Source: Bryoerythrophyllum caledonicum
Taxonomy: Eukaryota; Streptophyta; Bryopsida; Pottiales; Pottiaceae
DNA length: 64,000 nucleotides
NCBI GenBank assembly: GCA_963971425.1
Contig: OZ020516.1
Location: 124,001-188,000 of the forward strand
Direction of reading: 5' to 3'
Shown one piece after another: positions 1 to 64,000 of the stretch (positions within the stretch are counted from its first letter, which is position 1; each line of letters starts with the position of its first letter). A program made the translations under genes and the position numbers. The notes under the pieces were generated by a model that did not search any database, was not told where the DNA came from, and saw only the letters and a list, made by a program, of their open reading frames with translations.

Positions 1-2651
1 TCCACTTATAATCAAAGGCTTTTCCTAATGAACCAAAAATCTTATCACGTTCGAATGGGGAGGAGAATTTTGAGATTTTTGTAGAGCATGTAACTGGGGA
101 TGAAAAGTATGAGTGTGTAATATTCAGAGATGTAATAAGGTGGTCTAGGATAGGATCGGGTAGTGAATATTGTTCATTTTTTAGAGGGTTATTTTTGGGA
201 ATTCGGTATTTATATCTTTGGTATAGCCAAACAATTTCGGTTTCAAATGTTTGGGGTATTGGTTCAATGTTAATGGGTGTGCGTAGTGCGTTGTGGTATT
301 GGACCCACAGCCATTGTAGTCTAGCGAGTGGTATGGTTATTAGGTGTCTGCCATTATCTTCATATATGTGGGCATTATCTTGTTGTATTTTGATTGTGTT
401 TGTTTGTGTAAGGATGTCAGTTTCGGGATTGCATTCGGTTGTAAAGATGTTGAGGAGAGGGATAATAAGAGGTGGCGTGACAAATCTTCTGTCTCGAGGT
501 TGTGCTTGGGGGTGGTATATTTGTATGATATTCAGGTAATGAGCGTTTTGAGTTCTAATGTAGTATTGTGTGAGGATTTCGGTGTTATGTGAGGAAGCGT
601 TTGGGTTGTGCCAAGGGAAAAGATTTCTTTGCGGGAGCCATTTGGTGTAGGTGGTGTTATTGTGGGGCCAATGACATAGGTATGACGTATATTGTTTGCT
701 TATGTTGTTAGAGTCAGTATACTTTCTATGTTTGTGCGCGGTTATGTTGTTTATTGGATGCATGGAAGGATTTTTTAATATATATGGTGGAGGGGCATGT
801 GGTCGTGAATTTGGCGGGTTTGGGGGGATTAATGGAAGGTTGGTGTTGGGGTGGGTGTTATTGTGACCAATGATGTATGGGTCTTTAAGTGTATAAGGTG
901 GGGCGTGACTGGTGCAAGGGTTGGGGCATGTAGGGAGGCATGGGGGATGACAAAATAATTGTTTGGCAATATTTAGTGCACTTTTTATTAGTTTGTGAGG
1001 GGTACCGTAATATATTTTGTAGCTTTTATCGTCCATAAGGTGTGTTCCATTTGGTAGTGTAATTTGTTTTAGATCAGTAATGTTTGTGGAAAAAAGTTTT
1101 TGTAGGAGTTTGGCGGATAATTGTCGGTCGAGTCTAGGGAGGTTATGTATTTCATTTGCCCAATTTTGTTCAAGCGGTGCGGGGTCTAGTAAGAAATCTT
1201 CTAGAGTGCTTTTGAGAAATGTTTGGCCTACTGTTTTGAGTAGAAAAAGTGTGCGGGTAATGGGAGACCGGAGGCAATCAGATTTTTTAAGCCTTTGGAG
1301 GTGTTGTGCTCCTCCATAAATAGCAAGGATGTGCTGAAGGAGTCCACTGTAAATTTGTCCTAGTCGTCCCTTGTCGTTAAGTGCATTTTGGAGTTGTTCT
1401 CCAATGCAACGTAGATAGGCATTTTTAAGGGAAAAGGCTTCTAATCCAAATAGTTCGTGGGGGAGTTGTGTTATGACATTGGGCGTACATTTGGGGAGTC
1501 CACATACTTTCTTTTGTATGGCTATGATTTTTCTATCAAGTTTGTTTATGGTGGGCATGGAATAAGGGACCGCATAGAAACTATATGAAATACCCGGGCG
1601 TATGACGGTATCTATCATTTTTATTTTTTGTTGCAATGTAGCCGGACATAGTGTGAGTTCATTGCATTGTTTAATAAGTTTTGTAGTAGTAGTGTGAGTT
1701 TGGATTTTCCATTTTAACGATGGGACTAGGTTTATTCCAAGGTATATATAGGGTTGGTTTTGGTTTAGAACCGGAATTGGTTGGTTACGATAGTGGATAT
1801 TGGTAGCTTGGATAAGGGCTTTGAAGGCGGTTGGGTTTATTTTAGATTTGTTTGGACAACCAGTTACGGCACATTTTTGAACCCCAAGTTCCATCCCGGA
1901 CCATAGACAGAATTTGTCTATTTTGTCTAGTTGAGTTTGTAGTGATTTAAGGCATCCAGAGATGGCCGCTAGGTCATCCGCATATGCGGCCGAGTTTATG
2001 GTGACTTTTGAGGTGCTAAAGGTGTAGCCATTATTACCTCTTTGAAGCCATCTCAGTAGAGGTTCTAGAAAGATAATGAAGAGATATGGGCTCAATGTGT
2101 CGCCTTGGATGGTACCCCGTTGGATGGGGATAGGGCGTGTTTTGCCAAAAAATTCCCCAACGTATGTAGTGGTGGAGTGGGAGTATATATTGCCAACAAG
2201 TGTGACTGCGTCTTTTGGGTATCCAAGATCGCTCATAATGGTTAACAAACGAGGGTGGTCAATGGAGCCGAAAGCGTTTTTGAAGTCAATATAGAGTATG
2301 TAGATGTCTTTATTGGTGAATTTTGCATCCTCAAGGGCGGCGATGATCGTTTGGAGTTGACGTGTAGTACTTCTTTCGGCTCTAAACCCTTCTTGGCTTT
2401 CGTGTAATATTTGGTGTTTTTCCCCGTATGCCGATAGTATTGATGTTAGTGTGCTAGTGTATAATTTGTAGATGGTATTAGCTAAGGCAATGGGTCGGTG
2501 GTTAGGTAGCTCGGATGGGTTACCTTTTTTGTATAATAGGATTGTTAAGCTTGTTTTCCAAGATGTGGGGATTGATTTTTGTTTATAACAATGGAGGAAA
2601 AATAATGATAGAAGGTCATGGAATCTAGAGGGCATGTTTTTTAGAATTGAG

Positions 2652-6137
<3,486 letters not shown>

Positions 6138-6139
6138 TA

Positions 6140-7720
6140 TTAGTTTGACGTGTCCATTTTGCCATCTATAGCACGTTGCTCCCGTTCCGAAGCTTGTGAC
6201 TCGGCCGCCATGATTGTTTGGATGAGTTGAGATCGGAGAGTTGTCATTTCCCCTCTAAGGGACTTGACCGTGTTAGCTTGCACCATATCCGCATATTGTC
6301 TTGCCTCTTGAACGATTTCCCCCTTCATAGTCTTCATTTCCTTTCGGAGTTGTTCAAGGGTAATGCCATTGCCCTTGTTTGGTCCATTCTCCATGGCAAT
6401 CACAGCATTGGCAACTGCCGAGTTTACATCTGAGAACCCTAACCTCGCAAGTTCATCCGTACTAGGTTTATTACTTCCATCTAAACTTTTGGGGTGGGGA
6501 GTGAACATGACATACTTTCCATGAATTTTCTTGCTTTGTTTGACATGTTTTTTGTATACTGCAGCGTTTAGACACTCAATGTTACAAGTCCCCACATGTC
6601 GCCCGTGCTCGAGTTTGAAGAATATATCAACCACATTCTCTTCACCGATTACGGACTTGATTCCACTTGCAAGTTCCTTTTCATTTTTTGTTTTATTGAG
6701 GTTTTTGGCAATGAGAATAAGACAATTCTTTTTTGCTATTTCGTCCTCATCCATTTTTCTAGTTGCAAAGCATGGCACAAAAATCTCATTGGAGAATGTG
6801 ACTTTATAGTCTTTTACTTTGGCCGCTTGCTCCGGGGAGGGAGTTTTCACCCATGCGAAGTCAGAAAAAGCCTTTTTTTCTACCCCGGTAATTTCAAAAT
6901 CCTGCCCTCTCGCAAAGCTCTCCCTTACAATCTCTTCATGCAGTTCATATGATTCTTTGTTGGCAAGATTTGGACCCGAAATTTTGACTGATAGGAGGTG
7001 TGAAAAGGCAAGGGAGTCGTATGTTTTGCATACTTTCCCCTTATATGGAATCCCTTCATTTAGAATGAGAATGAAGGGTCTCAGTCCTTTCAACAATCCT
7101 CTACCGTCTATCTCGGGGTTTTTTAAGTGTATTTTGATGACCCCATTCCAATTGTTGGTTTGGTGGTAGCAAAAAATGGCTATAGGCTCACCAATGTCTG
7201 TCCCAGTAGGGATTTCCATTTCATTGAGTCTATTTTTTACCATACTTAAGACAATATCCTTTGTCCAGACTTGGTCCCCAAGCTCGAAATGGATCGATAC
7301 TTGGTAATCTAATGCATAACCATTTTTATCCACCTCAACTTCACTTGGAAGTTGGGTGAGGTTAAAATGGTTACCCATTTTTCCATCCATTCTTTTGGAT
7401 GGCCACTCTATTTGGGGAGTGAATGGGAAAGCAGGGACTGCTACATAACTTTCGCTTGCCTCTTTCGTACTTAGACCACATTTGACAAGGTCTTCAATAC
7501 CTACTATTGGTATTTTATTATTCCCATTCTCCTTCGCAATTGTATTCATTGCATGAAAACCTAGCCAGTATTCGGTGAAGGGCAAACTTGTTGCCCTCAC
7601 TTTCTTCTGGGTGGTGTTTGTGATAAACAAGACGTTTTGACTCGTATTGACTGGGTTCCCATCCACCACATCAACAAAAAGGCGCTTGGAGGAGGTGGCA
7701 ACATCTTGAGCTGAAGACAT
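6140..7720 (-). CDS. LINE ORF1 protein (RNA-binding/chaperone-like, coiled-coil C-terminus)
   Basis: A 526-residue open frame from an ATG at 7718-7720 to TAA at 6140-6142. The longer open stretch upstream of this ATG (to 10012) is low-complexity leader and I do not count it. The protein has a globular lysine-rich middle and, in about the last 80 residues, a heptad-like charged segment (LEQLRKEMKTMKGEIVQEA and on) that should form a coiled coil. ORF1 proteins of LINEs bind the element RNA and trimerise through such coils; that role here is inferred from position and composition, not from a recognised RRM or zinc knuckle. ORF2 begins 3 nt past the ORF1 stop in the -1 frame, and the ORF2 frame is open back to a TAG at 6255-6257, so the two frames overlap by about 115 nt. 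Confidence 0.7.
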   Translation of the reverse strand: MSSAQDVATSSKRLFVDVVDGNPVNTSQNVLFITNTTQKKVRATSLPFTEYWLGFHAMNTIAKENGNNKIPIVGIEDLVKCGLSTKEASESYVAVPAFPFTPQIEWPSKRMDGKMGNHFNLTQLPSEVEVDKNGYALDYQVSIHFELGDQVWTKDIVLSMVKNRLNEMEIPTGTDIGEPIAIFCYHQTNNWNGVIKIHLKNPEIDGRGLLKGLRPFILILNEGIPYKGKVCKTYDSLAFSHLLSVKISGPNLANKESYELHEEIVRESFARGQDFEITGVEKKAFSDFAWVKTPSPEQAAKVKDYKVTFSNEIFVPCFATRKMDEDEIAKKNCLILIAKNLNKTKNEKELASGIKSVIGEENVVDIFFKLEHGRHVGTCNIECLNAAVYKKHVKQSKKIHGKYVMFTPHPKSLDGSNKPSTDELARLGFSDVNSAVANAVIAMENGPNKGNGITLEQLRKEMKTMKGEIVQEARQYADMVQANTVKSLRGEMTTLRSQLIQTIMAAESQASEREQRAIDGKMDTSN

Positions 7721-10700
7721 ACTGTAGCATACAAAACAAAGTGTGTTAATTGATTTGCATCGTATTGTCTCACTATAACCCCTTATCCTCTTGTACTTAA
7801 CTTCTCCCCCCAACATACGTTGAGGGCTTATTGAAGTTAAGATTGTCAAGAAGGGGTGGACAGAAATATTGAATGCATGACAACTATTTACCGACTCATG
7901 ACCCAAAGGTTGGAGGTGAGAGGATTTGACATAGTAGTACATAATGACCTTTGCACAGACACACACACGGGGGGTGCCAAAAATTTGGGCACCCTTCCAA
8001 GTAACACACTTAAATAACTCATTATGTTTACATGACTGTGGGATTGCATAATAATCCCAGTAGTAGTAGAGAGCAGTAGATTGTAAAGATGGTGAGAGAA
8101 GAGAATGACCTGAGAGTTTAGTCTTGGCTGGAAAGAGACACCTTACGATTGGATGTCTCACGCTGGACTCTAGCTGGGGTCCCTTGACTTGCACTCCTAC
8201 TGTGATGGCATAGGCTGCGGGCTTAGGTTGCGTGTTGGCTTGCAGGGGCTTCACCTCCGCTAGTGTCCGAGCAGTACTCGAGTGCACCTCTACGTCTGCG
8301 TTTGATTCTTGAACTAGGTGTCCTAACGCCGTCCTTGGGAGAGGTGGTTGGCAGACTCGGGTTATCGGAGTTTGAGCAGTCGCGCTCCTCTCGGCTCCCA
8401 GCTGGGGTTTCTGAGATTGGATCTCCTCGGCTGTGCAACGCTGTTTCGCGGCGCTTCGCCCTGCTTGCGGGCTACGCCGATAGTGAGGATGTCGCCGCTG
8501 GGTGCCTATGCTGTGTGCGGCGTGGGGACGGAGAACGTCTTGCAATGTATACTGGGTCTCCTGTTGCCTCGCACTCTTCTGCTGTTTGGTGTTGGAAGTT
8601 TGGGCTATTGGGGCGTGGGCCGCGGCGATCTCCCTGGTGATTTCGCGGTTCTTGTTCCTCCTCTGCTGGTGGGTGTCGGCGATCTGGGTTGCCGGGACGT
8701 GTGCCTCGAAGAACTGGCACCAGAGCTCGTGTTTCTTGTTCCTTGCTTGGTTAGGGTAGCTGCTCTTCAACTGCTTCGCGTTGATCTGCGGCTTGATTCT
8801 GCTGTGAGTCTTGATGACTCTGCTCTGCACTTGTCTGTGACCTTCGTGGAGATCGTTTCCTGGTTTGGCTGATCTCTCCCTTGTTTGTTGCAGGTGCTGA
8901 CCGGTCTGTGAGAAACATGCATAGATTAAGTTAGTGACAATCGACGGACAGGTATAACTCACAGCATACAATGAATTCGCAAAGCAAGGAGTAGAATGAT
9001 CTTCACTGCTGGAGAGATTCCGATCTACGCGCGCGGGATGCAGCTTTCGACACCTTCGGTACTTCTCGTCACCTTCCAGGTACACGATCTCCTCATGGGC
9101 TTGGTAGGGAGCGCAATGTGTCCACAGCATGCGGAGTGGACGTATGTGAGGTATGCCAGTTTGAGAGGGTTTGAGAGTGAAAGGGAGTCGAGTTATATAC
9201 CTTGTTTTTTGCTGGTTCTTGATGGATGTAGTAGCGGTCATCGAACGTCGTCGTATTCTGTTTGTTGATTCGCTAGGGTTGGCTTCGACAAGGAGCGGTT
9301 TGAATGCGGCTAGTCGATCTTGATTTTCCATGAATTTTTTGTCTATGTAGTGGCGGCTAGGGTTTCGTCTGTGACTTTGTGGCTGGCCGTGTGTCCCTGT
9401 ATATTTCGCACCTTTGTGTGTTCTGTGAGTTTTTAGCGATGTAATGCTATCAGTGGGGAGAAGAGATAGAGCGTTGGTAAGATTGCTTACCTGGTTCCGT
9501 GCGTACTTGTTATTTGTTTGCTGTCTTGAGGTTCTGCCTCCATGTTGTTGGCGTTTTTGACATTGGGCCTTCACTCCATGTGTAGTTAGTGTTGTTGGCT
9601 TCTCACGTTCCGTTGTTGTGTCGCTATCCAGCTGCAGAATTCTGTATCTAATTCTTTGTCTTCTTGTTGCTGCTTGGCTGGGGGACTTATGGTTCCTGTT
9701 GGCCAAAAACATGACGCACAAATTGGTAAAATATAAGGTAGGAGTACTCACCTTGGTCCCATGGGGTGACACGATGCTTCGTTTTTTGTTTTGTTTCTTG
9801 TTCTTGGCGCTGGTTGGATTAAATCTTTGGTGTCGATGCAGGTGTGTTGGTGTCGCCGCCGGTTCGGGATGATGCGCTGCTCGATCTGTTGTCCCCGGGC
9901 GATGCCGCCATATGTGTCGTCGCTGGATCTGTCGGCGTGCTTGTCGTTGGACATGCCCTTCGTGTGAAGTCGTTTCTGATGGCTTGTATTTTTTTTTTTC
10001 CCTCGTTTCCATTCAGCTGCTGGTTCTTGTGTGGATTACCCTCTTTTCTGAATGCTGTTAGGTTGGGGGATATGTGGTTCCTGTAGATCAGAAACAAGGA
10101 GCACAGAGGGGTTAGTTGTAAGGTAAGATTACGTACCTTGGTCCGGGGGGGGTGCGCGTCGCTGCGTTTGTTGGTTTGTGTCTTGCCCTTAACACCGGAT
10201 TGAATGATCTTGTGGTGTTGTAGGTATGTTGATGTCGTCATCGATTCAGGGTGGTACTCTGTGCAACCTTCTATCCAGGGGCGGTGCCACTCTATGCATC
10301 TTCGCTTGATCTTCTGCACCTTTCTCACATTGCAGCTGTCTTGTAGCTCTTTATGATAAGGATTAGATTTGAATATTGTATCTCCAACAGCAATAACGGT
10401 TTGTCTTATGATTTTAAGAGAGAAATATTGAGATGAAATAAGGTACTGGGAGAATGTGTGCAACTTAGCTGTTCGACTGGATCGTCGTTTTTTCGGTGGT
10501 TTCCTTGGATCTTTGTCTTCTGGGCTGTTGGAGTCTTTCGCCATCGGCAGCTGCTGTCTTGGCGGCGGATCTTGTTCTTGTTCGTGTGGCCCTATCGGTT
10601 TCAGCTCCTCTCCCATTGCGTGCTTCTCTTGTAGACCCTCGTACTTCGGTACCATCTTATGTTGATCAATGACGTTCTTCTTCACCTGTGGTTCTACTCT

Positions 10701-11440
10701 TTCTGCAGACTGTGGAGTACATTTGATCCTATGGTTGTTTGTGCCAATTTCCCCTGTGCCGGGAAGATTAAGCAACGGGTCTATTCCTATCATGTATACT
10801 AATGTATGTGAATTTTCAGTACAAACATTAATTTGACAATATGCAATATGAAGGGCATCACAGAGTAACTTAGCTGGTTTCGCATAATGTCGACCGTTGC
10901 AGAATCTTGTGTCTCGGCAGCTGACTTCACTTTCTTGCAAGAAACACTGTGTCTTCATGGAATCACTAGAGTCCTAGTAGAGGAGGGATTTGATGTGTGG
11001 TGTCACGATGGTGTAGTGGTAACCAAATCTCGAACTAATTGACTTAGAGTTGGTATGATAAGTGCAACATCTAGATCTAGATCTGGGCCAACACAGAGCC
11101 CCGCTTCAGATCTACTCTCCCAAACTAGTACTAGTTTGTTGCACCTTCACACAACTTTGTACCAATCGATCTAAGATTTGCAATCCCTCTCAACATTTTC
11201 CTCATCAAACGCATACCAATCAGCAACAGATAATACACACCGGGATTTACAATGAGCCCAGCAGCCCTCATTGTTGTGTGTAGAGTATTTGCGCCTAACA
11301 TCAAAAATCCCTCCTCACCAGGATTTGCGGAGCTACTCCTCTCTCATCTCACTCGTATCACCTTCGAGCCTCTAGAATTTTCTCTCTCCAATTTATTGTT
11401 GAACTTGTCCCCACTCCATCAATGTCCATATTTTCCTCGA
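7721..11440 (-). other. LINE 5' leader region, no confident gene
   Basis: About 3.7 kb between the inferred LINE 5' end and ORF1. It is open by chance in several frames (8223-8872 is GC-richer, with overlapping frames on both strands) but no frame shows a family motif. It contains a two-copy repeat (9690-10310) and several minus-strand AAG/GTGAGT-type donors and CAG acceptors. It could be a promoter-bearing or spliced leader; I cannot tell which. Confidence 0.4.
9690..10310 (-). repeat. Two-copy ~370-bp direct repeat in the LINE leader
   Basis: Plus-strand blocks starting GGGGGACTTATGGTTCCTG (about 9690) and GGGGGATATGTGGTTCCTG (about 10060) are followed by the same diverged order: a short AT-rich stretch, a TACTCACCTTGGTCC/TACGTACCTTGGTCC block, a GATTGAATGATCTT-like block, and a GTTG(A/G)TGTCGTC block. 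On the minus strand each unit carries a donor-like AAGGTGAGT/AAGGTACGT and an acceptor-like CAG before GAACCA. Confidence 0.6.
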
Positions 11441-11616
11441 ACCTAAGGTTTTGTTTTGTGATAGACATATTATTATCACTACTTGTTGTCTTATTTATCT
11501 TGCTTTTAGAATTGTTAACAAAATGGAAAGAAGGTGAGCAACGTACCTTTTGAGGGGGCTTACCTTTAGTCTTGTATGGGAGGATTTGGCTCTCCTCAGT
11601 AGGTCGCTAGATCGCA

Positions 11617-11960
11617 GCGGTGGGTCGTTGGCTCCTCGCAATGGGTCGCTGGCTCCTCACAGTGGGTCGATGTTTCCTCGCAGTGGGTCGCTGACTCCCC
11701 GCAGTGGGTCGCTGGCTCCTCGCAGTGGGTCGCTGACTCCTTGCAGTGGGTCGCTCGCTCCTTGCAGTGGTCGTTGGCTCCGCTCAGTGGTCGTTGGCTC
11801 CTCGCAGTGGGTCGTTGGTTCTCCGGCAGCAGGTCGTTGTTCGCTGCTATGGTTCTCAGGCTCTCGGTAGTAGGTCGCAAAATTTTTTAGCAGTAGTCGT
11901 TGGCTCTTCTGCAGTAGATCGTGGCTCCCTACAGTGGTTTGTTGGCTTTTGGCAGTAGGT
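11617..11960 (+). repeat. 21-bp minisatellite
   Basis: About ten head-to-tail copies of AGTGGGTCGCTGGCTCCTCGC with 1-4 changes each, becoming degenerate after about 11830 (GCAGTAGGTCG...). The unit is a multiple of three, so frames stay open on both strands across it; I do not treat those as genes. Confidence 0.85.
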
Positions 11961-12489
11961 CGCTGGTAAGAGAGCCTGGTACGATTCTCAGGCACGAACG
12001 AACCTGGCACGACGTAGTATGTTCGAGGCACGATGTAGTACTCTTAGTCTCGTGCAGGGGTTCGTGTAGCGTTGCTGGGCTGGCTGGGATCTCTTGCCGA
12101 TTCTCTCTCCTTGTGTGCTAGTCTTCTCCGAGGTCCTCTCTTTGCTGTGTTGGTCTTGCTCTTCTACGGTCTTGAGTTGGTGCTGCGTGTTGTGGACTTC
12201 TTCCTGATCTCTAGTGAGCACTGTTCTTCTTCCCACCGTCTTTTGGAGTTGATGATGGTTGTTGAATGCCTTCGGCGCTTGTCTGGATCTCCTGATCGGG
12301 TTATGGCTGTTGAGTTCTCTGCTGATCTTGTGTCGTCACAGTTCGGGTGCGGGCTCCTGTTCCTCGAGTTGGTTTCATGTTCTTGTGTTGTTGATGATCT
12401 TGTGTCTTGTGCTTGGATTAGTGCTTGAGTTGTTACGTCTTGGTCTGTGCACCTTCTTGAAAAGTCGAGGGTATATGAGGCTTCGGGCC

Positions 12490-12715
12490 AAAGTCTGTAC
12501 ACTTGAGTCGATGCACCTTCCTTTCGGGTCTGAGGAGTCTTGTTTTCGATGTCCGAGTTGGAGGTCGGTACACCTGAGTCAATGCACCTTCTGAACTGGC
12601 CTGAGGAGTCTTGTTATGATGTCCGAGTTGGAGGTCGGTACACCTGAGTCGATGCACCTTCCGAGCGGGACTGAAGAGTCTTGTTTTGATGTTAAGATTG
12701 GAGGCTTCTCTCGGG
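12490..12715 (+). repeat. ~70-bp tandem repeat, three copies
   Basis: Three copies of a 70-71 bp unit containing GAGTC(G/A)ATGCACCTTC and GAGGAGTCTTGTT, with GAGTC at 12505, 12576 and 12646. Internal differences are modest. No gene is evident in the surrounding 11960-13570. Confidence 0.8.
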
Positions 12716-13569
12716 GTCAGAATTTCCTTGTTAAAGTCGCTGGTCTTTCAAGTTCAGTTCTCCGGATCACGAGCTCTGGGATCTAACGTCATGTTGACTT
12801 GTGTTGAAGGTGAAGAGGCGGCCCTGCTCAGCTCCCTTCTGTCCACTTCGCTGCTGTCCACTTCTTCCTGTTGTTGACGTCGATTGCTGCTGTGTCTCTG
12901 AGTGAGCTGGTCCAGCAGTGTTTTCTTGACTTCAAGTGTCTCTGTAGGGGCTCTTCAGCGCAGGTGTTCTTCACAGTGTTGGCGCTGATATTCTCTCGGA
13001 CTTAATTCAAGTGTAGGTGTAGGTCCGGAATGTGGGCTTGTGTACTTGGTCTTCCTTCTGCATACCTGTAGTTTTCCAAAGAAATTTGTGCAGCGCTTCC
13101 GCGCACTACTATAGATGTGTAACTTTCTATGTGTGTGCTAAGGGTTTATGTGATCTAGGGTTAGGTCAGCTTAGTAGTTATAGTCTAGTATTATCACTAT
13201 CAATGTTCTAATCTACTTATTAGGTTAAATCACTAAGAGACTTGTATTGCAAAGAGTGCTTTATTGGAGGTGTGTGGGCTATAGATCTAGTGTGTTAATG
13301 CAAGGATCTTAAAAGCAATTGTTTGAAAAACTTACTACGGTAGGTGATACTTGTTGCTTGCTGCTGCTGTTGTGCCGTTCTCCAGGGTTGTGTACTTTGT
13401 TGCTGCCTGTGTGTTGTTGCTGCCTACTGCTGCTGATGTGCTGAAGTGTTGTTGCTTCCTTCTGCTGCTGGTGTGATTGTTCGCCAAAGTTGTGGATGCG
13501 CTGATTGTTGCTTGTAAGACTTGTCTTTCAATAATAAGGATGAATATTTGGATTTTGGGGGGATGCGAC
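12716..13569. other. Unassigned stretch
   Basis: No convincing gene. It contains TGCTGC-rich low-complexity runs (13350-13510). The segment lies between minisatellites and a LINE 5'-end fragment and may be degraded LINE leader. Confidence 0.3.
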
Positions 13570-13950
13570 GACTAGTAAGGAGATCTGCAGATCTGGTATC
13601 TAACGCTCAGATCTGGGTGGATCTTGTTTGTAAGAGGTTAACTCAATCTATGTGCCAACACTTGCTCCCATGCTTCTCAGTAAACGCACACTATTGATCT
13701 AAGCCTCATTCACTCAAAAAACCCCAGATCTGCAAGTATGTGAGCTCTTTTCCAACACTATCTGCTTCCCAGACTCTCCTTTTCGAAACTCAAAAACTTG
13801 TGGTGAGCTCTCACCAAGGTCAGCCACCTCTTGGTGTCCACAATCTTTGTTGTTCGAAACTAGGTCACACCTCCCCTCACCAGAAATTACGGAGCTCACT
13901 CAGTCTTCATTCTCCACCTAACACACCTTCCAACCAATGGCTAGGGCATA
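13570..13950 (-). mobile_element. Second LINE-like 5' end fragment
   Basis: The minus strand here resembles the start of the LINE leader at about 11050-11440 and the plus-strand stretch at 54120-54500: GAGCTCCGTAATTTCTGGTGAGG, followed by a GTGTTGG...AGATCTG-rich stretch. I infer another element copy in the same orientation, extending toward 11580 and decayed there. Confidence 0.45.
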
Positions 13951-14950
13951 TAGGATCATGCAAATAGACACAGTTCTTACATATGCAACCGTAGAATTTT
14001 GTTCAAGGATTGTATAAGTGTGTGGTAAATTTATTTTCCAGCTTCAGCGCACGGTTTCAAAGATACTTGCCTTTGACGTGGAACATAAACTCTTTTTTTA
14101 GGTCATACTAAACATCATCAACAAACTTCGACCACCTTCTATGGCAACTTTTTGCACTTCGGTCAGTGATTTTAAAAATTTAAGTAAAAATAGATCATGT
14201 TAGGCACATGTGCACCAAATTTTAGAAATAAAAGAGGGGTAGAAAATGTCTTTAACAATCCTGCAATGCAACTATGTTATGAGAATGAACAATACACTTC
14301 AAGTTTTGCATATATAATATCCTTCTCTTATTTTTTAAATTAAAAAATCTGTACTGTAGATGCAAAGGTTTGCATTTTCTCTCCAAGAGGAATTTCTTTT
14401 TCTTAAATGGACAAAAACCCAAATTTCTTTTGATTAAAGTTTTGCTACACTATTTGTTATATGTCACACTAAACCATTGCACTATTTATATTTGTTGCTG
14501 AAAAAAAATTGTAACTTTTGAACCGTAAGTCAGATTTCTACAAAAATTATGTCTACTGGAAGCTAATAAAAACTTGTCAATTCAATAAAATATCTCAGAA
14601 AATCATGTCTAACTTTGAGATCATGGGACGTCACCCAAACTCAAAATGTCGTCTGAGGGGACATTGGGCTTTAGGGGTTAATTGACTTCAGTCCACTATT
14701 TCTTTTGTTGCTACCCATCCTTTGCAAGATACGCAAAGTAAAGGTCTAGAGATTTGAGAAATGTGGAAGCAAGCAAAGGATTTCATCCAAAAGAATCCGG
14801 AAGATAAGGTGGCCAAACTTGGATAGAGGAAAATGCTACAAGCTTGGACGCCTGTGCTAATATGTTCGAACTCTTCAAATTCAAAGACGTTCCAACTTGT
14901 AAAAAATGAACATTTGTTTATTTTGTAGCAAATAAATAAGTTAAGCATTG
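13951..14950. other. AT-rich spacer, nothing assigned
   Basis: About 1 kb of AT-rich sequence with no supported gene. Short open frames at 14688-14993 show no family signature. Confidence 0.4.
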
Positions 14951-15300
14951 TACAGTGACAAACAAAACCGAGTACAAAATCTGAAAGTGCCAACTTTCAA
15001 GATCAATTACAAAAATTTCAATGATTGCTTTATGAATCTCAAAGTTGCATGGAACAATATACACAGCCTTGTACACATGTGCAAAATTGCACATCAACTT
15101 AATAACAAAACATCCTTCTACAAAGTCAAATCAACAACAATGTCTTGTACTGAGTATTGTTCAAAGAAAATCTTCAAACTTCAATATTTAGTCCAATAAC
15201 CTTTTGCTTCCAAAACAGCTGAAATCCTTCTTGGCATACTTTTGTATAGTTTCTCACAATCTTCTGCATCAAAACTAGGGTAAATACTATAAATATTCTC

Positions 15301-16325
15301 TTACAATTCATGAACACCTCTTGGCCTTGGAGTGACTTGGCTTAAACGCTGTTTGAGAAGGGCCCAAAAATGTTCCATTAGATTCAAGTCTGGAGATTGA
15401 GTTCCTTCAGATTTATAAAGCAATCATTGAAATTTTTGTAATTGTAGACATAGTTGTTGATTGGACAATAAAAGAGATAGTTGTTGATTTGACAATGAAA
15501 GCAATCATTGTAATTTCTGTAATTGTAGACAGAAAGAGATTGAGCTCCTTCCGAAATGGCTGTGAAGAGAGCCAAAACTGAACACTTTTTGCCGTATGTT
15601 TGGAATCATTATCATGTTGAAAAACCACCTTAGTAGGATCTAAGTTGTAATTCTATATGGTACTTTGCAAGTAGATTTCTAAATTTTTTTGTACAACTAT
15701 TGCTCCATTCTACCTTCAATTTGATACCAAGCACCCGACCCAAAAGCACTCATACAACCCCAACTCATGATTGAACCACCACCACATTTGACGTTTTGAC
15801 TAACATATGTAGGTCCAAGTCGTTCTCCTTCTCTCAACCAACACCAAGATCTACCATCTAAGATGATTAGGTCAATCTTTGTCTCATCACTAAGAATAAC
15901 CCGTCTCCAATCATCAACGGTCCAATTTTTGTATTTATGAGCAAAACTCAACCTTGCAAGAACATGTCTTTTGGCAAGTAGAGGCTTCTTTTGTTGCACA
16001 CAAGCACCGAAACGAGCTTCTCTCAAAGCATGCCTCAAGGTGATGTCTGAGAAGTGTTCAGCTGTTTTTTTTTTAAGTTGTTTAGCAATTGCACTTGCCG
16101 TTTTGAGATGACCAGTAGTGACAAGGTGCACACCAAGTCACTTCTCTAGCTCTCCTAAAACCTTAGGACGTCCTCTTTGCTTTTCTATTTCACCACTAAT
16201 CTCCCTCCTCAAATGAACTACTAAGACTGACTCATTCCAAGTGAGTCTGCAACTTTTCTTCTAGAAACACCACTCCTAAATTGCGCTAATGCTTGGTGCT
16301 TCAATGATTCACACAACTGAGGCAT
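15301..16325 (-). pseudogene. Tc1-like transposase (DD34E), broken
   Basis: From an ATG at 16323-16325 the first helix-turn-helix is readable (LCESLKHQALAQFRSGVSRR), then a stop near 16225. The linker with a GRPK-type motif follows in another frame. The catalytic core is readable in pieces: WRRVILSDETK (first Asp codon 15886-15888), GGGSIMSWGCMSAFG, FQHDNDSKHTA (second Asp codon 15611-15613) and SPDLNLMEHFW (Glu codon 15373-15375), ending at TAA 15301-15303. All three catalytic acids survive, but frames are broken and about 143 bp of extra DNA separates the second Asp from the Glu. Confidence 0.88.
15394..15551. other. 143-bp insertion inside the transposase, flanked by a 15-bp repeat
   Basis: AGATTGAG(T/C)TCCTTC occurs at 15394-15408 and 15537-15551. 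The DNA between them includes a roughly 30-bp segment (around 15412-15442) that is the exact reverse complement of the element's own left non-coding part near 15003-15035, a second imperfect copy of it about 82 bp on, and a TTGTTGATTTGAC block that is inverted relative to about 15125-15140. Confidence 0.75.
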
Positions 16326-16652
16326 AGAGATACAATTGACAAATCAACTCACTATAGATAGTACACAACAAGAGCAACGCAACAAACAAAAAACGCCCTC
16401 AAATCTTGCAACAAGGAGTGCACAATGAAATTTCGAAATTCAACAAGAAGAAGCAACCGAAACTGAGTACGCACGTCTGTGCTTCTACATCACTTTTTTC
16501 AGAAACCCTACCTCAAATGATAATGAGATTTTTCTTCCACGTAGAGGACTGGATGAATACACACAATGAAAAAGTAATTCTATCAATCGACTTATGTGTC
16601 AGTTGGAAGGATCAATGAACTATGAGTGTGTACTCGGTTCTGTTTCACTGTA

Positions 16653-17032
16653 AGTACAATCTTTATCGTGGTCCTATTCTCATGGAGCGAATACACTTCA
16701 TATCAATAACTTCTCATGAATTAAAAAACTCTGACGTCTTTGTGAATCACACCACATGAACCAAAGTGATCCCCAAGGCCTCCATAATCGACGCATAACA
16801 GCACATCGTTTCAAATGCCGGAACAAATCCCGTACCGCCATCCAGACCCACCCATGCTTGAGAGAAAATGGGAATGCGATTCAGATTCGACTATTGACAT
16901 AATTCAGAAATAACGTCCCAATGCACATGGGGGAATACGTTTCCACATTCCAACGGATCCCAGGTCCTGTTACCACCCACCCACCCATCAAAGACACGCA
17001 CTGCGCATCACATCCTGCAGCCAGCTCGCCGC
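16653..17032. other. Downstream flank of the MATH/TRAF-like gene
   Basis: 380 bp between the right end of the Tc1 element and the stop codon of the host gene; presumably includes its 3' UTR and poly(A) region. No clear polyadenylation signal or other gene recognised. Confidence 0.35.
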
Positions 17033-20000
17033 CTACGGCTGCTGGGCAGGAGCGTACACCGAGTAACCGTTGTGGCCTAGGGAGAACCCTGAGCAGTCCT
17101 GCATGGAGACGTGGTGGCTCTGCACCAGAGGGTACCCCATGTGCGCCTCCAGACCGTTTCGAACATTGTTTGCGGTGGGTATTCCGGCGCTCGCCATGGG
17201 CCAATAGTGGGACGCCAAGCTCTCCAAGTGTCCGCTGTGCTGGTTCTGCAGCCTCCCCAGACCGTGGTGCGAAAACGCAACAGACATGCGCCTGCTGTCC
17301 CGCATGCTCGTCGACTCCACGTCGTGCAGGTGCATCCGCTCCCCGTCCGACGTCCGCCCCCTCTCGCTCCCGTCCCCACTCCCGCCGTCCCCGCGCAGCG
17401 GCCCGTACTGGCTGTGCTTTGCCATCCCCGAGTGCAGCCCGCCGACATGCCGGTTCGAAAATTGAGCCGACCCCGGCTGCTGTAACATGGCACTTAGTGC
17501 CAGCCCGAAGCATCCCTGATCGTCCTCCAGCAGATCGTTTATGATGTCCAGGTGCGGGAACTCCTCCCCCATGCCTCCTCCGCCGTTAACCGCCTCCATC
17601 ACCGACATCATCCCGTGCCTGCCCCCGTTCTCCCACACCAGGCTCGGATGGACCGGCCGAGGATGGGCTTGCTGCCCGTGAGGCTCCTGCCGTGACAGGC
17701 TCTCCTGGAACACCATGCTCTCCTGCAGATTCCGCTGCTCCGCAGCCTCCTGCAACGTCTGCAACTGCGTCCGGGCATGGCCCTCGTTCGCCAGTCCCTG
17801 TGCTTGCTCCTGCTCTTCATGCCGCTGATGCAGTACTTCCGAAGTCACAGTCCCGAACGTGATCCCCTCCGGCGATCGTCTCCCACCCCCATCTCCCTGG
17901 CTGCTGGCCTCTTGCGCACCCAAGCTGCTTGACGACGCTTCTCCGCCACCCTGCGAGACCACGCCACCATGTGACAACGCTGCCGAGCTCGACACTGACC
18001 AGCCCGCTTCTGATCTCCCATTCCGACTCGCCGCCGCCGCGCCTCCCAACCGCAACTTCGACGGTGTCAACGGAGGAGAACATGACGACGACGTCGGTGC
18101 ATTCGAATATGCCGCTCCACCACTCACCTGGCTCGAACTGCTCGAGAATGTCGCTGCTCCCGACATCGGCCCTGCCACTCCGCCGGGCACGTTCCCAAAG
18201 CTTGCCCCCGGATACGACATCTGACCCACTGACCCCTTCATCTTCCCCGCAGCCGCGTTCCTGTACGACGGCGTCACTGGAGGGCTCACATGCGAGTTCC
18301 CGTTGCTCTGCACTCCCACCGACAGTTCGCCTCCCATCACCAATCGCCCTGCCGCACTCAGTGACCGCGACAGTGGACCTTGCCCGAGCGGATTCAAACC
18401 AACGTTGCTCGCACGCTGTGACGCCACCAGACAGGGTGCGCTCGTCGGTCGTGTGACCCCGCTCGGACCTGCAGATAGCGTCGCAGAGTAGCTTGCGTTC
18501 ATCTCCTCCACCCCGTAGCTAATGCTTGCACCTCCAGATGACAGTGGAGGCATCCCTATGCGAGGCGGCCGAGACCCCTCCACACTGCGGCTCTTCACTC
18601 CGGCGGTGCCTGATGGGGCCGATGCTTTTGCGGGACCCCCATCCGCCTTTCCATGGCTACCGCTTCCGCCACCATTGGCACCGTTGCTGCCACCACCCCC
18701 AACACCGCTCACGTTCCCGTTCAATCCTGATGCGTGCCCATTCGTCTGACTCGTCCCCTTGCTTGCTCTCGACTGCACGCTGCTCGCTTTCTCCCCATCC
18801 AGGTTGCTCACTCCCTCCGACCCCACCGCTCCCGAAAACTCAAGCATGTTATCATCCGCTGACGACAAGCTCAGCCCACCCAAGTCGCCACACCTCGATC
18901 CACCACCGCCTTCCTCCGACGCGCCATGATGACGACATGGCCGGTCCAGTCCCATTTGATGCTGGAAGAGACTCACCTGCTCCTGCAGCATTACCACTTC
19001 CTCATCCTGCGCAACCACACCAAACCAACCACCGCGTCAGACAATTCCACATCACATATCACCTCCTGCAACGCAGATTTCACGCTCTCGTCACCCAAAT
19101 CGCCGCCCATAAGCAAACGGTATCCTCCAACCCAAACATCCCCTCCCCCCCCCCCACCTTCTCAGTAAGCCGTTGCTCGAGCCATTGAACTCGCTCCCGA
19201 AGCGACATAATCACGGTCTCTGTATCCACTCCAGCCGAGCTGCAGCAGCTGCTGCTCGCTTCACCAGTTCCGCTCGGGTCCACACCGGTTGCACGCATGA
19301 TTGTGCCTTCCGCTTCCAGAAATCGTCCATCGTGCTCGTAGCCATCGCTCTCTCCTCTGCTCCTACCCCTGTACAACACGCAACCACCCGGAAATTGGAA
19401 CCCAATACCAATACTGCTCAGTAAAAGACATCTGCGGGGCCCAGCGCCACAAGCAGGCCCCAGCTACCACATTCCAAATGCTTCTCCTATCTCAACCGCC
19501 CTCACAGGGTGAACCCCACAATCAGCATGTGCGACCACTGATCCTGACTACCAGAATTCAGGAATCTCAGCTCTCACCGGCTCAGCGCTGTGTGATTCTG
19601 TTCGGGCAAGCTTGCCGGCACGCCGTTCGATCCGTTCATCGACGGCCTCACTGACGGTAGGGAGTCCGACGAGCATGTAGACGAGCTGTCGTCCAATGCA
19701 GATGCTTGGTTCTTCCTCCCCGCCCTGCCGTTACGTGTCGACCCGTCCGCCAGGACCGTCCCGCTGAACCCGGCAGCGTCCATGCTACTCTGCCCGTACA
19801 ACACGTCTCTCTCCCAGCTTGTCCGATCCACATAGCCATCCTCTGCAGCGGGTCCCAGGTTGCCCACCACGTCGTCCACTGCATCTACGCAGCTCAGTTC
19901 ATCATCTTCCTCTCCGCCCTCTGCCAAAGCCAGAGAAGTCACCTCCCTTTCTTTCGACACCTGATTGTTTAGCCTAGCCGACTCCGACTGCCATTGCCGG

Positions 20001-23000
20001 TTCTCCTGCTCCACCCGCACGCGCTTATCTTCCGCTTCTTTGTCTCTGTCCTTTCGATCTTTCCTCCTCTGCTTCGCCTACACGTCACACTCTCCACTTA
20101 GTGATGTCACCTCAACCAATGCCAACCTCATTGCCACAAGGAACGACCAACAGGCCTAAGCTGTGGACTGCCCCACTAGCATTGTCACCCAGGCATGGCA
20201 TCAGTCCTCCAACTCCGAACACTCTTCAAAAACTCCATGGACGACTGGGACCCTCGACGGCCACGCAATCGCCACTTCGTCATGGCCATACATGTCAGAC
20301 GAGAGGCAACTGCTGCTGCTATGAAAACCCCAAGAACAAGGAGGACTCGCACACAGGTCCGGGCACACAAAACGACTACACCTGCTCGCTGTTGAAATAC
20401 CCAGCTCAGAAACCGCACATTAAAACAGCACACTCTCTTCCCAGACATCATCAACGCAACCTGCTCGCACCAATCTCACCTGCTTCTTCTTTGACCGCTT
20501 CTCTTTCTCAGCCGCTTCCCGTTTCGCTCGAAGCTCGGTTTCGGCTAGCCCTGCAGCCTCCTCTTCACGAATCAGCTCCTCTTGCCTCTTCAGTGCAACT
20601 GCTTCCCTGTAAGCCACCTCTACACGATTGCTGCACCCCACAAAACCACCAATTACTACCAGCCCACTATGCTTTCAATCCGTATCACTCCGCCGCTTCT
20701 GTTATTCAAACTCCACTCTTCCGCGAACCACTCATGCCAGCGAGCTGGAAAGTTTTCACGTCCCACAGACCCGGCCTCATTCACCCGTACTCAAAATATT
20801 CGGCATACCGAGCCTGAGAGGTCCGGGGGTTTATCCAGGGGAACACATATGGGAGGAGACGGATACAGTTATAAAATATCAAGGGACTTAGATACATAAC
20901 CCACTTTCACATCAATTCTCTACCACAGACACGTCACAATGGAGCAAGGCAAGGGCGTCGCATTTACTTCTAGAGAATCGTTGACTACATATTCTTAATT
21001 ACACCCTCCTACACCGCCCTTCACCCACACTATAGCATCTACAGACTGCACGCCAAACGCTACGACAACGCCCGGAGCGTGCCCCCAAATCTAGCGTCAA
21101 AGAAACTCTCACGCATAATGTCAAAAAAAAGACCCCTCAGATTTCCAGCTGGAGGTCCGGCAGGGGTCCTTTGCAAACCCTGCATGAGTTAGAATATGGG
21201 AAGACCCCTTCCACATTCTTTGCGACTGTGAGTTTCATCGTTCTCATTCCTCTACTTCCACAAGATCAAAGAAAACAGCGTCTACATTCTCCTCAAACAA
21301 TCAAACAGTCCACCTTCTGTAGCGGTGACCGCATAGTCGTCAGAACATGCAATATTATAAAACACACACAACTCCACTGGATCCACACCACTGACGACTG
21401 TATGTGCGCCGCAATCACATCAACACCAGGTTTAGAAATCACGTACGTGTACAGATGAGACAGGACGAACATTTCCACCGTTCGCCTCCCCAGTTCCGTC
21501 AACCGCCGCTCATCGCGCTCCACCGAGTCTTTACCAAAATCGTCACCAGAACTCCCATCCTGCAACTGCACACGCTCCCCACATTAGCCTTCCACTGGCG
21601 CCCCCACACGGACACAAGAGGCACTCCCAGACTAACCCCGCATGCTAACACCATGCCACCACGCTACTCAACCTCACACTCCACCACTCTACAGACCTTC
21701 GTTCGGTTCTGTGGGCCCTTGTCATCCTTGTATGCCGGTAACGTTTCCGACACCACCCGCTCCAGCAACAGCAACACATCGCCCGCCAGAACGAAAGCAT
21801 CCTTGTCCACCCACACTATCGGGTTGATCGACTCTTCCATCTCCACCCCATTGATCTTCCCCTTCTTGTTCCGGCTCAGATAATCCAGCGCTTTACAACC
21901 GCTATACAGTGCGTCCATCACCAGCGTCGATGTCACCTCCTTCTCGTTGAAGAACCGCTTCACCACAGCCTTCAAGATCACATCCGTCTTCTCCCGTGCC
22001 AGCCGCCGACACGTCCCCTCTTCAACGGCTGACCAAAAAGCTTGAAAGCTGCATCCACACCCCCAGGTTTCACCTCACCACATCAGCTGCCTATTCGCTG
22101 CTCCCTGATAAACACACTCTCGCCCAACAAGCACTCAGAAACGCTGTCCTTCACTCATTTCTCTACACAACATGCAATTCCTTCACCCCACACTCCCAAC
22201 ACCCTTCCTCGCCCGCACAACGTCGTTACCTGTTCCATCGAGCCGTGTCCTCCATCAGCTTCCCCAGCTTCTCCCTCTTCTCTTCCACGAACCGTCGGCA
22301 GATCCCTTCCACATTCGTCAAATATACTCGGACCAGCTCCCTCCGATACTGGCAATCTAGGCACCGGAACGGCCGGTGGGGATTCTCTCTGCAAGACAAA
22401 CGCACATCCAACTGTCAGCATCTACCACATCTGCCCCCCACTTGCACCATCCACATTCTTCCACTACGACCCGATTCTTCCACTGCGACCCGATTCCACA
22501 CCCCATTCGCCGCCCTTCAACTCCTGTGCTGGTTCTCCACTAAACACCTCACATCGCCTACACGCCCAAACCATCAAAGCCTAGGGAAATGCGAAATAGC
22601 GGAATTGCACCACACCTGATGACCTGTACTTGAGCCTTTATAACCAGAGTATCCGAGACCGTGAACCCGTCCAGCACTTTCGACAGCTCCATGAACTTCT
22701 TCCACCCCCAATCGTGCTCTTTCTTGCAAAACCGGTGTAACGTGTCTGGAATCCTCCACATCACACACACGGAGGAATGCAACTCAGCGGCAAACCATCA
22801 CAAAGGCACCACCTAACTCTCCTGCGCTCTCAGACCACTCTCGAGAGACGTGCCCAACACCGGGGTCTAGTGTACCAAACGCCACCTCCACCGTCTGGAT
22901 AGGCCTCTCGCAGCTACAAACATGTCTCGTATATCTCAACCCCAAACACCGCATCTGAGGAATTCGTAACCAACAACCTAATACCATCACGGTCATCTGT

Positions 23001-25061
23001 TTCCCAAGACAGAGCTAAAGCAACAAATGGACATTACCGGAGTACTTCGATTTCTTCGGGTCCTTGTTCACCACAGCGATTGTGAATTGCGCAAAGTGGC
23101 TCCAGCCTGCATTTCCATCCCAACTTTAAAGCGACACTACAACACGGTAATCCACGGGGCCCTATAATCTCCACAACAAACATGTGGAATCGTCACGTCC
23201 AAGAAGCAGTGCTCCAATGAGATCACTGCTACCTAACAGTTTCCAAAATCGTGAGTCAGGATCAATGGCCATACCAGGGAGGAGCTTGTCGTAGTCTGCA
23301 ACGCACAGAAAGAGAGAAAGATGGTTGCATACATCGCATCCCTGAGGATACACCAGAATGTACCTGCAAGAATTTGACCACCACTCATCGTCGTTAACAA
23401 CGATCCCCGCCTACCATCATCATCGAATCCCCTGTTTTTGCTCTTTAAACTCTCGAAATGGTAAAGACATACTCTTGATGGAAGTACATCGTCGGTCATA
23501 AAACCGAAGCTCACCCAGCAGCACTCACTAAACACTCCCATCAAGGTCGAGAGAAACTCGGAATCTACAAAATGACCATCTATATCCAAACCACGCTGAC
23601 CCATGACTGCTTCATAACCTTTTGCCAGAATCGCTCAGCCACGATGCGGAGTCCATTATAATCAAACGTAGACTCCTGTACCTAATTGCCCACTACTCTC
23701 TCACAAGCCTTTTTCGCACCACTACTGTCCAGCCAAGGCAAAGCTGATAACTACGGATCGCAAGCGCTAAAATTCCACAAAAACCGTCCACTAACCACAA
23801 AGGCCTATCGAATATAGCAAACGATCACATGCATAGGGAGTTAAACAAATTCCTAAACCTCACACCACTCTGCTCATTCCGTAAATTCTCCGCTAATCAC
23901 AACGAGCCAGAGGGACAGGAACCTCACCACTTATAGCCACCAACTTCGAAGACGTTGCTACGCAACTCTCGCTTGCTGATCTCTGAGAAATTCTCTATCT
24001 TCCATGTAAACTTGCCATACAGATCCGTGGGTTTCGGCCCTGAAATTTTACATACGGCTGTTCAGGTCAGACCAATACCCTTCACAATCCACCTAACTCA
24101 TCACATGCAATCCCGGAGACTGTGATCTGCGACGCCCTCCAATCCAGAACAGAAGTGGAGTGAATGGAGCACATGGTAGCCTCAACCATCTCAACAGAAA
24201 CCACAAAACTGCCATGCCACAGGAAAGACCCAAGAATTGTTTCCTAAGTCTCCATAGGTGTACAAAAATTGGTTTCTAAACTCGCAATTCATCACGTTCT
24301 CGCCAGGTCGAGGAAACCTGAACTCCAACAAGAGCCGGTAAGCACTGGAAGTAGGCTAACCCCAGTGATTGGCAGCACAAGGCTCACAACCGAAACCTCA
24401 TCCCTCATGGACGTGGCTACAACCAACTCCAATAACAAACAAAAACACACACACAAAAGAGAGGAAGCAACACTCCAGTACCAGCAACTACTGCTGGCAT
24501 AGGAATAACGCGCACAGTGAGCTTCACTCCGAAGTACCTCTATCTTGACCCGAGTAATAAAGAAGCAAGTTTTTACTCGTTCAAGATATTTCCTCAAGCA
24601 ATTTTCACGGGTAACGGGACAACTTTCATCATTGTGTCTTAATTAGCGAGCCAGATCCCACGACCACATGAACCGCATTCCATGTAGTATCGCAGAGTGT
24701 GAGGTTCAGCGATAATTCCCCGGAACCAGTGCGAGAGAAAAAATGTAATCGTACATCACGAGGCAATGTGCCATGGTCCCTCAAACCCTAGACCTAAGCA
24801 TGCCCCATTCAACCTCCATCGCCGCGCCCTAACCAACAACACTCAAGCATGGCTGCGGAAGATACCAGCCACGCACGAAGAATTGGAATCTTCGTCCTCA
24901 TCGGTGTCCCAGTACGCCGGCGACGTCGACGGCAGCGACGGCTCCAGCTGCTCCCCTCGCGAGCGCCACTCCGGGGCGACCAAATCCGACATCGGGTACA
25001 GCAGCTTCGACGACACCGCGGCCTCTGAATGCAAGCCCTCGCCTCTCGAATGTCCTGCCAT
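17033..25061 (-). CDS. MATH domain TRAF-like protein, MUSE13/MUSE14 (TRAF1a/b) homologue
   Basis: Twelve exons, minus strand: 24866-25061, 23928-24039, 23275-23363, 23038-23106, 22616-22745, 22230-22388, 21697-22048, 21447-21559, 20480-20630, 19578-20077, 19158-19368, 17033-19006. Every junction is GT-AG, all phases agree, and the sum is 4056 nt (1351 residues plus stop). Recognised blocks in order: STSPAYWDTDEDED (exon 1); MATH domain over exons 2-5 (GKFTWKIENFSEISKREL, YPQGCDVCNHLSLFLCVA, KKEHDWGWKKFMELSKVLDG); CLDCQYRRELVRVYLTNVE and RREKLGKLMEDTARW-type helix; REKTDVILKAVVKRFF; RDERRLTELGRRTVEMFVL; VEVAYREAVALKRQEELIRE, a charged coiled coil; DDSSSTCSSDSLPSV; then a Gly/Ser-rich tail with LSRSLSAAGRLV, SYRNAAAGK and EFPHLDIINDLLEDD. 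In Arabidopsis these proteins help SCF-type turnover of NLR immune receptors and act in autophagy. This protein is longer than the roughly 1050-1070 residues I recall, mainly through the tail. A consensus donor at 18975-18976 inside exon 12 leaves room for one extra intron. Role in this organism is inferred. Confidence 0.93.
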
Positions 25062-25498
25062 CGCTCCCTCTCGCGCGGACCCGCTCAACCAACTACACCC
25101 TGGCCCGCACCTCCCCCGCCATTGTGCGCCACAATTCAGCCCCGCACCTCCTCAAACCCTAGTCTCGAGGATGATACCTCCAACCCGGCCCTCCAGCCCG
25201 GTGCAGGTGCGATTGGGGGCTGCAAGCGAGAGTGGCAGCGAGCGACAAAGAACGGCCATAGCTCTCCCTGCCCACCTCCGCCCTCCGCCTCCGCACCTAC
25301 ATAAAATACACCGTTCCTCTCTCCCGGCAACAGCACCCCAGACAGACCCCGTTTCCTTGGATGATATCTAGGGGATGCTAGTACAGTAGTCTCATACCAA
25401 TGCCATACTCGGTGACTGGGGAACCGGTTGTCATGGACAAATAAAACAACGTTGTAATCCTGTGAAGGCTGCACTAGGCACATGCACATAGATTCTAA
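25062..25498 (-). promoter_or_regulatory. 5' flank of the MATH/TRAF-like gene
   Basis: About 440 bp between the start ATG and the Harbinger-like element. A TATTTTA box-like run is present on the minus strand at 25302-25308, roughly 240 bp before the ATG. Promoter position is a guess from spacing; the upstream part of any native promoter has been pushed away by the insertion. Confidence 0.25.
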
Positions 25499-27646
25499 GG
25501 CCCGTTTTACACTATGGTGGAGAACTTTACCGGCCGGTCAAGAAGTCTCGGCCAAGACATGGTTATTTGAGGAGAGCGGTGGATGTTGGACAAGACACAA
25601 AAAGAATAAAGTAATGCATGAAGAAGTCTTGACTAGTTAGCTCACTAAACATTGCATTCAGTGTCGTCTAAACAAAAATCCGAACCCTTACACTAAATGA
25701 AAGAATCACAATTAGTGTAATGACACAACATTACACTAAATGTGAAACATTACACTGTATGTGAATGGCAGTAAAAATGGGTTTCTTTTTTTACTTGTGC
25801 ACAATTAGTGTATAAAAAAACTTGCCGCAGTTAATGAAAAACAACATTATTCAAAGGAGCATAAGTCACTCAAAAAGGATCGGAATTACAGCCATGAGAT
25901 GTTTTTTGATATCTACATTTTCATGAGATGTCAGAAAACATCTCATATGTTTAATTTGAAGTAAATCTGAGTAAGTTATGGGCATTCAAAGATTTATAGG
26001 TAGGATTTCAATGAAGAGAATAAAGGCATGACGGCCGGTAGGCAATTGATTGGGAGTAGGGAGAGGTGGGAAATAAGAAAAGTCAACATAGAGAATAAAG
26101 ACATGACGGCTAGTAGGCGGTTGATTGAGGCATCATTAATGATGTTCGCCGCTAACACTAATTGTGAACTTGTTCGCAAATAGTGTAGTAGGGTAATTAC
26201 ACTATTTGTGTGACTACACTTAATGCGATGATTAGTGTAGTGTAAACACCCAACAGTGAAGTCCACCGGCCAACTTCATAAGGTGAAGACCACCGGTGAA
26301 TTTCACCACCGAAAATTTTTATGCTAGCCAATGGAAACCACAATTTCTAATGGTCCCCATGGACATATCATATACATTATGGGCTCCGTTAAACTACAAA
26401 AATTTATATCTTTTGCATCAAATGGTCAATTGTAGTAACAGTTGTTGGGAAAAACCTACTTGTCTAGTTTGTGTGGTAAAAATATCACATGAATACAATA
26501 TACATGTTGGTAGCACAGACAACCATGTTATAATTGATCTATTTAAAACCTTTTAATTCTTTGCTTGCTTTTTCTTCAATTACCACATAAGGCTTGTTGA
26601 TGTTGACATTAGTTTAGGTAACAACACATCTATGTGCTTACTGTAGGTTGTACTTTATAATTTTTATGCTACAAAAAAAAATCAATTTGGTTGTTCAAAA
26701 TTTATTTACCAAAAGTACATCAGGAAAATAAAAGACACTTTTGTTCATATGTAAAATACATGAGAGATATATGTTTCTTATGGTCATATAGATTCCATAT
26801 GGGTCATAATTGCATTCCATATCAATATTGACATAAAATTAATATTGTTTCAATCCTTTTTGAGATCATATTGTAAAAAGACGATATGAAGTTGGTGTAC
26901 AATGTTTTCAATACAATAATTATAAAAGTGAAATATGAAAAATAACACATAATTTGAAAAAAATATATTAGTATGAAAGTTTAGGACATTATTTTTTTAT
27001 GTGGACAATAATTGACCCAACTAATAGAAGGGAAATGATTTTTGCACATTGGAAGAGTGAAAAAGAAATCTCAAAATCTCAATTATAGCACGTCTTCAAA
27101 ACTAACTCTGAATTTTTTAAAACTACAAAACTTTTGAGATTTCAATTACAGCACGTCTTCAAAACTAACTCTGAATTTTTTGGCAGAACCTCCTTCCACT
27201 AAAATGCATGTAACTCATTCAGTACTAATTGAACTCACTTGAAATTTGCACCACATTATGTAGACAAAAATTCGCAACTTACCCATCAATTTTTTTTCAA
27301 AATAGACACTCATGGAAGAAGAAGGAATGAAAGGACTTGCAACGGAAGTGCAAATTTGCAGGGGGAAAGAATATTTCAAGTAAGTTCTTTTCCAGTGGTT
27401 TGGTTTCTTGTCCGGGGGGTTGAGGTCGGACAAGAACTAATCCAAAGGAGAGGAATCCTTCAAAAATGTGTTGCCACATAGGCATCCATGTCATTTTTTC
27501 ATCCATGCTTGAAGTTCTTCACCAGTCAAGTCTTGGCCATAGTGTAAACCCAATCTGGTGAAGAACAAATTGTTCTCCAATCATGTTGCTCCATTTCCCT
27601 TGAATTCTGGGCCAATGGAGTTTTACACCATAATGTAAAGCGGGCC
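25499..27646. mobile_element. PIF/Harbinger (Tourist)-like non-autonomous element
   Basis: Left end GGCCCGTTTTACACTATGGTG (25499) and right end, reversed, GGCCCGCTTTACATTATGGTG (27646) form 21-bp inverted ends with two mismatches, flanked by TAA on both sides (25496-25498 and 27647-27649). A TAA/TTA duplication with GGCC-type ends is typical of PIF/Harbinger and Tourist elements. No transposase frame is present inside. The inside is AT-rich; its left third has many ATTAGTGTA/TTACACTAA units in both orientations (about 25690-26250), and a block at 26230-26300 (ending TAGTGTAAACACCC) resembles an inverted copy of the left end, so a nested smaller MITE is possible. Confidence 0.7.
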
Positions 27647-27649
27647 TAA

Positions 27650-28125
27650 GAAAGGCCGTTTGCACCCCAACCCGAGAGCTTAGTCCCCAGGATTTGAACT
27701 CACCAGACTCTACGTACGTGCGTGGCCTCATGGATTATTGGGTTTGCAACCCTATCGTTAATTTACCCCGCTATAAATAATCTTTTCAACTATCTTTTTA
27801 ATCCTCTAATGCCTACAAGGCCCGGGTAGGTTCAATTTTGGTGCTTTTGCTCTTCTAACTCTTTCCACAATGGCCCATTGTCTCTCACATCCTTTGAAAG
27901 CAAATTTTGAGCTCCTCATTGGCTTTCCAATAAATGTCTCCAATCTCCAACCCATGCAGACTACACTGATTTTTGTGAAGTCGGGTTGTGTTCAAATGTA
28001 CCCATTGTGTAAATAAATTTCTACCTTATCTATTACACGCAAAGATTCTCACAGGTTTTCATGGTCCACTTAGGTGTTGAAGAGTTAACTTATTCATGAA
28101 CGGACATCCATACCTACGTTCACAT
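27650..28125. other. Unassigned spacer
   Basis: No gene. The minus strand at about 27655-27770 has a B-box-like GAGTTCAAATCC that could come from a tRNA-derived SINE, but I cannot define an A box, tail or duplications. Confidence 0.3.
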
Positions 28126-28233
28126 GCTGTCGTGTAAAGAAAGATTGATAACAACAACAGATCGAGAGTCCTAACCAACATCAAATAAACGAAAAACATA
28201 CACTAAAACAAGTATACGTAATACACCCTCAAG
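28126..28233. repeat. 108-bp direct repeat (outer copy)
   Basis: GCTGTCGTGTAAAGAAAGAT to CACCCTCAAG; repeated at 28593-28700 with about four differences. The two copies sandwich the left terminal repeat, giving an A-B-A arrangement that is not present at the right end. Confidence 0.85.
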
Positions 28234-28592
28234 GAATCACATGTGTTTTCCACAAGAAGTCAAGCGACACGCACTCCACAAGGGGAGAATCAACGAGTGC
28301 AACTAAAGTAGAGAATGCGGAGCTTTTACTAATGATAAACCATCACTTTACAAGCAATGAACTCACTAATCACTCTCTAACCTCACTCACAAAGCTTGAC
28401 TTGACAAAGACGTCAAGTCAAGGACGTGTGCGGCGCTATACGCACACGCAAATAACCCTAAGTGGATGAAAATCATCCACGGATGAAAACGATGCGCCGC
28501 CGTTCGTCCCTAAACACACGTAGATTAGTAACAAACTAATCTACGCTAAAATCTACGATACGGAGAGACCCTCGACGCCACGTCCCGTGACA
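28234..28592 (-). repeat. Terminal repeat, left (3') copy, with four hairpins
   Basis: 359 bp nearly identical to 37616-37974. On the minus strand it begins TGTCACGGGACG. It contains four successive perfect hairpins: 28395-28422 (11-bp stem, 6-nt loop), 28425-28448 (8-bp stem, 8-nt loop), 28462-28480 (8-bp stem, 3-nt loop) and 28519-28545 (11-bp stem, 5-nt loop). Confidence 0.8.
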
Positions 28593-28700
28593 GCTGTCGT
28601 GTAAAGAAAGATCGATAACCACAACAGATCGAGAGTCCTAACCAACATCAAATAAATGAAAAACATACACTAAAACAAGTATACGTAATACACCCTCAAG
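28593..28700. repeat. 108-bp direct repeat (inner copy)
   Basis: Second copy of the repeat at 28126-28233, lying between the 359-bp terminal repeat and the purine run (G7 on the minus strand at 28703-28709). If the purine run is the polypurine tract, the 3' LTR would begin in this segment. Confidence 0.85.
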
Positions 28701-28702
28701 TG

Positions 28703-28709
28703 CCCCCCC
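28703..28709 (-). other. Candidate polypurine tract
   Basis: Minus-strand CTAGGGGGGGCAC directly precedes TTGAGGGTGTATTACG, the start of the 108-bp repeat. A purine run next to the 3' LTR is the plus-strand primer in LTR elements; assignment is by position only. Confidence 0.45.
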
Positions 28710-29015
28710 TAGCGGATAAAGAGACCCTCTATCCAGCTAGGACCAAACAACACTAATAAGACTAAACGCCACGGTGATGTCGCTGCAACAACTGTACGCA
28801 TCCAGCCAAAGATGTCGCCGTCGTCGAATCAATAAGCATATGAAGAAGTAACAAAGAGATGGTAGGCCGGGTGCAATGTGAGCCCCATCTTTAATCGCCT
28901 TAGGCAATTTTGTTGCCAATCCCTTGGTCAATCTCCACGTTGCCTATCCCTGAACCGAAACCAGGAACTCCAACTGGATGGCAACGCACCACACAATGAC
29001 AAGTCTATGAGGAAT

Positions 29016-29675
29016 TCAAGCCGTTTCATCGGGTGAAACGTGACTCGAAGACCTCCGACAATGAGGGCAAGTCCAATCCCCGGACGGTAGAGTAGAGAGA
29101 GGCGACGTCAAGCAAGCCATATGCCAACCACGTTGGCAATGGTCACAAAGCAACATAGTAGCTGCACCTTTCTTCTCACCACACACAAAACACGGAAGAC
29201 CCTGTGGCACAATGGCCAACTCAAGATGCACGGAGCCATCAATGGGCAAATGGCAAGGTGCGCAGTTTTTGGAGTGCTCACGACACTCCCGGCCATCTTT
29301 GCCTTCCAGCAACAAGATGCCACTAGGCAACACATCATTCACACGAAGAATGGTGCGCCCAGCCTTGACGTCCAACGTCGTAGGTGCCTCACGCTGCAAA
29401 TAAACGTAATCTCCAGTGGAGAAACGCCGCAACTGAGGTCGATAAGCGCCGCTGCGAATGCGAGCGTACCGTAATGTGTCGCGGTGCTGAGCGATGGATA
29501 AATTCTCCATGGCCATTGGCATGGCCCGCTTAAAGAACTCCGCTAGGTCACGTAGACACTGGATCAAGACCTCTGGATCATCCAAGTCCACAATTGGGGC
29601 CAACTTCTCCCGTACAGAACTGGGTAGAATCGGCTCCCGTCCGTACAACAACTGATACGGACTGAAAGCGGCCAA
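29016..29675 (-). CDS. Integrase C-terminal part with terminal PHD finger
   Basis: 219-codon frame continuing the integrase after a 1-nt frameshift at about 29676-29680: SPYQLLYGREPILPSS is the usual post-catalytic segment of gypsy integrases. Residues 162-206 (29058-29192) form a PHD finger with Cys4-His-Cys3 spacing: C162, C165, C177, C180, H185, C188, C203, C206, including LLCDHCQRGWHMACL and WTCPHC. PHD fingers commonly read the histone H3 tail. Many gypsy integrases end in a chromodomain used for targeting, so a PHD finger in that place suggests targeting by another histone mark; this is inference. Confidence 0.88.
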   Translation of the reverse strand: MAAFSPYQLLYGREPILPSSVREKLAPIVDLDDPEVLIQCLRDLAEFFKRAMPMAMENLSIAQHRDTLRYARIRSGAYRPQLRRFSTGDYVYLQREAPTTLDVKAGRTILRVNDVLPSGILLLEGKDGRECREHSKNCAPCHLPIDGSVHLELAIVPQGLPCFVCGEKKGAATMLLCDHCQRGWHMACLTSPLSTLPSGDWTCPHCRRSSSHVSPDETA

Positions 29676-32146
29676 GAGGCCTGCCGGCTAAATCGGTATC
29701 CCATGGCGATCCATGGTATCATCAGATCCCAATCACAGTGGCCACCCTGAAGTAATCCATACTTCCGTAGTCCACGCTTGACGGTCTGAACCACACGCTC
29801 CGCCAAACCGTCCGCTTCCGGATGATCCCTAGAAGTGGTACGGTGGTCAATCAAAGCCTTGGGGCACAAAGCCTCGAAAGCACCAAGGAACTCACGCCCT
29901 TGGTCAGTCAACACCTCAGCTGGGGCTCCAAAACGAGCGAGCACCCGGTCAAGGAATGCCATGGCCGCCAACTCCGAGGAGTTCTCTGGTAATGCCACAA
30001 GCTCAATCCACTTGCTGAAGTGCTCCACCATCACCAACACGTACTTGGCTCCACGTGGGGTGACTACAAGTGGCCCGGCAAAATCAAGAGACCAACGGTA
30101 GCCCAAACCCATGATGGGCAAAGGCTGCAACTGTGGTGACAAGGTGTTGAAGCTGGATCTGACCCGATCACATACTTCACACCGTGAAACATATGTGGCG
30201 ACCTGCTGATACATGCCGGTCCACCAATATTGGTTGCGCAACATCGAATGAGCCCGCCGCACGCCAAAATGACCAAGGTCTTCGTGTACCTGCCTTACCA
30301 ACGAAGCCCTTTGATCCGGTCTGGGAACTATGCGCCTAGATCCATCCGGCCACAACCGAAATAGAAGGCCGTTTTCCCAACGGAACCTCGCTATCCGTTG
30401 TCCAACTCGATCGTGCTCCATGGCCGAAAGAGCGGGCGGAAGTGTGCCATGTTGCAGCTTGTGCAAGACTGGAATGTCTTCCCACACGTCGCCAACAACC
30501 TGGGCCTTGTCCGGTTCCTCATCCACTGCCATATCAGGCAACGTCGATGTGGATCCAGACATCAATGTGAGGTAGGCTGCTGTATGCCACCCCGGGACTG
30601 ACTCCCTGTCACAATCCCCATGCCACCTGGCACCAGTCAAATCCTCCTCCGATGGACTTGGATTGCGAGATAGACCATCCGCATCCAAGTTCGTGATGCC
30701 CGCCCGGTGTACAACCTCAAAATCATACTCTTGGAGCAACAAAGCCCACCTGGCAAGCTTGCCAGTAAGCTTGTCAGACTCCATGAGCCACTTTAAAGGC
30801 TGGTGGTCGGTCACCAAAGTAAAACGTTGTCCATACAAGTAGGGCCTAAAATGAGCTATGGCCCACACCGCGGCCAAGGCCTCCCCCTCAGAGGACGAAT
30901 AGTTGGACTCTGCGTTGTTGTTGCTCCTAGAAGCAAACGCCACAACGTAATCCCGTCCCTCATCATCCTTTTGAGTCAACATGGCTCCCAGTCCTACTGC
31001 ACTCCAATCTGTGTGCAAGTGGAAAGGCCGTGTAGCATCTGGACGCCGTAGTACAGGCGCTGAACTGAGCTTCAACTTCAAAGTAGCAAACGCCTGCTGT
31101 TGCTCGCGTCCCCAAGTCCATGGCTGATCCTTCTCCGTGAGAATAGTCAAAGGCTTGGCAATCAAGCTAAAGTTCTTGACAAACCGGCGATAGTAATTTG
31201 CCAAGCCAAGAAAAAGCTCGAAGACGTGACACGTCGATTGGGGTGGGATCTTCTGCAGCGCGTCAACCTTTGCCTGCTGCACGCCAAGACCTCCTGGAAC
31301 AATCATATGTCCCAAATATGGCAACCGATCGTGGAAGAACTTGTACTTGCCATGGTGCAAGCGCAATCCCCACTGTCGTAACCTCTCAAACACCACCTGA
31401 AGATGCCTCACATGCTCCTGTGGACTGCTACTAAAAATGATAATATCATCAATATAGCATCGGGTAAACGGTAAACCGGTCAACACCCGGTCCATCACCC
31501 TCTGAAACTTAGCGGGTGCATTCTTGAGGCCAAATGGAAGAAACTTCCAATGGTAGAGCTGATCTCTCCCATCCAGATCAACTCCCCAGAACGCAGTCTT
31601 CACCCGGTCTTCCACCATCAATGGTAACTGGTGGTAACCGGACCGCAAATCCAGAGTACTAAATACTCTGCCGTGTCCCACCGCATCAAACAACTCCTCT
31701 GGCGTGGGCATGGGATACCGATCCGACTTGGTCTTACAATTGACCGGTCTGTAATCCCGACACATCCGCTTCTCCGTCCAGTTGCCAAAGATGTCCTTCT
31801 TCGATGGCATCACCGTGGCACAAGCGTACTCGCCGTTGGAGAGCTCAATCAAACTGGCGGCCAACAACTCCTGACAACGAGTCTGAACCCCAACTTTCTC
31901 GGAGAGACTGAGCTTGTACGGTCGTCGGAAGATCGGATGGTCATCCTCCAACTGAATGTGAATCGGTTTGCCTCTATAGCCCTCCAAATCATGGAGACTA
32001 AAGGCAAAATAACTACGATACGAACGTATAAACGCTCGTACCCTTCGTGCCTCGGCACCAGTAAGATGTGGCCCCAAATCCAGAGGCCAATCATCAAACT
32101 CCGTGGTCTCCTTCTCCACCGTAGAAGACTCACCGCGTATCGGCAC
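29564..32146 (-). CDS. Pol: reverse transcriptase, RNase H, integrase
   Basis: 860-codon frame in the same frame as the upstream Gag-protease-DNMT ORF, separated from it by UAG at 32159-32161. RT runs about residues 70-300 with FSTLDLRSGYHQL, LPFGLKNAPAKFQ and catalytic CYIDDIIIFS (residues 230-239). RNase H follows with D380 (HLHTDWSAVG), SEGEALAAVW and D447 (VTDHQPLKWL). Integrase has the zinc-binding H621-H626-C656-C659 set and the catalytic D688 (WSLDFAGP), D748 (VLTDQGREF) and E783 (GLAERVVQT), a DD34E spacing. The last 37 codons are out of frame because of the shift near residue 824; the proper continuation is the next frame (29016-29675). Confidence 0.95.
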   Translation of the reverse strand: MPIRGESSTVEKETTEFDDWPLDLGPHLTGAEARRVRAFIRSYRSYFAFSLHDLEGYRGKPIHIQLEDDHPIFRRPYKLSLSEKVGVQTRCQELLAASLIELSNGEYACATVMPSKKDIFGNWTEKRMCRDYRPVNCKTKSDRYPMPTPEELFDAVGHGRVFSTLDLRSGYHQLPLMVEDRVKTAFWGVDLDGRDQLYHWKFLPFGLKNAPAKFQRVMDRVLTGLPFTRCYIDDIIIFSSSPQEHVRHLQVVFERLRQWGLRLHHGKYKFFHDRLPYLGHMIVPGGLGVQQAKVDALQKIPPQSTCHVFELFLGLANYYRRFVKNFSLIAKPLTILTEKDQPWTWGREQQQAFATLKLKLSSAPVLRRPDATRPFHLHTDWSAVGLGAMLTQKDDEGRDYVVAFASRSNNNAESNYSSSEGEALAAVWAIAHFRPYLYGQRFTLVTDHQPLKWLMESDKLTGKLARWALLLQEYDFEVVHRAGITNLDADGLSRNPSPSEEDLTGARWHGDCDRESVPGWHTAAYLTLMSGSTSTLPDMAVDEEPDKAQVVGDVWEDIPVLHKLQHGTLPPALSAMEHDRVGQRIARFRWENGLLFRLWPDGSRRIVPRPDQRASLVRQVHEDLGHFGVRRAHSMLRNQYWWTGMYQQVATYVSRCEVCDRVRSSFNTLSPQLQPLPIMGLGYRWSLDFAGPLVVTPRGAKYVLVMVEHFSKWIELVALPENSSELAAMAFLDRVLARFGAPAEVLTDQGREFLGAFEALCPKALIDHRTTSRDHPEADGLAERVVQTVKRGLRKYGLLQGGHCDWDLMIPWIAMGYRFSRQASWPLSVRISCCTDGSRFYPVLYGRSWPQLWTWMIQRS

Positions 32147-32152
32147 GGCCGG

Positions 32153-32161
32153 TGATTGCTA
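32153..32161 (-). promoter_or_regulatory. UAG-CAA-UCA stop-codon readthrough context between Gag-PR-DNMT and Pol
   Basis: The upstream ORF ends with TAG at 32159-32161 followed directly by CAA TCA. This fits UAG-CAR-YYA, the context that drives readthrough at the tobacco mosaic virus replicase stop. The Pol frame continues in the same frame with no other stop to 29564. Sequence and frame are directly visible; readthrough is inferred. Confidence 0.75.
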
Positions 32162-35100
32162 CTTGGTAGCAGAGAGGGCATTAATGCCCCCAGACCCCTC
32201 ACTCACAGAATCTACAGAAAATCCCGTATCGTGATGATAAAACTGGGAAAAGATATCTCGAGCATCCTCACGGCCAAAGTCCTCTGCCAAGGCTGCAAAG
32301 ACACGCTGAGCACAAAGCTCCTCAGCTGCATGTCTCTTCAATCGAAAAAGCAACTCCGCTTCCTCGATCTCTGTGAGATGTGGCACCGCTACCCCTTGAA
32401 CATCAGAGTCTGCCCCCAGCACGCGTGGATGGTCACTCAAACGGCGTTGAGCGGCGAAACAGAGGCCACATATCCAAACAAGGGTGTAGAGGTCAATGGC
32501 TTGATCCAAGAAACAACGGCGTTGGCCCTCAGAGATATCCGGTGCGGCGGTGGTGCCTGTCAAAAAGCCCATCGCCCGCTCCCTCTCATCGGCAGAAGGC
32601 TCCTCGGAAGTTTGGGAAGAAGAATCCCAAACCATGCCCGGACCGCGTGACTTGAAGGCAAAAGAGCCTGGATAGCACATCAAAGTGGGAAATGCCCCCC
32701 GAGTGAAACCAACGCGGTTGACCACCGCCAATGGTGGCTCATCATCCTTCGTAACCTCCGTGGAAACAAGGTGGTCGTCTAAAATGTCATCGACCTCACG
32801 GCGCATGGGCCGTTGCACTTGAGCAAGTGCAGAAGTGAGCGTCGTGGATGATGCCATGTTGGTCCAAATCCAACGTGGCCGATGGGCGTAAGATCCCAAC
32901 GTTGCGGCATCAACAAACGTAGGGGGACCAAGAAGGTGATGGATGTACGCCCCATCCTCACGCACTTTCGTCCGTGTATCCCCCAATGGGGGTACATTCT
33001 CAAAAATGTACCCCGGTGGTGTCGATTGGTGGGTAATCCACCACTGGACGAGCTTGAGCAAATCCGCAAAGAGACCCGACCGTGGATCATCCAAGCCACG
33101 TCCACTTCCCGCGCGTGAATGGCCTTGGCAAGGCCATCCGGCAATCACCAAGTCCACGTGACCTAACCGGCGAAGATCATCCTCACAGATCAACGTCACA
33201 TCACGTGGCAACTTGCCAAAACACCCTCGAATCGCAGAAGATGGTAACTGCTCTGGATACAACGCTAGAAGACGCTGAATGTGATGGTGAGCGGCACGGT
33301 TGGCTGCAAAGCCACTATCCACGTGGATATACCGTCGTACCTTGAGCCCGGCCTCCAACACAGCCGCGAGCCCCGTACCGATACCGACAAATAACTCGAC
33401 AAGGGTAATACCCTCATCCGATGGTCGCCACTGAATAGTACGAGCCAACAACGGAGTGGAAGAGTCCACTGAAGGCAGTGGAACATCAAGAGCATCCACG
33501 ATCTCTCCACTACGACAAGTGAGCTCCAACGGTGTCCCCCACGGCGGAAGCGGATCCTTGCAATGACGGGCAGGGATCTCCAATGGTCGGTGCTCGCGTG
33601 AATCCTCCACCACAGACATAAATGCATATGTCTCCTCCAAAAGTGAAGAAGCACACGACAAGTCTGATGCCAGAGCACTACACCCAAACATAGCGTCTAT
33701 CGTCGAAGTCACCGCGCTAGCTGCGAAGACTACGGGGATGAGCTCCTTCCTGCCATCACCGGCAGACCACCCAAGCCTAATCCAGGCCTCCTCCGTCCAG
33801 TTATCCACCCCAAATCCAAGTCGATATAGTGCCTGCTGGCCCACCAAAATATCGTAGTTGGTGGCGCCAGTAACAACGCACTGAAGGGAGACATGGGAGA
33901 ACAATGGACCAGATCCCATGCCAAACATCAACTGCAACGGATGTCGGGTGTAGCCCATGGCCTTCTCCGTCCCCCCAATCGATGTAACAATCGTGAATAG
34001 ACAAGGCTCGAGGTCCAAAGCACCTAGACCCAAATCCTGGGCTAGCTGCTTGCCAATCATCACTGGCTGAGCCTCGGAGTCCAACATAACACGTAGGGGG
34101 GTAGCTCGAATGGAGTTGCCATCCGTACGGCCTACCACCATGACTCCATCGTCATTCACCAAACGTACCACCCCTGGACGCACACTACGTCGCTCCCGTG
34201 CCGACCGGGCTGCAACGTCAGACAAATAAGCCACTCCAGAGATCAAGGCCCGATCCCCAGACGACTGTTCCATAGGTGTGGAAGTGGCATTGGCCTCGTA
34301 CGCGGAAATAGCCTCCGCCGCCAACTTGGCCCGCATTGCCACCAAATCCTCCTCAGTGGGTGGAGCAGTCACTGCTTGTGACACCTCCAACGACGGAATG
34401 GGCACCTTGCCTTCCAATATACTACCCGCCAAGTGGAATACACCGGTTGGTTGAAAATCCGGTGTGAGAAAGTCCACACCAGCAAACACCGGCAATTGCA
34501 ACACCTTATACGCCAAGGTGTGTGCAACATCTCCAGGACCGGAAGAAACCGGTGGGACCGGAATCGAAGTGGTAGCGGCAGTAGAAGTAGCCGCATCCGC
34601 GATGCTGAACGGAAGAGGTAGCCGGGACTGACCAATGTGGTCCGGCAAACCCGCATGGCGTGAACGACCGCTACTACCCGGCACAGTGGAAGAGGGTGCC
34701 ACCGCTTGTGTAATGGTCTGAGCACGAGTGGCAACCGCTGCCACCACCTCCCCCGAAGCGCCATACAAGTAGCGATCTAAGGCTGAAGATGAGCCATGAC
34801 CAGTCACCACAGGCCGTGTGTCTGCCACTTGCCCCAAAAAAACCATCGCGCTCATCTGCTTCTTCAGCTCCGCCAATTCGGATTGAAGTGACTTCACGGC
34901 ATCCGATCTAACAGCCGAAGATCCTGGGCGCTTCTCCGGGTGAAGAGAAAAGCAATTCTCATCACTGTGGCCAGGCTTGCCACGGTGAGAGCATGTCATA
35001 AGCTTCTTCCCCTTGCCTCCAGTCTTCTCCGTAAGCTTGGCTGCCTCGGTCTTGGGCTTGGCCTTCCTCGCCACTGCCTTCTTCTTCTTCGGACAATTGG

Positions 35101-35773
35101 GGTCCCCCTTGGTGTGACCGGCCTCTCCACAAGCCCAACAATGCACAACCTTTTCAGGTTGTGCTTCTGCCAAGCTACCAGCCGCCGTAGCAAGCTTCTT
35201 GGGCTTCAGAGCATCCATGAGCAACGTGACCAAGTCTGTGGCCTCGCTCATACCTAACGCCCGGTCAAGCGCTTCCACGTCGGCGAACGCCTGAGCCAAG
35301 GTCACATTGCCGTGGTACAGGAAGAGCAAATGCGGACTGATCAACTCTACCATCCGCTTGTCGAGCTTGGAGATAAAAATCTTCACAAGTTGGCGCTCCG
35401 TGAAGACATCACTAGCCTCCGCCGCCAACCGCGCCAACCGTGTGTACATGGTGCGTGGCGTGTCTTCCTTCTCACGGCGGAAGTCCTGGATGCGGTGCAT
35501 CTGATCGCACCGAAACCCCCTATACTCCACCTCCAGATGTGCCATGAACTGCGCCAGAGGATCGAAGGCTGGCGGGTTGCCAACCGCCACCAATGCCGCA
35601 CGTGTGGCTACGGCCAAACGAGACATGGCCCTCATGCCAGCTCGTTTGCCCACAATGGCAACACCCTTGCCCTTGGAGTCCTCACCGAGGAAACTCTCCT
35701 CCTCCATGGGCTCCCCGGTGGAAGTCGAGAGTTGGGCAACCGCCCTCTCCTTGAGTGCAGTGACCAACTCCAC
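32159..35773 (-). CDS. Gag (C-terminal part), protease and DNMT3-like cytosine methyltransferase
   Basis: 1204 codons; the nominal first codon is not a true start, since the frame continues upstream across a UAG at 35777-35779. Residues 60-180 are a Gag core (FMAHLEVEYRGF, ARLAAEASDVFTERQLVKIF), residues 212-227 a zinc knuckle (CWACGEAGHTKGDPNC), with a degenerate second one near 261-274. The protease lies at about 555-655 (RVMLDSEAQPVMIG, later YDILVGQQAL); the usual D-S/T-G triad reads DSE here, which should disable it. Residues about 789-1104 are a C5-cytosine methyltransferase: motif I LVELFVGIGTGLA, motif IV GWPCQGHSRAG with catalytic C882, motif VI FENVPP with E925, motif VIII HRPRW, and a C-terminal GFLTGTT...LDQAIDLYTLVW block. 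The HRxRxxW pattern and the order resemble DNMT3/DRM enzymes more than DNMT1. The tail (1105-1204) has no domain I recognise. Confidence 0.9.
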   Translation of the reverse strand: MELVTALKERAVAQLSTSTGEPMEEESFLGEDSKGKGVAIVGKRAGMRAMSRLAVATRAALVAVGNPPAFDPLAQFMAHLEVEYRGFRCDQMHRIQDFRREKEDTPRTMYTRLARLAAEASDVFTERQLVKIFISKLDKRMVELISPHLLFLYHGNVTLAQAFADVEALDRALGMSEATDLVTLLMDALKPKKLATAAGSLAEAQPEKVVHCWACGEAGHTKGDPNCPKKKKAVARKAKPKTEAAKLTEKTGGKGKKLMTCSHRGKPGHSDENCFSLHPEKRPGSSAVRSDAVKSLQSELAELKKQMSAMVFLGQVADTRPVVTGHGSSSALDRYLYGASGEVVAAVATRAQTITQAVAPSSTVPGSSGRSRHAGLPDHIGQSRLPLPFSIADAATSTAATTSIPVPPVSSGPGDVAHTLAYKVLQLPVFAGVDFLTPDFQPTGVFHLAGSILEGKVPIPSLEVSQAVTAPPTEEDLVAMRAKLAAEAISAYEANATSTPMEQSSGDRALISGVAYLSDVAARSARERRSVRPGVVRLVNDDGVMVVGRTDGNSIRATPLRVMLDSEAQPVMIGKQLAQDLGLGALDLEPCLFTIVTSIGGTEKAMGYTRHPLQLMFGMGSGPLFSHVSLQCVVTGATNYDILVGQQALYRLGFGVDNWTEEAWIRLGWSAGDGRKELIPVVFAASAVTSTIDAMFGCSALASDLSCASSLLEETYAFMSVVEDSREHRPLEIPARHCKDPLPPWGTPLELTCRSGEIVDALDVPLPSVDSSTPLLARTIQWRPSDEGITLVELFVGIGTGLAAVLEAGLKVRRYIHVDSGFAANRAAHHHIQRLLALYPEQLPSSAIRGCFGKLPRDVTLICEDDLRRLGHVDLVIAGWPCQGHSRAGSGRGLDDPRSGLFADLLKLVQWWITHQSTPPGYIFENVPPLGDTRTKVREDGAYIHHLLGPPTFVDAATLGSYAHRPRWIWTNMASSTTLTSALAQVQRPMRREVDDILDDHLVSTEVTKDDEPPLAVVNRVGFTRGAFPTLMCYPGSFAFKSRGPGMVWDSSSQTSEEPSADERERAMGFLTGTTAAPDISEGQRRCFLDQAIDLYTLVWICGLCFAAQRRLSDHPRVLGADSDVQGVAVPHLTEIEEAELLFRLKRHAAEELCAQRVFAALAEDFGREDARDIFSQFYHHDTGFSVDSVSEGSGGINALSATK
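32460..33412 (-). other. DNA cytosine-5 methyltransferase domain within the retrotransposon polyprotein
   Basis: Motif I (S-adenosylmethionine binding) begins at 33409; the catalytic Cys codon of the Pro-Cys-Gln motif is 33128-33130; the ENV Glu codon (residue 925) is 32999-33001; the Arg pair of motif VIII is at about 32873-32881. All the main catalytic residues are kept and the domain has no internal stop in this copy. It would transfer a methyl group to cytosine C5. A target recognition region is present between motif VIII and the C-terminal block, but its specificity cannot be read. Confidence 0.9.
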
Positions 35774-35776
35774 ACG

Positions 35777-36214
35777 CTAGCGCCAATACTCCTCAACCGG
35801 GCGCAACTCTGCCTCGTGCTGCGTGGTCCACCTCCCATATGTCTGAAGTGCCTCTAGCTCCAAATGCCGGGGCAAAAGCTCGAACGCGTACCAATCGTTG
35901 AACGACGGCATCCGCTGGCGCTTCTCCTTCATCCAAGTTTGGAATCGGAGACGCCAATCGGGTTGGGAGATGCCCCCAGCCCGTCCCGAGAACTTGTCTC
36001 GCACGACATGACGGTGATCGTCCTCCATGTCGTCAAACGTGCCCACACTCCAGACCCGAAGCCTACGGTCGGTATCCAACGCCAAAACAGGCTCAAAAGC
36101 CTCGTCGGTATCCGACCCTGGCCCAAAGTCTGTGGTGGAAGCACTCTCCGAGTGGTTTGGTGAGGAAGAGCGGTAATACCGACTCCGGGTACTCACCTTA
36201 AACAAAAAAACCAC
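35777..36214 (-). pseudogene. Gag N-terminal part, cut by an in-frame UAG
   Basis: 145 codons in the same frame as the main Gag ORF, ending ...VEEYWR and UAG (35777-35779), after which the Gag frame resumes at once. The first true ATG is at FDDMEDDHRHVV, about residue 62; upstream in frame there is a TAG. A TTTAAG/GTGAGT donor-like site lies near the left of the frame. The stop's following codon is CGU, which is not a known readthrough context, so a point mutation is more likely than recoding. Confidence 0.65.
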
Positions 36215-37615
36215 CTCGGGATCTATCTACGGGTACTATCTAAAGGGTAAGGGTACGAACGGGCAACCTGCACCTGCAAAATCACCAAGCTGTGTGGATT
36301 ACCGGTCATCACCTCCGGCTACCACAGGTCCAACCACATCCTCCCACATAGAAAGGTCTTGCCGGCCATAAATCCGACTTCACTCCTACGGTACCCTATC
36401 ACAAACTAGAACAACAAGAAATGGAGCCACTGGAAAATACCGGCAACAAGCCCGCAACACGGGGGAGGTACCGCACAAGAATCCAGAAATCAAAACCGGA
36501 TCCTCTCTCCCAACAACATAATAGCAGGAAAATGAAAGAGACAGCGCCACTGGCACACGCCTGCAGTGGATGCCTCAAAGTCGCAAACTTGCAAATCAAA
36601 GAGAAACACTAAAAGTGTTCCCCCCTAACGTCTAAAATTAAGGGAGTAGTGGGGATTGACCGTGGTGTTTAAAAACACTATCCATCCAATGAAATCACAT
36701 ACATTAGTGGATAATCACGACAAACGCCAAACTAATGCTAAAATTAGGTCAAATGGCAAAAACCCTAACTATAAGCATAAATGTCACTCACATCCGAGTA
36801 ACACTGCCTTTGAAATCTACTCCCAAAGTTTAGCACTATCTTTTTTTCTTTATAGATCACAAAACATGTGATTGTTTTCGGCCCTCGTGAAAAAACTAGC
36901 AAAATATTTTTTTTTTATAAACCAATTTTTTCTAATGCCACTACTCTTAGAATTTCTTCACGAATCCAAATCCGTTGTCGGAATCGCAAAATACTGAAAA
37001 TTGCAAAATCTAAAATTCTAACATCCAACTCCAGGGACTCTCTGAAATTTGGTGCAAAAACTAGTGCAATTAGGGGTTCGGCACGCTTTAAGGGTACCTG
37101 TTGGAAATTGGACCTTGCCGCATTAATGTGCCCCGACCCTTGCCCGTGGCCCGCTTTGAGTGCAGCCCTCGCACGATTGTGGGTCCTTGTCGACCTGTTC
37201 TCGGCAGTTGACTTCGACTTGATGGGCTGTCCCGATTCTCGGCAGTTGACTCCGCCTTGGTGGACCACTCAACGGGTCTTGAATCGTGTACAATCTGTCC
37301 CGATTCTCTCAATCGCAGCCGCTGCGTTTTCCAAGTTCCCAACGTCTCCTCGGCGTTCTCTACAAACTGCGCAGCTTTACTCGACTGACCAACTCCTTGC
37401 TCGGCCACCGCCTCCAGCCAGAGAGTCCAGAGACTCTCTCAAAAACAATCTCAAAGTGGACACCAACTTAAAACACTAAATTTCATTGATTATTGCAAAA
37501 TATTAAGTACTAAGTAATCCATTATTCTTCTACTCCTCTTCCCATCTTTTACAAACTCTTCTAATGCAAAAATGGTGATAAAAAGAGAAGAAATAAGAAA
37601 GGGTCTTTGTCAAGT
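36215..37615 (-). other. 5' leader of the gypsy-DNMT element
   Basis: 1.4 kb between the 5' terminal repeat and Gag. No gene is supported. Contains a CTCGGCAGTTGACT direct repeat (about 37199-37212 and 37238-37251) and several T-rich runs. No TGGTATCAGAGC-type primer site found next to the repeat. Confidence 0.4.
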
Positions 37616-37974
37616 GAATCACATGTGTTTTCCACAAGAAGTCAAGCGACACGCACTCCACAAGGGGAGAATCAACGAGTGCAACTAAAGTAGAGAATGC
37701 GGAGCTTTCACTAATGATAAACCATCACTTTACAAGCAATGAACTCACTAATCACTCTCTAACCTCACTCACAAAGCTTGACTTGACAAAGACGTCAAGT
37801 CAAGGACGTGTGCGGCGCTATACGCACACGCAAACAACCCTAAGTGGATGAAAATCATCCACGGATGAAAACGATGCGCCGCCGTTCGTCCCTAAACACA
37901 CGTAGATTAGTAACAAACTAATCTACGCTAAAATCTATGATACGGAGAGATCCTCGACGCCACGTCCCATGACA
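37616..37974 (-). repeat. Terminal repeat, right (5') copy
   Basis: Matches 28234-28592 with five differences seen by eye, all C/T or G/A. All four hairpins are intact (37777-37927). Lacks the 108-bp side repeats seen at the left copy. Confidence 0.8.
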
Positions 37975-38559
37975 TTGCATTCACATGAAGTTCCCAATGC
38001 ATTCCTAATGAGTTCCTATGATGTTTCCATTGAGTTTCCAAATGTCATTCTATCAGTTCCCTAAGTATTCCCTAGTTGTTTCCAATGAGTTTCGTTGCAT
38101 TCCCAAAGCGCTTCTATTGGCGGAGGTATATCAACGCACTATTTGTGAAAACGTCACTGCGCATGTAACGTTTTTTTTGTGGGACAACTTAATTTCTCAG
38201 TAATTGCAACATATGAGGAGTACATATATACAACCTGATTTTATGATAAAAAGAAACAAGTTGTTTGAAATGAGACTTGAAAAAATCAATATGGAAATTT
38301 GATGAAATATAAAGTTTTTTACAAAGTTTGCGTTGAGCATTAGATGACTACACAATCAAAATTGATAAACAAGCACATACCTTTACAAGGTTTGCAACAT
38401 TCTCTATGTATTTCAATCACATGTATGCACACCCTTCTTATTACTACACATAGAAACATAAGAAGTAAATGAGGGAGCTAGAGTAAATAAAGTATTTGTT
38501 CGTTCGGCCACTAAATCCATGTCCACCGGACATAGGCTTAGTAGTATGGAACTGCTTCC
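37975..38559. other. Spacer with degenerate short repeat
   Basis: At about 37975-38110 a loose TTCC(C/T)AATG(A/C)(A/G)TT motif recurs seven or eight times; the rest is AT-rich and unassigned. Confidence 0.4.
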
Positions 38560-39078
38560 CCCTCACAAGGGTACATACTATGTAACCAGTGACCAGTGAC
38601 TAGGGACCAACCAGAGTCATACAACTCAATTCCAAGAGATGATTTGTAAAGGTCAAATGTATATTTTTGGAAGGTTTTCAGGGGTATCATGTAATTCTGC
38701 GAGAGGTTGGTTATCTCTAAGTTTTTGTTTGTGTAGAAGACTGACATCACATGTTAAATAGCAATGGTATTAATTTTTGTGAATGTCTTTAAAATTGAAT
38801 TGATGGGGATATTGAATGTTTTTTGAGACTTTGCATAGAGAGAGTAAAGGTCGTAGCTCTATTTCCAGCGGTGATGACAATAAAGGGATCAACTTTCCAT
38901 CCAAGGGCTGCAATGTCATTAATATGTGGGATGTATTTATTAATTTTGTTTTCAATTTCTTCCGGAGAAAATCTGTCATCTCAGTATTTGAATTCAATAA
39001 ATTGGATGGTAAGGTTTGTATTTATGTCGTCTAGTAGGGGTCTATATATGGTAGTTCTTTGACAAATAGTAAATCTGG

Positions 39079-39402
39079 CTAAAATCTGGCATTACAATGA
39101 CATCTTTGGGTTCCACATGTACATGGAAGTAGCCATGGAAGGATCGTATTTTCTTGCATGTTGTTGAAGGTTCCAATGTTCATAAGTTTAAAGCACCGGG
39201 ATTTGTTTGAGGATATAATTAGTTTTCGGATTTTCCATACCACTTTGTTGTGCTTTTTGACAATTAGGGAGTCTATGTGATGGTTTTGGCATTTGAAGAG
39301 TACGTGTAGCCATGTGTCCGGGTCTGTGGAGGTGCATATTGAACATGTTATGGATGGAAATTGTTCTATTTTAAAGAAGAGTTGTTTGCGGGCATTTCCC
39401 AT
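39079..39402 (-). pseudogene. LINE ORF2 C-terminal Cys/His (zf-RVT-like) segment
   Basis: QLFFKIEQFPSITCSICTS followed by DTWLHVLFKCQNHH: a C-x2-C...H-x4-C pattern as at the end of many plant LINE and retron-like ORF2 proteins. The same block recurs on the plus strand at 42640-42710. Confidence 0.65.
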
Positions 39403-39621
39403 ATATTGTCCAATATGAAATTTGATAAGGCATGTTTCATGTGAATCTATAATTGTGGGATTTTTCTAGAAGTTTGTAGAGAGTTCATTATTTATGTTGT
39501 TGATACCGGTCCATTGGTCTATGTTAGGGAAGCTTTCTCAGATGAACATGCCCACGTCCAACATTTCTATGGCATTTACCTAGTCCTTCCTTAGCTAGTT
39601 TATCCGCTTGTTTGTTTCCAT

Positions 39622-40128
39622 CTATATTGACATGTGCTCAAACTTTACAGAGGGTTGTAATTTGTGTGTGATTTTGTAGCATTTGAACATAGATGTTAGT
39701 ATGGCTTGGTTGTGGTGGCTAATGTGGAGGGTAGGGTGTGTTATCTGTGTGTATAATAGATATAAGACGTTTATACAATCTATAAAGATGTGTGCGAGTT
39801 CATTAGCGTGTTGTGTAGTAATAATTTGGAAGGTTTTATGTAGGGCCATCATTTTTGCTATGAGGATATTATGAAGGCCATGTTGTCTTCTGGTTATTTT
39901 TATTTCTTTGATGGGGTTGTATATGCCATATCTTGCTTTTTCTCTACACCAATGTCCAAGGCTTGCTTTTGTTGGTTCATTGAATGAGCCATCTATGTAG
40001 TAACTATGTGCAGGAGCAAATTTTAAAGGGGTATGTTTATAACATGTGGAAAGGGGGCATGGTGTGGTGAGGTGGGTTTGAATTGTGTTGGCATATTTAG
40101 GTTGGAACCATTTTTTATTATGATTCAC
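39622..40128 (-). pseudogene. LINE ORF2 RNase H-like segment
   Basis: 168-codon remnant: HSYYIDGSFNEP (first Asp), RRQHGLHNILIAKMMALHKTF where the usual Glu position reads Lys, and AHIFIDCINVLYLL (second Asp). This is the layout of type I RNase H domains of plant LINEs. Surrounding frames are broken. Confidence 0.65.
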
Positions 40129-41016
40129 CGGGGTTTGGGAAGGTATAGATGGGATTATTTTTGTATATAATGAGTGATGTTGAGGTTATTTGCTATGGAG
40201 GTAAGTGTATCAAGTTGTTCCGTGATGCCAATTTTATTATTTTGATGGTGTATGCATGATATTTGTATGGTGGATGGCTCAAGCTTAGATTTGTTTTTTA
40301 ATTTAGTTAGAATAGTGGGTTCTTTATATCGTACCGAGTCTACCTCAAATAACACAATGATGTGAGAATCTGGGAATAGACCTGAGTATGGATTAAAGTT
40401 TTGGTACCAGCTATTATCTCATGTGATAACAAGAGTAGAGGTGTATTTTGGATCATTTTTTGCCGCAAGTCTTGCCCAATGTATTGCTTGTTGTGTTTCT
40501 TCTATATTGTGGGGATACGCAATACCATTTCCAATCCATTTGTAGTCAAAGGCGTTTCCTAGAGACCGAAAGATTTGGTCGCTTTCTAAGGGTGAATGGA
40601 ATTTAGTCAGTTGGATGGAGCTTGTGATGGAGGATGATAAGTACGAGTGTTGGATATTGAAGGATGAGATTAGTAGAGTTTAGAGTGGGTATGGGCAATG
40701 TGTAATGTGCAAATTTGAGGGGGTCATTTTTTGAGATGCGGTATTTATATCTTTGGTGAAACCAAACTTTTTCAGTTTCAAATGGTTGAGTTATTGGCTA
40801 TATATTTGTGGAAGTTTGTAATTTGCTATCGTATTGGTTCCATAGCCATTGGAGTCCACTAACGGGAATAGTAATTGATGTCTCATGTTGTCTTTGTAAA
40901 TATGTGCATGGTCTTCATTCATTCTAATTATATTGTTTGATGTAAGAATATCTTTTTCAGAGTTGCATTTGATTGTATAGATGTTGAAGAAGGGAATGAT
41001 TATAGGTGGTGTGAGC

Positions 41017-42440
41017 CACCAAGTCCGCACTTGGTGGTTAAAGTTGCTAGTAGTGGTAAAATATGGGTGAAAAAAATATAAAGCTAACAAAAAACCTTGA
41101 TTTTGAAGTTAGTATAGATTTGGGATTGAGACACGAATGTCGGGTTTTCATTCAAAATACAATAAAAGTGATCTTACTACGCAAATAAATGATTTGGTTG
41201 TATTAAGAGCGATTACAAAGAGAGTATAAGTGAGTAGGATAGATGTAGTACAATCCATGATAGTACTTAGGTGGGAATGTCCACCTATACCAGTTATTGA
41301 CAGAAATAACTATAGTAGAAAGTAGAAATTTCAAATAGTATTTGAGGGAGCAAATACTTTTTATTAGAAAAAATATGGAAAAACATCCAAAAGCCTTGTC
41401 AAGGCATACAAAAAAGTTTGGCTACTTTTGCAGACTTTCAGATAGTAAAGATTACTTTTTGTAGTCAAAGAAAAACTGAGAAAATGGTAGAAAATAGAGA
41501 TTTTCCCCTAAAATCTTGAAAAAAAATATTGTATGCTCCAGAGTAATATCATTTCATATATATATTTTTAGAAGAATGAAAGATGGAGAATGGGATTATT
41601 TTGATATTAATCTACACTGAAGACCCCGAAATCACTTTTGGAGTTTTGCGACCTCAAATTGAAATAAAAAGACATCAATTCCTACTATATTTGAGCATTC
41701 TAAGATCATTGGTGAAAGAAAATTTATCAACGGATGCTTAGTATGAGCAGGATGTGTACAAAAGTGGCACTAGAATCTCAACAATCTTATAATGGCAAAA
41801 CTTACTTAAAATAGGAGATAGGGGAATACTTGGACTAATTAGGGCATTTTGAATTCAATGGCGCAATATGTTTGTTCAGCCAACCTTTGACGGAAAAGCT
41901 AGGGTAGAAGACCAACATAGATAAGAAAAAAAGATAAAAGGGAAAAACGGGTGATGATTCTTCAATTTTTGAAGATTTAAGGATGAGAACTAGTGAATAA
42001 CCTCAAAGTCGACACCCTATCCTTTTGCCTAGATGCCATCAAAGTCAATGGCCTACTCTCTTGCTAAAATCTTCAAAAGAATTAGGATTTCATTTAAGTT
42101 TTTACTTAGAATTAGTAGATGGGAAAAATATACTGGTAGATGGGGGCTCCACGTGGCACTATTAAAGGCCACGTGCAAGGATCTAAAAACCACTTCTATT
42201 CTCTCACTTCTACGCTCTGACACTTTTCTCTCTACTTTCTTCTCATTTCTCTACTTCTTCTACTCCATACCTTTCTCTCTTTCTTGCAACGATCAAGCCA
42301 ACAAATTAGAAAAAGAAGGTCAAGAGAAAGCCTACCGAGATGCCAAAGACCCATACAAACACGCTTATGCTACCCCATACTACTTTTATAGATATGAATA
42401 GCCCTCTATTGGCAAGACCCCCAACAAAGGTTCCATAAGA
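41017..42440. other. AT-rich spacer with a G-box pair
   Basis: Mostly AT-rich without a supported gene. CACGTG occurs at 42150-42155 and 42170-42175, flanking ACTATTAAAGG, followed by a long pyrimidine-rich stretch (42190-42290). This could be a promoter and leader, but the small frame after it (42033-42401) has no family match. Confidence 0.35.
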
Positions 42441-42715
42441 TTCTTGGATAAATACCTTTAAAAACACAATCTAAAAAATAATTTGGAAACAATTACAAAA
42501 AAATTCCCTACTATTGATAAATGGACCGGTAATACAAACATAGACAAAGAACTGTCCACCAACTTTTGGAAAAACCCCATTATTACCGACTCTCAACATA
42601 CATGCCTAGTCAAATTCTGCACCGAACAATATATGGGAAACGCCCTTAAACAACTCTTCTTTGGCATAGAAAGATTTCCTTCCATAACATGCTCAATATG
42701 CACCTCTGTAGTAGT
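42440..42715 (+). mobile_element. LINE 3' fragment, opposite orientation
   Basis: Encodes KWTGNTNIDKELSTNFWKNP...QYMGNALKQLFFGIERFPSI then CSICTS, homologous to the minus-strand block at about 39330-39480. It breaks off just before the 78-bp array at 42742. Confidence 0.7.
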
Positions 42716-42741
42716 TTCCTTTTTAAATTGATGTAGTTATC

Positions 42742-44402
42742 GTTGTGTTCTGGTGATCTTACTCGTCCTCTTCGTTCAGCCTGCAACCTTGCCCTCGTGC
42801 TCTTCGTGGTCCTATCGTCTTCGTGTTCTGGTGATCTTGCTCGTCCTCTTCGTTAAGCTCGCGACCTCGCCCTCTTGCTCTTCGTGGTCCTGTCGTCTCT
42901 GTATTCTGGTGATCTTGCTCGTCCACTTCGTTCAGCTCGCGACCTCGCCTCTTGCTCTTCGTGGTCCTATCGTCTTTGTGTTCTGGTGATCTTGCTCGTC
43001 CTCTTCGTTTAGCTCGCGATCTGGCCCTCTTTCTCTTCGTAGATTTGTCGTCTTCGTGTTCCGGTGGTCTTGCTTGTCCTCTTCGTTCAGCTCGCGACCT
43101 CGCCCTCTTGCTCTTCGTGGTCCTATCGTCTCCGTGTTCTGGTGATCTTGCTCGTCCTCTTCAATCAGCTCGCGACCTCGCCCTCTTGCTCTTCGTGGTC
43201 CTGTCGTCTTCGTATTCTAGTGATCTTGCTCGTCCTCTTCGTTCAGCTTGCGACCTCGCCCTCTTGCTCTTCGTGGTCCTGTCATCTTTGTGTTCTAGTG
43301 ATCTTGCTCGTCCACTTCGTTCAGCTCGCGACCTCGCCCTCTTGCTCTTCGTGGTCCTGTCGTCTTCGTGTTCTGATGATCTTGCTCGTCCCCTTCGTTC
43401 AGCTCACAACCTCGCCCACTTGCTCTTCGTGGTCTTGTTGTCTTCGTTCTCTGGTGATATTGCTCGTCGTCTTCGTGCTCCCGCTCGCGACCTCGCCCTC
43501 TTGCTCTTCGTGGTCCTGTTGTCTTCAAGTTTTCGTGATCTTGCTTGTCCTCTTCGTTCAGCTCGCGACCTCGCCCTCCTACTCTTCGTGGTCGTGTCGT
43601 GTTTGTGTTCTAGTGATCTTGCTCGTCCTCTTCGTTCAGCTTGCGACGTGGCCTCTTGCTCTTCGTGGTCCTGTGGTCTTCGTGTTCTAGTGATCTTGCT
43701 CGTTCCCTTCTTTCAGCTGGCGATCTCGCCCTCTTTCTCTTCGTGGACCTGTTGTCTTCGTGTTCTAGTGATCTTGCTCGTCCTCTTCGTTCAGCTTGTG
43801 ACCTCGCCGTCTTGCTCTTCGTGGTCGTGTCGTGTTTGTGTTCTGGTGATCTTGCTCGTCCTCTTCGTTCAGCTCGCGACCTCGCCTTCTTGCTCTTCGT
43901 GGTCCTGTCGTCTTCGTGTTCTCGTGATCTTGCTCGTCCTCTTTCTTAAGCTCGCGACCTCGCCCTCTTGCTCTTCGTGGTCCTGTCGTCTTCATGTTCT
44001 GGTGATCTTGCTCGTGTTCTTGGTTCAGCTCGCGACCTCGCCCTCTTGCTCTTCGTGGTCCTGTCGTCTTCGTGTTCAAGTGATCTTGCTCTTCCTCTTC
44101 GTTCAGCTTGCGACCTCGCCTGTTGCTCTTCGTGGTCTTGTCGTGTTCGTGTTTAGGTGATCTTGCTCGTCCTCTTCGTTCAGCTCGCGACCTCGCCCTC
44201 TTGCTCTTCGTGATCCAGTCGTCTTCGTGTTCTAGTGATCTTGCTCGTCTTCTTCGTTCAGCTCGCGACCTCGCCTGTTGCTCTTCGTGGTCTTGTCGTG
44301 TTCGTGTTAAGGTGATCTTGCTCGTCCTCTTCGTTCAGCTCGCGACCTCGCCCTCTTGCTCTTCGTGGTCCTGTCGTCTTCGTATTCTGGTGATCTTGCT
44401 TC
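42742..44402 (+). repeat. 78-bp tandem array I (about 21 units)
   Basis: Head-to-tail units built on GTTCTGGTGATCTTGCTCGT, CCTCTTCGTTCAGCTCGCGA, CCTCGCCCTCTTGCTCTTCG, TGGTCCTGTCGTCTTCGT; some units are a few bases shorter or longer. 78 is a multiple of three, so frames stay open for hundreds of codons on both strands; these are not genes. The unit splits into three related 26-mers. Confidence 0.93.
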
Positions 44403-45093
44403 GTATAAATAATAATTATACGTGATACCACATATAGGAGATGGAGTTGTAAGAAGAAATCATATGCAAAGAACTAAAAAACAACATCAATTGACACAAC
44501 TAGAACATAAATATTTATATTCTTGTCCACCTATAGTATAGGATGGTGATGCCTAAAAAAATAACCATGGGATAGTGAAGGAGACCCCGGTCCCCAATCA
44601 ATATGAATTTGAAAGACTCTTATTATCACCTACACATGAATGCTGGTAACGGCGGCCCTGTTGTAGTTCCCATCTTCAAAACATTTAAATATGCAAATGT
44701 CCTTTATCATTTGTGAAGGCATTGCTAATAATAAACTTCCTCACCATCTCACAATTTTGAATTTTTCCGCGGTAATGGGCATCTCTTATCATTTTCATTA
44801 TTGTACTTGACTACCTTCGGCTTTTCAATTGCATTTAAACAACATTAATTCCACGGCAATAGGATATATACTTCAACTAACAATATCTATTTTTCCTTTA
44901 TAATGTTAATATCCTACCACAGTTATAGGATCACGAGACAAAAATTAGTTATTTTACTTGAGAAAGACGCACAACTTTCGGCCTTCAAAGTTAACAAAAC
45001 CAAAAAAAAACTAAAAAATTAAAGGTACTTCTCTGCTCACCGCTCACCGCTCACGTCGACTGCTCACCGACCGCTCACATGGTCAAGTTCTTG
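44403..45093. other. AT-rich spacer between arrays
   Basis: No gene. A short GCTCACCG-type repeat lies at 45035-45080, next to the second array. Confidence 0.45.
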
Positions 45094-46982
45094 TCCTATC
45101 GTCTTCGTGTTCTGGTGATCTTGCTCGTCCTCTTCGTTTAGCTCGCGATCTGGCCCTCTTTCTCTTCGTGGATTTGTCGTCTTCGTGTTCCGGTGGTCTT
45201 GCATGTCCTCTTCGTTCAGCTCGCGACCTCGCCCTCTTGCTCTTCGTGGTCCTGTTGTCTCCGTGTTCTGGTGATCTTGCTCGTCCTCTTGGTTCAGCTC
45301 GCGACCTCGCCCTCTTGCTCTTCGTGGTCCTGTCGTCTTCGTGTTCTAGTCATCTAACTCGTCCTCTTCGTTCAGCTCGCGACCTCGCCCTCTTGCTCTT
45401 CGTGGTCTTGTCGTCTTCGTTCTCTAGTGATATTGCTCGTCGTCTTCGTGCTCCCGCTCGCGACCTCGCCCTCTTGCTTTTCGTGGTCCTGTTGTCTTCA
45501 AGTTCTCGTGATCTTGCTCGTCCTCTTCATTCAGCTCGCGACCTCACCCTCTTGCTCTTCGTCGTCCTGTCGTCTTCGTGTTCTGATGATCTTGCTCGTC
45601 CCCTTCGTTCAGCTCGCAACCTCGCCCACTTGCTCTTTGTGGTCTTGTTGTCTTCGTTCTCTAGTGATATTGCTCGTCGTCTTCGTGCTCCCGCTCGCGA
45701 CCTCGCCCTCTTGCTTTTCGTGGTCCTGTTGTCTTCAAGTTCTCGTGATCTTGCTCGTCCTCTTCGTTCAGCTCGCGACCTCGCCCTCCTACTCTTCGTG
45801 GTCGTGTCGTGTTCGTGTTGTGGTGATCTTGCTCGTCCTCTTCGTTCAGCTCGCGACCTCGCTTCTTGCTCTTCGTGGTCATGTGGTCTTCGTGTTCTAC
45901 TGATCTTGCTTGTTCCCTTCTTTCAGCTGGCCATCTCGCCCTCTTTCTCTTCGTGGACCTGTTGTCTTCATGTTCTAGTGATCTTGCTCGTCCTCTTCGT
46001 TCAGCTCGCGACCTCGCCTTCTTGCTCTTCGTGGTCCTGTCGTCTCCGTGTTCTAGTGATCTTGCTCGTCCCCTTCGTTCAGCTCGCAACCTCGCCCACT
46101 TGCTCTTCGTGGTCTTGTTGTCTTCGTTCTCTGGTGATATTGCTCGTCGTCTTCGTGCCACCGCTCCCGACCTCGCCCTCTTGCTCTTCGTGGTCCTGTT
46201 GTCTTCAAGTTCTCGTGATCTTGCTCGTCCTCTTCGTTTAGCTCGCGACCTCGCCCTCCTACTCTTCGTGGTCCTGTCGTCACTGTGTTGTGGTGATCTT
46301 GCTCGTCCTCTTCGTTCAGCTCGCGACCTCGCCTCTTGCTCTTCGTGGTCGTGTGGTCTTCGTGTTCTAGTGATCTTGCTCGTTCCGTTCTTTCAGCTGG
46401 CGATCTCGCCCTCTTTCTCTTCGTGGACCTGTTGTCTTCGTGTTCTGGTGGTCTTGCTCGTCCTCTTCGTTCAGCTCGTGACCTCGCCCTCTTGCTCTTT
46501 GTGGTCGTGTCGTGTTCGTGTTCGGGTGATCTTGCTCGTCCTCTTCGTTCAGCTCGCGACCTCGCCTTCTTGCTCTTCGTGGTCCTGTCGTCTCTGTGTT
46601 CTGGTGATCTTGCTCGTCCTCTTCGTTCAGCTCGCGACCTCGCCTCTTGCTCTTCGTGGTCTTGTCGTGTTCGTGTTCTGGTGATCTTGCTCGTGTTCTT
46701 GGTTCAGCTCGCGAGCTCGCCCTCTTGCTCTTCGTGGTCCTGTCGTCTTCGTGTTCAAGTGATCTTGCTTGTCCTCTTCGTTCAGCTCGCGACCTCGCCC
46801 TCTTGCTCTTCGTGGTCCTATCGTCTCCGTGTTCTAGTGATCTTGCTCGTCCTCTTCGTTCAGCTCGCGACCTCGCCCTCTTGCTCTTCGTGGTCCTATC
46901 GTCTCCGTGTTCTAGTGATCTTGCTCGTCCTCTTCGTTCAGCTCGCAACCTCGCCCTCTTGCTCTTCGTGGTCCTGTCGTAC
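45094..46982 (+). repeat. 78-bp tandem array II (about 24 units)
   Basis: Same unit family as array I, including variant units with CTCGTCGTCTTCGTGCTCCC that recur in both arrays, so blocks of units have been amplified together. The right edge joins the conserved LTR part at 46983. Confidence 0.93.
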
Positions 46983-47864
46983 CTAATTCACTCTTCCAGT
47001 GGCCGGGGCTTCCGGCTCTCCCTCTCTCAGTCCTCTCCCTTCGCACATTCCTTCCATACCTGAATAATCCCCCTCTCCAGGGGGTAACCCCCCAGCCTTG
47101 CTTTGTTCCCATGGGTGTTCCCCGCCGCCTTTGGCCCTTCTTCCATTAATGACTCCCTTCTTACAAAGCCTATTAACCCCATGACTACTAATTCCGTGCC
47201 ACCCTTGCATTAACAAAAGTGGGTGTCCCACTAACCAAGGAATATCTAAATCTAACTTTAACTCCATGCCACATGGTGCGTGCATGACCTCCAATAAGTG
47301 AGCCATTAAGGCTATTTTCAAGTTACAAAAAAACACTACTCTACTTAGCTCAAATTCCCTTTACTTGGAGGAATTCCTATTTTTACTTAGTGATTGGTGA
47401 GGAGTTTGCCAAGCCTTTTGGACCCTTCCAACTCCTTTTTTAAGGGCTTTGTAAGCCCCCACATTTTTTCCTTCTCCCCACCGTCATTCTTCTTCTTTTT
47501 TCCTAATTTTTCCCCGTGATTTCCTCACCGTGGCCAATTGCGGTCCCCGATGCGATAGGAGGTAAATTTGTCTCCACCACTTCTATTTCTACTTTTCTTT
47601 TCTATTGTTTTCCTTTCTTTTTTCCTTTTCTATTTTTTCCTTTATTTTTCCCTTTCTATTCATTTTTTGGTTAACTTCATAAAATCCGTGGTTGCCAATA
47701 AATGGCTCCTATTTGAGGAATTAGCAAATGGAACGGCTACTTAGCCCTTTTAATCAAAAAAACCATGAGCTAACACATGGGTTAACCTCATTCCACTACT
47801 TGTTAAAGTTAATGGACAGGATGCGTGGCCCATTCGTCACCGTGAGTCGTTTTCGCGGCTCACA
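46983..47864 (-). repeat. Element I 3' LTR, conserved part
   Basis: About 880 bp almost identical to 53003-53884 (I saw four differences). On the minus strand the LTR begins TGTGAGCCGCGAAAACG at 47864. The 78-bp array directly follows its other edge in both copies, so the array is part of the LTR, at least for the few units shared with array III. Confidence 0.85.
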
Positions 47865-47985
47865 CATGGCGGCCATCTGGGACAACTCGATGAGGCAGAG
47901 AACCCAACTCTTACTCATGGACACACGGTCAAGTTTTATCATTTTGTGTTCGAATGACCCATGGTTGTAACCAAGATTTAGAGGT

Positions 47986-48797
47986 TCAAAAGTGAAGGTT
48001 GTGAGCAAATCTTACCTTGTACTCTTTGCATCGGTTGCCTGATGTTCTCGTGGGGAAATCTTCGCCGTTTAGGGTTTGGAATTGAATGGAGTTGTTGGGA
48101 AAGACCTCCTTCACTACGGCGAGGAAAATCTTTTCGGGATTGAGAGCGATACCGGTGCGTCTACACCGTTCAAAACTTTGCCTCACGCAGGTGAGTTGGT
48201 GGTCCTTCGTGGACTGGGTGCTAAAATCATCAATGAATACCGTCATTGATTTATGCAAGAGGTTTGAGAAGGCATAGGTCATGGCCCTCTGGAATGCGGA
48301 AGGGGCATTACAAAGCCCAAAAGGCATGACCAAATAAATGAACGTGCCCCACAGGGTAGTGAAGGTGGTCTTGTGATAGTCCTCGGGAACAATGGAGATT
48401 TGATTGTAGCCCGAGTAGCCATCCATAAACGTGTAGAGCTCATGACCACCTACCTCCTCTAAGTGGTCTTGAAAAATGGCAAGGGAAAGTGGTCTTTTTG
48501 GGTGTGGTGGTTGAGTTTCCTATAGTCCATGCACACCTATAGCTTCCCATTCTTCTTTTTAACCAACACCATAGGGGAGACCCAATTGGATATTTCCACG
48601 GGTTTAATGAACTCCGCTTGGAGTAGCTTCTCCAACTCTGCCTTAACAATCAGTTGCAGATTAGGATTCATACGCCGCTCTTTTTGTCTAATGGGAGTAG
48701 TGCCCGGGAGAAGGGGGATGTGATGTTGTGTCACCGCCGGGGGAATGCCCTTGAGGTCTTTGTATGACCACGCAAAAATGTCCCCAAATTCGACCAT
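47986..48797 (-). pseudogene. Element I RT, broken and fused to integrase end by deletion
   Basis: KAELEKLLQAEFIKPVEIS (RT start), a frameshift/stop at about 48440-48540, then GYSGYNQISIVPEDYHKT, FIYLVMPFGLCNAPSAFQ and the catalytic FIDDFS. After NPEKIFLAVV the sequence passes at about 48116 straight to EVFPNNSIQFQTLNGEDF, which in Element II lies at the end of integrase. Confidence 0.85.
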
Positions 48798-48806
48798 GAG
48801 CGACTT

Positions 48807-49577
48807 CTATTTCACCATCTCCCCCTCGGTCAATCCAACTCCCACCTTTATACTACAGACTTCTTCATCCTCATGAGAGACCACCATCAATTTCCAGTCA
48901 TCGTGATGTACGTGTGGTTGTTGGGTAGGTCCCTTGTACCAATCATTCGGAACTTGGGGGTACGTTGCCCCCGAACCACTAGCTAGTATACCGGTGGATG
49001 TTCTCCTAAAGTGGAGAGATGGGTTGAGAGGGGCTTCGTCCCCCAACTCCTCCAATTTGTCCCCTTGTGTGCCATCAACATCCATTCCTAATACCGCCGC
49101 GGGTTCTAAGTCATCAAGGAGGGAAACCAGGCTAAGTTCTAACCCGGGTTCCTCCTCAACCAGCTCACTCTCCATGAAATGCACGGACATGGCTTCATCC
49201 ACGCTCGAGGTGGGGTGCTCCCTCAACCAGTCTACAAATTCCCCGGTGGGAACCCACTCGTAAAGGCCCGGTCCCATGCTCTTGAACGGCATCACGTTGG
49301 CCCTCGAGGGTTGGGCTCTATCCACCGCCTTGTGTGGTGCGAACCTCACTCTCTTGGGAAGTTCTTTTGTCAACACTTCTTGCGACTCATCCTCCGAAGG
49401 GACCATACAATCATGGCATAGTCCTAGCCTACTCGATTGGATATGGATCGTAGTAGGATTCTCAGGGGGCCCGTAGGTGATGCGTGGCTTTGGTCCTCCC
49501 CATTCCACCGTGGCATTGGCGATTCGCAACCACGGTCTACCTAGTAGCAAGGGATATGCCTCCTTGTTGGAGTGCAT
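48807..49577 (-). pseudogene. Element I protease-RT linker
   Basis: 256 codons colinear with Element II 63217-62660, including LLLGRPWLRIANATVEWGGP (end of protease) and ASGSGATYPQVPNDWYKGP. Cut off from the protease by TAA at about 49626 and from RT by TAG at about 48804. Confidence 0.8.
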
Positions 49578-49625
49578 TCGAATGACTTGGAAGGTGAGGG
49601 AGTACTCTATTCCCCCCGTGGTAAC

Positions 49626-50402
49626 TTAACAACCACTAATTTGGCCTAACGGAGCCTCCGAGCTTTGATTAGCCATTTTGATGATGTATGGTGATGGTTC
49701 CATGATGTCTAGGCCTAATTTCTCCATAGTGGAGAGGGGCATGATGTTCAAACCACTACCACCGTCGACTAGTACGTTGGGTACCACCTTATCTACGATT
49801 GAGACCTCAATTTGAACCGCCTTGACTTCGATATTGGGGTGTGCCGATTTTACACGAGCCGCCAACCTAACCTTTGCCTTAGGCCTCCGCTTCACCGGGG
49901 TGCCCGACCTAAGGACCTTCCTCATGGGTGGGGATACCTTCAGTAGTTGGGCTATGGTGATGTCCGCCTTGAGACGACTCAAATCCGCCCATAAATCGTA
50001 AGGCCCTTCTCCCACGTGTTCCTTGACACGTGGGAATGTGTTCACTGCGGGACTAGGGACTGGTGGACCTTCCCATGGTTCTTGGGAAGTGGATAATGGT
50101 GTTCGGGGCCTAGGTGTCCCATGGGAGGACCTTAAGTTGGCCCGTTTAGTGCCTTCCACCGCCTCCTTGGTGGTGTCGTTTAGGTCGGAGAAGTGAGGTG
50201 GGTCCTCCTCCGAGGTATCACTATCCTCCGGTGTGGGTGGAGGAGGACTCGAGTACCTAGGTTCTCGCCGGTTGGATCGAGTTTGGACCACCAACGCCGG
50301 TAATTCACAAGACCTTGCCCCCTCGGTCGTGCTAACCTCGTGGAAGACTACATTGAGCTCAGTAAGGGATGGGGTGTGCGTGGACACAACCTCACTTGAC
50401 AT
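49626..50402 (-). CDS. Element I retropepsin-like protease segment
   Basis: 258 codons. NVLVDGGSGLNIMPLSTMEK is the active-site region with D-G-G in place of D-T/S-G, as in many Tat-like plant elements. The frame ends at a TAA just after QISGC, where Element II continues. Confidence 0.8.
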   Translation of the reverse strand: MSSEVVSTHTPSLTELNVVFHEVSTTEGARSCELPALVVQTRSNRREPRYSSPPPPTPEDSDTSEEDPPHFSDLNDTTKEAVEGTKRANLRSSHGTPRPRTPLSTSQEPWEGPPVPSPAVNTFPRVKEHVGEGPYDLWADLSRLKADITIAQLLKVSPPMRKVLRSGTPVKRRPKAKVRLAARVKSAHPNIEVKAVQIEVSIVDKVVPNVLVDGGSGLNIMPLSTMEKLGLDIMEPSPYIIKMANQSSEAPLGQISGC

Positions 50403-50420
50403 TGTGGCATAGCGAACATC

Positions 50421-51950
50421 TTATGGGCCTTGGTTTTGTTGGCCCCCGTGGTTTGGTTGGCCACCGTGGTTTGGCCCTTGGTTTATGGGGATGTAACCGT
50501 CCTTGGTATTAACTCCCATTGGGGGAGTTTGACTTTGGCGGTTCTTGTTGTAGTCATAGTAGAAGCTAGGTGGCCTAAGAGTATTATCGGAGGTGGGGTT
50601 ACGTGCACGTCTCAAATGGTCTTGAGCTTGTTGAGGGTAGTTCCCTAGCGGAGAGGGCATGGGGATTACCTTATCCAGCCTTCGACACACTTGGATAGGG
50701 TGATTACCCCCATAGTTACCACATACTACTCCACTTTCGACCCAACACTGCCCAGGTGCGTGTCTCTTGCCACAAGTGTGATGGATTTCATACCGTGGTC
50801 GTGAAAGTCCCCCATAACCTTGGTTTGGTGGTGTATAGCTTTGCGGGTCATAGTTAGTTGCCACCGGTGGTTGATTCCTATGGGAAGGTACATACAGGAG
50901 TTGAGCGATCTGGTACTGCGGTGCTGCACCTGGGGTGGTGCAAAAGGAACTAGTGTGCCCCGGTTGGCCACATTGAGTGCACCAGAGGCCCGAAGCATGT
51001 CTACCAGACTCTATGGGTGGAGGCATGGGGTTAGGGACTTGGTTCTTAATCAACAAGGCCACTTGGTCCTGCATGGCCTTGATTTGTTGCTCTAGTTGGT
51101 CCTGGAAACCTTGCTGGCCTTGGAGGATTTCATTCTTCATTTCCTCCTTCCATGTGCCCCGCTCTTCGTGATAGGTGAGCTCGGGGAGAGCTACTGGTGG
51201 TCTAACGTTCAAGGGTGGAGCATAGTAGTTCCACGTAGGAACTTGTGCGCCTGTGGATCCTTGGTTAGGCTCTAAGACTGGTCCCTTGCCCTTGGCATGG
51301 ATGGGTATGAAACTAAGAATATGGTGATCTTCCTTCCTCCACATGCGCTCTTGGTCTCGATCCACCTGCTCTATTAGCCTAGCTTGTGCCTTGGCCTCAT
51401 CTAACAATGCGGGGCGGACCTTCAAAATCTCCCTAATGGTTCCCTCATTGTTGAACCCTTGGATAAAGAATTGGGTTAAGGTGTCATTGGTGAGGAGGTT
51501 TCCCACGAACCTTGTAACCACGAGGTCGAATCTCTTAATGTATGTCGTGATATCCTCTCCTGGACCTTGGCGTAGCGCGGCTAGGGCTGTGAGGGCATTA
51601 CTTTGACCGACTTCGGGTCTAAAGTGCTCCAAAAAGGCCCTCATGAGGCTATCCCAATCCTGGAAGGTGTCGGGGGGGTGGTTCCTATACCACTCGTAAG
51701 CGGCATCCTTCAAAGTACACGAGAACCACACTAGGAAATACCCGGTGTTGGTGATGAGGCAAGTAGTGAGGAGCTCTAGAAACCGTTCTACGTGTGTTGA
51801 GGGGTCTTCATCCTTGGTTCCTCTAAATGTGGGCAAATTGGGTGGCATAGGCGCCGCTTGCAAGCCCTCGGGTACTACGATTGGCAAACCCCTTGGCTGA
51901 ACCAAGGAGTTGATGGGAGGCCGAACCGGGGGTGGTCCTCCAGAGACCAT
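50421..51950 (-). CDS. Element I Gag
   Basis: 509 codons, with ATG at 51948-51950. Retrotrans_gag core at about residues 45-185: AAYEWYRNHPPDTFQDWDSL, FLEHFRPEVGQ, ALRQGPGEDITTYIKRFD. A zinc knuckle CTQCGQPGHTSSFC lies at about 335, followed by a second Cys/His cluster (HHTCGKRHAPGQCW) and a Gly/Asn/Gln-rich end. Gag forms the particle and binds the RNA. It is intact here, unlike Pol. Confidence 0.88.
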   Translation of the reverse strand: MVSGGPPPVRPPINSLVQPRGLPIVVPEGLQAAPMPPNLPTFRGTKDEDPSTHVERFLELLTTCLITNTGYFLVWFSCTLKDAAYEWYRNHPPDTFQDWDSLMRAFLEHFRPEVGQSNALTALAALRQGPGEDITTYIKRFDLVVTRFVGNLLTNDTLTQFFIQGFNNEGTIREILKVRPALLDEAKAQARLIEQVDRDQERMWRKEDHHILSFIPIHAKGKGPVLEPNQGSTGAQVPTWNYYAPPLNVRPPVALPELTYHEERGTWKEEMKNEILQGQQGFQDQLEQQIKAMQDQVALLIKNQVPNPMPPPIESGRHASGLWCTQCGQPGHTSSFCTTPGAAPQYQIAQLLYVPSHRNQPPVATNYDPQSYTPPNQGYGGLSRPRYEIHHTCGKRHAPGQCWVESGVVCGNYGGNHPIQVCRRLDKVIPMPSPLGNYPQQAQDHLRRARNPTSDNTLRPPSFYYDYNKNRQSQTPPMGVNTKDGYIPINQGPNHGGQPNHGGQQNQGP

Positions 51951-52189
51951 GGTAGGGCCTGAGGTGTTGCCTCATGGACTAGTGGTGTTGGTGGTGTTCA
52001 CCGGGTCAATTGAAGGGATAGAAAAAGATGGGTGAAATGGAAGGGGAGGAGCTAGGATAGCCTCAAGCTGAACCTCTAAGAATCCTTCCGCTGTGTCCTC
52101 AGTGAGCTCCCTAGACCTACTCCTTCGTTCACTCGCCGGTTCCCACGGTGGTGTGAGGGAAGGTCTTTGGGACCTTGTGGCATGGGACA

Positions 52190-52521
52190 TCTACTCTAAG
52201 GTCCACAGGTAAGATCTTGTCGTTCGTTGATGGTAGTCATGTCCCCCCAAAAGGTTTTCCGTCCAAGGTTTAAAGGTCGTGGGTGGAACTACACGAAGCA
52301 CAGCCTATCTCGAACGATGAGTGGGTGTGTTCAACACTCCTACTCCCAATACTATCACGAGGATGGACTGACTCAAGACCAAGACCAGAGTTTTTAGTTG
52401 TGGATTTTTAGCTCGATGAAGCCGCCGAAGAGTCCTATTAAGGACTACCCTTCAAGGGCAAACGACAAAAGGCTAACCGAATTGAGGAATGTCTCCACGA
52501 GCATTACCCCGTTGGAAAGTT
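52190..52521. other. Element I 5' leader
   Basis: Non-coding leader between primer site and Gag; a short frame with SRSRELTEDTAEGFLEV (51972-52190) abuts Gag and could be its N-terminal extension. Nothing else recognised. Confidence 0.35.
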
Positions 52522-52539
52522 GTCCCCCAACTGGCGCCA
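52522..52539 (-). other. Element I primer binding site
   Basis: Minus strand TGGCGCCAGTTGGGGGAC. A TGGCGCC start is usual for Tat/Athila/Ogre-type plant elements (and other tRNA-primed elements using a GGCGCCA 3' end). It should lie next to the 5' LTR end, so the LTR probably extends to about 52541. Confidence 0.7.
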
Positions 52540-52540
52540 C

Positions 52541-53884
52541 ACGGTACAAATCCTTACTGTGGGGCTGACCTAGGCTTCAACTTGATAAAAGGTGGGATTC
52601 CTTGGTATCCCCTTCCACCTTTTACCACTTTGAGCTAGGCATCACCCACTAGGAGGAAAACGACATAATAACGGGACGGCATGCAACAATGTATGTATAC
52701 AATGTTATCACCATGAAGAAGACATACCTCGCAACCTCGCCCTCTTGCTCTTCGTGGTCCTCTCGTCTTCATGTTCTGGTGGTCTTGCTCGTCCTCTTCG
52801 TTCAGCTCGTGACCTCGCCCTCTTGCTCTTCGTGGTCCTATCGTCTCCGTGTTCTAGTGATCTTGCTCGTCCTCTTCGTTCAGCTCGCGACCTCGCCCTC
52901 TTGCTCTTCGTGGTCCTATCGTCTCCGTGTTCTAGTGATCTTGCTCGTCCTCTTCGTTCAGCTCGCAACCTCGCCCTCTTGCTCTTCGTGGTCCTGTCGT
53001 ACCTAATTCACTCTTCCAGTGGCCGGGGCTTCCGGCTCTCCCTCTCTCAGTCCTCTCCCTTCGCACATTCCTTCCATACCTGAATAATCCCCCTCTCCAG
53101 GGGGTAACCCCCCAGCCTTGCTTTGTTCCCATGGGTGTTCCCCGCCGCCTTTGGCCCTTCTTCCATTAATGACTCCCTTCTTACAAAGCCTATTAACCCC
53201 ATGACTACTAATTCCGTGCCACCCTTGCATTAACAAAAGTGGGTGTCCCACTAACCAAGGAATATCTAAATCTAACTTTAACTCCATGCCACATGGTGCG
53301 TGCATGACCTCCAATAAGTGAGCCATTAAGGCTATTTTCAAGTTACAAAAAAACACTACTCTACTTAGCTCAAATTCCCTTTACTTGGAGGAATTCCTAT
53401 TTTTACTTAGTGATTGGTGAGGAGTTTGCCAAGCCTTTTGGACCCTTTCAACTCCTTTTTTAAGGGCTTTGTAAGCCCCCACATTTTTTCTTTCTCCCCA
53501 CCGTCATTCTTCTTCTTTTTTCCTAATTTTTCCCCGTGATTTCCTCACCGTGGCCAATTGCGGTCCCCGATGCGATAGGAGGTAAATTTGTCTCCACCAC
53601 TTCTATTTCTACTTTTCTTTTCTATTGTTTTCCTTTCTTTTTTCCTTTTCTATTTTTTCCTTTATTTTTCCCTTTCTATTCATTTTTTGGTTAACTTCAT
53701 AAAATCCGTGGTTGCCAATAAATGGCTCCTATTTGAGGAATTAGCAAATGGAACGGCTACTTAGCCCTTTTAATCAAAAAAACCATGAGCTAACACATGG
53801 GTTAACCTCATTCCACTACTTGTTAAAGTTAATGGACACGATGCGTGGCCCATTCGTCACCGTGAGCCGTTTTCGCGGCTCACA
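52541..53884 (-). repeat. Element I 5' LTR
   Basis: Starts on the minus strand at 53884 (TGTGAGCCGCGAAAACG) and probably ends at about 52541 next to the primer site. The 53003-53884 part matches 46983-47864. The 52541-52732 part is not found beside the 3' copy, so the 3' LTR has lost or rearranged that end. The outer flank begins TTCAT. Confidence 0.75.
52733..53002 (+). repeat. 78-bp tandem array III (about 3.5 units)
   Basis: Same unit as arrays I and II. It sits inside the 5' LTR of Element I, between the U5-like part (52541-52732) and the conserved LTR part. Confidence 0.92.
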
Positions 53885-54119
53885 TTCATCTCCAAAACTT
53901 CCTTACTTGCGTCTAGATTTCTTTGCATCAATCTATGCCTCCAAAAGTAAAATGCAGCATATGTCAACAACTTCGAGGCAATCATTACCATCACCATGCC
54001 CACAATGACTCAAATTGGGACCTTCCCCATCCCTCCCACAACTTTTGAGGGCCTAAGCACGGCAATGCACACATCATTAGCGTTGTATTGGAGGGGTGGT
54101 TTTTTTTTTTTCGAACGAT
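53885..54119. other. Spacer right of Element I
   Basis: Unassigned; ends in a T13 run at about 54100, perhaps the tail of a retroposon on the minus strand. Confidence 0.35.
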
Positions 54120-55139
54120 GACAGGAGAGCGTGCTCCGTAAATTCTCGTGAGGTGGGCGTAGGGACTTAGTCTCAAAACAAGTGCTACAGGCTACAAGGA
54201 GTGCTAGACCCTATGGACGAGCCCCTGTTTGCACTAGTTTTTGAGGGAAGGAGTGAGCTCAGGGAGTAGAGAGTGTATTGGAATGGCTCAAAATTTTCAG
54301 ATCTGAGATTAGCACCACCGATCTAGATGTTTTTGAAGAGAGATTTGTGGTGAGTTGTTATGATAGCTTGGGAAATGTGTGTTGGACACTTAGATCTATC
54401 TTCTCCCACATCTAAGAGCGCTAGCTAGGCCAAGGACATGAGAATAGTCCTGATCTGTGGAGACCTCCAGATTAGTCTCTTGCATCCCACCAACCCAGGC
54501 ATCGCAGCATCCAACATAGATCCACGAACCAGCCCCCCCGAGCTCAAGAGCGACTTCAACACGCACACTCAGGTTACCTCTCATGCAATCAGTTGTATTA
54601 CATACTTTGTTTTATTTGCTTCATGCCTTACATTTGCTTCAACCTTTTCCATACACGTTTTAGCTTCAGATCTCACAAACACTAGTCATAGCACATTAGA
54701 TCTCACACACACTAGTCACAATACTACACATCAGCACCATGTCACTAACCCTCTAACCCCAAAGTACATAAGTAGGTCGTATGTATTTGCACGCCATACG
54801 CGGCAGCGATGGCAAAATCTCTGCAGAACTAAACAGCAAACAAGAAGAGCCAACCACGACGCCAACACACCCTGCAAGATGCGGATCCAGTACGAGGACA
54901 CACATCTTCACATTCACGTGAGATAGGAGGCGTGATATCACAACTCGAAATCACATCGCGCGCACCCACAACAGATCTGCGCCATTATCACAACTCCACA
55001 GATCAGCATCAACAACGAGAAGAGATTGGGAGGCAGCTAGCGACAAAGGAACAACAGCCTTATTTCAATAGCACATCAACAAACACATCTCCAGCACGCA
55101 GAAACAAGAATACGGACGAAAACCATGGTAAGTAGATCT

Positions 55140-56240
55140 GTAAACCCTCCACTCTTTCTCACCTCCTCCCCCCCATCTCCACAACCTCTCTGCAATAGGT
55201 ATCCCACTCCTCCGCCCCCCTTCTCTCTCCCCCACACCACCCTCTCCCTCCCTATCTACAGCCGTTCTTCCTCCTCACCTAACCCCTGGAAGCAATACCT
55301 CACTCCGCCGCCCTCCCTATCTCTCCCTCACATCCCCCTCACCTCTCTCTACCACCATCCCCTCTCCCTCCCTGTCTATCAATCCTCCCCCTCCGCGCTT
55401 AATCTCCATAGCTCCCCTCACCTCAAAAACCCCAGCCCCGCACTCACAGTCCAACCCCCTAGCCCAAGGAAGCTCCCCCACCACCTGGAACCCTTCCCGT
55501 ACCCCCACCATCCGACCCATCAGGAGCTGCAGCGCTCATACAGACCTGGACTCTCACCCCAATCCACCCCTGCGCACTCACAACCCAAACAAGACAACCC
55601 CCCCAGGAGCTGGAGCGCTGAGTGTGGAAGCAGCCCAAACTTTGCCAGCCGCCAATTACAACGACACACCCCAAATCCAACAAGCGCCGATTACAATGCC
55701 TCTGTCGAGACGCCTTCCCGAAATAGAACCCCCCCTGTCAACAATCAGCGACCTGCACTTTTTGCGACCCCCTATTCTACCGACCCCACTACTTACGACC
55801 CCCCTCTCCTACCGACCCCCTCCCCTACCGACCCCCTTGCTCACGACCCCCTCCCTATTAAACCTCCTCCCATGCAACCTACAGCCCCCTAGCAACCCAA
55901 AAAAATTTGCGACCCCCTATTTGCGACCTCCCCTCCCCTACCGACCCCCCTCTCTTACCAACCCCCCTTCTTAACCCGCCACGACCCCCCTCTCATCTTG
56001 CGACCTCTCACTACAACCGTCTTTCATTCATATGACCCCCTCGCTCCCCGGATACGACCTCTCTTCCCATTCACGACCTCTCTCACTCTCTACTACCCCC
56101 CACCCCTCCCTCACAAAACCAACATCCCCCACTCCACACCCCAATCTACTCATACCTCAACCCTCATCACCCTCTCCTTAACCTCTCTCACTCTATACCC
56201 AACCCTCCCCACCACCTATACTAATAGAGCCAGACAACAC
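55140..56240 (+). repeat. C/T-rich low-complexity tract
   Basis: About 1.1 kb with very few G on the plus strand. CGACCCCC/CTACCGACCCCC units recur at about 55730-56100. Proline/serine-rich frames across it are a composition effect. Confidence 0.75.
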
Positions 56241-56243
56241 CGC

Positions 56244-56900
56244 ATGAGTAGTGGAGGTCGAAGCCAATCCACCCCTAGTAAAACCAACGCGAAGAAAGAC
56301 AGTGGTGCAAACACACATAGAAGAACCAATAGTGTAGAGCTCCAAGAAAACCCCACACACAACCCACGCCCAAGACAAGCCAAAACTACTAGCACCTCTA
56401 GAATAGAAACCACACCCACCAAGACAAGACCGTTGACTTCGAAAAAATTAGCAAACCTATCTTTGACACGCGACCTCACCCCCAAACCACGAGGTAGGAA
56501 GAAGAAAACGTTAGAAATTAACTTCACCCCACCACAACCACCACACCCAGAGTCCCTAATTCATCTCTCAGACGACCAAGAGGACATCCCTCTTACATTC
56601 TCTAGAACGAGCCAGAGGCGTAGGGTTACCACTTCTCTCCCTCTATCCCCTGACCACAACAATCAACCCACCTCCATTGAAACCTGGAATACTATGGACC
56701 AACTCCAAAAGGAACCTAGCATTACCACCGAAGCCATGGACATAGAAAACAGCGAATCCAACTCCAAGACAACTTCTATTGACAAAGCCTCCACCTTTGA
56801 CCCTATAGAAGTACAACATCCTGCAAAAAAACACAAAGGGAGTACCTCAGATCCAAAACCTAGTAGCAGCACTCCAAACCAATCCACATTTCACTTTTAG
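56244..56900 (+). CDS. Basic low-complexity ORF with an AT-hook (possible LINE ORF1)
   Basis: From ATG 56244 to TAG at 56898-56900, 218 residues: MSSGGRSQSTPSKTNAKK, rich in Ser, Thr, Pro and Lys, with KPRGRKKKT near residue 76, an AT-hook core (P-R-G-R-K) that binds the minor groove of AT-rich DNA, and KKHKG near the end that could serve as a nuclear signal. No domain otherwise. Its place behind a LINE-like leader suggests an ORF1, but it does not resemble ORF1 at 6140-7720 apart from starting MSS. A different small frame (56917-57179, MEKLAKDANLDQLFSGKSV) follows directly and may be its continuation after a stop. Confidence 0.4.
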   Translation: MSSGGRSQSTPSKTNAKKDSGANTHRRTNSVELQENPTHNPRPRQAKTTSTSRIETTPTKTRPLTSKKLANLSLTRDLTPKPRGRKKKTLEINFTPPQPPHPESLIHLSDDQEDIPLTFSRTSQRRRVTTSLPLSPDHNNQPTSIETWNTMDQLQKEPSITTEAMDIENSESNSKTTSIDKASTFDPIEVQHPAKKHKGSTSDPKPSSSTPNQSTFHF

Positions 56901-57180
56901 TTGGGCTTTCCAACCATGGAGAAGCTTGCGAAGGACGCAAACCTTGACCAACTATTCAGTGGGAAAAGTGTACCTGATATGATGATCAGAGGAGTACCTA
57001 AGTCAGAGGCAGAGAAAGCCATGAGTCACGAGTGCCACAATATCTGTGAGCCAAATAAACCGCCCCCTAATGGGGTGGCTTATCTTGAACACAAGATCCT
57101 ACATATGGGATGCAGCCCCTTGTGCAAACATACTTTAACCATTCATACAAGCATGATGACCCAAGGCGTGGTCACTTGAG

Positions 57181-57877
57181 AGGGTTCGTTAATAATTAGT
57201 GATGTGATGGTTGAATTGAGCCTTAGGTTGAATCCAACCTTTAGACAAGCGTAAATTCCGCCTCAAAGCTTTGTTTCCAATGTTTTAAAGCTCCATTAGG
57301 TTCAATTTTGCCTTGTGAACTTGATTAGCACCTTAACCACCAATTCCAGGCCCAAGTGCGACCCTAACAGCAGCAACCAGCAGACAGGCTCCTCTTTTAT
57401 GTTAAAAGTTTAATTCTTCATTATCTTCGTGATTATGACTCCGTTTTTTACGTTTGTTTTTTGTATTCTTATTAGTTTTTCTTGCTTAACACGATGGCAG
57501 CCTTCAATTGATCATTTGACTCGACCCTGGACCTCCCAGCCAGCGACCAGCAGTGCACCTTCAACATATGATTTTATTCAAGATCATGCACCACATTCCT
57601 ATGCATGTATCACATTCATTCACACAAGAATCCACCCCAGCCTTACTAAGAGTGAGCCTCCAGCTGTGTTCACTTACTAATGGCGCTCTAATCGGTTATT
57701 TAGTTGAATATATAGCAAACCCTAATTCTACCGAAAAATTGGCAGCGCTTCCGCGTGGTTTTTGTATTTAGAAAATTAGGGTTCAAGTCATACACATGGA
57801 ATTGAAGAGGTTCGAGGGAGAAAAGAAAAGGGGCTCCCTGAGTTAATTCGGTTCACCCTCCATCCTTAGCCTTCGAC
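57181..57877. other. Unassigned spacer
   Basis: No gene supported. Contains a plant telo-box-like AAACCCTAA at 57717-57725 and a CAGCGCTTCCGCG string also seen at about 13093. Confidence 0.35.
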
Positions 57878-58020
57878 TTGCTTGGTCAGCTCGTGATCTT
57901 GCTCCTCTTGTTCAGCTCGTGATCTTGCTCCTCTTGTTCAGCTCGTGATCTTGCTCCTCTTGTTCAGCTTGTGATCTTGCTCCTCTTGTTCAGCTCGTGA
58001 TCTTGCTCCTCTTGTTGGTG
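57878..58020 (+). repeat. 26-bp tandem array (about 5 units)
   Basis: Units of CTCGTGATCTTGCTCCTCTTGTTCAG, nearly identical. The unit is clearly related to one third of the 78-bp unit (TGATCTTGCTCGTCCTCTTCG). Confidence 0.9.
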
Positions 58021-58024
58021 CTCT

Positions 58025-58850
58025 TCACTCCGCAGCTTGTATCTTCGTCGTCACAGCTCCGATCCGCGCGTTCTTGAGCTTGTTGGAAAGCCAACGTTCT
58101 AATCTATCTACTCCTAAAATCTTAGCCTGATTGGACAAGAACTCCGCTACTGACGAGGGAAAACCTGAGGCCGTATGAGATCCGCCACCGATCCTCCAGC
58201 TGGTCGTCCTCACTCTGCCGCCCGTATCTTTGTTGTCACAGCTCTGATCCGCACGTGTTTGAGCTTGTTGAAAAGCCAACTCTCTAATCTATCTACTCCT
58301 AAAATCTTAGCCTGATTGGACAAGAACTCCGCTACTGACAAGGGAAAACCTGAGGCCGTATGAGATCCGCCACCGATCCTCCAGCTAGTCGTCCTCACTC
58401 TACCGCCCGTATCTTCGTTGTCACAGCTCCGATCCGCACGTGTTTGAGCTTGTTGAAAAGCCAACTTTCTAATCTATCTACTCCTAAAATCTTAGCCCGA
58501 TTGGACAAGAACTCCGCTACAAACAAGGGAAAACCTGAGGCCGTATGAGATCCGCCACCGATCCTCCAGCTGGTCGTCCTCACTCCGCCGCCCGTATCTT
58601 CGTCGTCACAGCTCCGATCCGCGTGTTCTTGAGCTTGTTGGAAAGCCAACTTTCTAATCTATCTACTCCTAAAATCTTAGCCCGATTGGACAAGAACTCC
58701 GCTACTGACGAGGGAAAACCTGAGGCCGTATGAGATCCGCCACCGATCCTCCAACTGGTCGTCCTCACTCCGCCGCCCGTATCTTCGTTGTCACAGCTCC
58801 GATCCGCATGTTCTTGAGCTTGTTGGAAAGCCAACTTTCTAATCTATCTA
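58025..58850 (+). repeat. 185-bp tandem array (about 4.5 units)
   Basis: Units begin CTCACTCCGCCGCCCGTATC and contain AAGCCAAC(T/G)TTCTAATC and GAGATCCGCCACCGATCC. Period exactly 185 bp over four units with a few changes each. It abuts the LTR of Element II. The last partial unit breaks off at about 58850. Confidence 0.92.
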
Positions 58851-59818
58851 CTCTCTTAGTTTCGCAACGATTGAATCACATTCCAGCCCACAGGAGGGGG
58901 AAATCTGAACCCTACCTCTCTCTCTCCTTCCACACACCTCTCTCGGTTTCCTAGCTCCTACCACACACCTCTCTCACTCCTACCTCCCACACTTCGAATG
59001 AGCGCCCTCCAAGGGGGTAACCCCAAGACCCTTGCTCCCTTTTTTGTTCCCAAGGTCGTTCCCTTCGTCGTTCACAGCCGCCAATTTGGGTGGGCACATT
59101 AATGGTCACACTAAACAACTAGTAACTAAAAAGCAATAATTCACTAGCCACCCTTGCATTTAACACAAGTGGGTGTCCCACTAACCAAGGAATATCTAAA
59201 TCTAAACTTTGACTCCATGCCACATGTGTGTGCATGATCTCAATAAGTGAGCTAGTAGCTAATTTTCAAAGGTGCAAAAATCTAATTTAACCTACCTAAA
59301 TTGAATTCCCCTTGCTTGGGGTAATTCCTAATTTACTTAGTGATTGACGAGGATTCTTTTCCACTTCTTTTGGACCCTTTTGACTATTTTTTTAAGGGCT
59401 TTTAACGCCCCATTCTTTTTTCTTTTCTCCTCACCATCCTCCTTCTTCTCCCATTTTTTTGGTTTCGTGATTTCTTCATCGTGACCGAATATGGTCTACA
59501 ACTCGATAGGAGGTAAATTCTTCTCCACCACTACTCATTTTAATTCTTTTCTAATTTTCTTTTGTCTTTTTTTCCTTCTCTCTTTGTTTTTCTTTTCTGG
59601 TTTATTCCCCTTTTTTTTTTCTTCCTTTTTGGCTAACTACATAAATTCCGCGATTGCCCATAAATGGCTCCTCTTTTAGTGAAGGGAAAGGCCACTTGGC
59701 CATTTTAATCAAAAAACCACGAGCTAGTCTATGGGATAACCCATTTTCACCACTCATTAGCCTTAATGGACCCGACGTGAGGTCCATTCATCACCGTGAG
59801 CCGTTTTTGCGGCTCACA
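58851..59818 (-). repeat. Element II 3' LTR, conserved part
   Basis: Diverged relative of the Element I LTR: shared GTGGGTGTCCCACTAACCAA and GGAATATCTAAATCTAA, and the same minus-strand start TGTGAGCCGC at 59818, followed inward by the same CATGGCGGCCATCTGGGA. The 5' LTR lies beyond the right edge. Confidence 0.8.
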
Positions 59819-60071
59819 CATGGCGGCCATCTGGGACAACTCGAAGAGGCAGAGAACCCACTCTTGTTCATGGGCACACGGTCGAATTCTACTTTTTTTT
59901 GTGTTCGAATGACCCATGGCAGTACCAAAATGTGGAGGTCCACTTGTGAAGGTCGTGAACAAATCACACCTTGTACTCTTTGCATCGGTTGCCCGATGTT
60001 CGCGTGGGGAAATCCTCGCCGTTCAGTGTTTGAAGTTGAACGGAGTTGTTGGGGAAGACCTCCTTCACGAG

Positions 60072-61787
60072 TTAGGGTCCCAACCACAAAGCATCGAACT
60101 TCCCTGGAAAATCCAATCTCCTCGCGTCTTGAAGGAGGACTAGCATTCCCGGTCTCAATGACCGGACCTTGTTCCGTTTGTCGAAGGCAATCTTCCTCCT
60201 TCGTTGGATGGCTTCCATGTTTTGGGCGCTCCACCGGCGCATCTCGTCGAGCTCCTCCAATCGTTCTAACCGATCGGCTAAGGACGTGGCCATGGACCAT
60301 CGTTCGGTCACGGCCACTCGCAGAGAGGGGATCTCGAACTCGATGGGTAAAATGGCTTCAATGCCATACACCAATGAGAAGGGAGTAGCATGGGTGGTCA
60401 CTTTGAACGTGGTTCGGTAAGCCCATAACGCGGCGGGGAGTTTCGTGTCCCAATCCCTCTTGGAATCGGTGACCGTTTTCCTCAAGATGTTCACGAGGGT
60501 TTGGTTGACCCGTTCGGTGTGCCCATTGGTTTGAGGGTGATAAGGGGTGGTCTTACGATGATTGATCTTGAACCGGTTGGTCATGGCTTCGATCACCTCG
60601 TTCAAAAAATGCTTCCCCCTATCACTAATAAGGATTTTGGGACATCCGAACCGGGTAATGATTTGCTCGAACAAGAATTTGGCCGCATGATTAGCATCAT
60701 TCGTTTTCACGGCTCGAGCCTCGGCCCACTTGGTGAGATACTCGGTTGCCACCACAATGTGCTTCATCCCACTAGAAGAGCTCGGGTGCACTTCCCCCAC
60801 ATAATCAATACCCCACTTCTCGAATGGGACCAAGGGCAAGGATACTCGTAGTGGCATGCTCGTTCGAAGGTCATTTCGGGCATACCGTTGACAAGCGTCG
60901 CATCGCTTGGTGTACTCATGGGCGTCTTGAAATAACGTGGGCCAATAATAACCCGCGCGAAGGACTTTTTGGGCCGTCAAGGTCCCAGAGAAGTGTCCTC
61001 CACACGCACTGTCATGGCAGGCTGAGAGGATCGTGGGAATTTCCAAGGACGTCACACATCGACGTAGCAAGCCGTCCACCCCCCGACGGTACAGTTTGCC
61101 CCCTACTATGGTAAAGTGGCGGCTATGGAGGCGAACCTTTCGACGCTCGTTTTTGGACAATGAGTCCGGTAGAAGGTGGGTGGTGAGGAATTCGGCCACC
61201 AGATTGTACCATGAAGGAATGGAGGATACTTTGAACAAGTCCTCATCTATCAAGGCCTCATCAATGGGGACAATACCGGGTTCCTCTGAGAGGCGTGAGA
61301 GGTGATCCGCTTGAAGGTGCATCCGCCCCGGGCGGTATTCCACCGTGTAGTCAAACTCCTCTAAAAGTAAGACCCACCTCGCTAAACGACCACTCAAGTC
61401 CGCCTTGTTGACAAGGTATTTGATGGCCATGTGATCCACGTAGAACACTACGGGGTTGAGTAACAAGTAGTGGCGAAACTTCTTGACCGAAAAGACCATT
61501 GCCAAGCACTCACGTTCGGTGGTGGTATAGTTCTTTTCGGCGGGGTTCAATTGCCTACTTGCAAAAGCAATGGGGTGGTCTTTGCCATTAAGGCCCACCG
61601 GTTGGCACAATGTGCTTCCCACAGCCACCGCCGAGGCATCACAATAGACGTGGAAGGGCAATTCCCAATTCGGGGGCCTCAAAACCGGGTAGGTGGTTAA
61701 TTCCCCCTTCAAGACGTCGAAGGCCTCTTGGCAATGGGGAGTCCACTCGAACCTTACGTTCTTTTGGATAAGCCTAGTGATGGGCAT
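60072..61787 (-). CDS. Element II RNase H and integrase
   Basis: 571 codons. RT end and RNase H: FHVYCDASAVAVGSTL (Asp), TTTERECLAMVFSVKKF (Glu), FYVDHMAIKYL (Asp). Integrase: ACHDSACGGHFSG and CDACQRYAR (HHCC zinc set), WGIDYVGEVHPS (Asp), KILISDRGKHF (Asp), YHPQTNGHTERVNQTL (Glu), then ALWAYRTTFKVTTHATPFSL. Ends at TAA just after WLGP; a further in-frame segment with NGEDFPTRTSGNRCKEYKV follows, so this stop looks premature by roughly 30 codons. Confidence 0.93.
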   Translation of the reverse strand: MPITRLIQKNVRFEWTPHCQEAFDVLKGELTTYPVLRPPNWELPFHVYCDASAVAVGSTLCQPVGLNGKDHPIAFASRQLNPAEKNYTTTERECLAMVFSVKKFRHYLLLNPVVFYVDHMAIKYLVNKADLSGRLARWVLLLEEFDYTVEYRPGRMHLQADHLSRLSEEPGIVPIDEALIDEDLFKVSSIPSWYNLVAEFLTTHLLPDSLSKNERRKVRLHSRHFTIVGGKLYRRGVDGLLRRCVTSLEIPTILSACHDSACGGHFSGTLTAQKVLRAGYYWPTLFQDAHEYTKRCDACQRYARNDLRTSMPLRVSLPLVPFEKWGIDYVGEVHPSSSSGMKHIVVATEYLTKWAEARAVKTNDANHAAKFLFEQIITRFGCPKILISDRGKHFLNEVIEAMTNRFKINHRKTTPYHPQTNGHTERVNQTLVNILRKTVTDSKRDWDTKLPAALWAYRTTFKVTTHATPFSLVYGIEAILPIEFEIPSLRVAVTERWSMATSLADRLERLEELDEMRRWSAQNMEAIQRRRKIAFDKRNKVRSLRPGMLVLLQDARRLDFPGKFDALWLGP

Positions 61788-61803
61788 GGCCTTCGTGGCA
61801 TAG

Positions 61804-63198
61804 TCATGGATAACCTCCCGGTACCACCCTATGTGTCCTAGGGTTTTTTGTATCTCCTTGACATTCGTGGGGGGGGTGTAACTCCACGATAACCTTCACT
61901 TTATCGGGATCCGGCTCTCGACCATCCTTGGATACCACGAATCCTAGCAAGACTCCCCGTTCTACGGCAAGGAAGATTTTCTCGGGATTGAGGGCAATAC
62001 CGGTGCGCCTACACCGTTCAAAACTTTGTCTCACGCACGTGAGGTGGTTGTCCTTCGTGGACTGGGTGCTAAAGTCATCAATGAAGACGGTCATGGATTT
62101 ATGCAAGAGATCTGAGAAGGCATAAGTCATGGCCCTCTGAAATGCGGAAGGGGCATTACAAAGCCCAAAAGGCATGACCAAATAGATGAACGTGCCCCAT
62201 GGGGTAGTGAAGGCGGTCTTGTGATAGTCCTCTGGGGCAATGGAGATTTGATTGTAGCCTGAGTAGCCATCCATAAACGTATAAAGATCATGACCACCTA
62301 CCTCCTCCAAGATGGTGTTGATAAATGGCAAGGGGAAGTGGTCTTTTTGGGTGTGATGGTTGAGTTTCCTATAGTCAATGCACACCCGTAGCTTCCCGTT
62401 TTTCTTTGTAACCAACACCATGGGGGATACCCAATCGGATATCTCTACGGGTTTAATGAACCCCGCTTGGAGGAGCTTCTCCAATTCGGCCTTGACAATG
62501 AGCTGTAGGTTAGGATTCATACGCCGCTCCTTTTGTCTAATGGGAGTAGTGCCTGGGAGAAGGGGGATGTGATGTTGTGTTACCGCCGGGGGAATGCCCT
62601 TGAGGTCTTTGTACGACCACGCAAAAATGTCCCCAAACTCGACCACTAGTGCTTTGTATTTCACCATCTCCTCCTCGGTCAACCCAACGCCCACCTTAAT
62701 ACTACGGACCTCATCCTGCTCATGAGAAACCACCATCAACTTCCAATCATCATGATGAACGTGTGGTTGTTGGGTAGGTCCCTTGTACCAATCATTCGGA
62801 ACTTGGGGGTATGTTGCCCCCGAACCACTAGCTAGGATACCGGTGGATGTCCTGCGGAAGTGGAGAGATGGGTTGAGAGGGCCTTCATCTCCCAAAACCT
62901 CCAATTCGTCCCCTTGCGTGCCCTCCACATCCATTCCAAACACCGCCGAGGGTTCTAGGTCATCGAGGAGGGGAACTAGGCTAAGTTCCAACCCGGTTTC
63001 CCTTCCAATGAGCTCACTCTCCATGAAATGCACGGACATGGCTTCATCCGCGCTCGAGGTAGGGTGCTCCCTCAACCAGTCTACAAATTCCCCGGTGGGA
63101 ACCCACTCATAAAGGCCCGGTCCCATGCTTTTAAATGGCATTACGTGGGCCTTCGAGGGTTGGGCTCGATCCACCGCCTTGTGGGGCGCAAACCTCAC
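61804..63198 (-). CDS. Element II reverse transcriptase with linker
   Basis: 464 codons: linker with ASGSGATYPQVPNDWYKGP, then RT with WVSPMVLVTKKNGKLRVCID, MDGYSGYNQISIAPEDYHKT, VMPFGLCNAPSAFQRA and the catalytic VFIDDFS (Phe in place of the usual Tyr). Its end is out of frame after the G8 run at about 61868. Confidence 0.93.
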   Translation of the reverse strand: MRFAPHKAVDRAQPSKAHVMPFKSMGPGLYEWVPTGEFVDWLREHPTSSADEAMSVHFMESELIGRETGLELSLVPLLDDLEPSAVFGMDVEGTQGDELEVLGDEGPLNPSLHFRRTSTGILASGSGATYPQVPNDWYKGPTQQPHVHHDDWKLMVVSHEQDEVRSIKVGVGLTEEEMVKYKALVVEFGDIFAWSYKDLKGIPPAVTQHHIPLLPGTTPIRQKERRMNPNLQLIVKAELEKLLQAGFIKPVEISDWVSPMVLVTKKNGKLRVCIDYRKLNHHTQKDHFPLPFINTILEEVGGHDLYTFMDGYSGYNQISIAPEDYHKTAFTTPWGTFIYLVMPFGLCNAPSAFQRAMTYAFSDLLHKSMTVFIDDFSTQSTKDNHLTCVRQSFERCRRTGIALNPEKIFLAVERGVLLGFVVSKDGREPDPDKVKVIVELHPPHECQGDTKNPRTHRVVPGGYP

Positions 63199-63216
63199 CC
63201 GTTTAGGAGGCTCCTT

Positions 63217-63945
63217 TTATAGTACCTCTTGTGATTCATCCTCCGACGAGCCCATGCAACCACGGCATATTCCTAGCCTACTTGGTTGGATATGGACTGT
63301 AGTAGGGTTCTCCGGTGGACCATAGGTGATGTTTGGTTTTGGCCCCCCCCATTCTACCGTGGCATTGGCAATCCGCAACCAAGGCCTACCTAGTAGCAAG
63401 GGATATGCCTCCTTGTTGGAGTGCATTCGGATGACTTGGAAGGTGAGGGAATACTCTACCCCCCCCGTGGTCACTTTACAACCACTAATTTGGCCTAACG
63501 GGGCCTCCGAGCTTTGATTAGCCATGTTGATGATGTACGGTGAAGGTTCTGTGATGTCAAGGCCTAGTTTCTCCATGGTTGAGAGGGGCATGATGTTCAA
63601 CCCACTACCACCGTCTACTAGTACATTAGGTACGATCTTGTCCACAATCGAAACCTCGATTTGTACCGCCTTGACCTCGATATTGGGGTGTGCAGATTTA
63701 ACCCGAGCCGCCAACCTGACCCTTGCCCTAGGCCTTCGCTTCACCGGGGTACCCGACCTAAGGGACTTCCTCATGGGTGGTGACACCTCTAATAGTTGGG
63801 CTATGGTGATGTCCGCTTTGAGGCGACTCAAGTCCGCCCATAAATCGTAAGGCCCCTCTCCCCCTTGCTTCTCGACACGCGGGAACGTGTTTACCTCAGG
63901 ACTAGGGATTGGTGGACCTTCCCATGGCTCTTGGGGGGTGGACAA
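63217..63945 (-). CDS. Element II retropepsin-like protease segment
   Basis: 242 codons, colinear with Element I 50080-49400. NVLVDGGSGLNIMPLSTMEK active-site region; LLLGRPWLRIANATVEWGGP near the end of the fold. Stops at a TAA at about 63217, after which the same frame resumes as the RT ORF, so Gag-Pol was one frame here. Confidence 0.88.
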   Translation of the reverse strand: MSTPQEPWEGPPIPSPEVNTFPRVEKQGGEGPYDLWADLSRLKADITIAQLLEVSPPMRKSLRSGTPVKRRPRARVRLAARVKSAHPNIEVKAVQIEVSIVDKIVPNVLVDGGSGLNIMPLSTMEKLGLDITEPSPYIINMANQSSEAPLGQISGCKVTTGGVEYSLTFQVIRMHSNKEAYPLLLGRPWLRIANATVEWGGPKPNITYGPPENPTTVHIQPSRLGICRGCMGSSEDESQEVL

Positions 63946-64000
63946 GGGTGTTCGAGACCTAGGTATCCCACGGGGGGACTCGAAGTTGGCTCGTTTAGTG

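Follow-up and report, generated by a model that had tools for sequence, protein, structure and literature searches.

The window, the whole stretch of 64,000 nucleotides analysed, carries on its minus strand one 9.8-kb Ty3/gypsy element (positions 28128-37974) that encodes Gag, protease (PR) and a predicted DNMT3-like cytosine methyltransferase (DNMT), then an in-frame UAG, and then reverse transcriptase (RT), RNase H (RH), integrase (IN) and a PHD finger (Table 1). The DNMT is a family trait of an abundant element, not an accident of this copy. RT, RNase H and integrase are of the gypsy type and stand in the order PR-RT-RH-IN that characterizes Ty3/gypsy elements; Pfam searches of four open reading frames of the element (E ≤ 1) found an rve integrase and no phage integrase match that would indicate a tyrosine recombinase. 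Pol continues beyond the UAG in the same frame as the DNMT. The window copy is damaged at three sites (a stop in gag, the protease motif DSE and a frameshift in pol), and its DNMT frame is open. Its zinc knuckle and protease are both weak Pfam matches (0.049 and 0.12, respectively), but in some relatives Pfam calls the protease.

Table 1. Features of the DNMT-bearing gypsy element, listed in the 5' to 3' direction of the element (window positions)
Feature	Position	Strand	Basis or remark
5' target-site flank GCAA	37975..37978	-	3' flank 28124-28127 is GCAT, one mismatch
Repeat unit A1, 359 bp	37616..37974	-	begins TGTC
13-nt segment within A1	37781..37793	-	complementary to putative primer binding site
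Putative self-priming primer binding site	37603..37615	-	directly 3' of A1
First part of gag	35780..36214	-	ORF reading; Gag start near 36214; ended by in-frame stop 35777-35779
Gag (rest)-zinc knuckle-PR-DNMT open frame	32162..35776	-	1205 codons
Protease region	33677..34216	-	motif DSE here, D-S/T-G in relatives
Predicted DNMT3-like cytosine methyltransferase domain	32387..33439 (core 32462-33376)	-	Pfam, alignment, profile, fold
UAG	32159..32161	-	then CAATCA 32153-32158, CARYYA type I readthrough context
Reverse transcriptase	31259..32068	-	Pfam
RNase H	30659..31138	-	Pfam
DDE integrase (H2C2 + rve)	29669..30478	-	Pfam; pol frame broken 3' of integrase, between about 29567 and 29687
PHD finger, end of Pol	29058..29192	-	Pfam E 1.8e-10
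Polypurine-like tract AGGGGGGGCA	28701..28710	-	adjoins B1
Repeat unit B1, 108 bp	28593..28700	-	end GACA-GC
Repeat unit A2	28234..28592	-	B1-A2 junction GACA-GC-TGTC
Repeat unit B2	28128..28233	-	end GACA, the element end

The initial annotation had placed a methyltransferase with SAM-binding, PCQ, ENV and HRxRxxW motifs in one open frame with Gag, a zinc knuckle and a protease, and had called it DNMT3-like. The shared frame was confirmed, and the domain matches the Pfam DNA_methylase profile in that frame at E = 3.6e-10. The PCQ, EN and HRxRxxWTN columns are invariant in all 15 aligned relatives; of the ENV motif only EN stands, the V being variable in the same alignment. Both the closest profile and the closest fold match of the domain are DNMT3, which ranks above DNMT2, and the methyltransferase motifs follow one another linearly and not in the permuted order of DRM, so that a DRM-like arrangement is rejected. 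Among the 50 VIA rows, DNMT3 entries (21.8-27.6) overlap HhaI/HaeIII-type entries (22.0-24.4), and no DNMT1/CMT chain appears, an absence that excludes nothing. Profile, model and motif order thus point in agreement to a DNMT3-like domain, as had been proposed. The domain is not a chance reading, since the scoring of 7987 candidates gave 44 relatives of the DNMT frame at E ≤ 1e-3, in addition to 120 places in the same genome.

The genome has one full-length PF00145 match (contig C14, L001). Kinship with it was considered and rejected, as that stretch looks bacterial and the window domain has no match there at 1e-5. By ORF reading, L001 (G000 C14:16014858-16018817) holds a transposase-like ORF and a bacterial-type m5C methyltransferase within a 22-Mb contig; it may reflect transfer or assembly contamination.

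The 437-Mb genome contains at least 120 DNMT places (the window's own included) that are 77-100% identical to the window, these being the places scored out of 2220 first-look candidates; 67 of the 120 have no internal stop, as counted from the table. Ten further copies were chosen through their DNMT matches, and all ten have Gag-PR-DNMT and IN-PHD. The whole domain order is present in nine, which bears out the proposal of a gypsy retrotransposon with the DNMT3-like domain between protease and a Pol that follows a UAG; the tenth, c14a, is without RT and most of RNase H. The copies fall into two subfamilies, with DNMTs about 91-96% and about 50% identical to that of the window. As a route independent of the DNMT, the PHD finger was searched for, and 150 of 1526 candidates were scored. 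A listed DNMT match on the same strand within 8 kb upstream accompanies 46 of the 50 best PHD matches, and 87 of all 150 listed. Of the remaining 63 PHD loci, eight were inspected: seven have a broken or partial DNMT, and in the eighth (L134) an internal deletion has removed the DNMT together with the end of PR. It had been allowed at the outset that other copies might lack the domain, or that it stood in the window by assembly error or a one-off insertion; the PHD search speaks against the former, and the number of scored DNMT places contradicts the latter.

Selection on the DNMT was estimated as dN/dS by the Nei-Gojobori method. Between two diverged clusters of subfamily 2, dN/dS is 0.03-0.06, a rough value because dS (1.7-2.7) is near saturation, and within these clusters it is 0.06-0.62. 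In subfamily 1 the median is 0.32 (range 0.11-1.56, 101 of 105 pairs). Left out of these estimates were four subfamily-1 pairs whose dS does not exceed 0.01, among them window/c7b (dN/dS 2.15 at dS 0.009), and one of the ten subfamily-2 loci. For four subfamily-1 copies, dN/dS of RT is 0.06-0.36 and of integrase 0.06-0.21. Sequence comparison thus indicates that the DNMT has been held under purifying selection. Identity of the window copy to three sister copies is 79-93% where aligned upstream of the DNMT, 0-60% in part of the leader, and 92-99% from about element position 4800 onward. The window copy appears to be mosaic, with a breakpoint close to the DNMT start, at about 33.2-33.6 kb, because dS between window and c7b is 0.009 in the DNMT but 0.42 in PR and as high as 0.57 in Gag. 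Around this point, identity to the three sister copies climbs from 84-92% to 92-99%.

Other features of the window and of the assembly were noted. A different retroelement frame at window positions 2-2875 (minus strand), and another in L135 (1517-3799), encode, in this order, a reverse transcriptase, a PCIF1_WW match (PF12237; 4.8e-9 in the window frame and 2.7e-10 in L135) and RNase H. Since PCIF1 is a cap m6Am methyltransferase, a second methyltransferase-type domain may ride a retroelement in the same window. Tandem arrays with units of 78 bp and 185 bp and a long GTTGTT microsatellite occupy positions 42745-46980, 52728-53000, 58025-58853 and 5150-5987, and a 2-kb duplicate (48114-50151 and 61962-64000, 88% identical) lies in stretches with parts of other gypsy elements. 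Two different plastid rbcL genes are present in the one assembly (G000 C821, C894, C590), which may therefore include DNA from another plant or alga. The host is placed among streptophytes by rbcL, clusters of which at 90% do not resolve it further, and by relatives with liverwort names.

Relatives were compared as a set of 165 proteins, consisting of the window's own, the 44 at E ≤ 1e-3 and the best 120 of 2784. In 42 of these, the window's included, the DNMT lies before RT or on a PR-DNMT frame (arrangement 1); in 13 it either separates RNase H from integrase or immediately precedes integrase (arrangement 2), and in two it stands alone. Two arrangement-2 proteins have a PTM/DIR17-type Tudor domain 3' of the PHD finger. 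A tree of the retroelement DNMT rows, from which eight partial rows were dropped, separates the two arrangements (41 and 11 full-length rows, support 100/92). In an RT-RH tree of 87 rows selected by a length rule (86 of the 165 proteins and the window), all six arrangement-2 rows fall in one starred branch, which also contains three rows without a detected DNMT. From this separation and the single RT-RH branch, each arrangement looks like a lineage, so that there appear to be two lineages that differ in where the DNMT lies; the DNMT may have been captured once and then moved, or captured twice. DNMT-bearing hosts named among the matches listed are Marchantia polymorpha, Calypogeia fissa and Closterium; none of the arrangement-2 matches bears a host name. 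RT-RH-IN-PHD is found without a DNMT on the same ORF in 41 of the 165 proteins, including Klebsormidium and Haematococcus rows. No Klebsormidium-named DNMT row is among the 44 relatives at E ≤ 1e-3, and the RT-RH tree places the Pol rows of K. nitens in a different branch. The solved PHD fingers nearest to that of the element are those of CHD4, PHF12, KMT2-type proteins, KDM5 and UHRF1, and several of these recognize the H3 tail in its unmodified state. A search of genome contigs gave 53 loci, of which the sole close relative is L074 (CADCWO010000201.1), a self-overlapping 9.3-kb contig with a DNMT about 92-93% identical; it was assigned to a cyanobacterial metagenome bin, probably as eukaryotic contamination. 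A search of viral contigs gave 22 loci, 24-45% identical over parts.

The stop before Pol is UAG in all 11 copies (the window's and the ten further ones), followed by CAATCA in subfamily 1 and CAACCA in subfamily 2. Both match UAG-CARYYA, the type I readthrough motif (PMC3542737). The same UAG-CAATCA is found in L074, where the Pol frame is unbroken over 1047 codons and includes the PHD finger. At 19 further loci, the first stop after the DNMT is UAG-CARYYA in seven and an earlier stop in eight; three end before any stop, and one lacks the end of the DNMT. Because the DNMT precedes this conserved context, it should be made at the level of Gag, and Pol would be made at a small fraction of that level.

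Element ends were located in all 11 copies. The element starts with TGTC (TGTG in c14a) and ends with GACA, and it is flanked by 4-bp target duplications that are perfect in ten copies; in the window, three of four bases agree. Two identical terminal LTRs were not found in these copies, ten of which carry a single A unit 5' and B-A-B, or a longer array, 3' of the internal region. The repeats are split direct repeats of DIRS type (A-internal-B-A-B), with the order A1-internal-B1-A2-B2 in 10 of 11 copies, c9a having two extra units; c1a is A-internal-B, without A2-B2. A purine tract lies directly 5' of B1, and the LTR reads B-A from the inside but A-B from the integrase ends. Canonical reverse transcription would give B-A-internal-B-A, of which the integrated form would be a circular permutation. 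Wherever present, the B1-A2 junction is the palindrome GACA-GC-TGTC, which looks like two element ends separated by two extra bases. The simplest route to the permuted ends would be a circle of two units opened at a single GACA-GC-TGTC; for the single-unit and multi-unit copies (c1a and c9a), later recombination could be responsible too. The assembly of L074 is a closed circle that has one B-A unit and a 127-bp end overlap, a form for which collapse of repeats during assembly is just as good an explanation.

The 13 nucleotides that follow A1 pair at 13 of 13 positions with a segment of A1 in all 11 copies, the segment starting 148-178 nt before the end of A1. The putative primer site occurs in three sequence variants, ACTTGACAAAGAC in subfamily 1, ACTTGAGAAAGAT in subfamily 2 and ACTTGACAAAGAT in L074, each with a matching partner, and the changes among them preserve the pairing (covariation). 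Mononucleotide shuffling of A1 (1000 rounds) gave matches of at most 10 for the window and 11 for c7a. In the minimum-energy RNA fold of the end of A1, the 13-nt segment was in a local hairpin and the primer site in other pairing. The 13-nt site is a candidate self-priming site in a Tf1/sushi-like arrangement.

The account that best explains these observations, to which we give about an even chance of being right as a whole, is that the window holds a damaged copy of an abundant DNMT3-bearing gypsy family with a Gag-level DNMT, a readthrough Pol, self-priming, methylated new DNA and PHD-guided insertion from a circle. Most ribosomes would stop at the UAG, so that the DNMT would be made and packaged at the level of Gag, and occasional readthrough would yield RT-IN-PHD. 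The element's own RNA would prime reverse transcription, and the DNMT would methylate cytosines of the new double-stranded DNA in the particle or on leaving it, and perhaps those of the target site too. Guided by the PHD finger, the integrase would insert DNA whose ends had been cut inside the LTR, the simplest donor being a circle with two repeat units. Transposons are usually victims of DNA methylation; the likeliest benefit would be the arrival of new copies in a methylated state, so that they would be tolerated in silent chromatin. What a retrotransposon gains from methylating DNA is directly testable with the many recent copies of the family in this genome. CpG observed/expected ratios are 0.86 in the element and 0.72 elsewhere in the window; four further stretches (element with some flank) have 0.80, 0.82, 0.89 and 0.56, compared with 0.69 in flank stretches. 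These values give no clear sign of CpG decay as a footprint of self-methylation. A more far-reaching proposal is offered tentatively, as one that may well fail: the DDE integrase would use the internal GACA-GC-TGTC of a circular two-unit intermediate, and a Gag-level DNMT3 and a histone-reading PHD finger on the integrase would form a package that writes methylation on the donor circle and reads target chromatin, old enough for two lineages of DNMT placement to have arisen.

Other roles for the domain have to be weighed against DNA methylation of the new copy. The methyltransferase might act on RNA, either the genomic RNA or the primer duplex during packaging, and so aid stability or priming: encoded beside Gag, it would accompany RNA in the particle, and RNA is the substrate of DNMT2-type enzymes, which share its fold. 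DNMT3, a DNA enzyme, nevertheless outranks DNMT2 by profile and fold, which makes an RNA substrate unlikely. Enzyme from at least 120 copies could also act in trans, with host chromatin or rival elements as its target, or in competition with host DNMTs, but fusion to Gag-PR would favour confinement to the particle, and such a role seems improbable. The similar constraint on RT and integrase means that constraint alone is not specific to catalysis, so that the domain could be retained within Gag for DNA binding or a structural role, with catalysis dispensable; this is quite unlikely, however, given that the catalytic PCQ, EN and HRxRxxW residues are invariant in 15 of 15 rows.

With regard to the ends, the split repeats could be the product of post-integration recombination or tandem insertion of an ordinary LTR element, and the variable number of units, with A2-B2 missing from c1a and two units added in c9a, is in keeping with this. 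The B-A-B end nevertheless recurs in 10 of 11 copies at unrelated places, the 4-bp duplications lie outside it and are perfect in as many, and KnitGypsy-Dnmt3 has been described with the same repeat arrangement (PMC5890265), which together make such an origin very unlikely. Permuted ends produced by integration of a circle, the preferred reading, would, if true, be a rare case of a DDE integrase acting on an internal LTR site, intermediate between LTR and DIRS-type elements.

A 2018 study described DNMTs carried by retrotransposons of dinoflagellates and Klebsormidium (de Mendoza et al. 2018, PMC5890265), and the caution that the idea is not new was well placed: the gypsy family KnitGypsy-Dnmt3 of Klebsormidium nitens, published there, has gypsy domains and a Dnmt3-like domain in its polyprotein and a DNMT under purifying selection, and a figure legend gives it a DIRS-like repeat arrangement, all of which is present in the element described here. 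The KnitGypsy domain produced no methylation in yeast, in a test that the authors called inconclusive, and the SymbioDIRS-Dnmt3 domains methylated CG in yeast (PMC5890265). The main text of that paper has no mention of PHD, readthrough, primer binding, target site, circular or direct repeats, and has "stop codon" once, on another matter. SymbioDIRS-Dnmt3 and SymbioLINE-Dnmt of Symbiodinium likewise are retrotransposons that bear a DNMT, but they are of the tyrosine-recombinase or LINE type, whereas the window element has a DDE integrase. DIRS and Ngaro elements share the A-internal-B-A-B order (PMC5890265) and use a tyrosine recombinase, in contrast to the DDE integrase, TGTC/GACA ends and 4-bp target duplications found here. 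Cases from streptophytes and dinoflagellates are mentioned in a 2025 paper, which refers to LTR Copia and DIRS (PMC12344493).

Tf1/sushi and Tcn1 chromoviruses, the latter found in moss and club-moss, self-prime instead of using a tRNA primer (PMC6317226); they carry a chromodomain where the window element has a PHD finger, and "methyltransferase" is absent from the main text of that paper. Orchid gypsy elements with an AlkB m6A demethylase also have a fixed extra nucleic-acid-modifying enzyme, which is an RNA demethylase in an additional ORF and not, as here, a DNA methyltransferase (PMC9289625). A literature search, mostly of papers outside subscription and excluding preprints, found no other report of a gypsy-borne DNMT, and none, by title and start of abstract, of a PHD finger on a gypsy integrase. 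As far as this search extends, the class is known, and apparently undescribed are the DNMT before a readthrough stop, the PHD finger after the integrase, the two DNMT placements, the permuted ends with target duplications and the 13-nt candidate self-priming site. One DNMT-bearing gypsy family is thus known from an alga, and the family in the window shows how the wider family is built.
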